54,708 nucleotides of DNA from a virus. Numbering within the stretch: the first letter of the stretch is position 1; each line of letters begins with the position of its first letter. The notes beneath the pieces are model-generated. The model saw only the letters and a program-made list of their open reading frames with translations. It had not been told where the DNA came from and did not search any database. The DNA is taken from positions 1-54,708 of IMG/VR virus record IMGVR_UViG_3300021477_000008; one strand, given 5' to 3'. The position numbers and the translations under genes were made by a program. Below, piece by piece: positions 1-54,708 of this stretch.

Positions 1-167
1 ACGGCTACGGCGACGGCTCCGGCGACGGCTCCGGCTCCGGCGACGGCTACGGCGACGGCTCCGGCTACGGCGACGGCTACGGCGACGGCTCCGGCTCCGG
101 CTCCGGCTCCGGCGACGGCTCCGGCGACGGCTCCGGCTCCGGCGACGGCTCCGGCTCCGGCGACGGC
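1..167 (+). repeat. GGC-NNN hexamer coding repeat (left end)
   Basis: Tandem hexamers GGCTCC, GGCGAC and GGCTAC fill the left end without interruption. They continue the array at 54585-54708, so the array spans the junction of the linear record. Confidence 0.9.
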
Positions 168-170
168 TAA
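1..170 (+). CDS. Gly-rich (Gly-Tyr/Asp/Ser) repeat protein, 3' part
   Basis: This is the end of a gene that starts at 54567. Every second codon is GGC and the codons between are TCC, GAC or TAC, giving a GYGDGSG-type peptide that stops at TAA 168-170. If base 54708 (G) is joined to bases 1-2 (AC), a GAC codon forms and the frame continues without a break, giving about 103 residues. There are no hydrophobic or charged clusters, so a disordered, flexible or sticky peptide is expected. The function is unknown. The true length is uncertain because such repeats collapse during assembly. Confidence 0.75.
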   Translation, partial: GYGDGSGDGSGSGDGYGDGSGYGDGYGDGSGSGSGSGDGSGDGSGSGDGSGSGDG

Positions 171-185
171 ACGTAGAAAAGGATT

Positions 186-362
186 ATGACCGCCTATACC
201 CCATCCAAAACCCGCATTCTCCGCGAATGCAAAAAGCTCTGGGCCGAGAACCAGACGATACCGTGGAGTGAAGTTCCCCAGTCCACCAGAGACCGCGTTC
301 GCAAGACCGCTATCCGGCATCTTGTCGAGGTTGAACAAGCGCGGAGAGGCGGGAGGAAGTGA
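186..362 (+). CDS. Small basic hypothetical protein (58 aa)
   Basis: An ATG at 186 is preceded by AAAAGGATT, a good ribosome binding site. The protein begins MTAYTPSKTRILRE and is rich in Arg and Lys, with predicted helices around residues 8-22 and 30-55. It is the last gene of the early rightward operon, 15 bp after the Gly-repeat gene, and faces the leftward gene ending at 385. No family is recognised; the charge suggests nucleic-acid binding, but that is only a guess. Confidence 0.6.
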   Translation: MTAYTPSKTRILRECKKLWAENQTIPWSEVPQSTRDRVRKTAIRHLVEVEQARRGGRK

Positions 363-384
363 ACTACGCCCCCGTTTCGGTGGG

Positions 385-1011
385 TCAGAAGTGACCGGAA
401 ATGCCGAAGCGATACTGCGGGCCAGCGAATCCCGTCCACGTTTCAACATCCGCAGCCAGTTGCAGGCTTCGAGGCTGATACCATGCGGTCGCTGGCGTTG
501 AACGCTTCCAAATCGTTACAGCCAAGCCCGCACCCGTGATGGCGGTTGCTTGGTCGTTATTGTCCCGAATCAATCCTGGCACATTGAAGTTTCCCACCCG
601 CGCACCGCTCACCGGCACGCCAATGCCAGCGTAAGCAATTGGCGACAATGTGAGCCAACTGGTGACTGAAATGGGTGCTTCAAGGCTGACATTGCCGGAG
701 GGCATCCAAAAACCGCCGTCCACCCAGTCAAGGCGCGTCCCGGCCAAGACGTTGAATGTTCCGAACAGATTCGTCGTGACCGGAGCGAATACGCCCACGC
801 CGCCACCCCAATGCGATTGCAGGGACGGAGCGTAAAGCGCGTAGCTGACGCCGAACCAGTTGGTCGTCTTGACCGCGTCCCAGATTTGGGCCAATCCACC
901 GGCAAAGGTGGGCACAGGCGCATTTGTGGCCGTGACCGTGTTCGTGTTGGTTTGGGAGAGCGCGGAGAAGGCGAGAACGGACGACAACAGGATGGCCGAA
1001 ATTTGTTTCAT
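385..1011 (-). CDS. Secreted outer-membrane beta-barrel-like protein (208 aa)
   Basis: The chosen ATG at 1011 gives a clean Sec signal peptide (MKQISAILLSSVLAFSALSQ) followed by a Thr/Asn-rich linker. The rest alternates polar and hydrophobic residues in short segments separated by Gly/Asn turns, and the chain ends in Phe (YRFGISGHF). These are hallmarks of small outer-membrane barrels inserted by the BAM machinery. An upstream in-frame extension was rejected because it would bury the signal peptide and overlap the previous gene. The start overlaps the preceding stop as TGATG, so translation is probably coupled. Possible roles are superinfection exclusion, envelope change or lysis. The fold is inferred from pattern, not homology. 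Confidence 0.6.
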   Translation of the reverse strand: MKQISAILLSSVLAFSALSQTNTNTVTATNAPVPTFAGGLAQIWDAVKTTNWFGVSYALYAPSLQSHWGGGVGVFAPVTTNLFGTFNVLAGTRLDWVDGGFWMPSGNVSLEAPISVTSWLTLSPIAYAGIGVPVSGARVGNFNVPGLIRDNNDQATAITGAGLAVTIWKRSTPATAWYQPRSLQLAADVETWTGFAGPQYRFGISGHF

Positions 1012-1259
1012 CAGAAAGTGATAAATCCATGGCCGACCAAGCTCAAGAGAAAATTGATGACCAGAATCGCCCCAATGAGGATAAAAAATCCCACCCAAAC
1101 GGTCAGGACGATGGCGGGCACGCCCATCTTTTTGAAAATCCAATCGCCGAGCCACCACACAATTGCGAGGCACACGGCGATAATCAGGATGAAGAAAACG
1201 CTGTGGATGAGGCCGGTCCCGCCTCCCATCGTCACGACTTCTGCTAAAAGAGCATTCAT
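1011..1259 (-). CDS. Two-helix membrane protein, holin candidate (82 aa)
   Basis: The protein has two strongly hydrophobic segments (about residues 18-40 and 47-71) joined by a short loop with two lysines (IFKKMG). This size and topology match class II holins, which permeabilise the inner membrane at lysis, but no specific family is recognised. It is coupled by TGATG to the outer-membrane-barrel gene downstream, which suits a joint envelope function. It could equally be an unrelated small membrane protein. Confidence 0.5.
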   Translation of the reverse strand: MNALLAEVVTMGGGTGLIHSVFFILIIAVCLAIVWWLGDWIFKKMGVPAIVLTVWVGFFILIGAILVINFLLSLVGHGFITF

Positions 1260-1305
1260 GGCATCAGTTTAATGTTTTGGTGCGAGATTGGTATGGGGTG
1301 AAACC

Positions 1306-1578
1306 CTACGTCTTTGGCGTCCCCGGCACGGTTGGCGGGGTTGGTAAGCGTTTATCCAACCCCTTTTCGGCAAGTATGTCCGCGAGGTCGTCAACATGCA
1401 GGCAATCGCACATGCACGCCACGGTGTCGTTGGTGAGCGGCGCAATGCCACCATTGCAGTAATCGTTGCCGGGCGTCGCACTGTGGAGAACCCCAAAGCA
1501 CACGACTTTGGCATCCTCCATGCCGAGTTTCACGATTTTGTCGCCGTTCTTTGCTTCTCTGCCGTTTCTGTAGTGCAT
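1306..1578 (-). CDS. Conserved-looking phage protein, MHYRNGREAKNGDK type (90 aa)
   Basis: This is a short soluble protein. The N-terminal MHYRNGREAKNGDKIV segment resembles small phage proteins that start with a KOW/SH3-like strand pair. A Cys-rich stretch (CMCDCLHVDD, about residues 55-64) could bind metal. The Pro/Thr-rich tail (PTPPTVPGTPK) looks disordered. The gene lies 9 bp after its upstream neighbour on the same strand within the membrane-protein cluster. No function is assigned. Confidence 0.6.
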   Translation of the reverse strand: MHYRNGREAKNGDKIVKLGMEDAKVVCFGVLHSATPGNDYCNGGIAPLTNDTVACMCDCLHVDDLADILAEKGLDKRLPTPPTVPGTPKT

Positions 1579-1587
1579 AATGTTGGG

Positions 1588-1917
1588 CTATGGTTTTGGA
1601 TTTGGAGTTACCGGCGCGGCGGGCGTCGGGATGATTGCAGGCGCGGGCAGCATGGCCCGCACACTGGCCATCAAAGGCGGGGTGGGAGTCCCGCCAGCGT
1701 CCACGATTGCGCCCGCTTGGATGGCCGCTGACGCATCGTTTGACCAAAGGTGGGAGAATATCGCTCCGAACACTCCGAGAGCCACAGCGACGGCTGTGAG
1801 CGTAATAGTGAGCCATTTTGGGCCGCTTGAAAGGAGTGTCAGGCCACCGCTGCCGCCGAGAGCGTATGCGCCTGCCGTGAGAGCCGAACCGAGGTTGCGC
1901 TTCGTCTGACTGTCCAT
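1588..1917 (-). CDS. Small membrane protein, possible holin (109 aa)
   Basis: The ATG at 1917 was chosen because AAGGGTG lies just upstream and because the longer in-frame version has an unconvincing, Arg-rich N-terminus. A hydrophobic Gly/Ala segment (about 11-31) and a second one (about 36-58) suggest two membrane passes. The C-terminal 40 residues are Ala/Pro-rich and probably disordered. Together with the 82-residue membrane protein this may form a holin/antiholin-like pair, but no lysin is recognised nearby to support a classic lysis cassette. Confidence 0.5.
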   Translation of the reverse strand: MDSQTKRNLGSALTAGAYALGGSGGLTLLSSGPKWLTITLTAVAVALGVFGAIFSHLWSNDASAAIQAGAIVDAGGTPTPPLMASVRAMLPAPAIIPTPAAPVTPNPKP

Positions 1918-2036
1918 GCCTTCACCCTTGCAGAACCGGGCGGGGTTGGCAAGAAAATTGTTGACGCCGGGGCGGGAAGATGCTCTGATAGACGTGAAGA
2001 CAATCACGTCCGGGCGCAGTTCCCGCTCCCGGCCCC

Positions 2037-2064
2037 GCGCGAGAGTTAACGTTTTGCGCGAGAG
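2037..2064. repeat. Paired GCGCGAGAG direct repeat around GTTAAC
   Basis: GCGCGAGAG occurs at 2037-2045 and again at 2056-2064, with the palindrome GTTAAC between them. The pair lies in the region between divergent genes (1917 leftward, 2123 rightward), so it may be a regulator-binding site. Confidence 0.35.
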
Positions 2065-2103
2065 AAAAACAGCCGCCGCTCTGATACAGCGCGCGGCCTT
2101 TTG
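2065..2103. terminator. Possible bidirectional hairpin terminator
   Basis: An interrupted stem pairs GCCG (72-75) and CGCT (77-80) with AGCG (88-91) and CGGC (94-97); all offsets are from 2000. A-tracts lie on the left and T-tracts on the right, so U-runs would follow the hairpin on either strand. It would insulate the rightward insert at 2123-2634 from the surrounding leftward operon. The stem has a bulge, so confidence is low. Confidence 0.35.
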
Positions 2104-2122
2104 TCTTACCGTCACCAAAATC

Positions 2123-2278
2123 ATGAAACGAGAAATCAAATTTAATAATGCCGAGCAGAACATGATTCGCTCATCCATGTCAAAACACGCGAAGCGATGG
2201 CGACGCGCGAACTATTGGACGCGGGTAATGATTAAACTTTATCCACTTGAGCAATGGGACTACTTCGGGTGGCGTTAG
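2123..2278 (+). CDS. Small basic hypothetical protein (51 aa)
   Basis: The protein starts MKREIKFNNAEQNMIRSS and has a basic centre (KHAKRWRRANYWTRVMIK) and an aromatic C-terminus. It runs opposite to the flanking leftward operon and forms a pair with the next gene, 8 bp downstream. No strong ribosome binding site is visible. An in-frame extension to 1916 was rejected because it overlaps the promoter region and reads like non-coding sequence. No function is assigned. Confidence 0.5.
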   Translation: MKREIKFNNAEQNMIRSSMSKHAKRWRRANYWTRVMIKLYPLEQWDYFGWR

Positions 2279-2286
2279 CCTCCAAA

Positions 2287-2634
2287 ATGAACTGTCGCTA
2301 TTGCTCAAATTGGATTGACGGCCCGGTAGCAACCACGCTCGCGTATTGGAATCAAACGCCGGATGCCTGCCATCCCGAATGCAAGACTGATGGCGAGAAA
2401 CGGGAGGCGTTTGAATGCCAGTTGCTCGATGCCGACTGCAATGACTGCAAATATTTTCGCCGTGGTTACAATGTCCAACGCTGGCTCTCGACGATGATTG
2501 ATAAAAAGCCCGCTTGGGTACTCACGAATATGGGAATCAATCGCGGCATCTGCAATAAATTCAATAAACCAACCGAAGCGTTTCCACACATGAGCACAGG
2601 AAGGGCGTGCTTTGAGCATCGCAAACCGAGCTAA
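2287..2634 (+). CDS. Cys-rich putative zinc-binding protein (115 aa)
   Basis: Nine cysteines occur, with pairs in CRYC, CHPEC and CNDC contexts spread from residue 3 to the C-terminus. This pattern suggests one or two zinc ribbons. The ATG at 2287 places the first CxxC at the very N-terminus; an alternative start at 2254 would overlap the previous gene. The stop overlaps the convergent stop of the next leftward gene by 4 bp. The gene is the second member of a rightward pair lodged in a leftward operon. Its role is unknown. Confidence 0.65.
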   Translation: MNCRYCSNWIDGPVATTLAYWNQTPDACHPECKTDGEKREAFECQLLDADCNDCKYFRRGYNVQRWLSTMIDKKPAWVLTNMGINRGICNKFNKPTEAFPHMSTGRACFEHRKPS

Positions 2635-2837
2635 TGGTTCGGCAACTGCTTCTCCATCTCCGCGACTTTGGCCTTCAACTCCTTGATTTCAGTCCATTGC
2701 CGCGAAACCTGAATCGGCAGGTAAACATACACGGCGACCGCGCTCAGAATCGCGCCAGCGGCAACGATGATTCCAAGAATTGTGCCGACGCGCGACAACG
2801 ACCATCGCCGAACCATTTTTGGATGGTGCGCTTTCAC
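2631..2837 (-). CDS. Single-pass membrane protein with coiled coil (68 aa)
   Basis: The GTG at 2837 overlaps the upstream stop as GTGA, which decides the start. One transmembrane helix (about residues 17-40) is followed by a short heptad-like coiled coil (IKELKAKVAEMEKQL). This is the layout of inner-membrane spanins and of some small holin-associated proteins. No outer-membrane lipoprotein partner is evident. It forms a coupled chain with the two upstream genes. Confidence 0.55.
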   Translation of the reverse strand: MKAHHPKMVRRWSLSRVGTILGIIVAAGAILSAVAVYVYLPIQVSRQWTEIKELKAKVAEMEKQLPNH

Positions 2838-3223
2838 TTCACCGGCTCAACATATTTCGGCATTTTCAACTTGTGCGTGCAAACCGCGTTGATGATTCCC
2901 GCCAGCAACCGCTCGCCTTTCGCCAGGGATTCGTCCTTTTCAAGCAACGAGCACATTTCCCGCAGTTTATCCCACTCGTCCCGGGTCAATTCGTAGCCAC
3001 GGTCTGTGTACGTGCGTAGGTACTTTTCCAGCATCGCGTCGAGTTCGGGAGTGTGCGGAGAGTGCAAGATTTCGGCCGCTTTCTGAGCCAGCAACGAGAC
3101 GATGGTTTCAACCTTGGTGAGCCGTTGCGAGGTCGAGAAAGCCCACGCCAACATGCCTCCAGTGCACATGCCGAGGCCGGTCAGGATGAAACCGAAAATC
3201 CATAGAATAACGTCCTTGTCCAT
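2834..3223 (-). CDS. Membrane-anchored protein with HSPHTPELD domain (129 aa)
   Basis: Residues 6-27 form a transmembrane helix, followed by a coiled-coil-prone segment (about 30-52). A soluble helical domain then begins HSPHTPELDAMLEKY and contains DEWDKL and KGERLLAGI motifs. Similar TM-plus-helical-domain proteins are common near phage lysis genes, but no function is established. The ATG at 3223 is coupled to the preceding stop as TAATG. A 43-residue N-terminal extension was rejected because it overlaps the upstream gene. Confidence 0.6.
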   Translation of the reverse strand: MDKDVILWIFGFILTGLGMCTGGMLAWAFSTSQRLTKVETIVSLLAQKAAEILHSPHTPELDAMLEKYLRTYTDRGYELTRDEWDKLREMCSLLEKDESLAKGERLLAGIINAVCTHKLKMPKYVEPVK

Positions 3224-3573
3224 TATTTGTTGGTCGCCTGAACCGCAAGCGGTTGATTCGGCCAGTAAATATACCATGCCCTGCACATTGTCGTGATGTC
3301 CGTGAACGTTGTGCCGTTCGTGAACACGCCCACAATCGAATAATTGTCCCACAGATTAGATGACCGCATCACGAGCACGTACGGATAATTCGACGGGACA
3401 CTGACGCTCACGGTCACGCGATTCGTGTACAGAACGACAAGAGGTGGATTGGTCTGCACCGGAACAGCCGTTGGCAGCGTTGGCCGATTCGTAAGGCCAG
3501 CAGGCGGCGCGGGCGGTTGCGCGCAGCACCACACGGCGAAGAACGCAGCCAAGATGGTCACGGAAGCCTTCAT
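3223..3573 (-). CDS. Secreted small beta-rich protein (116 aa)
   Basis: The N-terminus MKASVTILAAFFAVWCCAQP is a Sec signal peptide with a likely type I cleavage after CCA; the Cys pair does not fit a lipobox well. The mature part is Pro-rich and then Val/Thr/Asn-rich with strand-like alternation, as in fibronectin-like folds. The start overlaps the beta-helix gene stop as ATGA. It may be an accessory to the secreted tailspike-like proteins upstream. No family is recognised. Confidence 0.55.
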   Translation of the reverse strand: MKASVTILAAFFAVWCCAQPPAPPAGLTNRPTLPTAVPVQTNPPLVVLYTNRVTVSVSVPSNYPYVLVMRSSNLWDNYSIVGVFTNGTTFTDITTMCRAWYIYWPNQPLAVQATNK

Positions 3574-5321
3574 TGCACGGTGAATGTTCCGCCGAGTGTA
3601 TAGCTGCCAGTGAAGGTGAAAATGGTTGTTGTGGCGTTATACGCCCCCATCGTCCACGGGCCGGTTGTGGGACGGGCATTGCCGAGAATGTCGCTTGTGA
3701 TGCCCGGCAGACCGGATGAGGTAAGGTTTGCGCCAGCGCCAATCGCAGGACTCCCGGATTGCAATTGGAGGTTGTTATTCTGCTGGTTGATGGTATTGAT
3801 ATAATTCGTGGCCACGTAAAGCGGATTGCCGAACTTACCGTGCGTTTCCCATCCGAACAATACCTGCATACCCGCCAAACCGAATTGCCCCCAAGTGTTC
3901 GCAACATTTCCGTTGAAAAATCCCGCCGTGTCATTGGGAACAGTCGAGATAAACGTGTTGTAACTTAGGTAACAGTTGTAATCGAATTTGAAACCGGACG
4001 CGACATTGGTGCTCGATGACGTGACGGTAATCAGGTAATTCGCACCACTGCCGCCCATCGTATCCACGAGCACGTTGTTCTCCATGTCAATGTTGACGCC
4101 GGAAGCGAACTGTCCGGTCTGATTGAATCCAAATATGCCGATTGGCGGCGAGAAGTCGGTCAGGAAAGAGTTGTTCAGGATACGCCAATATGTGTTGGGG
4201 ATGTCCCCCGGATAATCTGTGAGCAACCCAAGCATCCCGTCTCCGGTGGGCGGGAAGTTGCAGACGTTATTATAGAAATTGATGTTCTCACCCTCACCAA
4301 TACGAATTACATCGGAGAGGGCGGAGTTTTGATTCGTGACCCAGATGAGATTGTTGTAAAAATCAATGTTCGTCCCGTCGAGATAAAGCACCGTCCCGTT
4401 GGCGGCGTAATCAATCAGGATGTCGCAATGCGGAGCGCTGTATCCAGTCCAATACGCCGCGCTGTACTGCCATGACGTGTTGTAAAATTGGTTTCCATAG
4501 AAGAAGGCATTGTTTCGGGAGCATCCCGTTGTCGTCGTGTAGGCGATGCACCAGACGATGAAATCGTGGAAGCGCGAGTTGCAAACCGTGGTATTGCTTA
4601 ACCAAGCGTTGCCGAGCAGTTGAACCGGGACTGCCACTTTGGTAAACTCGCAATTCGTGATGACGATATTCGTGCCGTCCAAACAGGATAATCCCACCCC
4701 TGAAATGCTGGTCAAATCCATCGGCTTCGTGTTCGTGAAATAGCCGATGTTGTGAACGTAATCGTTATTCAGCGTGACATTGTAAAACTGCGCGGATGTG
4801 GCCACGAAACCGCCATAGACGCTTGGCACAGCCGAACCCCGGTCAACGACGTTTGTGATTGCCCCACCCACCGGCCCACCGTCGAATCCTTGAATCAGGA
4901 TATTGCTCAGAGCGACCGATGAGCCCTGAAAAGCGTTCATCACGTAAACACTTCCCGTGGCGGGATTAAGCACGGTGTAATCCTCCTGAATATTCGCCCT
5001 GCCTGTGCCCCACGTTCCGGCAGTGTTACCATCGTAGATGTTTGGGGTGGACGGAGACGGCCCAGACATGAGAGCGATGCCGCCAGACGCCCCGCCACTC
5101 AGGATGTAGCTTTCGCCGCCCTTGAAAATTACAGTGTCGCCGCTCAGGGTTTTTCCAGCAGGAACAGATGTCGCATCCGGGTCTCCGGGGCAATGTGCCC
5201 AAGAGGTTGCCGTGCTCGTTCCATTGTTGCCGTCGCTGCCCGAAACAATCGAGACATAATACGTCGCCCCGCTCGCCGAGAGCGAGAGCGCACAACAAAG
5301 GATGGAGAGGATGCGGGTCAT
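3570..5321 (-). CDS. Secreted right-handed beta-helix protein, tailspike-like (583 aa)
   Basis: The ATG at 5321 gives the signal peptide MTRILSILCCALSLSASG and overlaps the previous stop as ATGA. The mature start (TYYVSIVSGSDGNNGTS) resembles the entry strand of pectate-lyase-like and DUF1565-type parallel beta-helices. It is followed by many short rungs with Asn ladders (for example FYNNLIWV, FYNNVCNF, MENNVLVD). Such proteins bind or cut polysaccharide on tailspikes. A Sec signal on a tailspike is unusual, so the protein may instead be secreted as a free depolymerase or displayed on the host surface. No catalytic residues could be assigned. Confidence 0.65.
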   Translation of the reverse strand: MTRILSILCCALSLSASGATYYVSIVSGSDGNNGTSTATSWAHCPGDPDATSVPAGKTLSGDTVIFKGGESYILSGGASGGIALMSGPSPSTPNIYDGNTAGTWGTGRANIQEDYTVLNPATGSVYVMNAFQGSSVALSNILIQGFDGGPVGGAITNVVDRGSAVPSVYGGFVATSAQFYNVTLNNDYVHNIGYFTNTKPMDLTSISGVGLSCLDGTNIVITNCEFTKVAVPVQLLGNAWLSNTTVCNSRFHDFIVWCIAYTTTTGCSRNNAFFYGNQFYNTSWQYSAAYWTGYSAPHCDILIDYAANGTVLYLDGTNIDFYNNLIWVTNQNSALSDVIRIGEGENINFYNNVCNFPPTGDGMLGLLTDYPGDIPNTYWRILNNSFLTDFSPPIGIFGFNQTGQFASGVNIDMENNVLVDTMGGSGANYLITVTSSSTNVASGFKFDYNCYLSYNTFISTVPNDTAGFFNGNVANTWGQFGLAGMQVLFGWETHGKFGNPLYVATNYINTINQQNNNLQLQSGSPAIGAGANLTSSGLPGITSDILGNARPTTGPWTMGAYNATTTIFTFTGSYTLGGTFTVQ

Positions 5322-6781
5322 TGGTTCAAGGCGCGGTCTGTCCATATTCCAAGGTCAACCGTTGGAGAGCCTGTGCCGCCGATTGTGGCCGTCATCGTGA
5401 GAGACTTTGAAGCACCAAGAGTGAAATTAAAAGAATCAGGAACTGTTAAAGTCAAATCCAACGGGCCAGTCGCCGCCGTGCTCAACGCGCTGAAAGGGGT
5501 TATCGTGTAGGCTTGGCCGAAATCGTTCGTGCCGGCGATGGCGATGGTGAAAGTCCCCGCAGCGGCAGCCACCAATACCGAGGCATTGTAATGGACAGTG
5601 CCGCGAATTGTGTTGGCTGTGGAGTTTGTGAATAAAAGAGTACTCGCCACGTTTCCGGTGACGTTGGTGTTGACGTAGAGGCCAACGACTTGTTCTTCGC
5701 TATTCCCTACGCTGGTGACACCAAATTGATTAAATCCATTCGTGACCGTAATTGAGCCTGTGGTGACTGCTCCCGTTGCGCCTATAATCATCGCCGCTCC
5801 GCCGTAATTTCCTGCGCCGCTTGATGACATAGACACTCCACCCAGCCCCATTCCACCAGTAAAGTCCGTTTTAAACTGCATATTCTGGCTAAACCCCCCA
5901 GTGCCAGTGGTGATTGTGAAAAACTGAATGCTACCATTGATGAACTGAAACGCTTCGGCGTAGCCCGATTGCAGTCGAGTATATCCACCATTATAATATG
6001 CGTTTTCTGCAAGGAAACCGTTGTTGAACGCATACGGCTGAATTAAAAAAGACCCGAATTTTGCCGTGTATGACGATGTGTTATACGTCTCGCCCGTGAA
6101 AAGTCCGTTCTCGGTCAGCGAACTTCCAAACCCAACTGCACCGTTTACCAGTAGCGTGCTGGAATTGGAAATGGCCGCTGAAAAATTATCAGCGTTGGGT
6201 GAACCATTAAGAAACGGCACATTGCTGCTCAACCTCGCATCCGCCACCGTTCCGCTGCTCAACTGCGAGGCGTTGTTGGTGTTGACGTAGGCGCTCACCG
6301 CAACCGTTGCATTGCCGCCGCTCGGAGTGACTGTGATTCCGGTTCCGGCGAGGATGTTGCTTGCCGCACCGAGCGCATTCAATTGCGTCTGAATGGCGCT
6401 CGTGACGCCGTGAACATAGGAAAGCTCAGTGGAAGTTGTGACACTCGATGCCAATGCCTGATTCGCGTTGGCAACAAGCGCGGTGGACGGGGTGAGCGTC
6501 GTATTCGTGATAGCATCAGCGACCACGGTGATGACGACTCCATTAGACAGGTATATCAGAGTGTTATTGGTCAACAGCCAACCCGAGCCAGTTGAGTTGT
6601 TGGTGAGCGAGAATCCACCCGGCCCAGAGCCAGTGCCGCTCAAAGCGCCGGAAAATGTTCCGGTCGTGCCGATGATAGGGATTGCCGTGCCGTCCGTGTT
6701 GGTCGTGTAACGATTAGGCCGAATCGGTTGGGCAAATGCTCCAAAAGATACGAGACAACAAATCAAAATCAGCGTTTTCAT
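5318..6781 (-). CDS. Secreted tail-fibre-like protein (487 aa)
   Basis: The ATG at 6781 gives the signal peptide MKTLILICCLVSFGAFAQP. The body is Ser/Thr/Gly/Asn-rich and low-complexity, with fibre-like motifs such as LAGTGITVTPSGGNATVAV, also present in the two neighbouring genes, and a YVNTNNASQLSSGTVADARL segment typical of phage fibre shafts. This composition fits a trimeric fibre or adhesin. It is coupled to the beta-helix gene by ATGA and lies 2 bp after its upstream neighbour. The signal peptide is odd for a virion fibre. Confidence 0.6.
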   Translation of the reverse strand: MKTLILICCLVSFGAFAQPIRPNRYTTNTDGTAIPIIGTTGTFSGALSGTGSGPGGFSLTNNSTGSGWLLTNNTLIYLSNGVVITVVADAITNTTLTPSTALVANANQALASSVTTSTELSYVHGVTSAIQTQLNALGAASNILAGTGITVTPSGGNATVAVSAYVNTNNASQLSSGTVADARLSSNVPFLNGSPNADNFSAAISNSSTLLVNGAVGFGSSLTENGLFTGETYNTSSYTAKFGSFLIQPYAFNNGFLAENAYYNGGYTRLQSGYAEAFQFINGSIQFFTITTGTGGFSQNMQFKTDFTGGMGLGGVSMSSSGAGNYGGAAMIIGATGAVTTGSITVTNGFNQFGVTSVGNSEEQVVGLYVNTNVTGNVASTLLFTNSTANTIRGTVHYNASVLVAAAAGTFTIAIAGTNDFGQAYTITPFSALSTAATGPLDLTLTVPDSFNFTLGASKSLTMTATIGGTGSPTVDLGIWTDRALNQ

Positions 6782-6783
6782 AA

Positions 6784-7143
6784 TTAACTCCCGGCGACTT
6801 CGTACCATCCTGTGTTCCCGTTTCCGCTCGCTTTCACCCAAAAATTGACAGCGTTCGGGTTGGTAACATCTGCGTAAGGCGTGCCCGGAGAGGCCGTCAC
6901 GACACCTTGAGGGCTTCCAGTGCCATACAGTCCACCGCCGCTCGCGTTGACGGTGACAGTGCCAGTCCCGCCAGAAGGTGAAACGGTTATGTTAGTGCCC
7001 GCCACAATTTGAGAAACGCCGCCTCCGCCGCCGCCGCCATTGGACGCCGCGTAGAGCAACGCCATTTTCAAGTCCCGCGTGGACATGGCATCGTACCCGG
7101 CCTGAACAGCCGCCGTCATCAAGGTTTGTGCGGATTGTGGCAT
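6784..7143 (-). CDS. Short adaptor-domain protein with fibre module (119 aa)
   Basis: Residues 3-36 form the motif shared with the next two upstream genes (AQTLMTAAVQAGYDAM...LKMALLYAASN). A Gly run follows, then the IVAGTNITVSPSGGTGTVTV module and a C-terminal segment ending in NTGWYEVAG, similar to the tail-tip peptides of many phage fibres. The gene directly abuts the stop of the 181-residue paralogue. The likely role is a minor appendage or adhesin attached through the common N-terminal motif. Confidence 0.6.
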   Translation of the reverse strand: MPQSAQTLMTAAVQAGYDAMSTRDLKMALLYAASNGGGGGGGVSQIVAGTNITVSPSGGTGTVTVNASGGGLYGTGSPQGVVTASPGTPYADVTNPNAVNFWVKASGNGNTGWYEVAGS

Positions 7144-7689
7144 TTATGGGCGAGCGTACATTTTAAGCCGCCAGTTGTTGAAAGAGGTTGGGTTGTCATT
7201 TCCACCAGCGGGGAGAGACACTACGATATCAATTTCGTTACCGAGCGGGGGGGATTTTGAACAAGAAACGTAAACATTCGTGGCGTCCGCCCACACTCCG
7301 AATGCGTTATTGCTTGCCGACCCGTCAAACCAGTCCGTGAACTCCACTTCCTGGCCGACCACAAAGCCGGACTGGGCATCGTTAGAAACGCACACCAACA
7401 CGGCGGTCTTCCACGATGGAGTTGTCCCAAGGCCGTGCGCGGCTGACCACGCGCCTTGATTCAGCGTGAATAGTGCGCTGGTGAAAAGAACAGCAGAAAC
7501 CGTAACCGCCCCAGTGCCTCCAACGGGAGACACTCCAATGCCGGTTCCGGCGACAACTTGTGAGACTCCAAATCCAGTCCCGCCGTTGGAAGCGGCGTAT
7601 AATATCGCCATCTTCAAGGCGCGGTCATCCATCTTATCGTATCCGGCAGATACGGCAGCGGCTAAAAGCGTTGATGCGTTTTGTGCCAT
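7144..7689 (-). CDS. Appendage protein with shared adaptor motif (181 aa)
   Basis: The N-terminal 36 residues (AQNASTLLAAAVSAGYDKMDDRALKM and on) are paralogous to those of the 119-residue gene downstream. They are followed by the same VVAGTGIGVSPVGGTGAVTV module, then a unique beta-rich C-terminal domain of about 110 residues. This is a modular layout of conserved attachment plus variable tip, typical of fibre or receptor-binding proteins. The receptor is unknown. Confidence 0.6.
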   Translation of the reverse strand: MAQNASTLLAAAVSAGYDKMDDRALKMAILYAASNGGTGFGVSQVVAGTGIGVSPVGGTGAVTVSAVLFTSALFTLNQGAWSAAHGLGTTPSWKTAVLVCVSNDAQSGFVVGQEVEFTDWFDGSASNNAFGVWADATNVYVSCSKSPPLGNEIDIVVSLPAGGNDNPTSFNNWRLKMYARP

Positions 7690-7692
7690 GAA

Positions 7693-7908
7693 TTATGGAG
7701 CGAGAACCACCAGCAAGCACTGGTCAAGCTGGCGGTCGTCTAGCTTTTCGTATCCTTGAGCGATTGCGCCTGTTATCGCCTGCTGTCCGGTCAGACCAGC
7801 ATTCGTGCCGTAAAGACCGGCCAAACAAAGGAGAATGCCACGGTCATCCAGGGTCGGGTAGCCGAGGTTGGCTATCATGTTTTCGAGTGTCTGCGCGGAG
7901 TCAGCCAT
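7693..7908 (-). CDS. Double copy of the adaptor motif, no tip domain (71 aa)
   Basis: The protein consists of two copies of the motif seen in the two downstream genes: residues 4-36 (SAQTLENMIANLGYPTLDDR...) and 40-68 (QQAITGAIAQGYEKLDDR...). Each copy carries the Gly-Tyr...Asp-Asp/Asp-Arg core and a hydrophobic tail ending in a CL or LAGL-type helix. With no additional domain, it may be the scaffold to which the others attach. The stop lies 3 bp before the next start. Confidence 0.6.
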   Translation of the reverse strand: MADSAQTLENMIANLGYPTLDDRGILLCLAGLYGTNAGLTGQQAITGAIAQGYEKLDDRQLDQCLLVVLAP

Positions 7909-7927
7909 AAAAGGGCTTCCCGCGCCG

Positions 7928-8362
7928 TTACACTCCTAGCAGGGAGAGACTATAACGCAGGAAAAAGTAAAACAGTCGCAATGTTTGCTCTGGCGTCTCG
8001 CGCATCGTCCCGCATTCCTTGATGATGGTGTTCACGTCCGTCGTGAGCGCGTTGTCGAGTCCGTACGCGGTGTTCCACAGAATCGCGGCGTCCATCTTGG
8101 CGAAAATCCAGCCCGGCTGCATCCCGGTGAAGGAAAATCCACCCGTGAACGTGGTTGCGTCAATCCGCAACTGCTTGTGGTTCGTGCGATAATCCGTCCC
8201 GCCTTTGCTGTTCAACTCGTGAATCAGGCAGATGACAGCAAACGCCACGGTTTGCAAATTGTCTAGATTTTGGAGCGCGGCGATGTTCGCCTTGAGATTT
8301 GCCGCATCCGTTATCTTGACCGGGCTTGATAACGCCGAATATGGAATGAGTGTTTGCGACAT
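7928..8362 (-). CDS. Hypothetical virion-cluster protein (144 aa)
   Basis: The protein starts MSQTLIPYSALSSPVKITDA and is mostly helical by composition, with a hydrophobic stretch (about residues 37-49) too short and mixed to be a clear membrane anchor. It lies between the acidic protein gene and the adaptor-motif family in the leftward capsid/tail operon. A head-completion or connector role is possible from position only. Confidence 0.6.
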   Translation of the reverse strand: MSQTLIPYSALSSPVKITDAANLKANIAALQNLDNLQTVAFAVICLIHELNSKGGTDYRTNHKQLRIDATTFTGGFSFTGMQPGWIFAKMDAAILWNTAYGLDNALTTDVNTIIKECGTMRETPEQTLRLFYFFLRYSLSLLGV

Positions 8363-8370
8363 ATAATTAG

Positions 8371-8676
8371 TTAATCTGCGCCTTCACTATCGTCTTTTCT
8401 GGGCGACAATTCCTCGCGGGCCATTGAATCCCAGTCGCTCATGTCGCCGCCTTCCGGCATCTCAAAATATCCCGTCGTGCCATTGTCACCCATGTCTTCC
8501 GTGACGCAAAACGTCAGCTTGTCGCCCTTCTTTGGCTTTGAACCGGGCGGCGTGACATCGGGCGGCAACGTGACCACATTTTTGTCCGACAAATCCTGCT
8601 CGGGCTGCTCCATTTCCGGCGCAGTCGCGGTTGCCCCCGCATCCCCGGATTCCGGCATGTCTTGGTCGTCAGCCAT
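8371..8676 (-). CDS. Acidic Pro/Gly-rich protein next to capsid (101 aa)
   Basis: The protein is strongly acidic (MADDQDMPESGDAGATATAP at the start, many Asp/Glu throughout) with a Lys-rich centre (KPKKGDKL), and it is probably largely disordered. It is the first gene after the likely major capsid gene. Small acidic proteins in this position are often capsid decoration or assembly factors. No family is recognised. Confidence 0.55.
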   Translation of the reverse strand: MADDQDMPESGDAGATATAPEMEQPEQDLSDKNVVTLPPDVTPPGSKPKKGDKLTFCVTEDMGDNGTTGYFEMPEGGDMSDWDSMAREELSPRKDDSEGAD

Positions 8677-8727
8677 AGTTTAAAGACGGCGCGGTGGGTG
8701 TTGAATCCACCGCGCTTTGCAGAACGA

Positions 8728-10230
8728 TTAATCCTCAGGCGGTAGCGACCAAGCCGGAGGATTATATTCTCCGCACATCTGCGCGTACGCCAGCACGCTC
8801 TGGTAATCGCCAGCGGCGGGCGCATTCGGCGCTGTGTTCGTGCGAGGCACGCGCAAGAACGGTTGAGCTTCGCGCATGGCGAGAATGACGCGCTCGGTTT
8901 CAGGATAAATCGTCTGAATGCCGAGGTCATATTCGCCGAGCCAATAGCCCATGTTTTTCTTGTCGTTGTTGTAATTGCACGACACGCCCGTATTCGGGTC
9001 AACGGCGGTGAAGAAATCCGGGGATTTCCACGACCACTTGCCCATGAACGACCGCGCCAAGCCGAACTTCATATCCGGGTTGACGCTGGTGATGTCGCCG
9101 ACGTAAATCGTCCGGGCTTCGCGATTGTAAACGTGGAACATGGCAATCGGCGCGTTCTTCCAGTCTGTCGAATAGACGGGCTTGATGCCGAATGTCGCGG
9201 GCACGTTTTGATACGCTTGGACTTGCTCAATCCAGATTGCGCCAGGCAACGAATTGCCGTTGAAATCCACGCCGTCGAGGTCGGCGCGGAAACGGAATCG
9301 CAACTGCTCCTTTTCCTCCTTGAACAGCCAGTCGCCGCAGCCCGACGTGACGCCGAAGCTGTAGAATGCGCCGCCTTTGGAGAAGTCAGCCGCAGAATAC
9401 ATCTGGGTCAAGGCCGGGTTGGCGTTCATCAAAGACCGGCGCGTGGTCGCGTCAACCGTGATGGAGAACTTGCCGCTGACGAGCCATTCCTTGTCGTGAT
9501 ACCCTTGAGCCGCCAAGTCCTCCTGCATGTTGGCCAGATATTCCATCGTCAACTTGCTGAGATTGGTGGCCAGCAACGCCGTGGTCGTGATGCCGATGGC
9601 TGACAGTTCCAAGTTGGCGTTCAGATTCACCATCAGCGTGTTTTGAGAGCCGACTTTGGATTGTCCTCGCGACACCGCGAACATGTTCGGCGTAATGTCA
9701 ATGGCCACGGGATTGTTGTTGGAATCCTGCACGCCGCCGAGGAACAGGCCCGCCGCCTGAGCGATTGTGCCCGCCTTTTGCAAAACGAGCGTGCGAAGAA
9801 ACCCGGAACAAATGTACTCGGGCAATTCCTGATAACCCGCCGCAATCTGGGCGAGCTTTTGGATGCCCTCCTCGATGGTGTTCAACTGGTCAATGCAAAA
9901 CACCGGGGTCTGGTAATCCACTCGATACCGCTCGAATTTGATTTGGTCAACGCCGTGGGCGATGTAATTACGCTGCGTGGCGCACGGTGTCGAGAGGCAC
10001 GGGTCAGCCGTGTATTGCGGCCAGAGATTCGGGTCGTTGGGCCGGGCGACGTACGTGCGCTCGTGGAAAAGCTGCGTGCCCATGAAGGACGGCCACGTTT
10101 CCGTCTTGTACATGCCGGTGTAGATGTACGTGATGGGCTTGCGGTCTTTCGCAATCTTTTTTACCCAATCGTAAGGCCTTGTACCTAAGAGACTGTTGAA
10201 AGCTTGGCATTGGCTGGAATTGAGCGGCAC
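8728..10230 (-). CDS. Probable major capsid protein (500 aa)
   Basis: This is a 500-residue soluble protein with mixed alpha/beta composition, no signal peptide and no enzyme motif. It begins (GTG)PLNSSQCQAFNSLLGTRPYD. Size, position at the head of the leftward structural operon and the absence of a better candidate favour the HK97-fold major capsid protein. The GTG start at 10230 is preceded by AAGGAAAGGATTAATC, a strong ribosome binding site. It contains several cysteines (for example CIDQL, CSGFL, TSGCGDWL). The assignment is by context and general resemblance; a tail-hub protein is the main alternative. Confidence 0.6.
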   Translation of the reverse strand: MPLNSSQCQAFNSLLGTRPYDWVKKIAKDRKPITYIYTGMYKTETWPSFMGTQLFHERTYVARPNDPNLWPQYTADPCLSTPCATQRNYIAHGVDQIKFERYRVDYQTPVFCIDQLNTIEEGIQKLAQIAAGYQELPEYICSGFLRTLVLQKAGTIAQAAGLFLGGVQDSNNNPVAIDITPNMFAVSRGQSKVGSQNTLMVNLNANLELSAIGITTTALLATNLSKLTMEYLANMQEDLAAQGYHDKEWLVSGKFSITVDATTRRSLMNANPALTQMYSAADFSKGGAFYSFGVTSGCGDWLFKEEKEQLRFRFRADLDGVDFNGNSLPGAIWIEQVQAYQNVPATFGIKPVYSTDWKNAPIAMFHVYNREARTIYVGDITSVNPDMKFGLARSFMGKWSWKSPDFFTAVDPNTGVSCNYNNDKKNMGYWLGEYDLGIQTIYPETERVILAMREAQPFLRVPRTNTAPNAPAAGDYQSVLAYAQMCGEYNPPAWSLPPED

Positions 10231-10389
10231 GATTAATCCTTTCCTTCTACGGTTAAATTGTTACTGGCGTTTTGGCCCATAATATTTCGCGTTTTTGCGT
10301 GTGCGTGTTTCGGGTGTTTCGCGGCGACGGGAATTTCCGCTACGTCGAAGTCTCCACTTGGAGGCGGGGGCTATCCGCTATAAGCCTCT

Positions 10390-10403
10390 GCGTTTGCGAA
10401 CGC
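10390..10403. promoter_or_regulatory. Dyad GCGTT-tgcg-AACGC, possible operator
   Basis: The arms GCGTT (10390-10394) and AACGC (10399-10403) flank TGCG. The site shares the core TTTGCG with the dyad 24 bp downstream. It lies about 100 bp before the XRE-like regulator gene, consistent with an operator. Confidence 0.4.
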
Positions 10404-10426
10404 TTGATGTCCTACGAATGGAGCAA

Positions 10427-10441
10427 TACGCAGTTTGCGTA
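10427..10441. promoter_or_regulatory. Dyad TACGCA-gtt-TGCGTA, possible operator
   Basis: A perfect 6-bp inverted repeat (10427-10432 and 10436-10441) lies 60 bp upstream of the XRE-like gene. Palindromes of this size are typical binding sites for dimeric helix-turn-helix regulators. Confidence 0.45.
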
Positions 10442-10500
10442 AGTTTAGCTATTGAAAAAAGTCCTTGTGTCTGCTTGTGACCCGTGCTAGTGGTTTCCCA

Positions 10501-10689
10501 ATGGCGTTCAGCGATGACCTGAGAAAGTGGCGCGGCAAGTTGCTTCAAAAAGAAGCGGCGGATGTTTTGAAAGTGCCACTGGACACCTACCGCGCATGGG
10601 AACACGGCCAGAGCGAGCCGTCAGAAGCCCCGAACAAGGCCGAGATTCTGAGGCGGATGACAGAGAATATTTCCCGTGCAACAAAATGA
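10501..10689 (+). CDS. Small XRE-like helix-turn-helix regulator (62 aa)
   Basis: The sequence LLQKEAADVLKVPLDTYRAWEHG (about residues 14-36) matches the helix-turn-helix of XRE/Cro-type proteins: acidic-Ala-Ala helix, short turn, then the recognition helix with T-YRAWE. At 62 residues it is almost only the DNA-binding domain, as in Cro or small excisionase-like proteins. The ATG at 10501 was preferred over an upstream in-frame GTG-type extension. It is the first gene of the rightward operon, behind two dyads it may bind, and its stop overlaps the next start as ATGA. Confidence 0.6.
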   Translation: MAFSDDLRKWRGKLLQKEAADVLKVPLDTYRAWEHGQSEPSEAPNKAEILRRMTENISRATK

Positions 10690-10874
10690 ACACCTGCAAA
10701 ACATGCAGATGGTGGAATGCCGACACTATTCCTGATACCGACCACAGAGTATGCAAACATCCGAAGATGGGTTGTGAATGGAAAGAAAAGGACACGCTCG
10801 CAAGTATTTGGGACGACATCCGAATTTTCACCGGCCCCGACTTCGGGTGCATCCATTACGAGGAAAAGAAATGA
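10686..10874 (+). CDS. Small Cys-rich putative zinc protein (62 aa)
   Basis: The protein starts MNTCKTCRWWNAD, with a CxxC pair followed by CKHPKMGC and a final C near residue 57, and it is rich in Trp and His. This spacing resembles small zinc-ribbon or treble-clef phage proteins. It is coupled to both neighbours by ATGA overlaps. No function is known. Confidence 0.6.
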   Translation: MNTCKTCRWWNADTIPDTDHRVCKHPKMGCEWKEKDTLASIWDDIRIFTGPDFGCIHYEEKK

Positions 10875-11188
10875 GGCTTAAATCCAAAATGGGTCGTCCT
10901 AGACTCGAAGCGAAAAACAAGCACACCTGTTATTTTGGGGTGTTTCTAAAACCGTCCGAAGCCCTAAATCTAAGAGCGGCTATCAAGCACTCAGGATTAA
11001 GAGAGTCGCAATATATTCGCAAATGTCTGGTCGATGCTGGACTTGGATTGTCGCTCGAATGGCTTATTAAACGAGACCCAACATCCAGAGCTGAGGATGC
11101 GGTTTGTTTTGGCGTGGACAAATGGATAAAACCGCCGTGGATACCGCCTTTGAGAGCGGGCACGTGGGTTAAACACATACGCAAATGA
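10871..11188 (+). CDS. Possible ribbon-helix-helix DNA-binding protein (105 aa)
   Basis: The N-terminal MRLKSKMGRPRLEAKNK is basic with an AT-hook-like GRPR. It is followed by a strand (CYFGVFL) and two helices (KPSEALNLRAAIKHSG, RESQYIRKCLVDAG), the order of CopG/Arc-type domains. The C-terminal half has no recognisable motif. It is coupled by ATGA to the upstream gene and precedes the glycan cassette, so it may regulate that cassette. Confidence 0.5.
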   Translation: MRLKSKMGRPRLEAKNKHTCYFGVFLKPSEALNLRAAIKHSGLRESQYIRKCLVDAGLGLSLEWLIKRDPTSRAEDAVCFGVDKWIKPPWIPPLRAGTWVKHIRK

Positions 11189-11210
11189 CTTGCATTCATC
11201 ACGAACCAAA

Positions 11211-13526
11211 ATGACCAAGCTCCACATCTGTCTCGGTCGCAACGGAGATATTCTGAACATCCTTTCGTTTCTCTGGCACGACGCGCAAACCGGAGAAAAG
11301 CCGCGCCTCATGGTCGCCGCCGAATGCTCTCCGCTCATGGAAGGCGTGAGTTACGTGGACACCGTGATTTACAACGGGCCGCACTACGAGATTCTGAAAG
11401 CCATTGAGCAGGCGAAAGGCATGGCCGATGAAGTGATTGTGTGCCAGACCAAAGGCCCAAAGGAGGCGATGCCGGAACTGGCCAAGATGCACAAGGGCAA
11501 ACGACCGGCCAGCAACTTTTGCAAGGAATCATGGCAGATGGCGGGGCGATTGCCGGAGTGGGGCAATCTTTACCCGCTGATATTCGACAAACGCGACAAG
11601 GAACGCGAGGCGCGGCTCGTTGACAAATACGGCTTCAAGAAAAAAGGCAGGCCGACAATTCTGCTGGCGATGAACAGCGTTTCCAGTCCGTTCCCGTATC
11701 CTGATTTGCTGAAATTGGTTGTCGAGACGGCGGGAGCGCGTTGTCAGGCCAGAGTCGTTGAAATCAAAAACGACGCCGAACGCATTCAAGACGTGATTGC
11801 GCTGTATGAGCAGAATGTTGTGTGCCTCGTGGCGATTGACTCCGCGCTGTTGCATCTGGCGTGGGCAGTCCCAAAGATGCCGGTGATTGCGCTGGCGCAG
11901 GACACGCCGACATATTGGCACGGGAGCGCGTGGAAACCCAACATGACATTTTATTGTCGGTATCACGATTTTCCGTCGAGAGCGGGTGCGATGGTGGAAA
12001 AGATTCGGCAACTGCGTGCGGGTGAAATCCTCGCGGACACAGCGATGCTCCAATGTTGGAGCGAATACGAGGCCAAACGCACGGAGAAACCGATTGGTGA
12101 AGGACTGGCATTCACGACCGGCATCTGTTCTCGAGACAGCGTGACGTTGAAACTGTCGGAAGCCCGCGTGCCGTATCTCAAGGATTGCCTGAACATGGCG
12201 ATTCAAAAAGCGCATTCGGACGAAACGCTGATTGTACTGCATCGGCCAGACACGATGATTGACGTGAAGGAATTCACGGTAAAACCCCCGTTTTACTGCT
12301 ATCGGATGTCGCTCCCAAACAACGAAAGGAAAGCAATAGCGGAGTTTAGTCCGATAGCAGACTTGTTTTGCGCCAGTCGCAGATGGTGGAAAAGCATCAT
12401 GCCGGAAATACCCGACGTGTTGCTCACCCGAGATTTCGTTTGGAGTCAATGCTTGTGGGCCGCGTTCAAGAAATGCGAGGCGCGTGACGCCACTGGCATC
12501 TCGTTCAGGGTCAAGAAAGAACCAATACCGGGCACATTGGGCGCGGCGGGAAGATACAACCAGGCGCAATGCGCGGCGTATCTCAAGAGCAACCGCATTT
12601 ATTCGCGTTACCCGAAAGTGACGGAGCAATGCGCGTCGGTAGTCATCAAAGGATTGCCGCCATTCGCCTATAACCCGTCGCTTCTGCGATGGAAGGACGG
12701 GTTTTTAATGACGTACCGTTATCACTTCGATGATACGCGCAACACCAAGCTCGGGATTGCGGAACTCGATTCGGGATTTGCCGTCTTGCGCCACGGCGCG
12801 ATGCCGCTGACATCGGAAGCGCAGAGCTACGAGGATGCGCGACTGTTCTCGCTTCACGGCGAAGTCTGGTTTTCGTGGACGGAAGCAAAGGACGTGAACA
12901 CAGCAAGCCCGACTTGCGTTGTCAAATACGCCCAACTTGAGGAAGTGCCGTTATACAAGAAGCAGCCCGAGCGATGGGTCATCAGCCGCGTGTACCAGAT
13001 AGCAAGCGGTGCGAACGACTGGACGACGATGCAAAAGAACTGGGTGTTCTTCGAGTCCGACGAAAACCTGTTTTGCATCTATCGTTCGATACCGCTTTTG
13101 GTGGTCTGGCAGGTTCAAGGCGAGAAGGTGATTGCCGAGCATAACCAGCCGGGGGTGCAATGGCCGTATGGCGACATTCGCGGCGGCGGCGTCATCGCTA
13201 TAGACGGAAAGCTCTTGCGCCTGTTTCACTCACCGTTGGACAATGACCCGTCCACGAACCGGCAACGGCGTTATTTCATTGGGGCGGCGGTGATGGAATA
13301 CAAACCGCCGTTTACAACATTGGGCGTGACGAAACACCCGATTATTTACGGAAGCGAGATTGACAGCCTGAGTCCGGGAGAACGGAAATCCTGCAAACAC
13401 TTCAAGCCGTCCGTGGCGATTCCCTACGGGTTGATTGACGACGGGGAGAGCGTGCTGGCGGCGATTGGCGTCAACGATTCGTCGTGTGTCGTGTCGAGAA
13501 TTCCAAAGAGCAAATTACCTCTATGA
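11211..13526 (+). CDS. GT9-like glycosyltransferase fused to GH130-like beta-propeller (771 aa)
   Basis: Residues 1-270 resemble GT9 (heptosyltransferase-type, GT-B fold) enzymes: LHICLGRNGDILNIL at the N-terminus and DSALLHLAWAVPKMPVIAL at 210-228, the nucleotide-sugar-binding end of the family. Residues about 305-470 form an unassigned middle domain. Residues about 475-771 resemble five-bladed beta-propellers of the GH130/GH43 type: YNPSLL (487-492), YEDARLF (540-546) and a later KNWVFFE...IYRS motif seen in propeller proteins linked to sugar transfer. The protein may make or trim a surface glycan. The ATG at 11211 is preferred over an upstream in-frame start, and the stop is coupled by ATGA to the aminotransferase gene. 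Confidence 0.6.
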   Translation: MTKLHICLGRNGDILNILSFLWHDAQTGEKPRLMVAAECSPLMEGVSYVDTVIYNGPHYEILKAIEQAKGMADEVIVCQTKGPKEAMPELAKMHKGKRPASNFCKESWQMAGRLPEWGNLYPLIFDKRDKEREARLVDKYGFKKKGRPTILLAMNSVSSPFPYPDLLKLVVETAGARCQARVVEIKNDAERIQDVIALYEQNVVCLVAIDSALLHLAWAVPKMPVIALAQDTPTYWHGSAWKPNMTFYCRYHDFPSRAGAMVEKIRQLRAGEILADTAMLQCWSEYEAKRTEKPIGEGLAFTTGICSRDSVTLKLSEARVPYLKDCLNMAIQKAHSDETLIVLHRPDTMIDVKEFTVKPPFYCYRMSLPNNERKAIAEFSPIADLFCASRRWWKSIMPEIPDVLLTRDFVWSQCLWAAFKKCEARDATGISFRVKKEPIPGTLGAAGRYNQAQCAAYLKSNRIYSRYPKVTEQCASVVIKGLPPFAYNPSLLRWKDGFLMTYRYHFDDTRNTKLGIAELDSGFAVLRHGAMPLTSEAQSYEDARLFSLHGEVWFSWTEAKDVNTASPTCVVKYAQLEEVPLYKKQPERWVISRVYQIASGANDWTTMQKNWVFFESDENLFCIYRSIPLLVVWQVQGEKVIAEHNQPGVQWPYGDIRGGGVIAIDGKLLRLFHSPLDNDPSTNRQRRYFIGAAVMEYKPPFTTLGVTKHPIIYGSEIDSLSPGERKSCKHFKPSVAIPYGLIDDGESVLAAIGVNDSSCVVSRIPKSKLPL

Positions 13527-14170
13527 GCGCACAAGGCGTCCACAAAATAACCGCCGAGTTCGAGGCCGAGCTTTGCCGGTACTTGAATGCTCCCTTTGCG
13601 GTCGCCGTGGATAATGCGAGCAACGCACTATTTTTGTGCCTGATGCGAGAAATCGCAACCGGCAGGCTGTCGAGAGGCGATGAGATTTGGATTCCACGAC
13701 ACACGTATGTATCCGTGCCATGCGAGATAATTCTTGCGGGCTTAAAAGTGCGCTGGCTTAACAAGCCGTCCCCCATGTTGACGGGAGAATACAAATTGAA
13801 GCCTTCCCGAGTGTGGGATTCGGCATTACGATTCACGTCGAACATGTGGCGATTGGGGCAACTTCAATGCGTTTCCTTCACCGGCCCTAATAAACACCTA
13901 AAACTTGGGAAGGGCGGAGCAATCCTTTGCGATTCTTCGGCTGACGCTGAATGGTTCAAACGCGCTCGCAACTCGGGACGCGGTGAATGCAGTTATCACG
14001 ATGACACGTTCACCATGATTGGCCGCAACTGCTACATGCACCCGTCCGTGGCCGCGCTCGGGTTGCAACTCATGGGCCAATTTTATCATCTCGACGGGAG
14101 CAAAAAGCAGATGCCGGACATCAGCTTGCCGTATCCTGACCTTAGCAAATTTCCAATCTACACCCAATGA
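13523..14170 (+). CDS. Short DegT/DnrJ/EryC1-type sugar aminotransferase (215 aa)
   Basis: Family features are a fold-type I N-terminus (FEAELCRYLNAPFAVAVDNASNAL), WIPRHTYVS near residue 57, an Asp (D99) in the cofactor-ring position, and GPNKHLKLGKGGAIL at 121-135 with K124 as the likely PLP lysine. These enzymes transfer an amino group to a keto sugar nucleotide. The usual length is about 360-400 residues, so this one lacks the C-terminal small domain and parts of the core. It may be a minimal enzyme or one that needs a partner. ATGA overlaps on both sides place it in the glycan operon. Confidence 0.65.
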   Translation: MSAQGVHKITAEFEAELCRYLNAPFAVAVDNASNALFLCLMREIATGRLSRGDEIWIPRHTYVSVPCEIILAGLKVRWLNKPSPMLTGEYKLKPSRVWDSALRFTSNMWRLGQLQCVSFTGPNKHLKLGKGGAILCDSSADAEWFKRARNSGRGECSYHDDTFTMIGRNCYMHPSVAALGLQLMGQFYHLDGSKKQMPDISLPYPDLSKFPIYTQ

Positions 14171-14787
14171 GCCAACTCGTCATCATAGGCAGCGGCGGTC
14201 ACGCGGGCGTCGTGATTGACGCCATCAATTATTGGAATTATTGGAAAGATGGCCGCTACACGCCTCGCCTTGTAATCGTGGACGATACTTTAGAGCCGGG
14301 ACAAATGCGGCACGGACGCATTGTTTCTCGCACCGGAAACATCACTTACCCTGACCTTTGTGAAGTGTTCATCGCAATTGGGGACAATGCGGTACGTGAG
14401 AGAATATCAGCAGAATGGTCATTCGTTTACACGAACGTAATTCATCCCAAATCGGATGTGAGGACTCCCATCCTCACTCGCGGCAACTACATCGGAGCGA
14501 ACGCAGTCATAAATCCCGGTTGTCGCGTCGGCAATTTCTGCATTATCAACACCGGCGCGATTCTTGAACATGACAGCAGCATCGGGGATTTTTCATCGCT
14601 CGCACCCGGCGTCGTCACCGGCGGTCGGGTAAAGATTGGAGACAGGACGGCCATCGGTCTTGGCGCGATGATTCGGGACGGCGTGACCATTGGAAATAAT
14701 TGCAGCATTGGCATGGGGGCGGTTGTGTTGGATGACATCCCGGACAATTCGACAGCGTGGGGGAATCCGGCAAGGATACAGAAATGA
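14167..14787 (+). CDS. PglD/NeuD-like sugar O/N-acyltransferase (206 aa)
   Basis: The N-terminal Rossmann-like part carries GSGGHAG (8-14), typical of PglD/NeuD proteins. The C-terminal part is a left-handed beta-helix of hexapeptide repeats (VINPGCRVGNFCIINTGAIL and on) with the expected catalytic His (H135 in LEHDSSIG), ending in WGNPARI. The family acetylates amino sugars on nucleotide carriers or sialic acids. Next to an aminotransferase it suggests an N-acetylated amino sugar such as a bacillosamine- or perosamine-type product. Length is normal for the family. Confidence 0.8.
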   Translation: MSQLVIIGSGGHAGVVIDAINYWNYWKDGRYTPRLVIVDDTLEPGQMRHGRIVSRTGNITYPDLCEVFIAIGDNAVRERISAEWSFVYTNVIHPKSDVRTPILTRGNYIGANAVINPGCRVGNFCIINTGAILEHDSSIGDFSSLAPGVVTGGRVKIGDRTAIGLGAMIRDGVTIGNNCSIGMGAVVLDDIPDNSTAWGNPARIQK

Positions 14788-15404
14788 AAATCGGCAACTA
14801 CAACATCCGCGCTTTCTGCGTCACCGTTCAGGAAATGCCTGAGCGCTGGGAGTTTATTTCAAAACACTTCAAAGATGTTGGATTCGAGTGCGAACCGTTT
14901 AACGGAATTAGCGCAGAAGCCTCAGGACTTCGCACGACTCACCCGTATGAGCGAGACGCCCCCGGCAGCGGTTGGAACATCGGAAAACGCCCCGTGGCGT
15001 GCTGGTTGTCGTTCTACATGCTTTGGAGCGCCCTCAATTTGCTGGACGACGAATATTTCCTCACAGTTGAATGGGATTGCAAAATGCCGACTTACTGGAA
15101 ACAGCGCACCGAAGACGCGCTGCGAGACGTTCCAAGAGATTTCGACATGCTTCTGCTCGGGTCATGTTGCTGCAAAGACAGGCCCACGACTCACGTTGCC
15201 GGAAATGTCTATGAAGTGAAGTATCCCCAGTGTGGACATGCGACGATTATCGCCAAGAAAGCGTTGCCGACGATTCTGGCGACGCAGCGCAAAGTGTACG
15301 CCCCGCTCGATATTTCCTTGATGCTCCACACGATGCCGTTGCTCAAGGTTTACACCGTGCTCCCGCGCATCGCAGACCAATTTGACACTCAACTCCCTCA
15401 ATGA
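14784..15404 (+). CDS. GT25-like glycosyltransferase (206 aa)
   Basis: The protein begins MKIGNYNIRAFCVTVQEMPERWEF and resembles family 25 LPS glycosyltransferases, where such a segment reads the donor. VEWDCKMP (near residue 93) sits where the family usually has EDD, so the acidic metal-binding motif is altered but keeps an Asp. KYPQCGHATIIAKKAL matches the later conserved region. The ATG at 14784 overlaps the preceding stop (ATGA). It probably adds a sugar to a surface or virion glycan. Confidence 0.6.
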   Translation: MKIGNYNIRAFCVTVQEMPERWEFISKHFKDVGFECEPFNGISAEASGLRTTHPYERDAPGSGWNIGKRPVACWLSFYMLWSALNLLDDEYFLTVEWDCKMPTYWKQRTEDALRDVPRDFDMLLLGSCCCKDRPTTHVAGNVYEVKYPQCGHATIIAKKALPTILATQRKVYAPLDISLMLHTMPLLKVYTVLPRIADQFDTQLPQ

Positions 15405-15419
15405 TATAACCACAATCAC

Positions 15420-15704
15420 ATGAATACTTCTGATTCCATTAACGAATTGTTTGAAGGCGGGATTCTCGGAATGAACATCGGCAGACCGCCAGCCGGTCAA
15501 GGCAGCGCAAAATATTTCATCAACGCCGGGCAGGGCGTCCCGACCGGTGACGTTGGAAATCACATGCAGATTCAGCATCAAGTCGTCGGCGAAAGCATCC
15601 CGGAATGCCTTGAGAAGCTGAGAAAGCAGGTCGAACAAGCCGCCGAACTCAAAACCGAACCCACGGGCATCATACGGATGCCGAACCCGAACGGAAGGGG
15701 ATGA
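15420..15704 (+). CDS. Hypothetical protein (94 aa)
   Basis: A Gly-rich N-terminal half (GGILGMNIGRPPAGQGSAKYF) is followed by one helix (SIPECLEKLRKQVEQAAEL). The gene lies 15 bp after the glycosyltransferase and 1 bp before the next gene, at the start of the scaffold-side segment. It may be a small capsid-assembly component by position. No family is recognised. Confidence 0.6.
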   Translation: MNTSDSINELFEGGILGMNIGRPPAGQGSAKYFINAGQGVPTGDVGNHMQIQHQVVGESIPECLEKLRKQVEQAAELKTEPTGIIRMPNPNGRG

Positions 15705-15705
15705 C

Positions 15706-15993
15706 ATGACCTCTGCGAAAAAACTCGTTTGGGCAAACAAAGAATTGCGGGAATGGTGGGTCGGGGTCGCCACTCATCCTTACTTCAATCAAGTGTGGGT
15801 GCTGGCCAAAGCCGATTTGTTCGACCAGGACATCCCGAACGAACAATTCAAGGGTGCGAAACTCATCATGGACACGTTGCAGGAATTCGCCGCGCCCGAA
15901 GGCGCATCAGCCGAAGTGCCGTCGCCGGGAATTGTCCATGTCCTGCCCAATCCGCGAGTAAAGAAAGAGAAAACCGTCGCAGCAACGGACTGA
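15706..15993 (+). CDS. Hypothetical protein (95 aa)
   Basis: The N-terminal helical region (KLVWANKELREWWVGVATHP) and DQDIPNEQFKGAKLIMDTL give a compact helical protein with a basic, Pro-rich tail (LPNPRVKKEK). It sits 3 bp before the scaffold-like gene. The function is unknown; it is probably virion-related by context. Confidence 0.6.
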   Translation: MTSAKKLVWANKELREWWVGVATHPYFNQVWVLAKADLFDQDIPNEQFKGAKLIMDTLQEFAAPEGASAEVPSPGIVHVLPNPRVKKEKTVAATD

Positions 15994-15996
15994 TTT

Positions 15997-17295
15997 ATGC
16001 CAGAAACCACACTCCAAGTTCCCGCATCGGCAACGCCTATGGGCGGCACGGTAACGACCGAAACCGCGTCACCGGCGCAAAATGCGCCCGGCTCATCCAC
16101 GACCGATACATCCACGAACAAAGACGGCGGCATTGACGTTGGCGCATGGGACAAGCTCGTGGAACGCGAGGGCGGCAAACCCGATGCCGAGCCGGAAGCC
16201 AAGGCTGATAAACCGGCCTCAAAGGCGGCAGACAAACCCAAACCCGCCGAGGCGAAGAAACCGGAGTCCAAGAAACCAGAGGAAAAACCCAAGCTGGAGG
16301 ATAAGGCCGAAACAAAACCAGAGGATAAGCCAGTCGAAAAAAAGGTGGGCGCACCCGGCGAACAAAACTGGCAGGCGGGCCCGAAACAACTCCGCGAGCG
16401 CAAGGAGCAGCTTGAGAAGGAGCTTGGCGAGTCCACCCAGACCATAAACGACCTCAAGACCAAAATTGCGGACTGGGAGAAACGCGGCAAGGATACCGAG
16501 GGCTTGCTGGCTCAACTCGACGCCGAGCGCAAGGAAAAGGAAGCGATTCTTGCCGAGAACCGGATGCTCAAGCAGGAATCATCGCCCGAATTCAAGGAGA
16601 AGTACGACAAGCCGTTTGAAAGGCAGGTTGCCTTTGCCCAAAACAACCTCGTCGGCCTGACCAAGCAGGACGGTTCGCCGTTCACTTGGGAAAAGGATTT
16701 TGTGAGCATGTACTCGATGCCGCCCGCCGCCGCGCACGCCGCCGCCGAGGAAATGCTTGGCCCGAAACAAGCCCAAATCGTGATGAACGAGATTCGGGAC
16801 TTGAAGAAGCTGGACTTTGAGCGCAGCGCCGCCCTGCGTGCCGAGAAGGAACAATACGCGGAAAAGACAAAAGCTGACCAAGCCAAATCCGCCGAGGTCA
16901 AGGCCCGAGAACAGCAGCAGCAGGCCACGCAACGCAAGGCGCTGGAAGAAGCGTGGACAAAGGTGAATCAGGACTTGGAAGCCAGCGAAGATTACAAGAC
17001 AGACCCGGGCGACAAGGAAATTATCGCGGCCCGTAACAAGGATTTGGCCATATTCGACAAACCCTCGAAGAACATCGAGGAAAAAATCGTCAAGGACGCC
17101 CATATCCGTCAGCGCGTCGGCTCGTGGGTCGTACAACGGATTCTCATTGGCCGATTACAGCAACAGCTTGCCGAACTCAAGGAACAGCTTGAGGACAAAG
17201 AACCGTTGCCGCCCAATGGCGGTCGTCATGCCGGGGGCGACCGCGTGAAACCGGAAGATGAACCGTTTGAGACGGCGGCGCTCAAAATCCGATAA
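15997..17295 (+). CDS. Scaffolding-like coiled-coil protein (432 aa)
   Basis: The N-terminal 120 residues are Ala/Pro/Lys/Glu-rich and disordered. A long helical region follows with heptad patterns (about residues 125-190 and 265-330, for example LRERKEQLEKELGES). A short folded-looking centre carries FTWEKDFVSMYSMPP, and the tail is charged. High charge, high helix content and low aromatic content are typical of phage scaffolding proteins, which template procapsid assembly. It is separated from the putative capsid gene by the glycan cassette, which is unusual. Confidence 0.6.
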   Translation: MPETTLQVPASATPMGGTVTTETASPAQNAPGSSTTDTSTNKDGGIDVGAWDKLVEREGGKPDAEPEAKADKPASKAADKPKPAEAKKPESKKPEEKPKLEDKAETKPEDKPVEKKVGAPGEQNWQAGPKQLRERKEQLEKELGESTQTINDLKTKIADWEKRGKDTEGLLAQLDAERKEKEAILAENRMLKQESSPEFKEKYDKPFERQVAFAQNNLVGLTKQDGSPFTWEKDFVSMYSMPPAAAHAAAEEMLGPKQAQIVMNEIRDLKKLDFERSAALRAEKEQYAEKTKADQAKSAEVKAREQQQQATQRKALEEAWTKVNQDLEASEDYKTDPGDKEIIAARNKDLAIFDKPSKNIEEKIVKDAHIRQRVGSWVVQRILIGRLQQQLAELKEQLEDKEPLPPNGGRHAGGDRVKPEDEPFETAALKIR

Positions 17296-17750
17296 TGCTC
17301 AAGACGCTCCCCGACATCTCGTTTCCGATAACGAAATCGTCCATCAATCCTTTGATGGATTGCATTGTTCAACTCAACACCCAGGACGCCGGATTGCCGG
17401 AAGGGATGCAACGCGCGTTGGGCATCTATTTTCACACATACGATTTGTTCGTGAAAAGCAAGGGCCGCATCAATTATCTTGGACGCGACGGCAGGGAACG
17501 ATTGAAACAGGACGCCTCGATGTTTGTTCAATCCCAAATCGTGACGCGCAATGGCGATTTAAGCGCCGCGCATCTGGCGATTGATTACTCCGACACCATC
17601 GTTCGATGCCGCGAAATGGGCATCACTCCGCTGACCGGGGATGTGGCGGCGTTAATTGCCGAATGCACAGACATGCAGGGCATGAGCGTGGAGATGGAAA
17701 AGCGGGTCGGCTTGCTGATGGACATGCTCGGAAAGAAGTCGGTGGTTTAA
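17295..17750 (+). CDS. Hypothetical protein after scaffold (151 aa)
   Basis: The start overlaps the scaffold-like stop as TAATG. The sequence is helical and globular (for example MDCIVQLNTQDAGLPEGMQRAL), with no membrane or signal segment. The stop TAA shares the palindrome TTAA with the convergent stop of the 1275-residue gene. A head-completion role is possible from position only. Confidence 0.6.
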   Translation: MLKTLPDISFPITKSSINPLMDCIVQLNTQDAGLPEGMQRALGIYFHTYDLFVKSKGRINYLGRDGRERLKQDASMFVQSQIVTRNGDLSAAHLAIDYSDTIVRCREMGITPLTGDVAALIAECTDMQGMSVEMEKRVGLLMDMLGKKSVV

Positions 17751-20700
17751 CGCCGACGCTGAATCTTGGCCTGCATTATCGGTTTCCACAGTGCCTTTTC
17801 CTCCGGCGTTCCCGCGTCGTACACTTCTTGGGCGACATCCAGAGGCAGGCGGGAAAACGAGACAACGCGCGGGTCTTTCTTGGACGCGGCAATCAGGTCG
17901 TTAGCCTGTCTCCGGGTGAGCGAATGGTCGTTGACCATTTCTTCAATCTCTTTTCTGGCAGCATTCGGGTCGGTTTTTAACTTGTTCTTCTCTTGATAAC
18001 GCAAGTCGGACTCCGCGGCTTCCTCTTTGGTTTTTGTGCCGCCGAAATGTTGCTTGTTGTATTCCGAAATCATCTGCATCGCTTTTGTGCGGGTGAGTTC
18101 CGCGGCGGCTGGCATGATGCCGGTAAAACTCTCGTACTTCGCCGACAGCCCCTTATCCATCCGATGCGAGTACTGTTGAAATGAAAACGGTTTGAATTGT
18201 GAAGCAACAAAGCGCAGTTCATCGCCAACCTGCTTCACAAGCGGGTCGTTTTTGTTTGCAATTTCAGTTCCGTAAAAATCCCTGTTCTTGGCCATGTTGC
18301 CGAGCATTTCGAGTATCGGCCCGGATTTGTTGACAACCATTTGTTCAAGTCTGGACAGCACCCCGGACGTTCCGAAATTGTTTCCCGCTTTCACAACAGG
18401 CAGAATGTCCTTCACGTAGGTTGGAAGAATCACGCGCTCTGTCGAACCGTCCGGCAGTGTCCTGCCGGTTTTCGGCATGAAATAATCCTTTAATTCATCC
18501 GGGCCTTTGCCGGTGTGGAGATATTGGTACATCGCTCCCAACGCCCCGACAACGATAGGAAGGGAAATCGCGTAGGCCATGCGATGCGTCACAGCTGGGT
18601 CGCCGGATTTGAGACGCGCGGCGAGTGTGGCCGTGTCCTTGATTGCGCCGCCAAGTTCCCGGACAGTCCCGAGATTCCATCCAAGAGAACGAGTCGCCAG
18701 CATCGCCGCGTCCTTGAGCGTTTTGTTCCAAAACAAATTGTCGTAAACCATCTGGCCCATGCGATTGTCCACCGAATCCCATATCTTGCCGAACACCTTG
18801 CGCTGCTGCTCAAGGTTCATCGTTGGATTCTTTTCCATTTCCATGCGGGCCATGTCCGCGAAGATGCCGAGCTTCATGCGCGGGACAACAACTTCCATCA
18901 CGGGCTTGCTTGCGGCTTCAATCGCGGCGAATGGTGCGCGGAACGCCGCGCCGATGTGGTTGCCTTCGTGAAACGCTTTCCAGAACGATTCAATGGATGA
19001 ATTCTTGTAATATTTGTCCATCGTGACACGCCCCCCGCCCTTGATAAGAGCGTCAACGATTCTGGCATAGTCGCCGCCAACCGTTCCCGGTTTGGTGTAC
19101 TCGTTCAACACCTTGTTGCCGCGAATCAGGTTATCAACGGCTGGCCCGTGACCGGGGGCGGTGGACGCAATACCAGCCGATTTAGCGGCACCGCTAACAT
19201 CACCACGAGACGCCTGTTCGATTGCCAACGCGAGCTTTGAGACGGCAGAATCAATCGCCGTGAATCTCAAATGATAGGCGGACAAGCCCAGTTGAAACTG
19301 ATTAAGCACATTGCTGGCCGCGAGAACACCCCGAAACAAGGCGAACTTGCGGAGTCCGGGAGACAGGTAATTATTGATGATTCTGGCCGCGTCATCCGGG
19401 GCGTAATACGAGCCGCGTTTGGCCAACGACCCTTGCGCCGTCGTGCCCTCGTACACGTCGGCAATGCGGTCGTCAATCTTGGTGTAACCATCCGGCGTCG
19501 GCTCAGTGGCCCGAACAAACTTTGCCAGCCCCGCGTCCTTCATTTCGTTCAGGACTTTGTGGGCCATCACGTACCTGTCCATTTCGTGAAGTTTAAGGAG
19601 CGTTAATTCAACGGGATTTGTGGACACAGGTTTAAGCCCTGCCGCGATGCCGTCCGCCGTTGTCGGAATGGTTCGCTTTTTGAGAAATGATTTCGGGCCT
19701 TCAAACGGGCGTTTTCCAAAGATTCTTGCGAACAGATTGGAGGCGGCGTCGGGTTGTTCCCAAAGATGCGGGAAATAATTCTCAATCAGCTTTTCCAGTT
19801 TGCCAGTGCCGAGAGCGCGAACATCGGCCACGCGCTTGTTAAAGGCGTCACGCAATACCCGGCTGAGTTTATCCAAGTCCGGCGTGGCCTGCGCCCTATC
19901 GTTCTCCATGTTGTCAATGAACCTGAGATTGAAGGCTTGCGGCGATTTTTCAAACATCTTGCGAGCCTCATCCAGCTTGGCGCGTTCCTGAATGTCTTTT
20001 GCCTCCAACTCTCCGGCGCGATGGCGAAGGATTCCAGCGGTGGTTAGCGACTCTGCGCTTTTGTTTGGGGCGCGAAAAGCGGAGTTAAGTTCGGATGCGG
20101 ATTCGGCAACGGCACTCGCGGCGGCTTTGATGGCGGGCAATGCGTCTTTTTCGGCGAACTCCTTTAGTCCGGGCACAATCGCCATTTGCAGTTGAGACGA
20201 CGGATGAACGCCAGCATCGGACGGTGTCACGGTAGACGGCTTCGGTTGAACCTCTGTAATTTGAACATCTCCTTTTTGAGGAACGAACTTGCCTCCCTTG
20301 TCTTTCGTGCCAGATTCCACCTTGTCCACTTCCACGCCTTTAAATGGATTGAACTTCTTGAAGTCCGCAATGGATTGAACGGCTGATTTACCGTCTTTGG
20401 TCGTGACACGAATAAAAGTAGAGCCTTCCGGGGCTTTGACTGAAACCTTGTCAGAGGACGCTAATGCTTCCATGCCGGTTTTATCAACAGCAGGCGCAAC
20501 AGGCGGCGTCTCGGCGGGTTTGTTTACCGGTTGGTCAACTATGGGTTTGGGTTCTTCCGGCAAATCGCTCGAATGCAGTTTACCCGGTTCTGTCGCTGTC
20601 GGCAGTCCGGTTTCTGTCGCCGCCGTCTGGCGCGTGATGAACTTGCCTTGCGCGTCCACAAACCCTTCCTGCGCCCCGGACGTATCCGGCTGGCCGTTGG

Positions 20701-21574
20701 CCTTTGCATTCGCGTAGGCGTCAACGTGGTCTTTGCCTGTGAACACCTTGCCGTTGACTTGAATCGCGGGTGTTACTTGGTTTTCTTGCGCTTCTTCCGT
20801 TTGCCTTCCTCGTGTTTCGCTTGGCGTTGCTCCCGGTACGCCGCCGCCAGCGCCACGTCCTGCGGATGGCCCGCCCGCATCATTTCCTTGACGTTGTGTT
20901 GGAACGCTTCCCGGCTGCTCGCTTTCAGTAGTGGCATTTGGTTCTCCTTTCGTTGTTGGTAAAACATCTCCCGTAATGGCGTGCGCTCCCGCCGTGGCGG
21001 CAATCGCCGTTCCGCCCAATAGATTGACGGCTTCATGCGCGGCATTGCCCCAATCTCCGGCTTTTACCGCCTTGACCAAAGGATTCGCGGAGTCAATCGC
21101 GCCTTTTGCTCCGAGCACGGCAAAGCCCGCGCTCAAGACGCGCTGCAAGGTCTTGGGCGCTTTCAGAACCAGCGTGCCAAGTCCGAGAAGGTTTTCGATT
21201 CCCTCGCCTTGCTCAATCGCGCCAGCGCCAGCCCCGGCGATGGCCTTCACGGGTTTGGTTTGAAGAAGTCTGCCAATGTCGGGCGAACCTTGATACGCAA
21301 AGTCTTGGTCTGCGTTACTGGGTTGGGCGACAAAACTTAGCACGTCTTTCGCCTGGTCAATCCCGCGTTGAACGGGCGGGACGAGCGACGTGAGCGGAGT
21401 CAACGCTGCCGCTTTCAGGTCTGAGCCGGTGTCTTTGAGGTTTTGGAGAAGTCTCGCGCCAGTCGCGGCGGGGGTATCTTCGTCCTCAAGCGGCGCGGTA
21501 TCGTTCCATGCCGGTGATTCTATGGGAGAGGTTTCATCCCATGCGACCGGACTACTGGCTGGCGTCGTCGGCAT
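17747..21574 (-). CDS. Large internal virion / ejection-type protein (1275 aa)
   Basis: This is the longest gene in the window. The N-terminus is Pro/Thr/Glu-rich (repeated PAWNDTAP-like units), followed by Ala/Gly-rich hydrophobic helices (about 105-215), a long disordered stretch to about 470, then a mostly helical body. The body has ENYFPHLWEQPD near residue 600 and hydrophobic helices around 950-1000. Similar giant polyvalent proteins in short-tailed phages are ejected with the DNA. A GFVDAQGKFITRQTA segment near 310 recurs in such proteins. No lysozyme or protease catalytic motif was recognised. It overlaps the next upstream gene by 23 bp. Confidence 0.65.
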   Translation of the reverse strand: MPTTPASSPVAWDETSPIESPAWNDTAPLEDEDTPAATGARLLQNLKDTGSDLKAAALTPLTSLVPPVQRGIDQAKDVLSFVAQPSNADQDFAYQGSPDIGRLLQTKPVKAIAGAGAGAIEQGEGIENLLGLGTLVLKAPKTLQRVLSAGFAVLGAKGAIDSANPLVKAVKAGDWGNAAHEAVNLLGGTAIAATAGAHAITGDVLPTTKGEPNATTESEQPGSVPTQRQGNDAGGPSAGRGAGGGVPGATPSETRGRQTEEAQENQVTPAIQVNGKVFTGKDHVDAYANAKANGQPDTSGAQEGFVDAQGKFITRQTAATETGLPTATEPGKLHSSDLPEEPKPIVDQPVNKPAETPPVAPAVDKTGMEALASSDKVSVKAPEGSTFIRVTTKDGKSAVQSIADFKKFNPFKGVEVDKVESGTKDKGGKFVPQKGDVQITEVQPKPSTVTPSDAGVHPSSQLQMAIVPGLKEFAEKDALPAIKAAASAVAESASELNSAFRAPNKSAESLTTAGILRHRAGELEAKDIQERAKLDEARKMFEKSPQAFNLRFIDNMENDRAQATPDLDKLSRVLRDAFNKRVADVRALGTGKLEKLIENYFPHLWEQPDAASNLFARIFGKRPFEGPKSFLKKRTIPTTADGIAAGLKPVSTNPVELTLLKLHEMDRYVMAHKVLNEMKDAGLAKFVRATEPTPDGYTKIDDRIADVYEGTTAQGSLAKRGSYYAPDDAARIINNYLSPGLRKFALFRGVLAASNVLNQFQLGLSAYHLRFTAIDSAVSKLALAIEQASRGDVSGAAKSAGIASTAPGHGPAVDNLIRGNKVLNEYTKPGTVGGDYARIVDALIKGGGRVTMDKYYKNSSIESFWKAFHEGNHIGAAFRAPFAAIEAASKPVMEVVVPRMKLGIFADMARMEMEKNPTMNLEQQRKVFGKIWDSVDNRMGQMVYDNLFWNKTLKDAAMLATRSLGWNLGTVRELGGAIKDTATLAARLKSGDPAVTHRMAYAISLPIVVGALGAMYQYLHTGKGPDELKDYFMPKTGRTLPDGSTERVILPTYVKDILPVVKAGNNFGTSGVLSRLEQMVVNKSGPILEMLGNMAKNRDFYGTEIANKNDPLVKQVGDELRFVASQFKPFSFQQYSHRMDKGLSAKYESFTGIMPAAAELTRTKAMQMISEYNKQHFGGTKTKEEAAESDLRYQEKNKLKTDPNAARKEIEEMVNDHSLTRRQANDLIAASKKDPRVVSFSRLPLDVAQEVYDAGTPEEKALWKPIMQAKIQRRR

Positions 21575-22382
21575 ACCTCAAGAACTTCTTGGTTGTGGCG
21601 TCGAAAATCGCCGTCCTGCCGTCTTTGGTTTTCCGGGCGACTTCATTATTGCCCGAGTCATTCGCGCCAGTAGCGGCAATTGTAGCCCCTTGTACAATCG
21701 GGCCTGCGCCAGACGGAGGCGAGGCGTTGCTCACGGACGGCAATCGGCTTTGTTGCTGTGCCATCCGCAGCGCATTCACGTAATTTGTGCCCGTGCCGGG
21801 AGGCGCGTTCGTGCCGAGCACGGAATTAATCACCGGGTCATTCAACGGAACACCTGTGAAACGAATGGTGTCGGCGGCAGTTGTTCCCGTCTGGCCGGGA
21901 GCGGGGAAATCGAGCTTGCCCATCGAGGTTCTGTCGCCCTTTTTGTTGGCGTTTTCCTCTGCCATCGCCTTCCAGACCGTGCTTTTGTCCGCGTGCGGAT
22001 ATTTGTCGAGGGCGGCTTTCGCGCCAACGTCAGGCAATGCTTCCAGAAAACCCGCCGTGTCCGTGTTGGTCATGTCGGTCAAGTCTTGCGCGGCTTTCTT
22101 TGCGGCTTCGGCATCCGTGATGCGCTGTTCCTGATTTTTGACTTGTTGCTGGCGATAATTCGCAAGGCTGGTTTGTTGGGCCATGCGAAGCGCGTTGACG
22201 GCCGCCGTCTGTTGGGCTTGTTGCTGCTGTTCTTGGGCGAGCGTTTGATAGGAAAGCGCCAGCCGATTTGCGGCCTCGTTTTCCTCATCGGTTTGCGACC
22301 GTGCGCGCGCGCCCGCCGCCGCCCCCGCGCTAATCGCGCCGAGCACGTCCGGGCCGTGAATCCAGTTCGGTTCAAAAGGCAT
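21552..22382 (-). CDS. Internal virion-like Gln/Ala-rich protein (276 aa)
   Basis: A Gly/Ala N-terminal segment (VLGAISAGAAAGARARS) is followed by a long Gln-rich helix (about 35-95, TLAQEQQQQAQQTAAV and on), a globular middle and a C-terminal KTKDGRTAIFDATTKKFLRY strand pair. This resembles the smaller ejection proteins of short-tailed phages. It sits directly upstream of the giant internal protein in the same leftward operon. Confidence 0.6.
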   Translation of the reverse strand: MPFEPNWIHGPDVLGAISAGAAAGARARSQTDEENEAANRLALSYQTLAQEQQQQAQQTAAVNALRMAQQTSLANYRQQQVKNQEQRITDAEAAKKAAQDLTDMTNTDTAGFLEALPDVGAKAALDKYPHADKSTVWKAMAEENANKKGDRTSMGKLDFPAPGQTGTTAADTIRFTGVPLNDPVINSVLGTNAPPGTGTNYVNALRMAQQQSRLPSVSNASPPSGAGPIVQGATIAATGANDSGNNEVARKTKDGRTAIFDATTKKFLRYADDASQ

Positions 22383-22385
22383 AGG

Positions 22386-23387
22386 TCAGAACTGTTTATT
22401 GCAGAACACCGCTCCCCCGAACACCTGATTTATAGCCGGAAGCTGGTCGTCGGGTTGGCTGTCTTCGAGTTCCCGATTGAGGGATTCCACCGCGCCAGCC
22501 CACCATTGTTTTGATGCCTCGAAATTGTTCGATTCCTCCTGTTTCCACGCGAGCACGCCTTGTTTCAACGCGCCGATGTCGTTTATCAGCAGCAAATCGG
22601 TCGGGGCAGAAACAGGGATGAACCTGAGTTTGACCAGCGCAATGATGGTCTGGTTGCAACCGTTTTGATTATACCATCCGGTGTAACGGTCGCCTTCAAG
22701 CTGGTATCTCAAATAGCTCGGGTTGGTTTCGGAAGGCTCGTACACAGCCAAGTCAAACAGCACGTCGTTCACGGTGTCGTACGCGTACATCAAAAGGTTG
22801 CCCTGCGTCTTGGATTTCACAACGCGGTCAATGTGACTCACGAAATACGGATTGCTCGTGCTTCCGAACGGCACGTTGACGGAAATCGTTATGCCCTCGC
22901 TCCAAGTGCCGTCGCCGTTGTTGGTCGTCAACGGCTGATTATTGTTGTCCGTGCCAAACAAGGTCACGGTCGCGCCAATGTCTTCCTTGACCATCGGATA
23001 AATGCGTACGGCGCAGTTCGGCCCGTAAATGTCGTTATACGTCGGGGCTTTGTACTGCAACTTCATCATGCGCTCCCGACCGCACCACGAATCCCAGTCA
23101 CGACGGCCCCAGGCACGATTGCCGAACATGAATTCGTACCACTGGGATTTGACGGGGATATTTTGTTTGCAATCGGCCAAACGCCGGACTTGCCCGACGT
23201 AACGCGGCCATGTGACGCAACCGTTCTTCATGCAAACCCGGACTGGCAGAAGTGTTCCGAACCAATCCCCGCGCTTCAACAGGCGCGGCACGACCTCGTT
23301 GATGATGGAAAAGAATTGGGGCGTGTTCGTGGGCACGCCAGAAGCCGTCTGGAAGGTGCTGGTTTGAATGTCGGCAACGGTGAGCAT
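22386..23387 (-). CDS. Head-tail connector / tail-tube-like protein (333 aa)
   Basis: This is a globular mixed alpha/beta protein beginning MLTVADIQTSTFQTASGV, with many Trp/Tyr residues (WYEFMFGNRAWGRRDWDSW) and a C-terminal helical region. It lies between the ejection-type proteins and the tail proteins, where gatekeeper or tubular-A-type connectors are found in podoviruses. The assignment rests on context. The start overlaps the upstream stop as TGATG. Confidence 0.5.
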   Translation of the reverse strand: MLTVADIQTSTFQTASGVPTNTPQFFSIINEVVPRLLKRGDWFGTLLPVRVCMKNGCVTWPRYVGQVRRLADCKQNIPVKSQWYEFMFGNRAWGRRDWDSWCGRERMMKLQYKAPTYNDIYGPNCAVRIYPMVKEDIGATVTLFGTDNNNQPLTTNNGDGTWSEGITISVNVPFGSTSNPYFVSHIDRVVKSKTQGNLLMYAYDTVNDVLFDLAVYEPSETNPSYLRYQLEGDRYTGWYNQNGCNQTIIALVKLRFIPVSAPTDLLLINDIGALKQGVLAWKQEESNNFEASKQWWAGAVESLNRELEDSQPDDQLPAINQVFGGAVFCNKQF

Positions 23388-24148
23388 CAGTCAATTGGTA
23401 AATCGCTCGGGTAATCCGGGAGGAAATTTCCGTAGCCAGTCACGTTCGTTGGGTCGTACGGGGCTTCGTATCCCGGAGAGGATGACGGGTCTGGATAGGC
23501 GGGATTGGTGCTAAACGGATTCGTCGTTCCAGTGGGAGACGTGACCAAAGGATTTGCCGCAGATGAACTCGAAGCCGGATTGCCTATATTTGAACCGCCA
23601 CCAGTGCCCCCTCCCGGACTTCGCATCGAGGATAGGTATTCATTGAACAACTGTTGAGCGTAATTCGCCGCTTGCGTCGGGTCTGGCGCGGCGTTGTTCA
23701 CCGCGTTCTGTTGGGCAAGCCCAACTTGTGCGTTTGGCCCAAAGAGCGAATTGAGGTTGGACAATCCTTGCTGCTGTTGTTGCTCCGATGCGCCCGCAAT
23801 GTTCCCAAAAAGCGAATTCCACGACAAACCGCTTCCGGGCATTCCGCTGTTGACTCCGTACGTCGCCGACGCATCTTGAAGTGCATTCAATGTTCCGGAC
23901 GATAACGAACCTGAAAGCTGCGCGGCGATGTCCTGACCGGCTTGCGTGTCCAAATCGCTTATGTTCGGCAACGGCGAATTGACGTTGCCAGGGATGTAAC
24001 CGAACGGATTCGAGCCTGACGTGGACGGCGGGTTAAGGCTGAAAGAAGTGGGCGACCCCGTTGATGGCGGAGTGGACGGAGAGCTTGGCCCGAATGTGCC
24101 GGGGAAAGGCAGCACCGTCGTTGTGTCTCCCAGAGAGAGGGTAGCCAT
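23387..24148 (-). CDS. Ser/Pro/Asn-rich low-complexity virion protein (253 aa)
   Basis: The first 75 residues are Ser/Pro/Thr-rich, the centre has a Gln-rich helix (ASEQQQQQGLSNLNSLFG) and the end is Gly/Pro/Tyr-rich. It is coupled by TGATG to the connector-like gene. Such proteins occur among phage internal or tail-tip components, but no family is recognised. Confidence 0.55.
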   Translation of the reverse strand: MATLSLGDTTTVLPFPGTFGPSSPSTPPSTGSPTSFSLNPPSTSGSNPFGYIPGNVNSPLPNISDLDTQAGQDIAAQLSGSLSSGTLNALQDASATYGVNSGMPGSGLSWNSLFGNIAGASEQQQQQGLSNLNSLFGPNAQVGLAQQNAVNNAAPDPTQAANYAQQLFNEYLSSMRSPGGGTGGGSNIGNPASSSSAANPLVTSPTGTTNPFSTNPAYPDPSSSPGYEAPYDPTNVTGYGNFLPDYPSDLPID

Positions 24149-24169
24149 AAGTTTAGTTGTGGTTTGTTT

Positions 24170-25507
24170 TCAAAGCGGTGTCAAGGAGAAGGTTGGCGAC
24201 GGGTTTCCCACGTTATCGCCATACATGCCCGGAGCGTCGTAAAGGTAAATGCCTATCGGGCCGCCGTTGTGGGTAATATCCGTGTACGCGCCCGCATTGG
24301 CGGACTCTAGAAGCGCGGGAGTTGCGAACTCGGTGAGTGTCGCCGGAAAATAAACGTCGCCGCTGTTAAAGACGACGTGATAGCCGTAAGCGGGCGAATG
24401 GTTCAATGCCCAACCCTGACCCGCGCCGTATTGAATCGCGCCGTTGACATAGGCGATGCGATAGCGTCCCGCCGCATAACTGCCGCCGCTGTTGAAATAC
24501 ACGGTCGCACCGCTGAGAACATTGGGTGTGATATTGGCTGTGGCCGCGCTCACGTTCACCGTGTAAACGCGCTGGCCCGTGACGCCGTTGGGATTCGTTA
24601 CCGTGACGCCAAACGTGTAAGACCCCGCCGTGGTGGGCGTTCCGCTCAATGTCGGCCCGCTGCTGGTCACGTATGTTCCCGACGTGAATGTAAGGCCGTC
24701 GGGGATGCCGCCTTGAAACACGGACAATTCCCAAAGGTTCGTAAATATGCCTGTGGCGAGAAATCCCGTCGCGGTCAATTGCTGGCTGAATGCCGCGCCG
24801 ACTGTCATCGTGGATGGCAACGCACTGATGCAGATTTTCTGGATGCCTGCGGACTTGCACGCGGCTGCATTGGCATCGGCCTGCGCCTGTTGTGGCGTCA
24901 ACGCCCAATAAAGGTTTGAATTGTCCGTGAAGGTGAATGGCGAACCGTCCGGGCATTTCACTGTGCAAGTTCCCGCCGCAGAATACATGACCACGCTTTG
25001 AATCGGGGAAGGCGTCGGCAGAGCGATGCCGCATTGAGCCTGATACACCGCGCATTGGGTGAGAAAAGACTGAATGATGGCCTGCAATTGCGCCGCCGTC
25101 GCGTTGGGCGGTCGTTGCGCTGTCAGGATATGGCCGCAACAATTGAAGTTGACGCTGAAAGCCGAGTTGCAATCCAGACCGACAGGACAGTTCTCCACGA
25201 ACGGCAATGTCGGGTCAATCGTGAGGTTGTAGATAAACGGGTCGTCGGACGGACAATCAATCGGCGCGCCGCAACCCTGACAGCCGGGGGGTTGGGGCGG
25301 GATTATTCGTCCGCGCGGATTGTAGTTGGAAGGGACAAACCAAATGTCGTCCAGAATCTTTATTTGGTGAGAAATAAACGGGACGAAATATACGTCGTCA
25401 CGGATATTGAACGCGCTTGGAGGCAAAAAAAACACGTCATCGGAGATGGTGATGTGCTGCGGCGGTTTGAAAAACACGTCATCGGAGATGGTGATGCTAT
25501 TGCTCAT
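24170..25507 (-). CDS. Tail-surface protein with ISDDVFF repeats and Ig-like domain (445 aa)
   Basis: The N-terminus has four units of about 14 residues: ITISDDVFFKPP, ITISDDVFFLPP, FNIRDDVYFVPF and IKILDDIWFVPS. A Cys-rich part follows (PGCQGCGAPIDC and on). Next comes an Ig-like module of the putative-Ig (He_PIG) type near 230-330 (ALPSTMTVGAAFSQQLTATG...), then a Gly/Tyr-rich tip. The layout suggests a surface adhesin or appendage. The first two repeats are almost identical in DNA. The gene overlaps its upstream neighbour by 11 bp. Confidence 0.6.
   Translation of the reverse strand: MSNSITISDDVFFKPPQHITISDDVFFLPPSAFNIRDDVYFVPFISHQIKILDDIWFVPSNYNPRGRIIPPQPPGCQGCGAPIDCPSDDPFIYNLTIDPTLPFVENCPVGLDCNSAFSVNFNCCGHILTAQRPPNATAAQLQAIIQSFLTQCAVYQAQCGIALPTPSPIQSVVMYSAAGTCTVKCPDGSPFTFTDNSNLYWALTPQQAQADANAAACKSAGIQKICISALPSTMTVGAAFSQQLTATGFLATGIFTNLWELSVFQGGIPDGLTFTSGTYVTSSGPTLSGTPTTAGSYTFGVTVTNPNGVTGQRVYTVNVSAATANITPNVLSGATVYFNSGGSYAAGRYRIAYVNGAIQYGAGQGWALNHSPAYGYHVVFNSGDVYFPATLTEFATPALLESANAGAYTDITHNGGPIGIYLYDAPGMYGDNVGNPSPTFSLTPL
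25428..25496 (-). repeat. Exact 27-bp direct repeat, 42-bp period, in coding sequence
   Basis: Positions 25428-25454 and 25470-25496 are identical. The 42-bp period equals 14 codons and encodes the two almost identical ISDDVFF units, so this is a recent in-frame duplication. Confidence 0.85.
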
Positions 25508-25901
25508 CTTCGATTCCTTTCACGGCACGGCCGTCCTCGTAAATCCTGTATCCCACTCTGCCGGATGATGTTTTTATTCCAATGCGGTAGCAGACGCAAT
25601 ACGACGGTCGAGAGCTTGGCTCATCTGAGTAATCGCGGCGCATCGAACGACACCACACCAACTCTCCGGGAGATGTTGATACGGAAAGAGTCTTGTCAGT
25701 AAAGACTTTCCCCAGTTTGGGATTTACCGTGATGCTGTAATTCGTCGCCAAGAGGATGAATGAATCCAGTGAGGTTATTACAGCAAATAAATGGCTCGGA
25801 AGCAATCCACTCCCGCTTTCTGTCAATGGCCCGACTTTGGCCGTCCAACGAGGAAGAAATACGATTGCTCCATTGGCGTGAGTGGCTTCAAGATTCGTCA
25901 T
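25497..25901 (-). CDS. Hypothetical tail-cluster protein (134 aa)
   Basis: This is a mixed beta-rich protein with a central FAVITSLDSFILLATNYSITV segment and a C-terminal VGYRIYEDGRAVKGIEDE. It overlaps both neighbours (11 and 14 bp) in the leftward tail operon. Base composition is slightly richer in A/T than its neighbours. No family is recognised. Confidence 0.55.
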   Translation of the reverse strand: MTNLEATHANGAIVFLPRWTAKVGPLTESGSGLLPSHLFAVITSLDSFILLATNYSITVNPKLGKVFTDKTLSVSTSPGELVWCRSMRRDYSDEPSSRPSYCVCYRIGIKTSSGRVGYRIYEDGRAVKGIEDEQ

Positions 25902-26571
25902 ACTGAATCGTATATACGTTTTGTTTCCCTGAGCCTGACGCGGAGAAATACGGCGTGACGCTCGAATAACAGCAACATTGCATCACGAAATAATTCGAGT
26001 AATTCGGAGCTACGAGAGTTGGGGACGACGCGCTTGTGCCAATGGTTCCGTTGTGAAGATTCCCGATGTTGACGCTGGGAACGAAATTGCCTGTTGGAAT
26101 AGACGCAAAACACTGCGCCCCTCCCGCCGTTGCGTTTCCGGTGAATGTCGTAGGGCTTCCCCCTGACATTCCGGTGAAGGAGAACGAGGTGCTGTTGGTA
26201 GGGGTTTGGAACGCGGAAATATAACTGTTAGCCCCGTCTCCCTCGTTGACCTGAGTTGGGGACGCGAACACGCCATAGTACGGAGCAACAGTTAATCCCG
26301 TGCCGTTGGTTATGCAGTTGGCGACACTCATCCACAACTTTATGTCGGTAATCTGGTTGCTTGTTCCCATGCTGGACACGTACGCGCGCTCCCATTTCTG
26401 CATCGAACCTGCAAATAACCCGGATGCGGGTATGACTACCGGATATGTGGCAGATACCATGTTCACGATGTCGGCATTTCCGAATGACAGTGTTGAAATA
26501 GCGTTTGTCGTGACGCCCGAACCTGCGACGCCGTTCGTTTCCGAAATCACTACCGTAGCTGGCGTGCTCAT
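25888..26571 (-). CDS. Beta-rich tail-surface protein (227 aa)
   Basis: The sequence is Ser/Thr/Gly/Asn-rich with regular strand-turn alternation (SETNGVAGSGVTTNAISTL and on) and a CCCYSS cluster near the C-terminus. Composition resembles virion surface or baseplate decoration proteins. It lies 3 bp after the nozzle gene in the same operon. The function is unknown. Confidence 0.55.
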   Translation of the reverse strand: MSTPATVVISETNGVAGSGVTTNAISTLSFGNADIVNMVSATYPVVIPASGLFAGSMQKWERAYVSSMGTSNQITDIKLWMSVANCITNGTGLTVAPYYGVFASPTQVNEGDGANSYISAFQTPTNSTSFSFTGMSGGSPTTFTGNATAGGAQCFASIPTGNFVPSVNIGNLHNGTIGTSASSPTLVAPNYSNYFVMQCCCYSSVTPYFSASGSGKQNVYTIQYDES

Positions 26572-26574
26572 ACA

Positions 26575-28638
26575 TTATGTGGTTTGACAGATTGGCGCTG
26601 TTATCATTGGCGCAAACTTGGGTTGCGGCTGTTTCTCCGCTGAATAAAATGCCCCAATGAAAACACAGTGGCCTTGAATGATGTTTCGGGTTTGAAGTGT
26701 ATAGAAATTTCGCATGGGCCGGTTCGTGGACGCATCGTAAGGTATTGGGCTTGGCTCGCCCAAACCCATCCTCGGTTGAAATCCGGGCTGACTGTCGCTG
26801 GCGTCGTTGCCAGCGCAGACGCTCCACGAGAACCAATCCGTCCAGCACGGGTATAAATCGGCCTTGTATTGGACTTGGAATATGACGGTCGCGCCCGGTT
26901 GAATTCCGTTAACCCATATTTCGCCATTGGACAAATACATGTACTGATGGTCGCGCTTGTCAATGCCGAACCGCATCGAGCCGCTGTCGAACTGCCACGT
27001 TATCGGAATGTCCTTTGTGCCGTCATTATCGTTGATGGACACGTTGCTGGTAAGAATCTCCCACAATTGAATGGCCCGATTGCCGCCCGTGAGGTTCAAC
27101 ACGAAAGCAAAACATCTGATGACATTGTTCACCTTTGGCCGCACGAGTTGTAACGTGTTTAACCCGCTCCACGCGCCGTCCCACACGCTCGGGGCTTTGC
27201 CGCGAATCGAGCTTAACGGGTCGAAATTGAGCGCAACGAATCCCTTGAAGTACACGCCCTGCTTGTCTTGCACCGGGCCGTAAGTGAGCACGTAACGATT
27301 GTCGAAATTAACCGCGCTTGCCCATGACAATAATCCGGGGTCATCCCCAGCGAGCGCCAGCGACACTTCAAATGAAATCGGCACGTTGCCCCAGACATCA
27401 AAGTCCTGCCTTGCAAGAATGAGCGAACCCGCTCCGTCCGGGCTTCGGAATATTGCGTCTCCATTGGCAAGCTGTGTGGAATTCTGGCCGGTTGCGCCCG
27501 AACCAATCAGGGATTCTGTGAGAATCGGATTGGTGAGGGTTTGCCACGTCAAACGGTCAACGGGTGCATTGCAGGAAAACACGGTGTCTTGCGTGAACAC
27601 TTGGAGCGGGCCTTGCCCTAGAGATTGGTCGAGAATGGAGACGAATCGCATCGCCTGAATTGTGCTCCCGCTGCTCGGTATGGTGAAATTGCCGCCGCCA
27701 ACGATGAACAGGTTCTCCGTGATGTTAATGATGGCATCCCGATAATCATTCGCCGCCGTGCCGGACGCGCCCCCGACCAAATCACCGGCAACAAATTGTT
27801 TGCCGTCCACCAGAGTCATCCAGATGCGACCCATGCCGTATGTGCCCATGCGTCCCGGTGGCAGTTGCGTTCCGCCGCCAGCCTTAAGCCACGACACGTC
27901 GTATCCATTGGCGAGATACCCGCCAAGCGGAGCAGAGGTGAGGTTGAGCAGTCCTACGTCAAGGCCGGAAATCGAAAGCACTTGGTAAGTTCCCGAGCCG
28001 AGAAATGTCACAATGTCGCCCACATCCAGATTGGTGACGCTGGTGAATACCACGGTGTTGCCTGAGCCTGAGCCGGTCGTGACCGCGCTGCCAATTGGCG
28101 GAATGGTAAACGCGCCGGAAGATGCGTCGGTTGTCGTGGCAACAACTGTGGGCTGTCCATAATCCGATTGAGTTGCTGTGCCAGCGTTGCCGTCGAATAT
28201 CAGCGTGGGATTCAATCCGTCTGTGATGATGACGAAGTATTCGGCCTGCCATAACCACGCCTGCGGTTGGATTGGAATATCCGGGTTGTCCGTAATTGGA
28301 ATCTGAACGCAAGTGATGACGTTGCCGACAATTGTGAATTGAAACAACTGGCTGGAAATGTAGGCGATGAGGGATGAAACGCCCGCATCAGACAGATAAT
28401 CGCACGCGCCTTGAAAATAACCCTGTTCAACCGTGGCTTGAACGAGCGGGGATGAATAGGCAACGGTTCGCCTTTGGTACGCCGGTCTGTGTGTCGCAAA
28501 TTTTCCCCGAACGGTGACGTTCAGGTTGTCCGCCATCGTTTGTGGCGGCAAATCGAGCGGCGAATCTCCTTGATTGACACCGCCGCCAAAACTTCCTAGC
28601 GCGTCATAAAGCGTTCCGGGTGTGAATGGCGTCGGCAC
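26575..28638 (-). CDS. Tail nozzle / tubular-B-like protein (687 aa)
   Basis: The N-terminal GSFGGGVNQGDSPLDLPPQT, followed by MADNLNVTVRGKFATHRPAYQRR, matches the start of short-tail nozzle proteins (P22 gp10 / T7 gp12 type): a Gly-rich turn, a DSP-L-PP motif and NLNV plus a basic strand. The remainder is beta-rich with repeated propeller-like blades. The length (687) fits the family. This is the strongest evidence for a podovirus-like tail. Confidence 0.7.
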   Translation of the reverse strand: MPTPFTPGTLYDALGSFGGGVNQGDSPLDLPPQTMADNLNVTVRGKFATHRPAYQRRTVAYSSPLVQATVEQGYFQGACDYLSDAGVSSLIAYISSQLFQFTIVGNVITCVQIPITDNPDIPIQPQAWLWQAEYFVIITDGLNPTLIFDGNAGTATQSDYGQPTVVATTTDASSGAFTIPPIGSAVTTGSGSGNTVVFTSVTNLDVGDIVTFLGSGTYQVLSISGLDVGLLNLTSAPLGGYLANGYDVSWLKAGGGTQLPPGRMGTYGMGRIWMTLVDGKQFVAGDLVGGASGTAANDYRDAIINITENLFIVGGGNFTIPSSGSTIQAMRFVSILDQSLGQGPLQVFTQDTVFSCNAPVDRLTWQTLTNPILTESLIGSGATGQNSTQLANGDAIFRSPDGAGSLILARQDFDVWGNVPISFEVSLALAGDDPGLLSWASAVNFDNRYVLTYGPVQDKQGVYFKGFVALNFDPLSSIRGKAPSVWDGAWSGLNTLQLVRPKVNNVIRCFAFVLNLTGGNRAIQLWEILTSNVSINDNDGTKDIPITWQFDSGSMRFGIDKRDHQYMYLSNGEIWVNGIQPGATVIFQVQYKADLYPCWTDWFSWSVCAGNDASDSQPGFQPRMGLGEPSPIPYDASTNRPMRNFYTLQTRNIIQGHCVFIGAFYSAEKQPQPKFAPMITAPICQTT

Positions 28639-28642
28639 ATGA

Positions 28643-29185
28643 TTACGCGATTTTCACCGCGAATATTTCGCATTGGGTGATTTGAATGCTGCCTGCGCTC
28701 GGTGTCGCCGCGATGGCCGCCCAAATCTGAATCACATCTCCCGCCGTCGCCACGTAAGCCACGGGCGGTATCGGGATAATGCCCGCCGTGTAGGTCAGGG
28801 TGGTGATGACGGCCACATTGAAGGAGGCGCTGGCGTTGGCCACGTCCGAAATCGTGTTGTTCGTGCAACGCAACTTCACGGTGACGAGTTCGTTGCTGCC
28901 AAATGTCGCCCCGTTGTAATCCAGACTCACCCTTGCATGAAGTTCGTACGTTCCCGCCGCTGCGAGCGTGATGGAAGGCGATGTCGTGCCCATTGCCACA
29001 AGTTGCGACACGGTGGTAAGGCTGTACGCTGTTCCGCTGCCGTATACGGACACAGTTGAAAGCGTGGCGGCTGGCCCTTGCGGGCCAATCGGGCCGGGCA
29101 ATCCGTCTTGGCCAGCCGGGCCGGGGATATTGGTGACAACCGGCGTGGAACTGCAAGCGGGCAAACAGGGCGCTGGATATGGCAT
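28643..29185 (-). CDS. Short collagen-like stalk with beta-rich head (180 aa)
   Basis: Residues 21-38 are Gly-X-Y triplets (GPAGQDGLPGPIGPQGPA), a short collagen-like trimerisation stalk. The remaining 140 residues are beta-rich and resemble C1q/TNF-type heads in composition. Such proteins are common virion appendages. It is the promoter-proximal gene of the leftward operon; a TAGATA box at 29192-29197 lies only 6 bp upstream of its ATG, so the mRNA may be nearly leaderless. Confidence 0.65.
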   Translation of the reverse strand: MPYPAPCLPACSSTPVVTNIPGPAGQDGLPGPIGPQGPAATLSTVSVYGSGTAYSLTTVSQLVAMGTTSPSITLAAAGTYELHARVSLDYNGATFGSNELVTVKLRCTNNTISDVANASASFNVAVITTLTYTAGIIPIPPVAYVATAGDVIQIWAAIAATPSAGSIQITQCEIFAVKIA

Positions 29186-29191
29186 ACGCTG

Positions 29192-29228
29192 TATCTAGTT
29201 GACTTTCCAAACCGTGAGTAGCATACGT
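29192..29228. promoter_or_regulatory. Divergent promoter pair between tail and terminase operons
   Basis: For the leftward operon, TAGATA (reverse strand, 29192-29197) lies 6 bp before the ATG at 29185. For the rightward operon, TTGACT (29199-29204) is followed after 18 bp by ATACGT (29223-29228), upstream of the terminase. Both boxes are imperfect. Confidence 0.4.
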
Positions 29229-29256
29229 GTGGGTGAGCGTCAAACAGAATCGCGCC

Positions 29257-31080
29257 ATGCCATTCAACATCCAAACCACTCTTTCACGATACGGCGCGTC
29301 TTGGAAGCGTGCGGACTGGGATGATTTGGAGATTGAAAAAGAGTGCATCCGGCGCAACGGCTCTTGGAAGGGGGAACGCGGACAGCAATGCGGCGCGGGA
29401 CTTTTTGCGCATTACGCCAACATGCAGAAAGTGCTTTGGCCGGAAGATTACACGAACAGATGGACGGAACTGGCCCTGCGCCGGATGGTCGAGGAGGAAA
29501 TCGTCGTGTTCATGGGGTGCTCCGATTCTGGAAAAACTTACGGCATGTCTAAATTCGTGCTGTGCGATTACTGGTGTTTCCCGAATGACACGCTTTGGAT
29601 TGTTTCGTCCACGGAATATCGCGGGGCGGAACTCAGGATTTGGGGCGCGATTAAGCGGCTGTTCAATCGGGCGAGAGAACGATTCCCCTACCTTGACGGA
29701 GTGCCGCTTGAGGGCGCAAAAGCCATCGCCACGGACAAGATTGATGACAACGGCGAAGTCGCCCGCACCATCCAGCGCGGCCTTGTGGTAGTGCCTTCCA
29801 AGAAAGGAAATCAGGCGGTCGGATTAAGCGCGTTCATCGGAGTGAAATCCCCGCGCCTGCGTCATGCCGGGGACGAGGTTTCCGTGATGGAACCGGGATT
29901 CCTGGACGCTTATTCCAACTGGTACGGCAAAGAGAATTTCAAGGGGATTATGTGCGGCAACCCGACGGATTTGGCAGACCCGCTCTGCCGCGCAGCGCAA
30001 CCGCCCGGTGGATGGAGCACGTTCGTTGACACTGAAAAGACTCAGGAATGGCGTAGCCAGTTTTACGATGCGTGGGTTGTGGCGTTTGACGGCAGGGATT
30101 CGCCCAACCTTGATTACCCGGATTCCGAGCCGGTGCGATTCAAGGAATTCATCGGTCGCAAGAAAATAAACGGAGTCAAAAAGAGCGAGGGTGAGAATTC
30201 CCTGATTTATTACAGTCAGGTTGTGGGAAAGCCTTCACGCGGTCTGATATTCAACCGAGTGCTGACCGAGGCTGTGTGCATTGACGGTCTGGCGTTTGAT
30301 GAAGCGGTTTGGGCAGGCTCGCCCCGCAAGAAGGTGTTCGCCATAGACCCGGCGTACGGCGGCGGGGACAGATGCGTGGCCGGATACATCGAGATAGGCA
30401 AAGGCCGGGACGACGAGGAAATCATTCGCGTGAATATTCCCGTTGTCGTTCCAATCAATCCCGCGTCAGTCATCGAACCGGAAGACCAGATTGCGCTTTA
30501 CGTCAAGCAACAGTTGACGCTTGAAGGCATTCCCGCGTCGCAATGCTTCTATGATTCGTTCGGGCGCGGCACGGTCGGATACGCCTTCTCGAAGTTGTTC
30601 GGCGATTCGTGTCCTGTCCCGGTGGATTCCGGCGCGATGCCCACCGAACGTCCCGTGCGGTTTGATTTGTTCGCCGAGGAATTGGACTTGGATGGAAAGC
30701 AACGTCTCAAGACATGCCGTGAGCATTATTCAAAGTTCATAACCGAGATGTGGTTCAGCGTCCGCGAAACCATTCAAGGCAAACAAATGCGGGAGCTTCC
30801 AAAAGATGTGATGGAGGAAGGCTGTCTTCGCATTTACAAAATGGTCAAGGGCAACCGATACGAAGTCGAGTCCAAAGAGGACATGAAAGAGCGCATCCGA
30901 AAAAGCCCGGACTTGTTCGACTGGCTCGCCGTCGCGGTCGAGGGCGCTCGTCGCATTGGTTTCAAGATAAAACGCATCGGCGGCGATGTTGACAACAAAG
31001 AGGTAGAACCGGACTATTTTGAAACCGAAGCTCGGGAATATCAGGAAGCCATTCGCTCTGGCCTGTTAAAACACGTATGA
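29257..31080 (+). CDS. terL: Terminase large subunit (607 aa)
   Basis: ATPase: Walker A GCSDSGKT (87-94) and Walker B ending LRHAGDE (201-207) with the catalytic Glu. Nuclease: FAIDPAYGGGD (361-371) gives the first acidic residues, FYDSFGRG (431-438) the second, and DLFDWLAVAVEG near 555 the third, as in RNase H-fold terminase nucleases. It cuts and packages DNA into the prohead through the portal. The ATG at 29257 follows a short leader; an upstream GTG in the same frame is possible but poorly placed. It is the first gene of the packaging operon. Confidence 0.9.
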   Translation: MPFNIQTTLSRYGASWKRADWDDLEIEKECIRRNGSWKGERGQQCGAGLFAHYANMQKVLWPEDYTNRWTELALRRMVEEEIVVFMGCSDSGKTYGMSKFVLCDYWCFPNDTLWIVSSTEYRGAELRIWGAIKRLFNRARERFPYLDGVPLEGAKAIATDKIDDNGEVARTIQRGLVVVPSKKGNQAVGLSAFIGVKSPRLRHAGDEVSVMEPGFLDAYSNWYGKENFKGIMCGNPTDLADPLCRAAQPPGGWSTFVDTEKTQEWRSQFYDAWVVAFDGRDSPNLDYPDSEPVRFKEFIGRKKINGVKKSEGENSLIYYSQVVGKPSRGLIFNRVLTEAVCIDGLAFDEAVWAGSPRKKVFAIDPAYGGGDRCVAGYIEIGKGRDDEEIIRVNIPVVVPINPASVIEPEDQIALYVKQQLTLEGIPASQCFYDSFGRGTVGYAFSKLFGDSCPVPVDSGAMPTERPVRFDLFAEELDLDGKQRLKTCREHYSKFITEMWFSVRETIQGKQMRELPKDVMEEGCLRIYKMVKGNRYEVESKEDMKERIRKSPDLFDWLAVAVEGARRIGFKIKRIGGDVDNKEVEPDYFETEAREYQEAIRSGLLKHV

Positions 31081-31388
31081 GACTGCGAACCGCCGACATC
31101 GTTCCTCCCGGTGGATTTCCCTACTATCAGGGCGGCGCAAAGCCGTACAAGTTTCAGGCTGTGCCGGACGCCGTGACGCAGGCTCATGCCATCGCAAATT
31201 ATCGTTCGGCAAACAATCTCGCTCGCTCGACATTCGAGGAATCGTACGCCGATTTGATTGCCTACACTTGCGTCAGGCTTGGAGGCAACACGCGGTTCTG
31301 CATTGATGACGGCGGCGTTGCGGCTGCGCCTGAGTTTTACTCGCATACAGCCAGTGATTGCAAAGGGTGCGGAGCGCCGGTCACATGA
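31077..31388 (+). CDS. Hypothetical protein between terminase and portal (103 aa)
   Basis: The protein starts MRLRTADIVPPGGFPYYQ and ends in a CKGCG motif, with four Cys in all. It is coupled by ATGA to terminase and to the next gene. Small proteins at this site often take part in packaging or head completion, but no family is recognised. Confidence 0.6.
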   Translation: MRLRTADIVPPGGFPYYQGGAKPYKFQAVPDAVTQAHAIANYRSANNLARSTFEESYADLIAYTCVRLGGNTRFCIDDGGVAAAPEFYSHTASDCKGCGAPVT

Positions 31389-31795
31389 GTGTTTTGGATG
31401 AAATTCGCAACGACATTAACGGCGCGGCCATTCTCAATGACTGGTTGGGCGCGGGAGGTCATCCTGTCAGTCAAGAGACTTCTGACCATCGTTCGCTCGC
31501 CTGTGTTCGTGGCAATAACGGCGAGATATGCCGGGAGAACGTCGCTCCCAAATGGTGGGAAACGGCCAAAGGAAAAATTGCCGACGCGATTCGCTCCCAA
31601 CTTGAACTCAAAAATAAATTGCGTATGACAACACCACTGGAATCCCATTTGTCCATGTGCAGGGTTTGCGGCTGTTGTTTGCCGTTAAAGGTGTTTGTCC
31701 CGATTCAACACATCAAGGCGCACACGCCGTCTGAAATGCTGGCTCGCTACCCGTCATTCTGCTGGCAGCGCAAAGAAATGGAGCAACATGCCTAA
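31385..31795 (+). CDS. Hypothetical Cys-containing protein (136 aa)
   Basis: A helical N-terminal half (SVLDEIRNDINGAAILNDW) is followed by a zinc-ribbon-like CRVCGCC near residue 86 and a CWQRKEM end. It is coupled by ATGA upstream and overlaps the portal start by 8 bp. Possibly a packaging accessory; the function is unknown. Confidence 0.6.
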   Translation: MSVLDEIRNDINGAAILNDWLGAGGHPVSQETSDHRSLACVRGNNGEICRENVAPKWWETAKGKIADAIRSQLELKNKLRMTTPLESHLSMCRVCGCCLPLKVFVPIQHIKAHTPSEMLARYPSFCWQRKEMEQHA

Positions 31796-34034
31796 CTGGT
31801 CGTCAGCCGAAAAAGTGATACAAACCATCCGCGCCGGGGATGACATTGCTTTTGTCCAATCCGAGAATCGCTCGAAGGTCATTCGCGCCGCCAATTGCGC
31901 CCCGCCGCTTGACGCCAAACTCGCCGAGAAAATCGGCCTCAAGATTAATGTCGAGTGGGGCGAACTCACCCAAAAGTTGCTCGATGCCCGCCGCCAGTTT
32001 TTGAGCGCGCACACGGGAAGCCAGTATTTTTTCACGGTCAAATTTCCCGATGGCCCGGACGATAAGCGCGACGACTGGGGCGCGTTCGTCACCGCGAAGG
32101 CGAACAAACCGTTGCGCGAGAGCATGGCGTTTTATCATCTGCACGATTATCGGTGGGCGAGCGTGTCCAATCACGGCATCGGGCCGTCCGAATGGAAAGA
32201 CCCGTATTGCATCGTGCCGCGATTCGCCGCCTTGAACGATTTGAGAATCGCCACGGACACGCTCACGGACTTCTCAAATCTTGAATGGCTGGCCGTTCGC
32301 CGGTCGTACACATGGTTTGAATTGATCAATGCCGCCATCAATTCCAAAAAGGGAAATCGTTGGGATAAAAAAGCCGTGATGGAGATTCTGCGAAGATACA
32401 AGACGGCCAATTTCACGGACGCGCAGAACAATTACAACATGGAAACCGACATCGAAAAACTTGTCGGATTGACCAAGCAAAATGGAGGGTATTACGGCAA
32501 CGACGCGCTCCCGTTGATTCCGCTCTGGCACTTTTATTTTCACGATGACACCGGCGAGAACGGGGAAAAAGGGTGGTACATGGTGGTTGTTCCTGAAAGC
32601 GAAACCATCCGTGGCGGCGCACCGGACGAGTTCCTGTGGAAATCGGACAAGCCCTACGCAGCTAAATTGGAACACTTTTTTCATTGTCAATTCGGCGATT
32701 TGAACAATGACCCGCCGTTCAAGTTCTCCGAGACTCGCGGGCTTGGGTTCATGCTGTTGGAACAGACGTATTGGAGGAACATCACGCGCTGCCGGATGCT
32801 TCAACATATCCACGACAACTTCAACATCTGGCTGAGGTCAACTGACCCCGTGGGCAAGGCAAGGGCCAGCATTCAGGAATTCGCCAACATGGCCGTGGTT
32901 CACCCCGGCCTGACCGTCATCCCTCAGGCCGAGCGCCATCAAGTCGAGGCTGACCTCGTGGAATACGGCATGGCGGACTTGAAGCAGTTGATTCAGGAAT
33001 CTTCATCGGGATACACGCAGCAACAGGACACCGGCACGAGCAAGGAACAAACCGCTTTCGAGACGCGCGTGAAGATGGAGCAAACCAACGCCGTGCTTGG
33101 CAGCATCCTGCAAAAGAGTTTCAAATACGAGGCTCAGGTTCACCGGGAAATCATGCGCCGATTCTGCCTGCCCCGGTCGCAAGATTTGGACGCGCTGAAA
33201 TTCCAACGCGCCTGCCGCCAATACAACATCCCCCGGCAGTTCCTAGATGTTGACTTGATGGAGATTGAGCCGGTGACGCCGCTTGGCATGGGCAACCCAA
33301 CGCTTGCGCTCACGATGGCGCAGCAACTCATGTCCGCCAGGGGCGCGTATCCGGCAAAGGCGCAGATGGAGATTCTGCACCAATACACGCTGGTCGTCAC
33401 GCAAGACCCGCGCAAGGCGGCACGGTGGGCGCCGGTCGAGGGCGCTCCGATGGAATCGGACGCGAAACGCGAAGCCATAGGCTTGTTCGGTACGCTGATG
33501 ACCGGCGTTCCTGTTCCTCCCATGCAATCCAACTTCATTGACCAGATTGACGCTCTGATGCCGTTGCTTGCAGGCAAGGTCGTTCAGATTGAACAGCGCG
33601 ACAACATGGCCGACCACGCCGAGGCGTCGGGATTGATGAACGTCGGCAATTACATCGCGCAGTGCATCAAAGGGCTTGCCGAAGACCCGGTGCAAAAGGC
33701 CCGCGTGAAGCAGTATTCGGATTCGCTTGGCAAGGTGATGAACCAAGTCAAGGGCGTCGGTCAACGCGGGGCGGAAGCCGCGCAGAAACAGGGCGGAAAC
33801 AACGGAGACGACGCCAAGCTCGCCGTCGAATTGCGAAATAAAAAGGTCAAAGAAGATGCCAATGCGCGAAGCAAGGATGCAAAAACCGCGCAGTCCATTC
33901 ATCACAAGGACATGGCGTTTCGTCAGAATCAGAAAATCAAGGACGCTGAGGCTTTTTCCGAGATTCAAAGAAAAAATATCGCGGCCAAAGTGGACGCTAA
34001 CAACCGAACACATTCATTCGATGGAGAAGATTAA
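31788..34034 (+). CDS. Portal protein (748 aa)
   Basis: This large, mostly helical protein follows terminase, with a conserved-looking core (VVHPGLTVIPQAERHQVEAD) and a long helical barrel-type C-terminus rich in Gln/Lys/Ala. Length is close to P22/N4-type portals (about 720-760), and position fits. The chosen ATG at 31788 (MPNWSSAEKVI) avoids an Arg-rich spurious extension. The dodecameric portal is the DNA gate and joins head to tail. Confidence 0.75.
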   Translation: MPNWSSAEKVIQTIRAGDDIAFVQSENRSKVIRAANCAPPLDAKLAEKIGLKINVEWGELTQKLLDARRQFLSAHTGSQYFFTVKFPDGPDDKRDDWGAFVTAKANKPLRESMAFYHLHDYRWASVSNHGIGPSEWKDPYCIVPRFAALNDLRIATDTLTDFSNLEWLAVRRSYTWFELINAAINSKKGNRWDKKAVMEILRRYKTANFTDAQNNYNMETDIEKLVGLTKQNGGYYGNDALPLIPLWHFYFHDDTGENGEKGWYMVVVPESETIRGGAPDEFLWKSDKPYAAKLEHFFHCQFGDLNNDPPFKFSETRGLGFMLLEQTYWRNITRCRMLQHIHDNFNIWLRSTDPVGKARASIQEFANMAVVHPGLTVIPQAERHQVEADLVEYGMADLKQLIQESSSGYTQQQDTGTSKEQTAFETRVKMEQTNAVLGSILQKSFKYEAQVHREIMRRFCLPRSQDLDALKFQRACRQYNIPRQFLDVDLMEIEPVTPLGMGNPTLALTMAQQLMSARGAYPAKAQMEILHQYTLVVTQDPRKAARWAPVEGAPMESDAKREAIGLFGTLMTGVPVPPMQSNFIDQIDALMPLLAGKVVQIEQRDNMADHAEASGLMNVGNYIAQCIKGLAEDPVQKARVKQYSDSLGKVMNQVKGVGQRGAEAAQKQGGNNGDDAKLAVELRNKKVKEDANARSKDAKTAQSIHHKDMAFRQNQKIKDAEAFSEIQRKNIAAKVDANNRTHSFDGED

Positions 34035-34152
34035 AACGGAATCGAAACCGACTCCAAGACACGAACTCATCGCCGATAAAAAGGCGATTCACGAGGAGTT
34101 GAAAAAAGACCGCGAGCGCAAAACTGTTCGCGTGAAATCGGAGTTGCCATAA
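34021..34152 (+). CDS. Very small charged protein (43 aa)
   Basis: The protein begins MEKIKTESKPTPRHELIADK and is almost entirely charged and helical. It starts inside the last codons of portal and its stop shares TAATG with the next start, so it is embedded in a coupled chain. The reading is short and no function can be assigned. Confidence 0.5.
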   Translation: MEKIKTESKPTPRHELIADKKAIHEELKKDRERKTVRVKSELP

Positions 34153-34214
34153 TGCCGGAAGGATGGACAGACGGGGACGACGAATCGTTACCTGACGAAA
34201 TGGATGATGAATGA
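34152..34214 (+). CDS. Acidic microprotein (20 aa)
   Basis: The sequence MPEGWTDGDDESLPDEMDDE lies between a TAATG overlap upstream and an ATGA overlap downstream. This exact chaining suggests it is translated, at least to carry ribosomes to the next gene. It may have no independent function. Confidence 0.4.
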   Translation: MPEGWTDGDDESLPDEMDDE

Positions 34215-35518
34215 AAGAACCATCCGACGTAACCGCATTGATTGTGGATAACGACAGGGCATTGTTCCTGCCGCTGGCCGTGTACTTGGGTCAAATCGGG
34301 GCATTCAAGCGCGTGCTTTACCATTGCGGGCCGGATGGCTCGTTTCCAACCATCGGAGAGTGTTCGGTTGGCAAGGGATTTGAGGGCGTGGAGCGTTGCG
34401 ACAGCCCGTTATCGGCAAAATCCGAGGTGGATTTGCTGATTTGTCCCGACATCAACACGAGCGACATTCAAAAGGACTTTGAAAATTCAGGAATCGCGGT
34501 CTGGGGGTCGGGTTACGGCGATGAATTGGAGAATCGGCGCATTTTATTCCACGAAACGCTCGATAAAATCGGCCTGTTGACGCCGCCGTACCATGTGTGC
34601 AAGGGGTTGCAGCAGCTTGTCGAGTATTTGAAGGATAAAAAGGACGTTTTCCTGAAAATATCGCGTTATCGCGGCTCTTGGGAGACGCGAAAGTTTCGCA
34701 ACATGGATTTAGATTCGTCCGTTCTCCACATTTTCGCGCAACGCTTCGGCCCGATGGCCGACAAGGTTCGGGTCGTTGTCTGTGACAAGATTGAAACCGA
34801 CTTGGAGCTTGGAGCCGATGCCTACAACGTCTCGGGGGCGTGGCCGGATTACATGTTGAACGGTTGGGAGTTGAAAGACCGGGCTTATTTATCGTCAATC
34901 ACACGGCGTGAGGACATGCCGAAACAAATCATTGACATCACCGAGGCTGTTGCGCCGTTGCTGGCCAAGTACAATTACCGAAATTTCATCAGTTTTGAGG
35001 ACAGGGTTGCCGGTGACAAACATTATTGGATTGACGCCACGCAACGGTTTTCCATTCCGGCAAGTCCGTCACAGTGCCGCGCGTGGAAAAATCTGCCGCT
35101 CATTCTTTGGCATGGCGCACACGGAGAATTGGTGCAGCCCGAGTCATCCTGCAAGTTCACTGCCGAATGTTTGATGACGATGAAATCCGAACCGCATTAC
35201 TGGTCACAAACTGAGTTTGACGGGGAAACGATGAAACATGCCGCCATGCCGCATTGCTGCATCGTGGACGGTTTTGTCTCGTTCCCGCCAGGCGAACCAA
35301 AGGACGGTTCGGACATTGGCTGGCTGTGCGCCACCGGGGATACCATAGAGGAAGTCGTGGACACCATGAAAGGATTGGCCGACAATCTTCCTGACGGAGT
35401 GGATGCGGACACGGACAGCCTCGTGGATTTGCTTTCGGAAGTTTCAAAAGCGGAGGATGAAGGCATCGAGTTCTCCGAGCAAAACATTCCCGCGCCCGAA
35501 ACCGCGTTAAATGTGTGA
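34211..35518 (+). CDS. ATP-grasp-like protein (435 aa)
   Basis: The protein resembles ATP-grasp carboxylate-amine ligases: an N-terminal Rossmann-like part (VTALIVDNDRALFLPLAVYL), then DVFLKISRYRGSWETRKF where the ATP lysine is expected, and a metal-binding-type segment (NFISFEDRVAGDKHYWIDAT) with Glu/Asp and an Arg. Such enzymes form peptide-like bonds. Why a portal-operon gene should encode one is not known; modification of a virion protein or metabolite is possible. The C-terminal 60 residues are acidic and probably disordered. Confidence 0.55.
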   Translation: MKEPSDVTALIVDNDRALFLPLAVYLGQIGAFKRVLYHCGPDGSFPTIGECSVGKGFEGVERCDSPLSAKSEVDLLICPDINTSDIQKDFENSGIAVWGSGYGDELENRRILFHETLDKIGLLTPPYHVCKGLQQLVEYLKDKKDVFLKISRYRGSWETRKFRNMDLDSSVLHIFAQRFGPMADKVRVVVCDKIETDLELGADAYNVSGAWPDYMLNGWELKDRAYLSSITRREDMPKQIIDITEAVAPLLAKYNYRNFISFEDRVAGDKHYWIDATQRFSIPASPSQCRAWKNLPLILWHGAHGELVQPESSCKFTAECLMTMKSEPHYWSQTEFDGETMKHAAMPHCCIVDGFVSFPPGEPKDGSDIGWLCATGDTIEEVVDTMKGLADNLPDGVDADTDSLVDLLSEVSKAEDEGIEFSEQNIPAPETALNV

Positions 35519-35591
35519 TTGACAATCCTTCCTGATTGGCCGAACATTCTTCTTTCATGGCTCACATTTGGTGTGCCTTTGTCCGGGGTTG

Positions 35592-35620
35592 ACGCCGCTC
35601 TTCGGGGCGGCGTTTTTGTT
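35592..35620 (+). terminator. Rho-independent terminator with UUCG tetraloop
   Basis: The stem ACGCCGCTC (35592-35600) pairs with GGGCGGCGT (35605-35613, one G-U pair) around a C(UUCG)G tetraloop, followed by TTTTTGTTTT. It closes the terminase/portal operon and lies just before the convergent gene ending at 35622. Confidence 0.9.
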
Positions 35621-35621
35621 T

Positions 35622-35828
35622 TCACGGTCTTGTCAGTTTCTCGATGGTGCGGATAGAGTGATCGAGCTTTTCCGCGAGGTCAACGACGGCATCAGAGGCA
35701 ATGCCGGGAGTCCGCCTGAGATATGCCTTGGCCTCTTTCTGCGCCTGTCGCGCCTCTTCCAGCGCGGCTATCAGCCGAATGTTCTGCTCAATGAGCGCGG
35801 ACAGGGTGGGCGTGGGTTTAGGAGTCAT
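35622..35828 (-). CDS. Small coiled-coil protein (68 aa)
   Basis: A Pro/Thr-rich start is followed by a continuous helix with heptads (ALIEQNIRLIAALEEARQAQ). It overlaps the DUF1643 gene by 11 bp at its start and ends 2 bp from the terminator. The function is unknown. Confidence 0.6.
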   Translation of the reverse strand: MTPKPTPTLSALIEQNIRLIAALEEARQAQKEAKAYLRRTPGIASDAVVDLAEKLDHSIRTIEKLTRP

Positions 35829-36330
35829 ATGAAATTGGGGTTAGCGTTTTTCGTAGATAGAGCGGGTGTTTCGGTGTCCAGTCCGCATTTAGTCCAAGAT
35901 GATGCGGGATTATTTTATTTCTGCGCAGCATCTCGCAAACCAGAATGCCTCTCCCGTTAAAGTTACCTCCACGGCCCCATGCGCAAACCACAAGTGAAGC
36001 GTCAGTGGCAATTCTGGTTATGAAAGTGTCGTTCTCGTTTCCGATTGGGTCTTCGGTTGCCATCATCGCTTTTGGGTCTGTAGCCCGAAACGCGAACAAA
36101 TTTGTCATGCACATCGCGCCGTATCCCCATGATTTAGCGAATGCGATGCAGCGGCGAATCGTCGGGTCGTCTTGTGTTTCGTCAGCAGTGGACGGATTGA
36201 GGCCGATGAACTGGACAAACCCTTCTTTCTGTTTATTTATTCCTTCCCAGATTAGGTCGCCACCAAATTCACGCCAAAGGGTGTAGCGATATTTGCGGTC
36301 AGCAGAGAAGACGATTTTGCGGTCGCTCAT
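35818..36330 (-). CDS. DUF1643 family protein (170 aa)
   Basis: All family hallmarks are present: LNPSTAD (44-50), DDPTIRRC (54-61), WGYGAMCMTNLFAFRAT (68-84) and DPIGNEND (94-101), followed by a VVCAWGRGG strand. The biochemical role of DUF1643 is not established; members are frequent in phages and mobile elements. It is coupled by ATGA to a zinc-ribbon gene and then to a DNA methyltransferase, which hints at DNA or nucleotide modification. Confidence 0.85.
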   Translation of the reverse strand: MSDRKIVFSADRKYRYTLWREFGGDLIWEGINKQKEGFVQFIGLNPSTADETQDDPTIRRCIAFAKSWGYGAMCMTNLFAFRATDPKAMMATEDPIGNENDTFITRIATDASLVVCAWGRGGNFNGRGILVCEMLRRNKIIPHHLGLNADWTPKHPLYLRKTLTPISYDS

Positions 36331-36503
36331 CGGTTCACTTTCTCTTTGGCTTTCCGTTTCCTTCGTTCATACTTCTCCGAGCACCCGCCGCAGACAGCGG
36401 TGCGCCTCACAAATTGTTCCGTCACAAACTCGCCCGGCTCATACTGCCGAACGATGGGCATTCCGCAGTTCACGCAGAAACAGTTGATGGTTTGGAGGGT
36501 CAT
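36327..36503 (-). CDS. Small zinc-ribbon protein (58 aa)
   Basis: Read from ATG 36503, the protein begins MTLQTINCFCVNCGMPIVRQ and contains CxCxxC and CGGC, with a Lys/Arg-rich end, the layout of a zinc ribbon that contacts DNA or RNA. It overlaps the methyltransferase stop and the DUF1643 start by ATGA on both sides, so the three genes are translated as one unit. Confidence 0.7.
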   Translation of the reverse strand: MTLQTINCFCVNCGMPIVRQYEPGEFVTEQFVRRTAVCGGCSEKYERRKRKAKEKVNR

Positions 36504-37162
36504 GTGAACAATACCTCCTGTTGCAAGCGTCGGGCGGCGATTTCGCAGTACCGTTCCTCAATTTCGATGCCGATGGCTTTGCGGCCTAAATCCTTCGCTG
36601 CGCGGAGCGTTGTGCCGCTGCCCATGAACGGGTCAAGGATGGTCTGAGATTGATTGCTGCTCGCCAGAATCAGTTTATGAAACAACCATATCGGCTTTTC
36701 TGTCGGGTGTTCCGTGACGGATTCGGTCGGCCCCTTCCAAATAGCGGATTTGCAAAACTCGTTGAAGGGTGCTCCATTTCGTTTTGCAAAGACGCAAGCC
36801 TCAAGCCCAGATAGCCAGATAAATTGTCCGTTCATTGGCGAAGGATTTGTTTTCTCCCAAATACCAAGCCGTGTTGAAAATGCTCGTGCAACAAATCCAG
36901 CACGCAAAAGCGATACTTGTTCCGTGCCACACCAAACGTAAAAGCAGTCTGAATCGATGGACAATATTGCTTCGAGTTCGCCGCCTTTGATTTCGTCCGC
37001 AGACCCTTTGTCAAGGCAACGGAGCCCAGAGTCTTCTTGGTTCACTTCGCCATACGGTGGGTCTGTGAGAACCAAGTCCACCTTTGGCAGTGACGGCAGA
37101 ATCTCGCGGCAATCGCCGTGATAAATCACAATCCCCCGACCGTCATCGTAGTAGGGTTTCAT
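36500..37162 (-). CDS. DNA N4/N6 methyltransferase, beta class (220 aa)
   Basis: The catalytic motif DPPY (34-37) comes first, then HPTEKP (152-157) and the cofactor motif DPFMGSGTT (177-185). This order defines beta-class amino-methyltransferases. No separate target-recognition domain or restriction enzyme is evident, so it is likely an orphan that protects phage DNA or affects regulation. The recognition sequence cannot be read from the gene. Confidence 0.9.
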   Translation of the reverse strand: MKPYYDDGRGIVIYHGDCREILPSLPKVDLVLTDPPYGEVNQEDSGLRCLDKGSADEIKGGELEAILSIDSDCFYVWCGTEQVSLLRAGFVARAFSTRLGIWEKTNPSPMNGQFIWLSGLEACVFAKRNGAPFNEFCKSAIWKGPTESVTEHPTEKPIWLFHKLILASSNQSQTILDPFMGSGTTLRAAKDLGRKAIGIEIEERYCEIAARRLQQEVLFT

Positions 37163-37203
37163 CTCACATCGCGCGGTTGAAGGTCATGGGAGATTCTGAT
37201 TGC

Positions 37204-37215
37204 ATCGTAGTCACG
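37204..37215 (+). repeat. 12-bp repeat copy 1 (ATCGTAGTCACG)
   Basis: Exact match to the copy at 37352-37363 and to the reverse complement at 37296-37307. Confidence 0.75.
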
Positions 37216-37295
37216 CAGCCACTCCATCAAAAATTAAATTGTTTGTCGAGCATTATTTTCTTGCTTGGCCGTTTTTGTTGTGGCCAAATGCGAGC

Positions 37296-37307
37296 CGTGA
37301 CTACGAT
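37296..37307 (-). repeat. 12-bp repeat copy 2 (inverted)
   Basis: CGTGACTACGAT on the plus strand, the exact reverse complement of the other two copies. Confidence 0.75.
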
Positions 37308-37351
37308 AAAACTCAAATCTTCAAAGCCGCCGCCCGACTTCCTTCGATGGA

Positions 37352-37363
37352 ATCGTAGTCACG
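37352..37363 (+). repeat. 12-bp repeat copy 3 (ATCGTAGTCACG)
   Basis: Lies 40 bp upstream of the helicase start, so binding here could block its promoter. Confidence 0.75.
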
Positions 37364-37391
37364 TACGGTTGGGCGTCGGCCTTGAGCATTT

Positions 37392-37406
37392 GGGGGAATC
37401 ACCTTG
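37392..37406 (+). promoter_or_regulatory. Strong Shine-Dalgarno deciding a TTG start
   Basis: GGGGGAA (37392-37398) lies 5 bp before TTG (37404-37406). No ATG in frame gives a complete helicase N-terminus, so the TTG start is supported by this site. Confidence 0.7.
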
Positions 37407-38924
37407 CAACCGCGCCCTTATCAGCAGCTTTGTCTCGACAATATTGTAAAAGGATTCGATGAATTTGACCGCCAGCTTTTAGTGCTCCCGACTGGCGGTG
37501 GAAAGACCATCGTGTTTTCCTGGCTGGCCAAACTGTTCCTGCCGCGCCGCACCCTCATCCTCTGTCACCGTGAAGAACTGATTGACCAAGCCATAGCCAA
37601 ACTCCACGCCTCGACCGGAATTGTTGCCGGAAAGGAGAAAGCGGAATTCGAGGCGTCCCGCCGTGACGACGTGGTCGTGGCCAGCGTGCAGACGATGATT
37701 CGCCGGTTTGACAAATGGCCCTCAGACCACTTTGGCTTGGTGGTGGCTGACGAAGCGCATCATGCCATTTCAGATTCTTGGCAGTCCGTCCTGAACCATT
37801 TCGTAAGCGCAAAGATTCTCGGCGTCACAGCCACTCCTGACCGGGGTGATAAGCGAAACCTTGGAAAATATTTTCAGAATGTCGCACACGAAGTTCCGTT
37901 GTTTGATTTAATCAATCAACAGTTTCTTTGTCCCATCGCCATCAAATCTGTTCCGTTGGAAATAAACCTGTCGGGGATAAAACAGGTGGCCGGTGATTAT
38001 GATGCCAACGGTCTGGATTCCGCTCTTTCTCCTTATTTCGACAGCATTGCCGACGCCATTAAAACGCACGCCTCGGGACGCAAGGTTCTCGTGTTTTTGC
38101 CGCTTATTGCCACCTCCAAGGCGTTTACCGAGTGCTGTGTGAGGCGCGGAATCAATGCCGAGCATGTGGACGGATATTCGGATGACCGAAGAGACAAGCT
38201 CGACTGTTTTGCCAGACGCGAGTTCGAAGTGCTTTGTAACGCGATGCTGCTTACGGAGGGGTACGACGACCCGTCCATTGATTGTGTGGTCGTTCTTCGC
38301 CCCACCCGTTCGCGCTCGTTGTTCTCCCAAATGGTTGGACGCGGCACGCGCATATCGCCCGGAAAGCACAACCTGCTTCTTCTGGATTTTCTGTGGCTGC
38401 ACGAAAAACATTCGTTGATAAAACCGGCGCATCTGATTGCCAAAACCGACGAGGAGGCGGACGCCATTTCCGCGATGGCCGAAGAGAAATCCGCCACGGG
38501 TTCACAGGACGATTTGGATTTGCAGGGGCTGGCTTCTGAATGTCAGGCCGAGCGCGAAAAGAAGCTCCGAGAAGAGCTTGCCCGAAAAGCCAAGCGCAAG
38601 TCCAAGGCGATTGATGCAATGGAATTTTTCCTGTCCGTTCATCAGCCCGATTTGGCTGCTTACGAGCCGGAAATGGAATGGGAATCCTCCCCCCTATCTC
38701 CGAAGCAGGCGGAAGTGCTGGAAAAAATCGGCATTGATGTTGAAACCATCACCTGCAAGGGGCACGCTTCAAAAATCATCAGCACTCTTTTTGAGCGTCG
38801 AAAAATGAATCTCGCCACCCCCGCCCAAGTGAAGTGGCTTGTCCGGTTCAAGCATCCGTCGCCGCACACGGCATCCTTTTCTGAAGCGAGCATTTTTCTT
38901 GACCAACATTTTGGAAAACGATGA
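37404..38924 (+). CDS. SF2 DEAH-box helicase (506 aa)
   Basis: Motifs in order: RPYQQLCLDNI (Q-type N-terminal region), Walker A PTGGGKT (29-35), DEAH (116-119), TATPDR (142-147) and QMVGRGTR (motif VI, 309-316). The layout is that of UvsW/RecG-like phage SF2 helicases, which remodel forks or recombination intermediates. A Lys-rich linker and a small C-terminal domain follow residue 380. Translation starts at TTG. The stop overlaps the next start by 4 bp. Confidence 0.85.
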   Translation: MQPRPYQQLCLDNIVKGFDEFDRQLLVLPTGGGKTIVFSWLAKLFLPRRTLILCHREELIDQAIAKLHASTGIVAGKEKAEFEASRRDDVVVASVQTMIRRFDKWPSDHFGLVVADEAHHAISDSWQSVLNHFVSAKILGVTATPDRGDKRNLGKYFQNVAHEVPLFDLINQQFLCPIAIKSVPLEINLSGIKQVAGDYDANGLDSALSPYFDSIADAIKTHASGRKVLVFLPLIATSKAFTECCVRRGINAEHVDGYSDDRRDKLDCFARREFEVLCNAMLLTEGYDDPSIDCVVVLRPTRSRSLFSQMVGRGTRISPGKHNLLLLDFLWLHEKHSLIKPAHLIAKTDEEADAISAMAEEKSATGSQDDLDLQGLASECQAEREKKLREELARKAKRKSKAIDAMEFFLSVHQPDLAAYEPEMEWESSPLSPKQAEVLEKIGIDVETITCKGHASKIISTLFERRKMNLATPAQVKWLVRFKHPSPHTASFSEASIFLDQHFGKR

Positions 38925-40441
38925 GCGCCAATAACGGACACCGAAAAGCCAAGGCGCAATTCTCAACCGTTGCCGCGAACGGAGATTTGCTTCCTCCTCA
39001 CTCCATACCGGACGAAATGGGGCTGCTTGGTTCCATCCTGCTGGCGCCGGAGATTCTTGACGCCGTGCGGCGAGAGGGGGTCATTGGCCCGTGGTTTTAT
39101 GATTTGCGCCACGCGCTCTGGTTCAATCTGCTTTCCAACATGCAGTCCAAAAGCGAGGGAATTGATGCCGTTACTGTCGCCGGCAGAATATCCAGTTCCT
39201 CCCAACGCTCTGAATTCGGCGACCCTCATTACTTCTTTGACCTGCAAAACGCATCCCCTTCCGCACATAACTGGTCTTATTATATCCCCAAGTTGCGCTC
39301 TTGCTACGTTCGGCGCAGAACCCTGCAAGCGCTCGCTTCCGCAACCGAGATTGCCTTGGACGAAAGTCGGTCATCGCAATCTTTGCTCGCGGACTTGGCG
39401 GCGTCGGTTGAGGCCATATCCAAATCTCCCCAAACCCTTCCCGCCATCGAGGACGGGTGCGCTTTCGTTGACACCGACATCGAGTTGCCGGTTGAAATCG
39501 TCAAGGGGCTGCTCCATGTCGGCCTGAAATTCAGCCTCGGCGGCGGGTCAAAGACCTGCAAATCCTGGGTGTTGCTCGACCTCGCCATTTCGCTCGCAAC
39601 CGGCGCGGATTGGCTTGGTCTTCAAACTGTCCGTTCCAAGGTTCTGTTCGTAAACCTCGAAATACCGCGCCCATTCTTCCGCAAACGGATGGCCAAAATA
39701 TGCAAGGTGAAGGACGTTTCCCTTGAACCTGGATGGCTCGACGTTTGGAATCTGCGCGGCATGGAAGCCTCTGCCGATATTCTCCTGCCAAAAATCATCG
39801 AGCGCGCCCGAGATTCCGCTTACTCCCTCATCATCCTAGACCCAATCTACAAAACTTACGGCAATCTCAAGGAAAACGCCGCCGAGGATATGACACAACT
39901 CATGGCGCGATTCGAACGTCTTTCCCACGAAACCCATGCCGCCGTAGGCTTCGCCGCCCACTTTTCAAAAGGTAACCAAGCCCAAAAGGATGCCCTCGAC
40001 CGCATCTCGGGCTCGGGCGTCTTCGCCCGCGACCCAGACACCTGCATCACCATGACCGCCCTCGAAAAAGACGCCACGTTCGCCTTCGAAGCCAACGGAC
40101 TCCGCAATCTCCCGCCATTCAAACCGTTCGGCATAAAATGGCAATACCCCCTCATGCGCCGTGACGATTCCATAGACCCTTCCAAACTCAAAAAACCAGG
40201 AGGTAAACCAAAAGCCTACGACGAAGCAAAAATCACCTCCCTGCTCTCCGAAAAACCCCTCACCACCGTTGAATGGCAAAAACTTACGTTCTCAGAACTC
40301 GGCTATTCCCGCGCCAGTTTCTACCGCAGTATCAGAGACATTGAATCTTCCGGCTTCGCTTCCAAGTCCAAGTCAGACGAAACATGGCATCTCAACCCAA
40401 AGTTCAACCAGCCTCCTGCCTACCCGGAAATGCCAGATTAA
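38921..40441 (+). CDS. DnaB-N / RepA hybrid replicative helicase (506 aa)
   Basis: Residues 25-165 resemble the DnaB N-terminal domain (SIPDEMGLLGSILLAPEILD, FYDLRHALWF, DAVTVAGRI), which contacts primase in bacterial DnaB. Residues 185-400 form a RepA-type (RSF1010) hexameric helicase core: Walker A GGGSKTCKS (207-215), LIILDP (303-308) and a switch-like AHFSKGN (346-352). A C-terminal winged-helix-like part (TTVEWQKLTFSELGYSRASF) ends the chain. The fusion could recruit host primase to a phage-type ring helicase. No phage primase is seen elsewhere in the window. Confidence 0.75.
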   Translation: MSANNGHRKAKAQFSTVAANGDLLPPHSIPDEMGLLGSILLAPEILDAVRREGVIGPWFYDLRHALWFNLLSNMQSKSEGIDAVTVAGRISSSSQRSEFGDPHYFFDLQNASPSAHNWSYYIPKLRSCYVRRRTLQALASATEIALDESRSSQSLLADLAASVEAISKSPQTLPAIEDGCAFVDTDIELPVEIVKGLLHVGLKFSLGGGSKTCKSWVLLDLAISLATGADWLGLQTVRSKVLFVNLEIPRPFFRKRMAKICKVKDVSLEPGWLDVWNLRGMEASADILLPKIIERARDSAYSLIILDPIYKTYGNLKENAAEDMTQLMARFERLSHETHAAVGFAAHFSKGNQAQKDALDRISGSGVFARDPDTCITMTALEKDATFAFEANGLRNLPPFKPFGIKWQYPLMRRDDSIDPSKLKKPGGKPKAYDEAKITSLLSEKPLTTVEWQKLTFSELGYSRASFYRSIRDIESSGFASKSKSDETWHLNPKFNQPPAYPEMPD

Positions 40442-40501
40442 CCAACGTTTCTCATACTGTTGCCCCATGCCTTTCTTTCAGACTCCCTCTTAGTCTCAAT
40501 T

Positions 40502-40600
40502 GGTCTGATACCGAAGGTGAGACGGAAGGTTCAGTAGTCTCATTTCCTTATAGGAATGAGACACTGATACCAACCTTCCGAATCAGACCCTTGGTATCAG
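40502..40600. other. Multi-tier inverted repeat, candidate replication origin
   Basis: Three nested arm pairs: GGTCTGAT (40502-40509) with ATCAGACC (40582-40589); CGGAAGGTT (40523-40531) with AACCTTCCG (40572-40580); GTCTCATT (40537-40544) with AATGAGAC (40555-40562), with inner CC/GG. CTGATACC at 40505-40512 or 40564-40571 can also pair with GGTATCAG (40593-40600), giving alternative folds. There is no T-tract, so a simple terminator is unlikely. Confidence 0.6.
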
Positions 40601-40644
40601 TTCAGAATTGGGAAATTTAAGAAGCCAAAATCCCGTCCAAAAAC

Positions 40645-40674
40645 TTCCCAAAATTTATCTCCGGCGTAAGTGGG
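40645..40674 (+). repeat. Imperfect 30-bp direct repeat, copy A
   Basis: Shares the CCAAAATTTA core and a following C-rich, CGT(A/G)AG, GGG pattern with the copy 223 bp downstream. Confidence 0.45.
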
Positions 40675-40677
40675 CCA

Positions 40678-40830
40678 TCACCACCACCAAATCCGAATCC
40701 GCTCGTTCAAATACAACGCCACGGGAAAACTCTCAGGCTTCCTGCCATCAGCCCAATTCCCCACCATGCCCCAATCCCAATCGCTCGGAAAGTAAACCGT
40801 CTCCCCAAATCTATCCAAAAATCCGTTCAT
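40678..40830 (-). CDS. Possible small Trp-rich protein (50 aa)
   Basis: Read from ATG 40830 it begins MNGFLDRFGETVYFPSDWDW and stays open to TGA at 40678, ending in three Trp. The residue mix looks protein-like, but no ribosome binding site is visible and the region is otherwise non-coding with repeats. It lies exactly between the two 30-bp direct repeats. It may be a remnant gene or chance. Confidence 0.25.
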   Translation of the reverse strand: MNGFLDRFGETVYFPSDWDWGMVGNWADGRKPESFPVALYLNERIRIWWW

Positions 40831-40867
40831 CTCTCGATTATCCAAAAACACGCGGAAAAGTCAAAAC

Positions 40868-40897
40868 ATTCCAAAATTTAACCCCAACGTGAGAGGG
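40868..40897 (+). repeat. Imperfect 30-bp direct repeat, copy B
   Basis: Partner of the copy at 40645-40674; the two flank the small leftward ORF. Confidence 0.45.
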
Positions 40898-41197
40898 GGC
40901 TATACGGATGGCCGCCCGGCCCGTTCCCCCTCCCCCTCCCTACCCCGTGGGGACGGTCTGGCCGTAAAGAAGATTCCTTTGAGCCTTCCGACGCGCCAGC
41001 GGTCATCGTAGAGCGATTGCGGGCCATCGTGGTGCGTTCTCGCTCGGCTCGTCTGCGCTCGCACCATCGCAGCGCGTGGAGCAGACGGGCAGGACAACGG
41101 CCGACATAACTTAGTAAGATATTGGTAATCATGTGGTTAACTAATTATGTTCGCACAAGAAGGATTATATTCAGTTGTTGATTGACAACATGTTAGG

Positions 41198-41683
41198 CTA
41201 TTTCGGCGGCTCTCGCGGCTCGACCGGCGCACCTCGTCCGCGCTCCTTCGGTTGGGATGGCTTGAGCGTGCCTTCGCCGGGAATTCCAGCGTAACGCCAA
41301 AGGGCCGCTTCGAGCTTGGCCAGCGTGCTAGCTTCTTGATGCCTGTCTTTGGGGTCTTTCAACGTCGCTAGGTTCTCCCTTGAGGCCTTGCACAGGGCTT
41401 TGTACGCGTGCACTAGGCCTTCCCGCTCCTTGTCGGACAGGTAGAGGGCTTGAGCAATTGTAGGAGCATCGGCGGGTTTACTAGGCAAAATGTTCCTAGT
41501 TGTGGTCTTGGCTTGTTCCCGCTTTGCTCTGCGGGCTTCGCCAGACTTCCGGCCAAGCTCAACAGCATTTGAACGTGTGATGAATGGGTGATAGGTGGGT
41601 TGTTCATCTGGTGTCGGACTATCAGGAACAGTGGATTGAACAACGTAAGGCGGGCTTTGATCTGTTAGGACGGCGGCATCCAT
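41198..41683 (-). CDS. Hypothetical basic protein, possible small terminase or DNA-binding (161 aa)
   Basis: The segment ITRSNAVELGRKSGEARRAKREQ (about residues 35-57) resembles the GRKGG-type motif found in some phage DNA-binding and small-terminase-like proteins. The rest is helical (APTIAQALYLSDKEREGL and on) with a Pro/Arg/Glu-rich tail. A small terminase would be expected near terL, so this call is tentative. A terminator upstream (41725-41752) separates it from the next leftward operon. Confidence 0.5.
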   Translation of the reverse strand: MDAAVLTDQSPPYVVQSTVPDSPTPDEQPTYHPFITRSNAVELGRKSGEARRAKREQAKTTTRNILPSKPADAPTIAQALYLSDKEREGLVHAYKALCKASRENLATLKDPKDRHQEASTLAKLEAALWRYAGIPGEGTLKPSQPKERGRGAPVEPREPPK

Positions 41684-41724
41684 TCGCTAGGCAAATTATG
41701 CCTACTCACTGGGAAAGCAAGTAC

Positions 41725-41752
41725 AAAATAAAAGCCGCGTGGTTAGCGCGGC
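41725..41752 (-). terminator. Rho-independent terminator (leftward)
   Basis: GCCGCG (41734-41739) pairs with CGCGGC (41747-41752) around a 7-base loop. On the minus strand a TTTTATTTT tract (41725-41733) follows. It ends the two-gene operon 42698-41773. Confidence 0.7.
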
Positions 41753-41772
41753 GTGATGGGTTTGGACCAACG

Positions 41773-42060
41773 CTAGTTATTTTCCGGTGTCTTACCCCAA
41801 GCATGAGCGACGTAGGCTTGGGCTACAGCCTTGAAATAATCTCGGACGGTTTGGAATAGTGACTCATTCCCGCTTGCGGTGATGGTCTTGCCGCCGATGA
41901 CCATCGGCGCGGCGTCAATGCTCCTGGCGAAGCGGATGAACTTTGAAATGGTCATGCGCTCGCAAGCGAAGAGCTTGCCCGAGACAATGACTGTCACGCG
42001 GAATTCCCGGAGTTTGGGCAGGAATACCGCCTTGAATTCGATGGGAATATTTTTCTTCAC
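41773..42060 (-). CDS. Hypothetical protein (95 aa)
   Basis: It starts at GTG 42060, overlapping the upstream stop as GTGA. It is a compact mixed alpha/beta protein (IEFKAVFLPKLREFRVTVIV, then VIGGKTITASGNESLFQTVR). It forms an operon with the 213-residue gene and is followed by the terminator at 41725-41752. No family is recognised. Confidence 0.65.
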   Translation of the reverse strand: MKKNIPIEFKAVFLPKLREFRVTVIVSGKLFACERMTISKFIRFARSIDAAPMVIGGKTITASGNESLFQTVRDYFKAVAQAYVAHAWGKTPENN

Positions 42061-42698
42061 TTTCTTTCCCCTCCTGTGGCTTTGGTGAGCGCGGCGTCAA
42101 CCGGGAGCAGCGCACATCCGGCGAACATTTCGAGCGATGTTCGGTCGGCCATGTTAATACGCTTTTTTGACATTGCCATTTGCCGAATGTCCTCCAAGGC
42201 CGCTTCAGCATTTTGCAACGCCCTGACAAGCTCCTCATGGCAGTTCACGGCGCGGACGATGAATGCGGCGTTGGCCGTCACCGTTTCATTGTCCGTTAAG
42301 TGTTCGCTATCGAGGTAGCTAAACACCGGCCCAGGCGAGACGTGGCCGAATGCGAGCTTGCAGATAACGCGGGCATCTGGTGTTCCGACCGCGCCGACTA
42401 TTTCATTACCTTCCTGCTTCCACGGAGTCTTAGTGTGTGTGTTCATGTTCGGTGCGGGGTTGGGTAACTTCCCATTATTGAACGCGGTCGCCACTGCCTG
42501 AGCCTCGGCGCGAGTTGCGAACCATTTCGTATTTCGGTCGCCGGGGAACAGCACGCAGAACTTGTGCTTGTTCACCTGAACAGGGCTGTAATTCGGGGCA
42601 CGAGACTCCATCACCTTTGCCAGCCCGAACATGCTCACCGGCAAGTCGGATTTGTGTGATTCAGCCTCTTCGAGTGCTGTTTGTGATAATGTCGTCAT
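42057..42698 (-). CDS. Hypothetical phage protein (213 aa)
   Basis: The ATG at 42698 was chosen over upstream in-frame starts, which run into the operator region. The C-terminal half (YLDSEHLTDNETVTANAAFIV, then RAVNCHEELVRALQNAEAAL) resembles a common phage protein type of unknown role. HKFCVLFPGDRNTKWFATRAEAQ in the N-terminal half looks like a small beta-alpha domain. It is the first gene of a leftward operon controlled from the dyad-rich region at 42779-42920. Confidence 0.6.
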   Translation of the reverse strand: MTTLSQTALEEAESHKSDLPVSMFGLAKVMESRAPNYSPVQVNKHKFCVLFPGDRNTKWFATRAEAQAVATAFNNGKLPNPAPNMNTHTKTPWKQEGNEIVGAVGTPDARVICKLAFGHVSPGPVFSYLDSEHLTDNETVTANAAFIVRAVNCHEELVRALQNAEAALEDIRQMAMSKKRINMADRTSLEMFAGCALLPVDAALTKATGGERK

Positions 42699-42988
42699 AA
42701 TCTTTTTTTGGTTTGTTGTCATTGACGGGTGAAGGGTAGCAAGGGACATGCCATGCGTTACTTTGCTAGAGATTCCACTTTTGAGACAGTTACTCAGGCC
42801 GAAAAGTGTCCACATTCGCACTTTGCATGTCTCAAAACGAGGCACATAAAACCCCTATAAACATTGGTCGAAATGGCTATGTTCCAAATATGGACAGTTT
42901 TTGTCTCATAGGTGGACACTCTATGTTTTAGACAATGTGTGATTCATTGACGTTTTAGGATTGGCACGGGAAACGCTTATTGGGTGAC
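42699..42988. promoter_or_regulatory. Divergent control region with inverted repeats
   Basis: Two interleaved 9-bp perfect inverted pairs are present: TTTTGAGAC (42779-42787) with GTCTCAAAA (42829-42837), and AGTGTCCAC (42805-42813) with GTGGACACT (42912-42920). Extra half-sites are TGGACA (42891-42896) and GTCTCA (42903-42908). The region separates the leftward 42698 operon from the rightward 42989 operon and probably binds one or two regulators. Confidence 0.6.
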
Positions 42989-43225
42989 ATGACTTCTACA
43001 AATGAATTCACGATGGGAAAAGCACTTGAGATTCAGAAGATGAATCTTGAGCAATGGGCAACCGTTCTTCGTCCCGAGATTCAATTTCGGCTTGAGCACC
43101 AAGCCGCGAAGATGAATGCGATGCTGCGCGATTGCGAAACTGGAAGCGAAAACCCTTACAACGTCTGGCGCGGCCAAGACATGACCGACTGGGTTTTGAC
43201 GCGAGCCTCGGAGCTTGCTCGATAA
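42989..43225 (+). CDS. Hypothetical protein (78 aa)
   Basis: The ATG at 42989 follows GGGTGAC. The protein is helical and acidic (TSTNEFTMGKALEIQKMNLEQ) with a C-terminal WRGQDMTDWVLTRASELAR. It is the first gene of the rightward operon 42989-45421. No family is recognised. Confidence 0.6.
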   Translation: MTSTNEFTMGKALEIQKMNLEQWATVLRPEIQFRLEHQAAKMNAMLRDCETGSENPYNVWRGQDMTDWVLTRASELAR

Positions 43226-43254
43226 TCCCCCAACCCCCAAACGAAAGGTAACAA

Positions 43255-43500
43255 ACGAAAACAACATCTTTAATCAGCATTGGCGACGTAATTGTCGTCT
43301 CTGGGCCAGTTAAAAACGGCAATCCCTATCATCCGGGCAATAGAACCCTCTCTGGCGAATCCCGGCGCAGGGCGCTAGGCGGATTCAAGCACGGCCAGAA
43401 CTTCTCATATCTCACGTTTTGGCACGCCCCAGCCAGCGGCGGGGCGGCTCATCTGGAAAGCCCAAACAGCATTAATTGGGAAACGAGCGGAATCAACTAA
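43255..43500 (+). CDS. Hypothetical protein with apparent ACG start (81 aa)
   Basis: The frame is open from 43252 to TAA 43500 and reads as a plausible folded protein: (T)KTTSLISIGDVIVVSG..., KHGQNFSYLTFWHAP, SPNSINWETSGIN. No ATG, GTG or TTG lies upstream of this core in frame. AAAGG (43244-43248) lies 6 bp before ACG (43255-43257), matching the spacing of its neighbours' AAAGG-ATG starts, and an ATG there would give MKTTSLISIG. So either ACG is used, or ATG was mutated or misread. The sequence suggests a small beta-barrel; the function is unknown. Confidence 0.55.
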   Translation, partial: TKTTSLISIGDVIVVSGPVKNGNPYHPGNRTLSGESRRRALGGFKHGQNFSYLTFWHAPASGGAAHLESPNSINWETSGIN

Positions 43501-43520
43501 CCCCAACCCAGAAAGGACAA

Positions 43521-44111
43521 ATGAACACCGAATATCCCGAACTTGAAGCCGCGATTGAAGCCGCAAGAGACGCGCTAAACAGTGCCGCAGAGCCGTGGCA
43601 ACACAAACGAGAACAACTCGAAGCCGAAGAGAAGGCCGCGCTCGCTCCATTGCGAAGCGCATACGAATCCGCCACAGACCGATTGCAGGCCGCTAAGACT
43701 GCCGCACATGTCGCACGACGGAAAGCCGTATTCGACCAATGCCTGAACTCAATCCCGGATGCCGCGACGTTCGGCTGGTTCGCCTGTTGGTGCAAAGGGT
43801 ATCACGACAATGCGTTCCACAACTTTAGCCCGTCCAATGCCGCCCAGATTCAAACACCGAAAGTGCCGGGACTTACACTGCTCGGGCTAGTCGAGGGCAC
43901 TTTCTCGGGGGCTACCAAATTCTATGGCGCGTGGTCTGACAAGACACATAAGCTCGTCGGGCTGCTTTCGATTGAACCTGCCAAGCATCCAGGTGATTCC
44001 ACGGACGGTTACGCAACAGTGAACGGCAAGCCGGTTAAATTCGAGTCAGACCCGTGGACGGGCAAGAAGCGGCCATTCAAGACGTGGATTGCCCATCTGC
44101 GAACCATCTAG
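43521..44111 (+). CDS. Hypothetical phage protein (196 aa)
   Basis: The ATG at 43521 is preceded by AGAAAGGACAA, a good ribosome binding site. The N-terminal half is a charged coiled coil (PELEAAIEAARDALN and on) and the C-terminal half is globular (PGLTLLGLVEGTFSGATKFYG), with KKRPFKTWIAHL at the end. No family is recognised; it is part of the rightward accessory operon. Confidence 0.65.
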   Translation: MNTEYPELEAAIEAARDALNSAAEPWQHKREQLEAEEKAALAPLRSAYESATDRLQAAKTAAHVARRKAVFDQCLNSIPDAATFGWFACWCKGYHDNAFHNFSPSNAAQIQTPKVPGLTLLGLVEGTFSGATKFYGAWSDKTHKLVGLLSIEPAKHPGDSTDGYATVNGKPVKFESDPWTGKKRPFKTWIAHLRTI

Positions 44112-44139
44112 GAATATTGAACCAACGAAAGGACACATT

Positions 44140-44439
44140 ATGCATTATCAGAAATCGAAAATCAGCTGGGCTACTGCTCGCGGCACGCATACACTCATAG
44201 TGCCTGACGTGTCGGCGTCCGCCGGTGTTGACTGGGCGAAGGAAAACGGTTATACAACGCCGCAACCCCGTGTCGCCGTTAGGTTCAGCGCGGATTCTGT
44301 GCGTCACCCTCACCATTTGCATTTCCAAGCTACGGTCGAAGAATGGGAGGCATTCGCGAACGACCTGCTGAAAAGCGTGGCTCGGTCACGCGAGATGGCA
44401 GCGCAAATGGCAGAGGAAATCAAGGGGAGGGCCGTATGA
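44140..44439 (+). CDS. Hypothetical protein (99 aa)
   Basis: The ATG at 44140 follows GAAAGGACACATT. A beta-rich first part (SWATARGTHTLIVPDV) is followed by a helical C-terminus (EEWEAFANDLLKSVARSREM). It is coupled by ATGA to the next membrane protein. The function is unknown. Confidence 0.6.
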   Translation: MHYQKSKISWATARGTHTLIVPDVSASAGVDWAKENGYTTPQPRVAVRFSADSVRHPHHLHFQATVEEWEAFANDLLKSVARSREMAAQMAEEIKGRAV

Positions 44440-44615
44440 GCATTTTACTTGCGTTCTTCGCCGCGATTATCGCAGCAATGTATTGCGGTCTGATGATGTT
44501 CGGGATTACTCGCCCCCGCCATGATTGCCCGCGCTGGTCGTACGCAGTGCATCTTTTCATTGCTGGCGCGATTATCATCTTTTGCGTCTGGTATCTCGGA
44601 GGACAACACCCATGA
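44436..44615 (+). CDS. Two-helix membrane protein (59 aa)
   Basis: Hydrophobic segments at about residues 3-22 and 38-54 are separated by a charged RPRHDCPRW loop. It overlaps both neighbours by ATGA. Small size and topology suggest an inner-membrane accessory; a holin role is possible but unsupported. Confidence 0.6.
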   Translation: MSILLAFFAAIIAAMYCGLMMFGITRPRHDCPRWSYAVHLFIAGAIIIFCVWYLGGQHP

Positions 44616-44776
44616 AATCCCTATTCTACCGCGTGCTCTTTTGGCTGACGCACGATGTCCGGTGTTCCTGGTGTCGGGCGGTGCTGCACAAAGCGCCTCT
44701 ATACAACGGCAAGGTGAGCCATGGCATCTGCCGAAAGTGCCTGACTGAATTGCAATCGAACCTGAACTACGATTAG
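44612..44776 (+). CDS. Small zinc-ribbon protein (54 aa)
   Basis: CSWC (18-21) and CRKC (40-43) give a two-knuckle zinc ribbon, with a hydrophobic N-terminus (SLFYRVLFWLTHDV). It is coupled by ATGA to the membrane protein upstream. The target is unknown. Confidence 0.65.
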   Translation: MKSLFYRVLFWLTHDVRCSWCRAVLHKAPLYNGKVSHGICRKCLTELQSNLNYD

Positions 44777-44803
44777 ACAACCCCAAACAAGAAAGGAAAT
44801 AGT

Positions 44804-45421
44804 ATGAGTCATGCAACAGTATTGGTAGCCGTGCCGCCTGATGGCGACATGGAAGAACATGTGTCCGCCGCAATGCGGCCATTCGATGAAAACGGCGAAT
44901 GGTTCTCTGACGGTAGCCGCTGGGATTGGTTCACGATTGGCGGTCGCTGGAACAATTACATGTTCCCCGGAAACATCATCCAAGTGAAGAACATTGCGCC
45001 AAATCAGTTTATCGAGCGCAAACGCCAGCGCGCCGAGGAAACTTGGGCCGAGATGCAGAAGGAAGATGACAAGCGACTGCTCAAGCTCATTTACGGCTTC
45101 GATGAGAAGGCCACGAAGGAAGACGTGTTGAACGATGCGTTGCGCTCATGGTTTCCCACGCATTACGCGTTCCTGCATGAAAAGAAATGGCATGAGCGTT
45201 CGCGCATGGGTTGGTTCGGATGTGATGCCAAGACGGAATGCGAAATTCGCGGCGACAATCCAAAGGTGGCCCGATGCAAGGCCGCATCCAAGAACGCGCC
45301 AGAGGCTTACATCGTATCCTGGGGAGATGATTCAGCGTCGTGGGACTTGAAGTTTTACAATCGCTTTATCCAGCCGTTGCCGCCGGAAACCGTGCTTGTG
45401 ACTGTTGACTATCACGTTTGA
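44804..45421 (+). CDS. Conserved phage protein with DWFTIGGRW motif (205 aa)
   Basis: The protein begins MSHATVLVAVPPDGDMEEHV and contains RPFDENGEWFSDG and WDWFTIGGRWNNYM, a pattern seen in a widespread phage protein type of unknown function. A helical middle and a C-terminal beta part (VLVTVDYHV) follow. A ribosome binding site (AGAAAGGAAATAGT) precedes ATG. It is the last gene of the operon, followed by a strong terminator. Confidence 0.7.
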   Translation: MSHATVLVAVPPDGDMEEHVSAAMRPFDENGEWFSDGSRWDWFTIGGRWNNYMFPGNIIQVKNIAPNQFIERKRQRAEETWAEMQKEDDKRLLKLIYGFDEKATKEDVLNDALRSWFPTHYAFLHEKKWHERSRMGWFGCDAKTECEIRGDNPKVARCKAASKNAPEAYIVSWGDDSASWDLKFYNRFIQPLPPETVLVTVDYHV

Positions 45422-45447
45422 CCGAGCCACCCGTCCTTCTGTGTGAT

Positions 45448-45475
45448 GCCTGCCCCTCACCGGGCAGGCTTTTTT
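45448..45475 (+). terminator. Rho-independent terminator (rightward)
   Basis: GCCTGCCC (45448-45455) pairs with GGGCAGGC (45462-45469) around CTCACC, followed by TTTTTT. It ends the operon 42989-45421 and overlaps the end of the convergent DnaA-like gene. Confidence 0.9.
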
Positions 45476-45738
45476 GTTTCCAGCCGCGTGACGAGCGCAT
45501 CGAGCTTCGGGTCAACCGAGCGCAATTCTGCGAGGCGAGATATGCCAAAGCTGACCGCTCCGTGCGTGCAGTTGAACGCTCTGCCGATGACTTCCATCGT
45601 CAGCCCGCGTTGCCACATGAGATGCGCGGCGATTCTCCTTGCATCGGATACAATCACTGTGCGTGACCGGCCCATGATGTCGCTGACGCTGACGCCGGTT
45701 GCTTCGCTTACGGCCAGGATTTCGGGTGGGATGGTCAC
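45457..45738 (-). CDS. Stand-alone DnaA domain IV-like protein (93 aa)
   Basis: The pattern of the DnaA C-terminal DNA-binding domain is present: GRSR (23-26), SDARRIAAHLMWQRG (31-45), then IGRAFNCTHGAVSFGI (51-66), where DnaA has IG..F...H.TV. Only this domain is encoded; the ATPase is absent. It could recognise DnaA-box-like sites at a phage or host origin and help open the origin or sequester host DnaA. It is coupled to the upstream gene by ATGA. Confidence 0.75.
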   Translation of the reverse strand: MTIPPEILAVSEATGVSVSDIMGRSRTVIVSDARRIAAHLMWQRGLTMEVIGRAFNCTHGAVSFGISRLAELRSVDPKLDALVTRLETKKPAR

Positions 45739-46466
45739 GAAAGTTTGGCGAGGGCTTCTTTGGCTATGTTACGCATGTAATCAGACTTTCCTCTGTCGAG
45801 TGAAAGTGGATTTGGGGCTATGATTATCTCAAATGCCCCCCTCGCCACCCGCATTTGTTCCTTTAGCCGTGCACGCTCGCTCTTTGCTGCGGCGAGTTCC
45901 TTCTCTGTCGCCTCCTTTTGCTCAAGGAAGGTTTTGGCGGCGGTGGGTAGGTTGGCGATGGCGTTATCTGCGGCTACGTTGAACTTTGTCAATTGTTTGG
46001 CTAAATCCGTCGGGCAATGCGCTTTGATTTTGCCCCACGAAATATAATCAATTCCAGAACAAAAATGTTTCAACTCCTCCACCATCACCGCGATTTGAGC
46101 GTGGGCTGAGGCGAGTTCGGATGCGAGGCGGTCGCGGTCGGATGTAATAACAACAAGCCGTTCATGCAATGATTGGAAAGCGACATCCGCAACTCTAATT
46201 TGTTCACGCAGCATTCGCGGGTCTTCCTCTTTCCACTTCTCCAACTCCCTCACCCGCTCATTCAACTGCTGCCTTGCGGTGGCGAGTTGGGTGAGATGCT
46301 TCTTTGCTGCAAAACGATAGTTATATCTGATTTCATCAGAAAGCGTGTTAAACGCGGCCATACTCAAACCGGATAAGTAAAGAGCGGTCGCTTCAATCTC
46401 ATAATGAGTCATCTGCGTCGGCTGCGGCTCGGGTGCGGGGGAATCATTTGCATTCGGTTGGTTCAT
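45735..46466 (-). CDS. Coiled-coil protein (243 aa)
   Basis: Long heptad regions occur at about residues 55-115 (ATARQQLNERVRELEKWKEE and on) and 175-215, with a short HFCSGIDYISWGKI globular insert. The Pro/Gln-rich N-terminus is disordered. It is coupled by ATGA to the DnaA-like gene, so a replication-linked role is possible. No family is recognised. Confidence 0.65.
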   Translation of the reverse strand: MNQPNANDSPAPEPQPTQMTHYEIEATALYLSGLSMAAFNTLSDEIRYNYRFAAKKHLTQLATARQQLNERVRELEKWKEEDPRMLREQIRVADVAFQSLHERLVVITSDRDRLASELASAHAQIAVMVEELKHFCSGIDYISWGKIKAHCPTDLAKQLTKFNVAADNAIANLPTAAKTFLEQKEATEKELAAAKSERARLKEQMRVARGAFEIIIAPNPLSLDRGKSDYMRNIAKEALAKLS

Positions 46467-46469
46467 AAA

Positions 46470-46700
46470 TCACGGATACGGGTTTTCGTAGGGATCGTCA
46501 GTGCGGCGTTTGATGCGGTCGTAAGCCTCTCTTGCTGAATGTTGAACCGAGCTGTAACCGCAGCCGTCGTAACTCTGTTCGCGGCTTCGCACCTGTTCGC
46601 CATCGTAAATAGAGTTGTCATCAAGCGATTGACGCAAATCGTCAGCATCACAGTAACGGCCTTGTCGTTCCATTTCACGGATTATATCTCTGTATTTCAT
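46470..46700 (-). CDS. Small charged protein (76 aa)
   Basis: The ATG at 46700 overlaps the upstream stop (ATGA), with AAAGG upstream. It is mostly Asp/Arg/Glu/Tyr (YRDIIREMERQGRYCDADDL), probably a helical or disordered protein. The function is unknown. Confidence 0.55.
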   Translation of the reverse strand: MKYRDIIREMERQGRYCDADDLRQSLDDNSIYDGEQVRSREQSYDGCGYSSVQHSAREAYDRIKRRTDDPYENPYP

Positions 46701-46915
46701 TTGGTTTGGCCTTTCTCTTTTTCCCACGCCGTGATTTGTTCGGAAGTGCATTTTGAGCGAGCGCGGCGGTATTCGCAGCCATCGTAGAAATAACCATCCT
46801 CGTCCACTATCATCCATGCGGCAGCAATAAAGCAAAACTCATCCGTCTCCTGCTTCGGCATCATCAGGTCTGCCAGCGGAGTGCCGCCTTGAAAGACTAT
46901 GTATGGGTCATTCAT
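46697..46915 (-). CDS. Hypothetical protein (72 aa)
   Basis: The protein begins MNDPYIVFQGGTPLADLMMP and contains FCFIAAAWMIVDEDGYFYDG, a beta-hairpin-like core with several Cys. It lies 3 bp after the PAPS-reductase-like gene. No family is recognised. Confidence 0.55.
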   Translation of the reverse strand: MNDPYIVFQGGTPLADLMMPKQETDEFCFIAAAWMIVDEDGYFYDGCEYRRARSKCTSEQITAWEKEKGQTK

Positions 46916-46918
46916 AAA

Positions 46919-47755
46919 TTATCCAGTGCAGTAACCTGAATCGCATCCGCCGCCCGGCTCCAGTTTTGCTTTCTTTGGTGGGACTCTTTTAGCCCATTCC
47001 ACAACGGCGTCAATTCCTTCCGGGCGTCCCTTTTTGCGGAATGGATGAAACATGAACTTGTTAGAGAAATCTCTTTCCCTATTCAAATCGCTAAGCATTT
47101 TCTCGCGCTGACGGATGTCAGCCTTGTCGTCCTCGTCCCATGTTTTTATGTCGGTGCTGTTAGCTAGCACGCAGCGGCATTCACGGCTGCGATGTGGCAG
47201 CGGTTTGTATCCGGCGCGGGCAAGGAGTTCGTTTCTGTCTTGTTCGGTATGCAGCACAAGCGGCGACCATTGTGCCCGGCCTTCGTTGGTTGAATCGCTT
47301 TCAACATATTCCGGCCAGTTGGCTCGGTCGGCGGATTCCTCACGGCGCACGCCGCAAACCATTTCAGATAGTCCGTCGGGATCATTCCACGACAGCCAGT
47401 GCATGGTTGGAATTATTTTCGCCTCTTGCGTGCAGAACCGTCGCATCTTATCCGGCCAAACATTGTGAGCGACCAACATTGCATCCCAATCAAAACGCGC
47501 TGTTCTGCACGGAATGAATCCGCACCTTTCCGCGAATCGTTCGCCCGCTGGCACTCTCAGTTCAATCCACCATTTTGCAGCCCAACCCGTGTCGTTGAAT
47601 AGCACAACAACTTTACCAAGCGGATGATTTTGGTTGTATTCGTGAAGGTACTGGAGCAGCGCAATCGAATCATTCCCATAGGAGCATTTGACGACATAGT
47701 CGGGCCGCAGCGCTTGGCCATCAAAATCAAAAGATGTTGGAATGGCGCTCATCAC
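46919..47755 (-). CDS. PAPS-reductase / PP-loop-like protein (278 aa)
   Basis: SYGNDS (25-30) sits where PP-loop ATP pyrophosphatases have SGGxDS, here with altered middle residues. KVVVLFNDTGWAAKWW and MRRFCTQEAKIIP match the PAPS-reductase-type fold, including a CxxE-like region. The C-terminal third has CRCVLAN and CDSGYC, possible metal sites. Family members act on sulfate, nucleotides or tRNA; the phage role is unknown. The first ATG overlaps the upstream stop (ATGA). Confidence 0.7.
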   Translation of the reverse strand: MMSAIPTSFDFDGQALRPDYVVKCSYGNDSIALLQYLHEYNQNHPLGKVVVLFNDTGWAAKWWIELRVPAGERFAERCGFIPCRTARFDWDAMLVAHNVWPDKMRRFCTQEAKIIPTMHWLSWNDPDGLSEMVCGVRREESADRANWPEYVESDSTNEGRAQWSPLVLHTEQDRNELLARAGYKPLPHRSRECRCVLANSTDIKTWDEDDKADIRQREKMLSDLNRERDFSNKFMFHPFRKKGRPEGIDAVVEWAKRVPPKKAKLEPGGGCDSGYCTG

Positions 47756-48069
47756 TTCCTCCCCTTTCGCTTGCGGCCAGCATTCTCGCGTTCGAACTGT
47801 TTCATTAGAGCCTCAATGGTATTGTAAAGCGTGACGGCCTGCTGCGCCATCTGGATTCGTGGAGCCTTGGGCGGCGGCTCTGTGCGCCTTTGGTTTCGGA
47901 GTGCGCGGAGAAAATCTAATCGCACAGCGCGTTTAGATTCTGACGGGCAATCGTCAAGCGGCACGCACGCATCGCATTTTGTGCAATAAACGACCATATC
48001 GCCGTTGACAACGTCTATTGCAAGCTCGCGGTGCGGACACCTTGGAATCTTCGGTTTCATGTCGCTCAT
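47752..48069 (-). CDS. Zinc-finger-like small protein (105 aa)
   Basis: The ATG at 48069 overlaps the upstream stop (ATGA), which decides between several in-frame starts. CTKCDAC near residue 30, with CPHREL before it, suggests a zinc site. The C-terminus is basic (FERENAGRKRKGRK). The function is unknown. Confidence 0.6.
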   Translation of the reverse strand: MSDMKPKIPRCPHRELAIDVVNGDMVVYCTKCDACVPLDDCPSESKRAVRLDFLRALRNQRRTEPPPKAPRIQMAQQAVTLYNTIEALMKQFERENAGRKRKGRK

Positions 48070-48248
48070 TTGGGTTTTGGGGTAGGTCTTTTCGCAATAA
48101 TCTCTAAACATTTTGGACAAGTGACAGCATCGTCTCTTAATACCCATGTGGCCCGACGCAGGTCAATGCGCCGAGGAGGGTCAAAACAGAGCGCGGATAC
48201 CGCTCCGTCAGAGCGCACCTTTGACGCCCGATGAATTATCTTGCTCAC
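48066..48248 (-). CDS. Small zinc-ribbon phage protein (60 aa)
   Basis: The GTG at 48248 overlaps the upstream stop as GTGA and gives (GTG)SKIIHRASKVRSDGAVSAL. The C-terminal DDAVTCPKCLEIIAK carries CxxC. The ATG further upstream would overlap the previous gene fully and was rejected. Similar short proteins (HRA...DGAVSALC...VTCPKCL) are common in phages, with unknown function. Confidence 0.7.
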   Translation of the reverse strand: MSKIIHRASKVRSDGAVSALCFDPPRRIDLRRATWVLRDDAVTCPKCLEIIAKRPTPKPK

Positions 48249-48445
48249 TTCCCACTCCGTTTCTTGAGCAGGGCGCGGAGTTTTTCGGAGAATTTTTGAT
48301 AATCCAAAGCCCTTACATCGAATACTGCGGCCATAGATGACAGACATCTCGTACGATATTGCGTTGCTAATTCTAGCCATATTTTAGCTCTGTCCTCATA
48401 TTGAGCGGCGAGCTTCTCCAATTCCTGCCGCAGCGTTGGTTTCAT
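48245..48445 (-). CDS. Small helical protein (66 aa)
   Basis: It is almost entirely helical and basic (MKPTLRQELEKLAAQYEDRA at the start, KKRSGK at the end). It is chained to both neighbours by 4-bp overlaps. No family is recognised. Confidence 0.55.
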   Translation of the reverse strand: MKPTLRQELEKLAAQYEDRAKIWLELATQYRTRCLSSMAAVFDVRALDYQKFSEKLRALLKKRSGK

Positions 48446-48615
48446 TTGGCGGGAGGGGTTACAGGTTCTTGTTGCAAGGCATCACGAAGTCCATCCGTCG
48501 CGTGGTCTAGCGCGTCGTATATCGGGTCGTCGGAGTCTCCCCGTATGCGTTCGTCAATCACGCGGTCTAGCGCTTCGATGTACGCCTGCAAGGCATTGTT
48601 TGTGTCGTTGGTCAT
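48442..48615 (-). CDS. Small acidic helical protein (57 aa)
   Basis: The ATG at 48615 gives MTNDTNNALQAYIEALDRVI, an acidic helical protein with a Pro-rich end. The longer in-frame version would run into the upstream coiled-coil gene. It is coupled to the next gene by ATGA. The function is unknown. Confidence 0.55.
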   Translation of the reverse strand: MTNDTNNALQAYIEALDRVIDERIRGDSDDPIYDALDHATDGLRDALQQEPVTPPAK

Positions 48616-48619
48616 CTTA

Positions 48620-48922
48620 TCATTTCTTGGCGTCGAGCCACGATTGTTTTGTCTGGCAGGTGCGTTCAGTCTTTCGGCCAATCGTTTCTTCGTCTAGTAA
48701 ATCCAACAGCGCATCCCCTGCCTTTTCCAGCCGGTCAATGCGGGATTGGAGCGCGGCGATGCCATCCGCGATTGATTCTGGCCCGGTCGTGAACATGGCC
48801 AGCAACATCTCGTCGTGGGTTTCCATCGCGTAAATCTGGGCGCGAAGTGTATCATTCTGCGCGGCAAGACCCGCAATGGCAGATTCGGCTTCCGCGAGAT
48901 TTGGGTAAATACGGTATGGCAT
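48620..48922 (-). CDS. Coiled-coil protein (100 aa)
   Basis: The ATG at 48922 (MPYRIYPNLAEAESAIAGLA) was chosen over an Arg-rich extension. Heptads run through residues 8-75 (ALQSRIDRLEKAGDALLDLL). It lies 2 bp after the RusA-like gene. No family is recognised. Confidence 0.6.
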   Translation of the reverse strand: MPYRIYPNLAEAESAIAGLAAQNDTLRAQIYAMETHDEMLLAMFTTGPESIADGIAALQSRIDRLEKAGDALLDLLDEETIGRKTERTCQTKQSWLDAKK

Positions 48923-48924
48923 AG

Positions 48925-49314
48925 CTATGTCTGAATCCTTTCGATTCTCACGACCGTCCCCTCGCGTCCGCTGGTTTGGCACTGGGCGTATTCCCAAGCG
49001 ATTCGGTCGTCCCGGTCGTCCATTCCGAGCCATGCGGCGATAGAATCTCGCAGCGACTTGCACCCGCCGGAATAATTTTCCGAATCGAGGATTCGGGAAC
49101 GAAGGCCGATGATTGCAATCCGTAGTTGGATACCGCCTGTAGCCAGGCGCTGCCTGCTTCTTTGCGGCGACGGCTCGCCCCGCTCCAATGGCCGCGTTGC
49201 TTGTTCAACGACGTGGCTTTGAAGTTTACCCAGACCAGGCACACGGGAGGGGTGACACCATTCGCCACGGTGGAAAATCCAGCTTGCGGGGACTTGGGGC
49301 GGGCGCTCATTCAT
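48925..49314 (-). CDS. RusA-like protein, possible Holliday junction resolvase (129 aa)
   Basis: ILDSENYSGGCKSLRDSIAAWLGMDDRDDRIAWEYAQ (from about residue 75) follows the RusA pattern, in which acidic residues (D-x-(D/E)-N, then DD) coordinate metal at the active site. The first acidic position reads DSEN, so one residue differs from the classic DxDN. The N-terminal half is basic. RusA-type enzymes cut four-way junctions before packaging. The start overlaps the ASCH-like gene by 8 bp. Confidence 0.6.
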   Translation of the reverse strand: MNERPPQVPASWIFHRGEWCHPSRVPGLGKLQSHVVEQATRPLERGEPSPQRSRQRLATGGIQLRIAIIGLRSRILDSENYSGGCKSLRDSIAAWLGMDDRDDRIAWEYAQCQTSGREGTVVRIERIQT

Positions 49315-50005
49315 TTGGCCTCTCGGTTAAGCGTTTAAATTCCAGAACCCAAACCCATTTATTTTTGTCGCGCTCCCACGAGCCTTTGCCGTGGATGGAC
49401 TCCCAAAGTTTGTGATAGCCGTTTTTGTATTTGTGATGTGAGCCTTCGTCATACTGGTGCTCAACCCTTTCAGCGATGGAACACTCCCATGATGCGTCCA
49501 GCGGTTCACACCCTTCCGTCCTCGCATCTTCCTCGCTTATGTCCTGCAACCGCTCCACGCGCACGCCGGTAATTTCCAGCGTGATGCGCGAGGCCCAACG
49601 GGGCATAAAGATGGATGGACGTTTGTGCCATCCCTGGCTCGTGCGATTCGGAATGATATGTGGTGGCTCATAACAGACTGAGGCCGCGCCGCTGTTTTGT
49701 GCTCGGAAGCGCCACCGCTGTTTTCTGGTGTTGGTCAATCCGTTGCGTTGCCATCTACCAAATCGCCAGTGGGTTTCCTTGACCCAAAGCCTGTCGCCGG
49801 GTTGGCCAAGCGGACACACTTCTGTCGCGTGTCCCGTCATAGGGGCGAATCTCATTATATCGTCAGCTTTTAAGTATCCTTGCGCATCTGGCCCGAACAT
49901 CCAATCGGCTTTGATAATCCTGCGCGTCTGCGTCTTGCTGCCGTCAAGGATGGCCCGCACCATCGGCGCGGACATTAATATTGGCCTCTCGCGTATCGCG
50001 GTCAT
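49307..50005 (-). CDS. ASCH/PUA-like domain phage protein (232 aa)
   Basis: RPILMSAPMVRAILDGSKTQTRRII near the N-terminus is the signature of a common phage ASCH-type protein, followed by GDRLWVKETHW and a SRITLEITGVRVERLQDISEEDA core. The fold resembles PUA RNA-binding domains; the exact role in phages is not established. The C-terminal YHKLWESIHGKGSWE matches the family. It lies 5 bp after the J-domain gene. Confidence 0.85.
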   Translation of the reverse strand: MTAIRERPILMSAPMVRAILDGSKTQTRRIIKADWMFGPDAQGYLKADDIMRFAPMTGHATEVCPLGQPGDRLWVKETHWRFGRWQRNGLTNTRKQRWRFRAQNSGAASVCYEPPHIIPNRTSQGWHKRPSIFMPRWASRITLEITGVRVERLQDISEEDARTEGCEPLDASWECSIAERVEHQYDEGSHHKYKNGYHKLWESIHGKGSWERDKNKWVWVLEFKRLTERPNE

Positions 50006-50010
50006 GGGGT

Positions 50011-50640
50011 TTAACGAAATTGGGCCATCGCTTGCTCGTAGGCTTCGGACAGTGCCTTGAACTTTGCCTCGGAGCCGCCGGGTTTGTCAGGGTGGCAAAG
50101 ATTCGCTTTTGCTTTGAACGCCGATTTCACCGCGCCTTCGCTGGCGTCGGGGAGGATGTCGAGCATTTCCCACCACGGCCTCCCGCCGCATCGTTCCGGT
50201 ATGGCGATGTAGCCTTGAAACGCTTGCTCGACGGTGGTGCATCCCCATCGCTCACGAGCCCGTTGGGCTTCGATGTCCTTTGCGATGGCTGTCAAATTGA
50301 ATCCGAGCCGCACCCATTTGTCACACGAGAGAACACAGGGGCGAAAGAATTCCTTCCCGTTGCGGAAGAATCGCAACTGAAAATAAACGGCTACCCCTGG
50401 GTCAGACGGCTCTGCGACTTCGCGGTTGCCGGTCTTGGTGAACGCTTTGTTGCACGAAATAATTATGCTATCATCCTGATAATCCCAACGGCGTTTGTTG
50501 AGGCGGTTTATCTCAGCTTGTACAAAGTCTCTGGCCCATGGATACGCCCTCTCATCGAACTGTGGCGTCGAACGATTCATCGGCGCGGTGCGTCCGACAT
50601 TGTTTGGCCAGCAGAGAGGAAATCGCGTAATGTCGCTCAT
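50011..50640 (-). CDS. Phage J-domain protein (209 aa)
   Basis: The N-terminus (RFPLCWPNNVGRTAPMNRS) and centre (EPSDPGVAVYFQL, NLTAIAKDIEAQRARERWG) match a known phage family. The C-terminal J-domain has the HPD motif (183-185) in AKANLCHPDKPGGSEAKFKAL. J-domains stimulate Hsp70 (DnaK), so the protein probably directs the host chaperone to phage replication or assembly. It is the promoter-proximal gene of the leftward operon. Confidence 0.85.
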   Translation of the reverse strand: MSDITRFPLCWPNNVGRTAPMNRSTPQFDERAYPWARDFVQAEINRLNKRRWDYQDDSIIISCNKAFTKTGNREVAEPSDPGVAVYFQLRFFRNGKEFFRPCVLSCDKWVRLGFNLTAIAKDIEAQRARERWGCTTVEQAFQGYIAIPERCGGRPWWEMLDILPDASEGAVKSAFKAKANLCHPDKPGGSEAKFKALSEAYEQAMAQFR

Positions 50641-50708
50641 AGTTTCCCCACGCTATTCGATGGCGGAAAGGAATGCAAGAAGTATTTTTATATTTCGTGC
50701 GATTTTTG

Positions 50709-50736
50709 TTGACGTTAAGGCATTCGGTGGTATCCT
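50709..50736 (+). promoter_or_regulatory. Sigma70-like promoter for early rightward operon
   Basis: TTGACG (50709-50714) and TATCCT (50731-50736) are separated by 16 bp. The -10 box ends 8 bp before the ATG at 50745, so the transcript may be almost leaderless. Confidence 0.6.
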
Positions 50737-50744
50737 GAACTTCA

Positions 50745-50927
50745 ATGAATACGGAATTAACCAACAAAATCAAGGCTCTTAAGCCTTCCAAAGGGTTCGT
50801 GGTTGCGACCACAAAAGAGCGCGACAAGGTGCTCAAAGAGGCTCGCGACTTGAAGCGATTCGGACAGATTGATTTCGATGTGACCACTCGGGAATGCGAT
50901 GGCGGTTTCAAGGTGGTGGCGGTATGA
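50745..50927 (+). CDS. Small early protein (60 aa)
   Basis: A small helical N-terminus (MNTELTNKIKALKPSKGFVV) is followed by a beta part (FDVTTRECDGGFKVVAV). It is the first gene of the early operon, directly after the promoter and with no room for a ribosome binding site. It is coupled by ATGA to the GIY-YIG gene. The function is unknown. Confidence 0.65.
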   Translation: MNTELTNKIKALKPSKGFVVATTKERDKVLKEARDLKRFGQIDFDVTTRECDGGFKVVAV

Positions 50928-51340
50928 GCGCTATCTATGGATTGTTTAATAAGAACGGCGAGTGCTTATATGTCGGCAGAACGAACAATCCCGGAATACG
51001 AGCAGAAAGCCACAGGAAACGCTTTAGGCGTGCCACGTTTCAGATTATTTCCGAAGTGCCACGCGAACAGGCGGAAGCGGAAGAATATGCCACAATTGCC
51101 AGGTTCAGGGCTATTGGCCAAGCAAAAGCGAATCGAGCGACCCCAACATCTTTTAAAGTTCCTCTTGCGAGACAAATCGTGAATCTAAAGCCGCGGCATC
51201 GGTTCTCAATTAACGGCAAAAAAGCACGCAATGAAGCGAATCGCGCCATCAAAACTCTCCGAGACGCCGGAGTGTTGACCGTCGAGGTCATCACCCGCGA
51301 AACGGACAAAACAGAAGTGTTCAACGTCATCGCCCTTTAA
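50924..51340 (+). CDS. GIY-YIG nuclease-like protein (138 aa)
   Basis: AIYGLFNKNGECLYVGRTNN (3-22) is the GIY-YIG core (here IYG and LYVG), followed by the Arg/His pattern GIRAESHRKRF (24-34). A C-terminal basic helical part may bind DNA. It could be a homing-type or resolving nuclease; no intron or intein is visible nearby. The ATG at 50924 is coupled to the gene upstream (ATGA). Confidence 0.8.
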   Translation: MSAIYGLFNKNGECLYVGRTNNPGIRAESHRKRFRRATFQIISEVPREQAEAEEYATIARFRAIGQAKANRATPTSFKVPLARQIVNLKPRHRFSINGKKARNEANRAIKTLRDAGVLTVEVITRETDKTEVFNVIAL

Positions 51341-51359
51341 CAACCCCAAACACTGAAAT

Positions 51360-51641
51360 ATGAAACGACCAAACGGAGAACAAATACAAGCCGAAATTGA
51401 TTGGCTGAAAGCGAACAAATCTAAAGTGCGGAAACATTCCGCATTCGAGGACAACCACCACGATAGCATTGACGGTCAGATTCGCGCTTTGGAAGGTCGC
51501 TTTGATGAGGACGACATGCAGCGCGAATTCTCGGATGAACCGTCGAATGTGCAGGAGTCCGTGCGCGACGCCATTCTTTGGATGGAAGGCGAAGAGGAGG
51601 TTTCCCCTTCCCTTAACTGGAAGCCGCTCGTTCAGAAATAA
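51360..51641 (+). CDS. Conserved-looking phage protein (93 aa)
   Basis: The protein starts MKRPNGEQIQAEIDWLKANK, followed by HSAFEDNHHDSIDGQIRALEGRFDEDD, an acidic helical pattern seen in many small phage proteins, and an LNWKPLVQK end. It sits between the GIY-YIG and SSB-like genes. The function is unknown. Confidence 0.65.
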   Translation: MKRPNGEQIQAEIDWLKANKSKVRKHSAFEDNHHDSIDGQIRALEGRFDEDDMQREFSDEPSNVQESVRDAILWMEGEEEVSPSLNWKPLVQK

Positions 51642-51702
51642 CCCGCGTAATCGCAACCGTTTTAACAACTCCAAATACAAGACCCCAACAAAAGGAAATC
51701 CA

Positions 51703-52137
51703 ATGCCAAACATCAATGTAATGCGCGAATCCAACTTCCTCAAAAAAGAGGACTGTGACCCGCCGATTCTCGTGACCATCAAAGGCGTTCATCAAGAGAA
51801 CGTCGCGAAAGCCGGAGCACCGGAAGAACTCAAATGGTGCATCGAATTCAACGAGGCTGAAAAGCCTATGGTTCTGAATTCGACCAACGCCCAACTCATC
51901 GCCAAGATTGTTGGGAGCGAAGAAACCGACAACTGGACTGGCAAAAAAGTCGTGCTCTACAATGACCCAAGCGTGAGCTTCGCTGGCAAGGTCATTGGTG
52001 GCATTCGTGTGCGAGCACCAAAGCAGCGTGCCGCCGCGCCTGCGCCTGCGCCCGCTCCCGTCCCTATCGCTCCACATCCCGCGCCAGCCAACGGTCCAGG
52101 CAATCCGGGCGCGGACGATGACGACGTTCCGTTCTGA
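51703..52137 (+). CDS. SSB-like protein with acidic DDDDVPF tail (144 aa)
   Basis: The first 105 residues are beta-rich (ILVTIKGVHQENVAKAG, KWCIEFNEAEKPMVLN, KKVVLYNDPSVSFAGKVIG), consistent with an OB-like or related fold. They are followed by an Ala/Pro linker and a tip ending DDDDVPF. This acidic tip, finishing in Pro-Phe, is the protein-recruiting tail of bacterial SSB. No clear SSB domain is recognised, so it may be a functional analogue. AAAGGAAATCC is a strong ribosome binding site. Confidence 0.65.
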   Translation: MPNINVMRESNFLKKEDCDPPILVTIKGVHQENVAKAGAPEELKWCIEFNEAEKPMVLNSTNAQLIAKIVGSEETDNWTGKKVVLYNDPSVSFAGKVIGGIRVRAPKQRAAAPAPAPAPVPIAPHPAPANGPGNPGADDDDVPF

Positions 52138-52138
52138 C

Positions 52139-52291
52139 ATGAACGTAAAAGAACTCATTCGCCAAATCCGTGAACAAGGCCCGAAATTCAATCTGTGTGA
52201 GAAATGCGGTCGGTTTGAATCGCCCGTCAAGTATTCTGCACAACTTGACCTGTGGGTCTGCTGGCAATGCTTTCACGAATTAACGAAATGA
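52139..52291 (+). CDS. Small zinc-ribbon protein (50 aa)
   Basis: CEKC (19-22) and CWQC (41-44) form a zinc ribbon after a basic helix (MNVKELIRQIREQGPKFNL). It begins 1 bp after the SSB-like stop and is coupled by ATGA to the next gene. The function is unknown. Confidence 0.7.
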   Translation: MNVKELIRQIREQGPKFNLCEKCGRFESPVKYSAQLDLWVCWQCFHELTK

Positions 52292-52638
52292 AAGCCATCG
52301 TTACAGACGCCATCTTTTCGGGGTTCACGTCCAGGGCCGATAAATCAATCGGTTTTCGCGGCGTGACCCCCGAATTGACCAGCGTGGAAAAAGCGGCCCT
52401 GATGGATATTCACGGCATCAACGTGCGGTTGCTTATTGAACCGAAAGATTTTGAGCTTGATGCCAAGCTGGAAATCAAAGGTCAATTCGATAAAAAGACC
52501 GCCTCGCAACGGCTTCGCGCTGTGTTGTTCATCTTGTGGAAACAATCCAGCGGGCAAGGCGAATTTGAGGACTTTTACCGCAGAGAAATGGAAAGCGTGA
52601 TTGAACAAATAAAATCGCGCCTTAGCGACAATGGCTGA
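52288..52638 (+). CDS. Conserved phage protein, replication-associated by context (116 aa)
   Basis: It resembles a common phage protein type: a beta-rich start (MKAIVTDAIFSGFTSRADKS), a central EPKDFEL, then KTASQRLRAVLFILWKQSS and a helical end (FYRREMESVIEQIKSRL). Members usually lie beside recombination or replication genes; the activity is unknown. It overlaps both neighbours (ATGA upstream, 8 bp downstream). Confidence 0.7.
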   Translation: MKAIVTDAIFSGFTSRADKSIGFRGVTPELTSVEKAALMDIHGINVRLLIEPKDFELDAKLEIKGQFDKKTASQRLRAVLFILWKQSSGQGEFEDFYRREMESVIEQIKSRLSDNG

Positions 52639-52876
52639 CCAAACTAATCAATACAGAAAAAACACATTGTATGTGACCAACCAGATTCATCGCTGGCTTT
52701 GGTGGCTGGCAGACGTACAAGAACATGCAACGGCTGAATCCATCGCCGATGACATTCTGAGAACGGAACTGATAAAACGCCATCCTAATATTGAACAAGC
52801 TGAGGTTGATTACCAGAAAGGCCGGAAAGCCCTGAACGACGCGGCTAAAGCATTCCTTAAAACCCCAACCCCTTAA
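52631..52876 (+). CDS. Small helical protein, possible RHH-like (81 aa)
   Basis: NTLYVTNQIHRWLWWLADVQ looks like a strand plus helix, followed by TAESIADDILRTELIKRHPN, the layout of ribbon-helix-helix DNA-binding proteins. It overlaps the previous gene by 8 bp. A regulatory role is possible, with low certainty. Confidence 0.5.
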   Translation: MADQTNQYRKNTLYVTNQIHRWLWWLADVQEHATAESIADDILRTELIKRHPNIEQAEVDYQKGRKALNDAAKAFLKTPTP

Positions 52877-52881
52877 CGATT

Positions 52882-53265
52882 ATGAACCTAACCCGAATAA
52901 ACGAATACTGGCACTTGCTCGAAGCTGCGAAGGCGGGCAAGACGATTCAGTGGCAATTTGGTGGTGATGGCAAGTGGCGCGACTTGACCGAAAGCGACCT
53001 TCTTGACACACCCGAGCATTACCGAGTCAAACCCGAGCCAAAGCTCAGGCCTTGGAGGCCAGAGGAAATCCCCGTTGGTGCGCTGATTCGTCGCAAAGAA
53101 AAAGATTCGTTCTTGGCGATAATCACGGCGAGATATCAAGCACTGTTTTGGACAACATATCACGGAACGGGCGGATTGCCAACCGAGCAGGTATTGAAAT
53201 CCCATGAGCATTCCACCGACGGCGGTGTCACTTGGAAACCCTGCGGCGTGGAGGAGGCGCCATGA
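52882..53265 (+). CDS. Phage protein with YRVKPEPK motif (127 aa)
   Basis: An N-terminal helix is followed by KTIQWQFGGDGKWRDLTESD and HYRVKPEPKLRPW, a motif repeatedly seen in small accessory phage proteins, then an SH3-like beta part (VGALIRRKEKDSFLAIITAR). The function is unknown. It is coupled to the next gene by ATGA. Confidence 0.65.
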   Translation: MNLTRINEYWHLLEAAKAGKTIQWQFGGDGKWRDLTESDLLDTPEHYRVKPEPKLRPWRPEEIPVGALIRRKEKDSFLAIITARYQALFWTTYHGTGGLPTEQVLKSHEHSTDGGVTWKPCGVEEAP

Positions 53266-53504
53266 GCGACAACTACAACCGGCCAGCGTTCCCGCAGCCG
53301 TTGACGGATAATCAGGGACGGGTCGACTATCCAGAGCAATACGGAGTTGGCGGCCTCACCAAGCTGGAATATTTCACCGCGATGGCGATGCAGGGATTGA
53401 TAATACAAGACCCTGCTGATATTCCAGCCGGAATTGAAATGCACGATGTTGCAATCGCGATAGCCAAAGCCACGCTCGACGCACTCGAAAAGGAGGGTAA
53501 ATGA
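53262..53504 (+). CDS. Small phage protein with TKLEYFTAMAMQGL motif (80 aa)
   Basis: A Pro-rich start (NRPAFPQPL) precedes GLTKLEYFTAMAMQGLIIQD, a sequence common in phage accessory proteins of unknown role, and a helical end (AIAIAKATLDALEKE). It is chained by ATGA on both sides. Confidence 0.7.
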   Translation: MSDNYNRPAFPQPLTDNQGRVDYPEQYGVGGLTKLEYFTAMAMQGLIIQDPADIPAGIEMHDVAIAIAKATLDALEKEGK

Positions 53505-53722
53505 GCGCGACCACCGACATGCTGGAAGCCGACGAATTCGCCAAATGGGCTGACATGCGCCGAGCCGAGCAAGTATTTCTCGCCAAGAAAGAAATATGGC
53601 TCACCGCTTACGCTCTCTGGCGCAACGAACAGCACAAAGAAAGACTCTTGCAGCAAATCCCACAACAACAGGAGGCGGTCGCAACGCCGCCTCCTGCCTC
53701 AATTACCAATACGAAGCCATGA
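53501..53722 (+). CDS. Small helical protein (73 aa)
   Basis: It is helical and acidic (MLEADEFAKWADMRRAEQVFLA), with a Gln/Pro-rich tail. It is chained by ATGA to both neighbours. No family is recognised. Confidence 0.55.
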   Translation: MSATTDMLEADEFAKWADMRRAEQVFLAKKEIWLTAYALWRNEQHKERLLQQIPQQQEAVATPPPASITNTKP

Positions 53723-53808
53723 CCACCCACGACCTCATTCCGCCAATCATCGGCTCAATCTGTTTCCTCGCCTACTGCCTTGCGCTGGAGAAAGCGAGGC
53801 GGGGATGA
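53719..53808 (+). CDS. Single-pass membrane microprotein (29 aa)
   Basis: MTTHDLIPPIIGSICFLAYC is a hydrophobic helix, with a charged LEKARRG end. ATGA overlaps on both sides support translation. The role is unknown. Confidence 0.5.
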   Translation: MTTHDLIPPIIGSICFLAYCLALEKARRG

Positions 53809-53987
53809 AAAGGGTACTTGTTTGGCTTGGAGTCATAGTGTTGTTCAATTTCACATGGCTGACTTTGTGGGATTTGATATTTAAGTGTCCTGTGCCGATG
53901 TGGTTTCTGATTTCTTTTTCAGCAGCTTTCGGATTTGTGCTTGCCATAATCGAATACGTGTACTTTCCAGACGACCCAAAACGATGA
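53805..53987 (+). CDS. Two-helix membrane protein (60 aa)
   Basis: Hydrophobic helices lie at about residues 4-25 and 32-53 with a short CPVP loop, and the C-terminus is charged (FPDDPKR). It is chained by ATGA to its neighbours. It may act with the microprotein upstream. Confidence 0.6.
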   Translation: MKRVLVWLGVIVLFNFTWLTLWDLIFKCPVPMWFLISFSAAFGFVLAIIEYVYFPDDPKR

Positions 53988-54196
53988 AATCTGACCTTAA
54001 TGAAATCCCGATGCGCCTCTACTACCGCGAGCACACGCGATTCGACCCTGACGCGCATCCGTATGATTCGCCTGCGCTGAGGGAGTATGATAAGGAACGA
54101 TTTGCCGCGTTGGCGGCTAACGCTCCCGTCGCCGATAAACCATCAACCGTTGTTAACAATGACGGCGGCGGGAGCGGTCATGGCAGAAAACCCTAA
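53984..54196 (+). CDS. Hypothetical protein (70 aa)
   Basis: A charged start (MKSDLNEIPMRLYYREHTRF) is followed by DPDAHPYDSPALREYDKERF and a Gly-rich end. It is coupled to the membrane protein upstream. No family is recognised. Confidence 0.55.
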   Translation: MKSDLNEIPMRLYYREHTRFDPDAHPYDSPALREYDKERFAALAANAPVADKPSTVVNNDGGGSGHGRKP

Positions 54197-54210
54197 AACG
54201 AAAAGGACAA

Positions 54211-54579
54211 ATGCAAACAGAAATAAATGAAGTCGAAGTGAATGGCATCAAATATATCCGCAAGGATACCGCTCAAACGCTCATCGTGTCCAAAGACGCC
54301 ATCATGGTCAGAACGCAATCGGCAGGCGTGTTTTACGGAACTCTCGCCGAGAGCAATCTGAAAGAAGGTTGGGTGAAACTCAAGAACGCCCGGCGCGTAT
54401 GGTACTGGGATGGAGCGGCAAGCCTGTCGCAACTCGCAACGGAGGGCACATCCAAGCCATCCAATTGTAAGTTTCCCGTCCCTGTCTCGGAAGTCACGTT
54501 ACTCGGAGTCATCGAACTGATTCCATGTACGGAAAAAGCCGTCGCATCTCTCAACACCGTCAGCGTATGGAAACAATAA
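54211..54579 (+). CDS. DUF6948-like phage protein (122 aa)
   Basis: MVRTQSAGVFYGTLAE, VKLKNARRVWYWDGAASLSQL and KPSNCKFPVPVSEVTLLGVI match a phage protein family (DUF6948 type) that often precedes Gly-rich repeat genes. AAAAGGACAA precedes the ATG. Its last codons overlap the start of the Gly-repeat gene (ATG 54567), suggesting coupled expression. The function of the family is unknown. Confidence 0.75.
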   Translation: MQTEINEVEVNGIKYIRKDTAQTLIVSKDAIMVRTQSAGVFYGTLAESNLKEGWVKLKNARRVWYWDGAASLSQLATEGTSKPSNCKFPVPVSEVTLLGVIELIPCTEKAVASLNTVSVWKQ

Positions 54580-54708
54580 ATTCCGGCTACGGCGACGGCT
54601 CCGGCTCCGGCTCCGGCGACGGCTCCGGCTCCGGCTCCGGCGACGGCTCCGGCGACGGCTCCGGCGCCGGCTCCGGCAACGGCTCCGGCTCCGGCGACGG
54701 CTCCGGCG
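54567..54708 (+). CDS. Gly-rich (Gly-Tyr/Asp/Ser) repeat protein, 5' part
   Basis: ATG GAA ACA ATA AAT TCC begins a protein METINS followed by GYGDGSGSGSGDG-type dipeptides. The frame runs off the end of the window and continues at 1-170. It starts inside the last codons of the DUF6948-like gene (13-bp overlap). Apart from the first residues it is pure Gly-X repeat. The function is unknown. Confidence 0.75.
   Translation, partial: METINSGYGDGSGSGSGDGSGSGSGDGSGDGSGAGSGNGSGSGDGSG
54585..54708 (+). repeat. GGC-NNN hexamer coding repeat (right end)
   Basis: Tandem GGCTCC, GGCGAC, GGCTAC, with one GGCGCC and one GGCAAC variant. It continues at the left end of the window. Confidence 0.9.

Follow-up and report, generated by a model that had tools for sequence, protein, structure and literature searches.

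A syntenic, exchangeable glycan island with a compact DegT-type aminotransferase between capsid-like and scaffold-like genes of tailed phages

Introduction

Glycosylation of phage virions is known from few cultured cases, and that of mycobacteriophages such as Che8 was reportedly described by Freeman in 2023. In these phages, sugars are attached to the capsid or the tail tube by the phages' own glycosyltransferases (GTs), according to the available text of PMC11256854 and PMC12619734. A cluster of aminotransferase, acetyltransferase and GT genes is known for the virion fibres of mimivirus (PMC9614988), and the five-bladed fold of the GH130 and GT108 enzymes, which is relevant to one of the proteins below, is stated in PMC8950772.

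Here, a four-gene cassette is described from the window, that is, the whole stretch of 54,708 nucleotides analysed (IMG/VR record IMGVR_UViG_3300021477_000008), which comes from a tailed phage as judged by a terminase match (phrog_2, 2e-8). An earlier note on this DNA had presented the cassette as the best candidate in the window for an undescribed system, a term that is too strong given virion glycosylation in mycobacteriophages (available text of PMC11256854) and the mimivirus fibre cluster (PMC9614988). The new elements are the modular island, located at a single locus, and the compact aminotransferase.

Organization of the locus

The genes P0001 (11211-13526) to P0004 are intact open reading frames on the plus strand, and a 4-base ATGA overlap is found at each of the three junctions between them (Table 1). 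They belong to an operon-like plus-strand chain (10501-17750) that also includes the scaffold-like gene and has gaps of at most 22 bp. Short ORFs resembling its first gene, recognized by reading, occupy the same position in relatives, and the NikA-like match (Pfam, 0.003, below cutoff) concerns a longer ORF (10778-11188). A scan for promoter and terminator consensus sequences returned hits no more numerous than in shuffled sequences.

No gene of the locus is more conserved than the capsid-like one, with 56-69% identity across 11 proteins. Searches with it in PHROGs, PDB and INPHARED were without match, the scaffold-like gene had no informative match in PHROGs, and tblastn against INPHARED with P0001, the terminase, the capsid, the portal and a propeller from another locus (L021) found nothing. 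Both genes are thus named as probable capsid and scaffold genes from position, conservation and composition, which was counted against the virion as the target of the cassette.

Table 1. Features of the cassette and its surroundings (positions in the window)
Feature	Position	Strand	Basis
Probable major capsid gene, divergent from cassette	8728..10230	-	Position, conservation, composition
XRE-type HTH gene, 62 aa, first of operon	10501..10689	+	Pfam HTH_3 9e-5
Small Cys-rich ORF, ATGA-linked to HTH gene	10686..10874	+	Sequence
Small ORF, ATGA-linked to Cys-rich ORF	10871..11188	+	Weak NikA-like match
P0001 residues 1-290, GT9-like (GT-B) glycosyltransferase domain	11211..12080	+	Pfam, Foldseek
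P0001 residues 291-445, conserved domain, function unknown	12081..12545	+	Alignment A11, 10 phages
P0001 residues 446-771, five-bladed GH130/GT108-type propeller	12546..13526	+	Model, Foldseek, profile
P0002, compact DegT-type aminotransferase, 215 aa	13523..14170	+	Pfam, PDB profile, Foldseek, invariant residues
P0003, PglD/PerB-type 4-amino-sugar N-acyltransferase	14167..14787	+	Pfam, PDB profile, H135
P0004, GT25-like glycosyltransferase	14784..15404	+	Pfam, PHROGs, PDB profile, invariant residues
Small conserved head-operon gene	15420..15704	+	Homologues in L004, L007, L014
Small conserved head-operon gene	15706..15993	+	Homologues in most relatives
Probable scaffold gene	15997..17295	+	Position, conservation among relatives, helical composition rich in Ala, Lys and Glu
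Conserved gene, last of operon	17295..17750	+	Homologues in L007, L008, L015

Enzyme families of the cassette

The N-terminal domain of P0001 resembles GT9 enzymes below the Pfam cutoff (E 0.0012-0.0028, 17.5-18.6 bits versus a cutoff of 22), and its GT-B region matches a phage RfaF-like protein in Foldseek (1e-6). The domain that follows had no match in Pfam and PDB searches. Structures were predicted for P0001 and P0002, and the modelled propeller of P0001 (pLDDT 83) matches GH130 (Foldseek 8e-12, probability 1.00) and MPT-1 (Foldseek 1e-8), with a further profile match (6e-11) and invariant ED and KN pairs. As a single sequence P0001 had no match in the PDB, so family alignments were used, and a viral-contig scan with P0001 alone as query found no match either.

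The P0002 protein matches the DegT family (Pfam, E=1.5e-16), its profile matches 51 PDB sequences, including perosamine synthase, and sugar aminotransferases rank first in Foldseek. It is nevertheless half-size, since full-length DegT enzymes have about 370 aa in two domains, and the C-terminal domain and some 44 internal residues are missing, a loss that was counted against the virion reading. Residues K124, D99 and N169 are invariant in nine aligned proteins; from the alignment and from what is known of the family, we take K124 to be the PLP lysine and D99 the ring-binding Asp. GKGG stands where the family has GEGG, and the model has low confidence at residues 151-184. In view of the missing parts, P0002 is called a compact DegT-like protein and counts as a member of the family by sequence, not by function.

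For P0003, the match covers the whole length, with an N-terminal PglD_N domain and a left-handed beta-helix (Pfam Hexapep 4e-17, PglD_N 3e-11), and the best solved match is perosamine N-acetyltransferase PerB (4ea7, 5.8e-37 over 194 profile positions), VioB being matched at 3e-31. Its H135, the catalytic His, is invariant and corresponds to the position carrying Asn in the mutant entry 4eaa, while Ser144 replaces the second His of the family. P0004 lies just below the Pfam cutoff for GT25 (5.8e-5, 23.5 bits versus 24), is matched by a PHROGs glucosyltransferase family (9e-7) and, as a profile, by GT25 structures (4.5e-7 to 0.001), of which mimivirus R655 (4.5e-7) is the nearest solved relative; its acidic pair E96 and D98 is invariant.

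None of the four proteins shows a membrane-type hydrophobic or transmembrane-like segment, the sole high-hydropathy stretch (1.9 at residue 203) falling within the GT-B region, and no flippase, bactoprenol/lipid-carrier GT or membrane GT family was matched among them. The cassette also has no 4,6-dehydratase, so a 4-keto sugar would need to be supplied by the host.

The earlier note had described four glycan genes joined by ATGA overlaps, an arrangement that the intact ORFs and all three junctions bear out. Its placement of the cassette between capsid and scaffold holds for position and for the operon shared with the scaffold-like gene, but the capsid-like gene lies on the opposite strand and both identities are only probable. 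As for the GT9/propeller fusion, the propeller stands on the model and Foldseek, whereas GT9 is below the Pfam cutoff and the fusion is peculiar to the window phage, the two parts being separate genes in nine relatives. The DegT-type aminotransferase keeps its family assignment and PLP lysine, but in a protein of only 215 aa without the C-terminal domain.

Related phages and exchange of the island

The same gene order, which the earlier note had proposed to look for in other phages, was found in five uncultured ones (L002, L005, L006, L007 and L015), in L002 with the ATGA overlaps. In each of the 12 related phages, glycan genes or methyl-transfer genes occupy the capsid-scaffold interval, and 10 of these phages have a GT9 and propeller core followed by exchangeable genes; L009 and L010 are without the core, an observation counted against the virion reading. 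Phages with capsids 79-97% identical differ in island content. Divergence of the cassette genes is greatest at third codon positions, as under purifying selection, which together with the gene order kept in relatives argues that the cassette is not a product of chance. Close relatives have exchanged the island in part or as a whole, which suggests that the viruses alter the sugar coat of the particle or, less likely, that of the host.

Compact DegT proteins are widespread, with 264 viral-contig matches. Sets containing them are located near major capsid genes, confirmed as such, that belong to four other families (L021, L025, L026 and L088), and of 29 clusters examined at least 20 have a PglD-like gene no more than 3 kb away. 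The idea that compact DegT genes always stand beside capsid genes was dropped, many of the 80 inspected loci being otherwise arranged. In one group of loci, pairs of compact DegT and PglD-like genes sit among replication genes, and in the cultured Flavobacterium phage vB_FspM_immuto the glycan cluster (gp181-gp169) comes after the lysis genes, away from virion genes; both were counted against a virion target.

Possible function and target

Synthesis of an N-acylated amino sugar, as proposed in the earlier note, has good support from families, profiles, conserved gene order and the frequent presence of a PglD-like gene near a compact DegT, and the enzymes are expected to make an unusual amino sugar and transfer it. 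That the island, with its constant core and variable cap, glycosylates the virion is given a probability of about one half. This reading is supported by the operon shared with the scaffold-like gene and by compact-DegT sets near capsid genes. Also counted in its favour were the enzyme families with their retained active-site residues, the glycan or methyl-transfer content of the interval in every relative, the island exchange, the lack of membrane-type hydrophobic segments and the precedents of mycobacteriophage capsids and tails and of mimivirus fibres. The virion decoration favoured before is upheld to that extent, the sets away from capsid genes and a possible host LPS target standing against it. 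The cassette and the scaffold-like gene would be co-expressed, probably late in infection because of this shared expression. The compact DegT would aminate a host-derived 4-keto-6-deoxy nucleotide sugar, which the PglD-type enzyme would then acylate, and the GT9-like, propeller and GT25-like enzymes may decorate a virion protein, presumably in this order, with a short glycan. The constant inner part would come from the GT9/propeller pair and the exchangeable cap from DegT-PglD-GT25, so that a swap of the cap or of the whole island could give close relatives different particle coats.

As the main alternative, the cassette could alter LPS or another surface glycan of the host during infection, masking the receptor against competing phages or released progeny, and the islands would then differ because different receptors are masked or remade. 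LPS enzymes are found in both the GT9 and the GT25 family, a point also counted against the virion, perosamine-type enzymes are O-antigen enzymes, rapid island exchange fits competitor exclusion, and the immuto cluster is remote from virion genes; such a role is nevertheless rather unlikely given the single operon with the scaffold-like gene, the recurrence of compact-DegT sets near capsid genes and the lack of flippase, lipid-carrier GT and membrane GT in the cassette. Modification of phage DNA in the manner of T4, with an amino sugar on a modified base blocking host nucleases, would agree with the glucosyltransferase label of the P0004 family in PHROGs, with compact DegT genes among replication genes and with the fact that phage GTs do modify DNA (available text of PMC12619734). 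It was set aside as very improbable because the window ORFs searched yielded no base-modification gene, neither a hydroxymethylase nor TET/JBP nor any other; moreover, the cassette sits with the scaffold-like gene rather than with replication genes, and the window encodes an N6/N4 DNA methylase as a usual means of protection.

It is also conceivable that the compact DegT is no sugar aminotransferase but has another role, such as that of a PLP protein with a regulatory or binding function, and that the cassette transfers host sugars only. The missing residues and domain, the poorly modelled segment and the change from GEGG to GKGG point in this direction, but the invariant Lys, Asp and Asn positions, the sugar aminotransferases at the top of the Foldseek matches and the frequent PglD-like neighbour, as expected for an amino-sugar product, make it improbable.

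Beyond this locus, it is possible, though doubtful, that tailed phages with unrelated capsids, of several families, have exchangeable glycan islands within their virion modules, each made up of an inner part that stays constant and a cap that can be swapped, that the coats vary between close relatives in an O-antigen-like way and that the half-size aminotransferase is a common tool. If true, amino-sugar coats would be a widespread and fast-changing phage trait, as indicated by the syntenic exchangeable island and the hundreds of contigs with compact DegT. Another question, posed by the compact DegT, is whether a sugar aminotransferase can be active without its C-terminal domain.

Comparison with known systems

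Prophage Gtr serotype-conversion clusters comprise a flippase, a bactoprenol GT and a membrane GT, none of which had a counterpart matched in the cassette. The bacterial GDP-perosamine/N-acetylperosamine (PerA/PerB), PglE/PglD and VioA/VioB pathways include the same two steps as proposed for P0002 and P0003, but P0002 is compact, the cassette has no dehydratase and the genome is that of a phage. GH130 mannoside phosphorylases and GT108 mannosyltransferases share with P0001 the five-bladed propeller and the ED pair, at about 13% identity, and the P0001 propeller is fused to GT9-like and unknown domains.

The mimivirus fibre cluster (L136 aminotransferase, L142 acetyltransferase-GT; PMC9614988, PMC10117803) likewise joins a DegT-type enzyme, a PglD-like N-acetyltransferase and GTs, varies in content between clades, decorates the virion and has a proposed methyltransferase, and mimivirus also provides R655, the relative of P0004. 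It belongs, however, to a eukaryotic giant virus with a full-length L136 (352 aa) and its own dehydratase, and lies outside any capsid-scaffold operon, with no GH130-type propeller reported in the available text of these two papers. Che8-type glycosylation resembles the present case as that of a tailed phage with its own GTs, known there by experiment and here from genes, whereas the GTs of mycobacteriophage Maravista are found close to the genome's 3' end and no sugar-aminotransferase module is reported in the available text of PMC11256854 and PMC12619734. In the 160-kb myovirus immuto, whose cluster follows lysis rather than capsid genes, gp172 is a compact DegT (55% identity) adjoining the PglD-like gp171 among GTs and a methyltransferase, and this cultured phage, having the same enzyme pair, makes the question of the compact enzyme's activity testable.

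Organization of the cassette

The window, 54,708 bases long, comes from IMG/VR as a virus record. The four genes proposed in the earlier note as a glycan cassette are chained on the plus strand, with ATGA at 3/3 junctions, and the chain proves longer than had been claimed, both upstream and downstream. A small XRE-type HTH gene and two further small genes are joined by ATGA overlaps, the last ending 22 bp upstream of the cassette; downstream come another two small genes, then the scaffold-like gene and a final gene, at gaps of 15, 1, 3 and -1 bp. The region 10501-17750 has the arrangement of a single operon. The cassette lies between the capsid-like and scaffold-like genes as described, but the capsid-like gene is on the opposite strand; both identities are putative, based on position, conservation and composition. 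A large protein encoded downstream of the scaffold operon and its counterpart in the related contig L002 gave no family match.

Coordinates of the cassette and of other features (L-numbers denote loci from the similarity scans)
Feature	Position	Strand	Match or length
Tail-fibre-like or surface-like proteins	3570-6841 and 385-1173	-	
Capsid-like gene	8728-10230	-	
XRE-type HTH gene	10501-10689	+	Pfam HTH_3, 9e-5
Cassette gene 1 (P0001)	11211-13526	+	
Cassette gene 2 (P0002)	13523-14170	+	
Cassette gene 3 (P0003)	14167-14787	+	
Cassette gene 4 (P0004)	14784-15404	+	
Large protein	17747-21574	-	1275 aa
Large protein, L002 counterpart	L002:12784-19749	-	2321 aa
ATP-grasp-like gene	34211-35518	+	
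N6/N4 DNA methylase gene and helicase gene	36500-38924		methylase, 1.8e-27
PAPS-reductase-domain gene and adjoining small gene	46919-48147	-	PAPS reductase, 9e-9

The cassette proteins

P0001 had been described as a GT9/propeller fusion, and the propeller part is well supported by model and profile, while the GT9 match is weak (Pfam 0.0028, below cutoff). In an AF2 model built from 20 aligned sequences (pLDDT 83), the C-terminal propeller best matches solved GH130 beta-1,2-mannan phosphorylases (8e-12); MPT-1, a GDP-mannose-dependent mannosyltransferase of Leishmania, ranks lower (1e-8). Profile matches point the same way (Lin0857, 6e-11; Uhgb_MS mannoside synthase, 7e-7). All 11 aligned propellers keep an ED pair and a KN pair, and the Asp of the ED pair is probably catalytic. 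At the N-terminus, the domain is similar to a phage RfaF-like protein, and the conserved middle domain (about residues 290-445) gave no Pfam or PDB match. GH130 and GT108 share one fold (PMC8950772).

P0002 is a DegT-superfamily protein (1.5e-16), as expected, yet at only 215 aa it is not a full-length aminotransferase: compared with full-length enzymes, some 65 residues between two matched blocks are reduced to about 21, and everything beyond about residue 250 of 374 is swapped for a tail of about 30 residues. All nine aligned proteins share K124, D99 and N169, and sugar aminotransferases are the top Foldseek matches of its weaker model (pLDDT 71, unreliable at 151-184). Over its whole length P0003 aligns with perosamine N-acetyltransferase (5.8e-37), in keeping with the proposed PglD-like acyltransferase, and also VioB (3e-31). 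Its H135 aligns with the position that is Asn in mutant entry 4eaa, and a second family His, retained in relatives, is replaced here by Ser144. P0004 is GT25-like, as predicted, its nearest solved relatives being mimivirus R655 (4.5e-7) and collagen galactosyltransferase (0.001); the scores on which GT9 and GT25 were assigned lie close to or under the curated cutoffs.

Variation of the island among related phages

Searching with acyltransferase, capsid, DegT and GT25 proteins as queries yielded 11 further phages with comparable capsid and scaffold regions, onto which window genes were mapped and in which ORFs between capsid and scaffold (the island) were read. GT9-like, unmatched and propeller parts occur in 10 phages including the window; the fusion is peculiar to the window, since GT9 and propeller are separate genes in the other nine. 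The DegT-PglD-GT25 order, sought elsewhere, was found in L002, L005, L006, L007 and L015, making six phages with the window, and L007 carries an additional Methyltransf_24 gene. Other islands hold GT25 and two methyltransferases (L004), Methyltransf_24 and GT2 genes (L003, L008), or methyltransferases with one GT2-like and one GT11-like gene (L014; the latter label partly by reading, PHROGs 'glycosyltransferase' 4e-5), and L009 and L010 have no GT9-to-propeller core and encode a large GT-like protein whose DUF6492 match is weak. The interval thus always carries glycan or methyl-transfer genes.

L003 and L008 are 97% identical in capsid, 84% in GT9, 78% in scaffold and 60% in propeller, and their last GT2 genes are non-homologous. 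L002 and L009 have unrelated islands with capsids 79% identical, and L015 differs from L003 (capsids 83% identical) in having DegT, PglD and GT25. The window, L003, L004, L008, L014 and L015 fall together in one supported clade of the capsid tree. As divergence in cassette genes is highest at third codon positions, and islands differ between close capsids, selection maintains the genes while islands exchange their content. Because the constant part adjoins the HTH gene and the variable part the scaffold-like gene, we infer a 'core and cap' organization.

Compact DegT proteins in other loci

Viral contigs hold 264 stretches coding for compact-DegT relatives, the best-scoring 80 of which form 29 clusters at 85% identity; a PglD-like gene lies within 3 kb in at least 20 of these 29, and no rate of location is claimed since the 80 are best-scoring matches, not a random sample. 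Bacterial genomes gave 13 loci, several apparently chromosomal (Bacteroidota). Sets with compact DegT also lie within a few kb of major capsid genes whose identity is confirmed and which represent four other families: crAss-type (L021, Pfam 1.8e-13), Mu gpT (L025, 3e-38), Phage_capsid_2 (L026, 2e-48) and a fusion of capsid and protease (L088, 1e-50 against annotated phage proteins). In L021:5574-13159, a propeller, a methyltransferase, two GT25-like genes, an acyltransferase and compact DegT immediately precede scaffold-like and capsid genes. By gene labels assigned by reading, sets seem to lie between head-tail and tail genes in L088 and L072, and immediately ahead of terminase genes in L062. 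In a 24-locus group the DegT/PglD pair sits among replication-type genes.

In eight loci (L068, L071, L080, L081, L096, L110, L114, L115) compact DegT forms the C-terminus of an ORF of 865-896 aa whose start looks like a GT-B plus FkbM-type methyltransferase region. Bacteroidota contigs L027, L032 and L036 (about 7970-8590) have a compact DegT on its own next to a divergent, conserved protein of about 660 aa, TPR/O-mannosyltransferase-type by appearance.

Other genes in the window

The conserved gene adjoining the portal-like gene looks, by reading, like one for an ATP-grasp ligase (no Pfam or PHROGs match), which could modify virion peptides; in L007, L015 and L017 its homologues likewise neighbour the portal and scaffold genes. 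Beside the PAPS-reductase-domain gene is a small gene that weakly matches ATP sulfurylase (0.007), and the methylase gene is close to an opposite-strand ResIII/DEAD helicase gene. The tail-fibre-like or surface-like proteins seem, by reading, to start with signal peptides, which are unusual on phage virion proteins.

Proposed function and target

The enzyme set suggests that an acylated 4-amino-6-deoxy sugar, which would be made from a 4-keto sugar of the host, is transferred along with other sugars. Modification of phage DNA by the glycosyltransferases is unlikely, as no base-modification gene was found among the window ORFs searched. The main rival is modification of host LPS, shutting out competing phages, which the family names and the fast island exchange also fit. 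The virion is nevertheless the favoured putative target, as the earlier note had it, because the operon is shared with the scaffold-like gene, compact-DegT sets recur near capsid genes, the cassette is without membrane proteins, and precedents exist. The replication-gene and lysis-gene settings run against virion decoration: the cultured Flavobacterium phage vB_FspM_immuto likewise has a DegT/PglD pair, but there it follows lysis genes. The precedents are glycosylation of mycobacteriophage virions (cited in PMC11256854, PMC12619734) and of mimivirus fibres (PMC9614988, PMC10117803).
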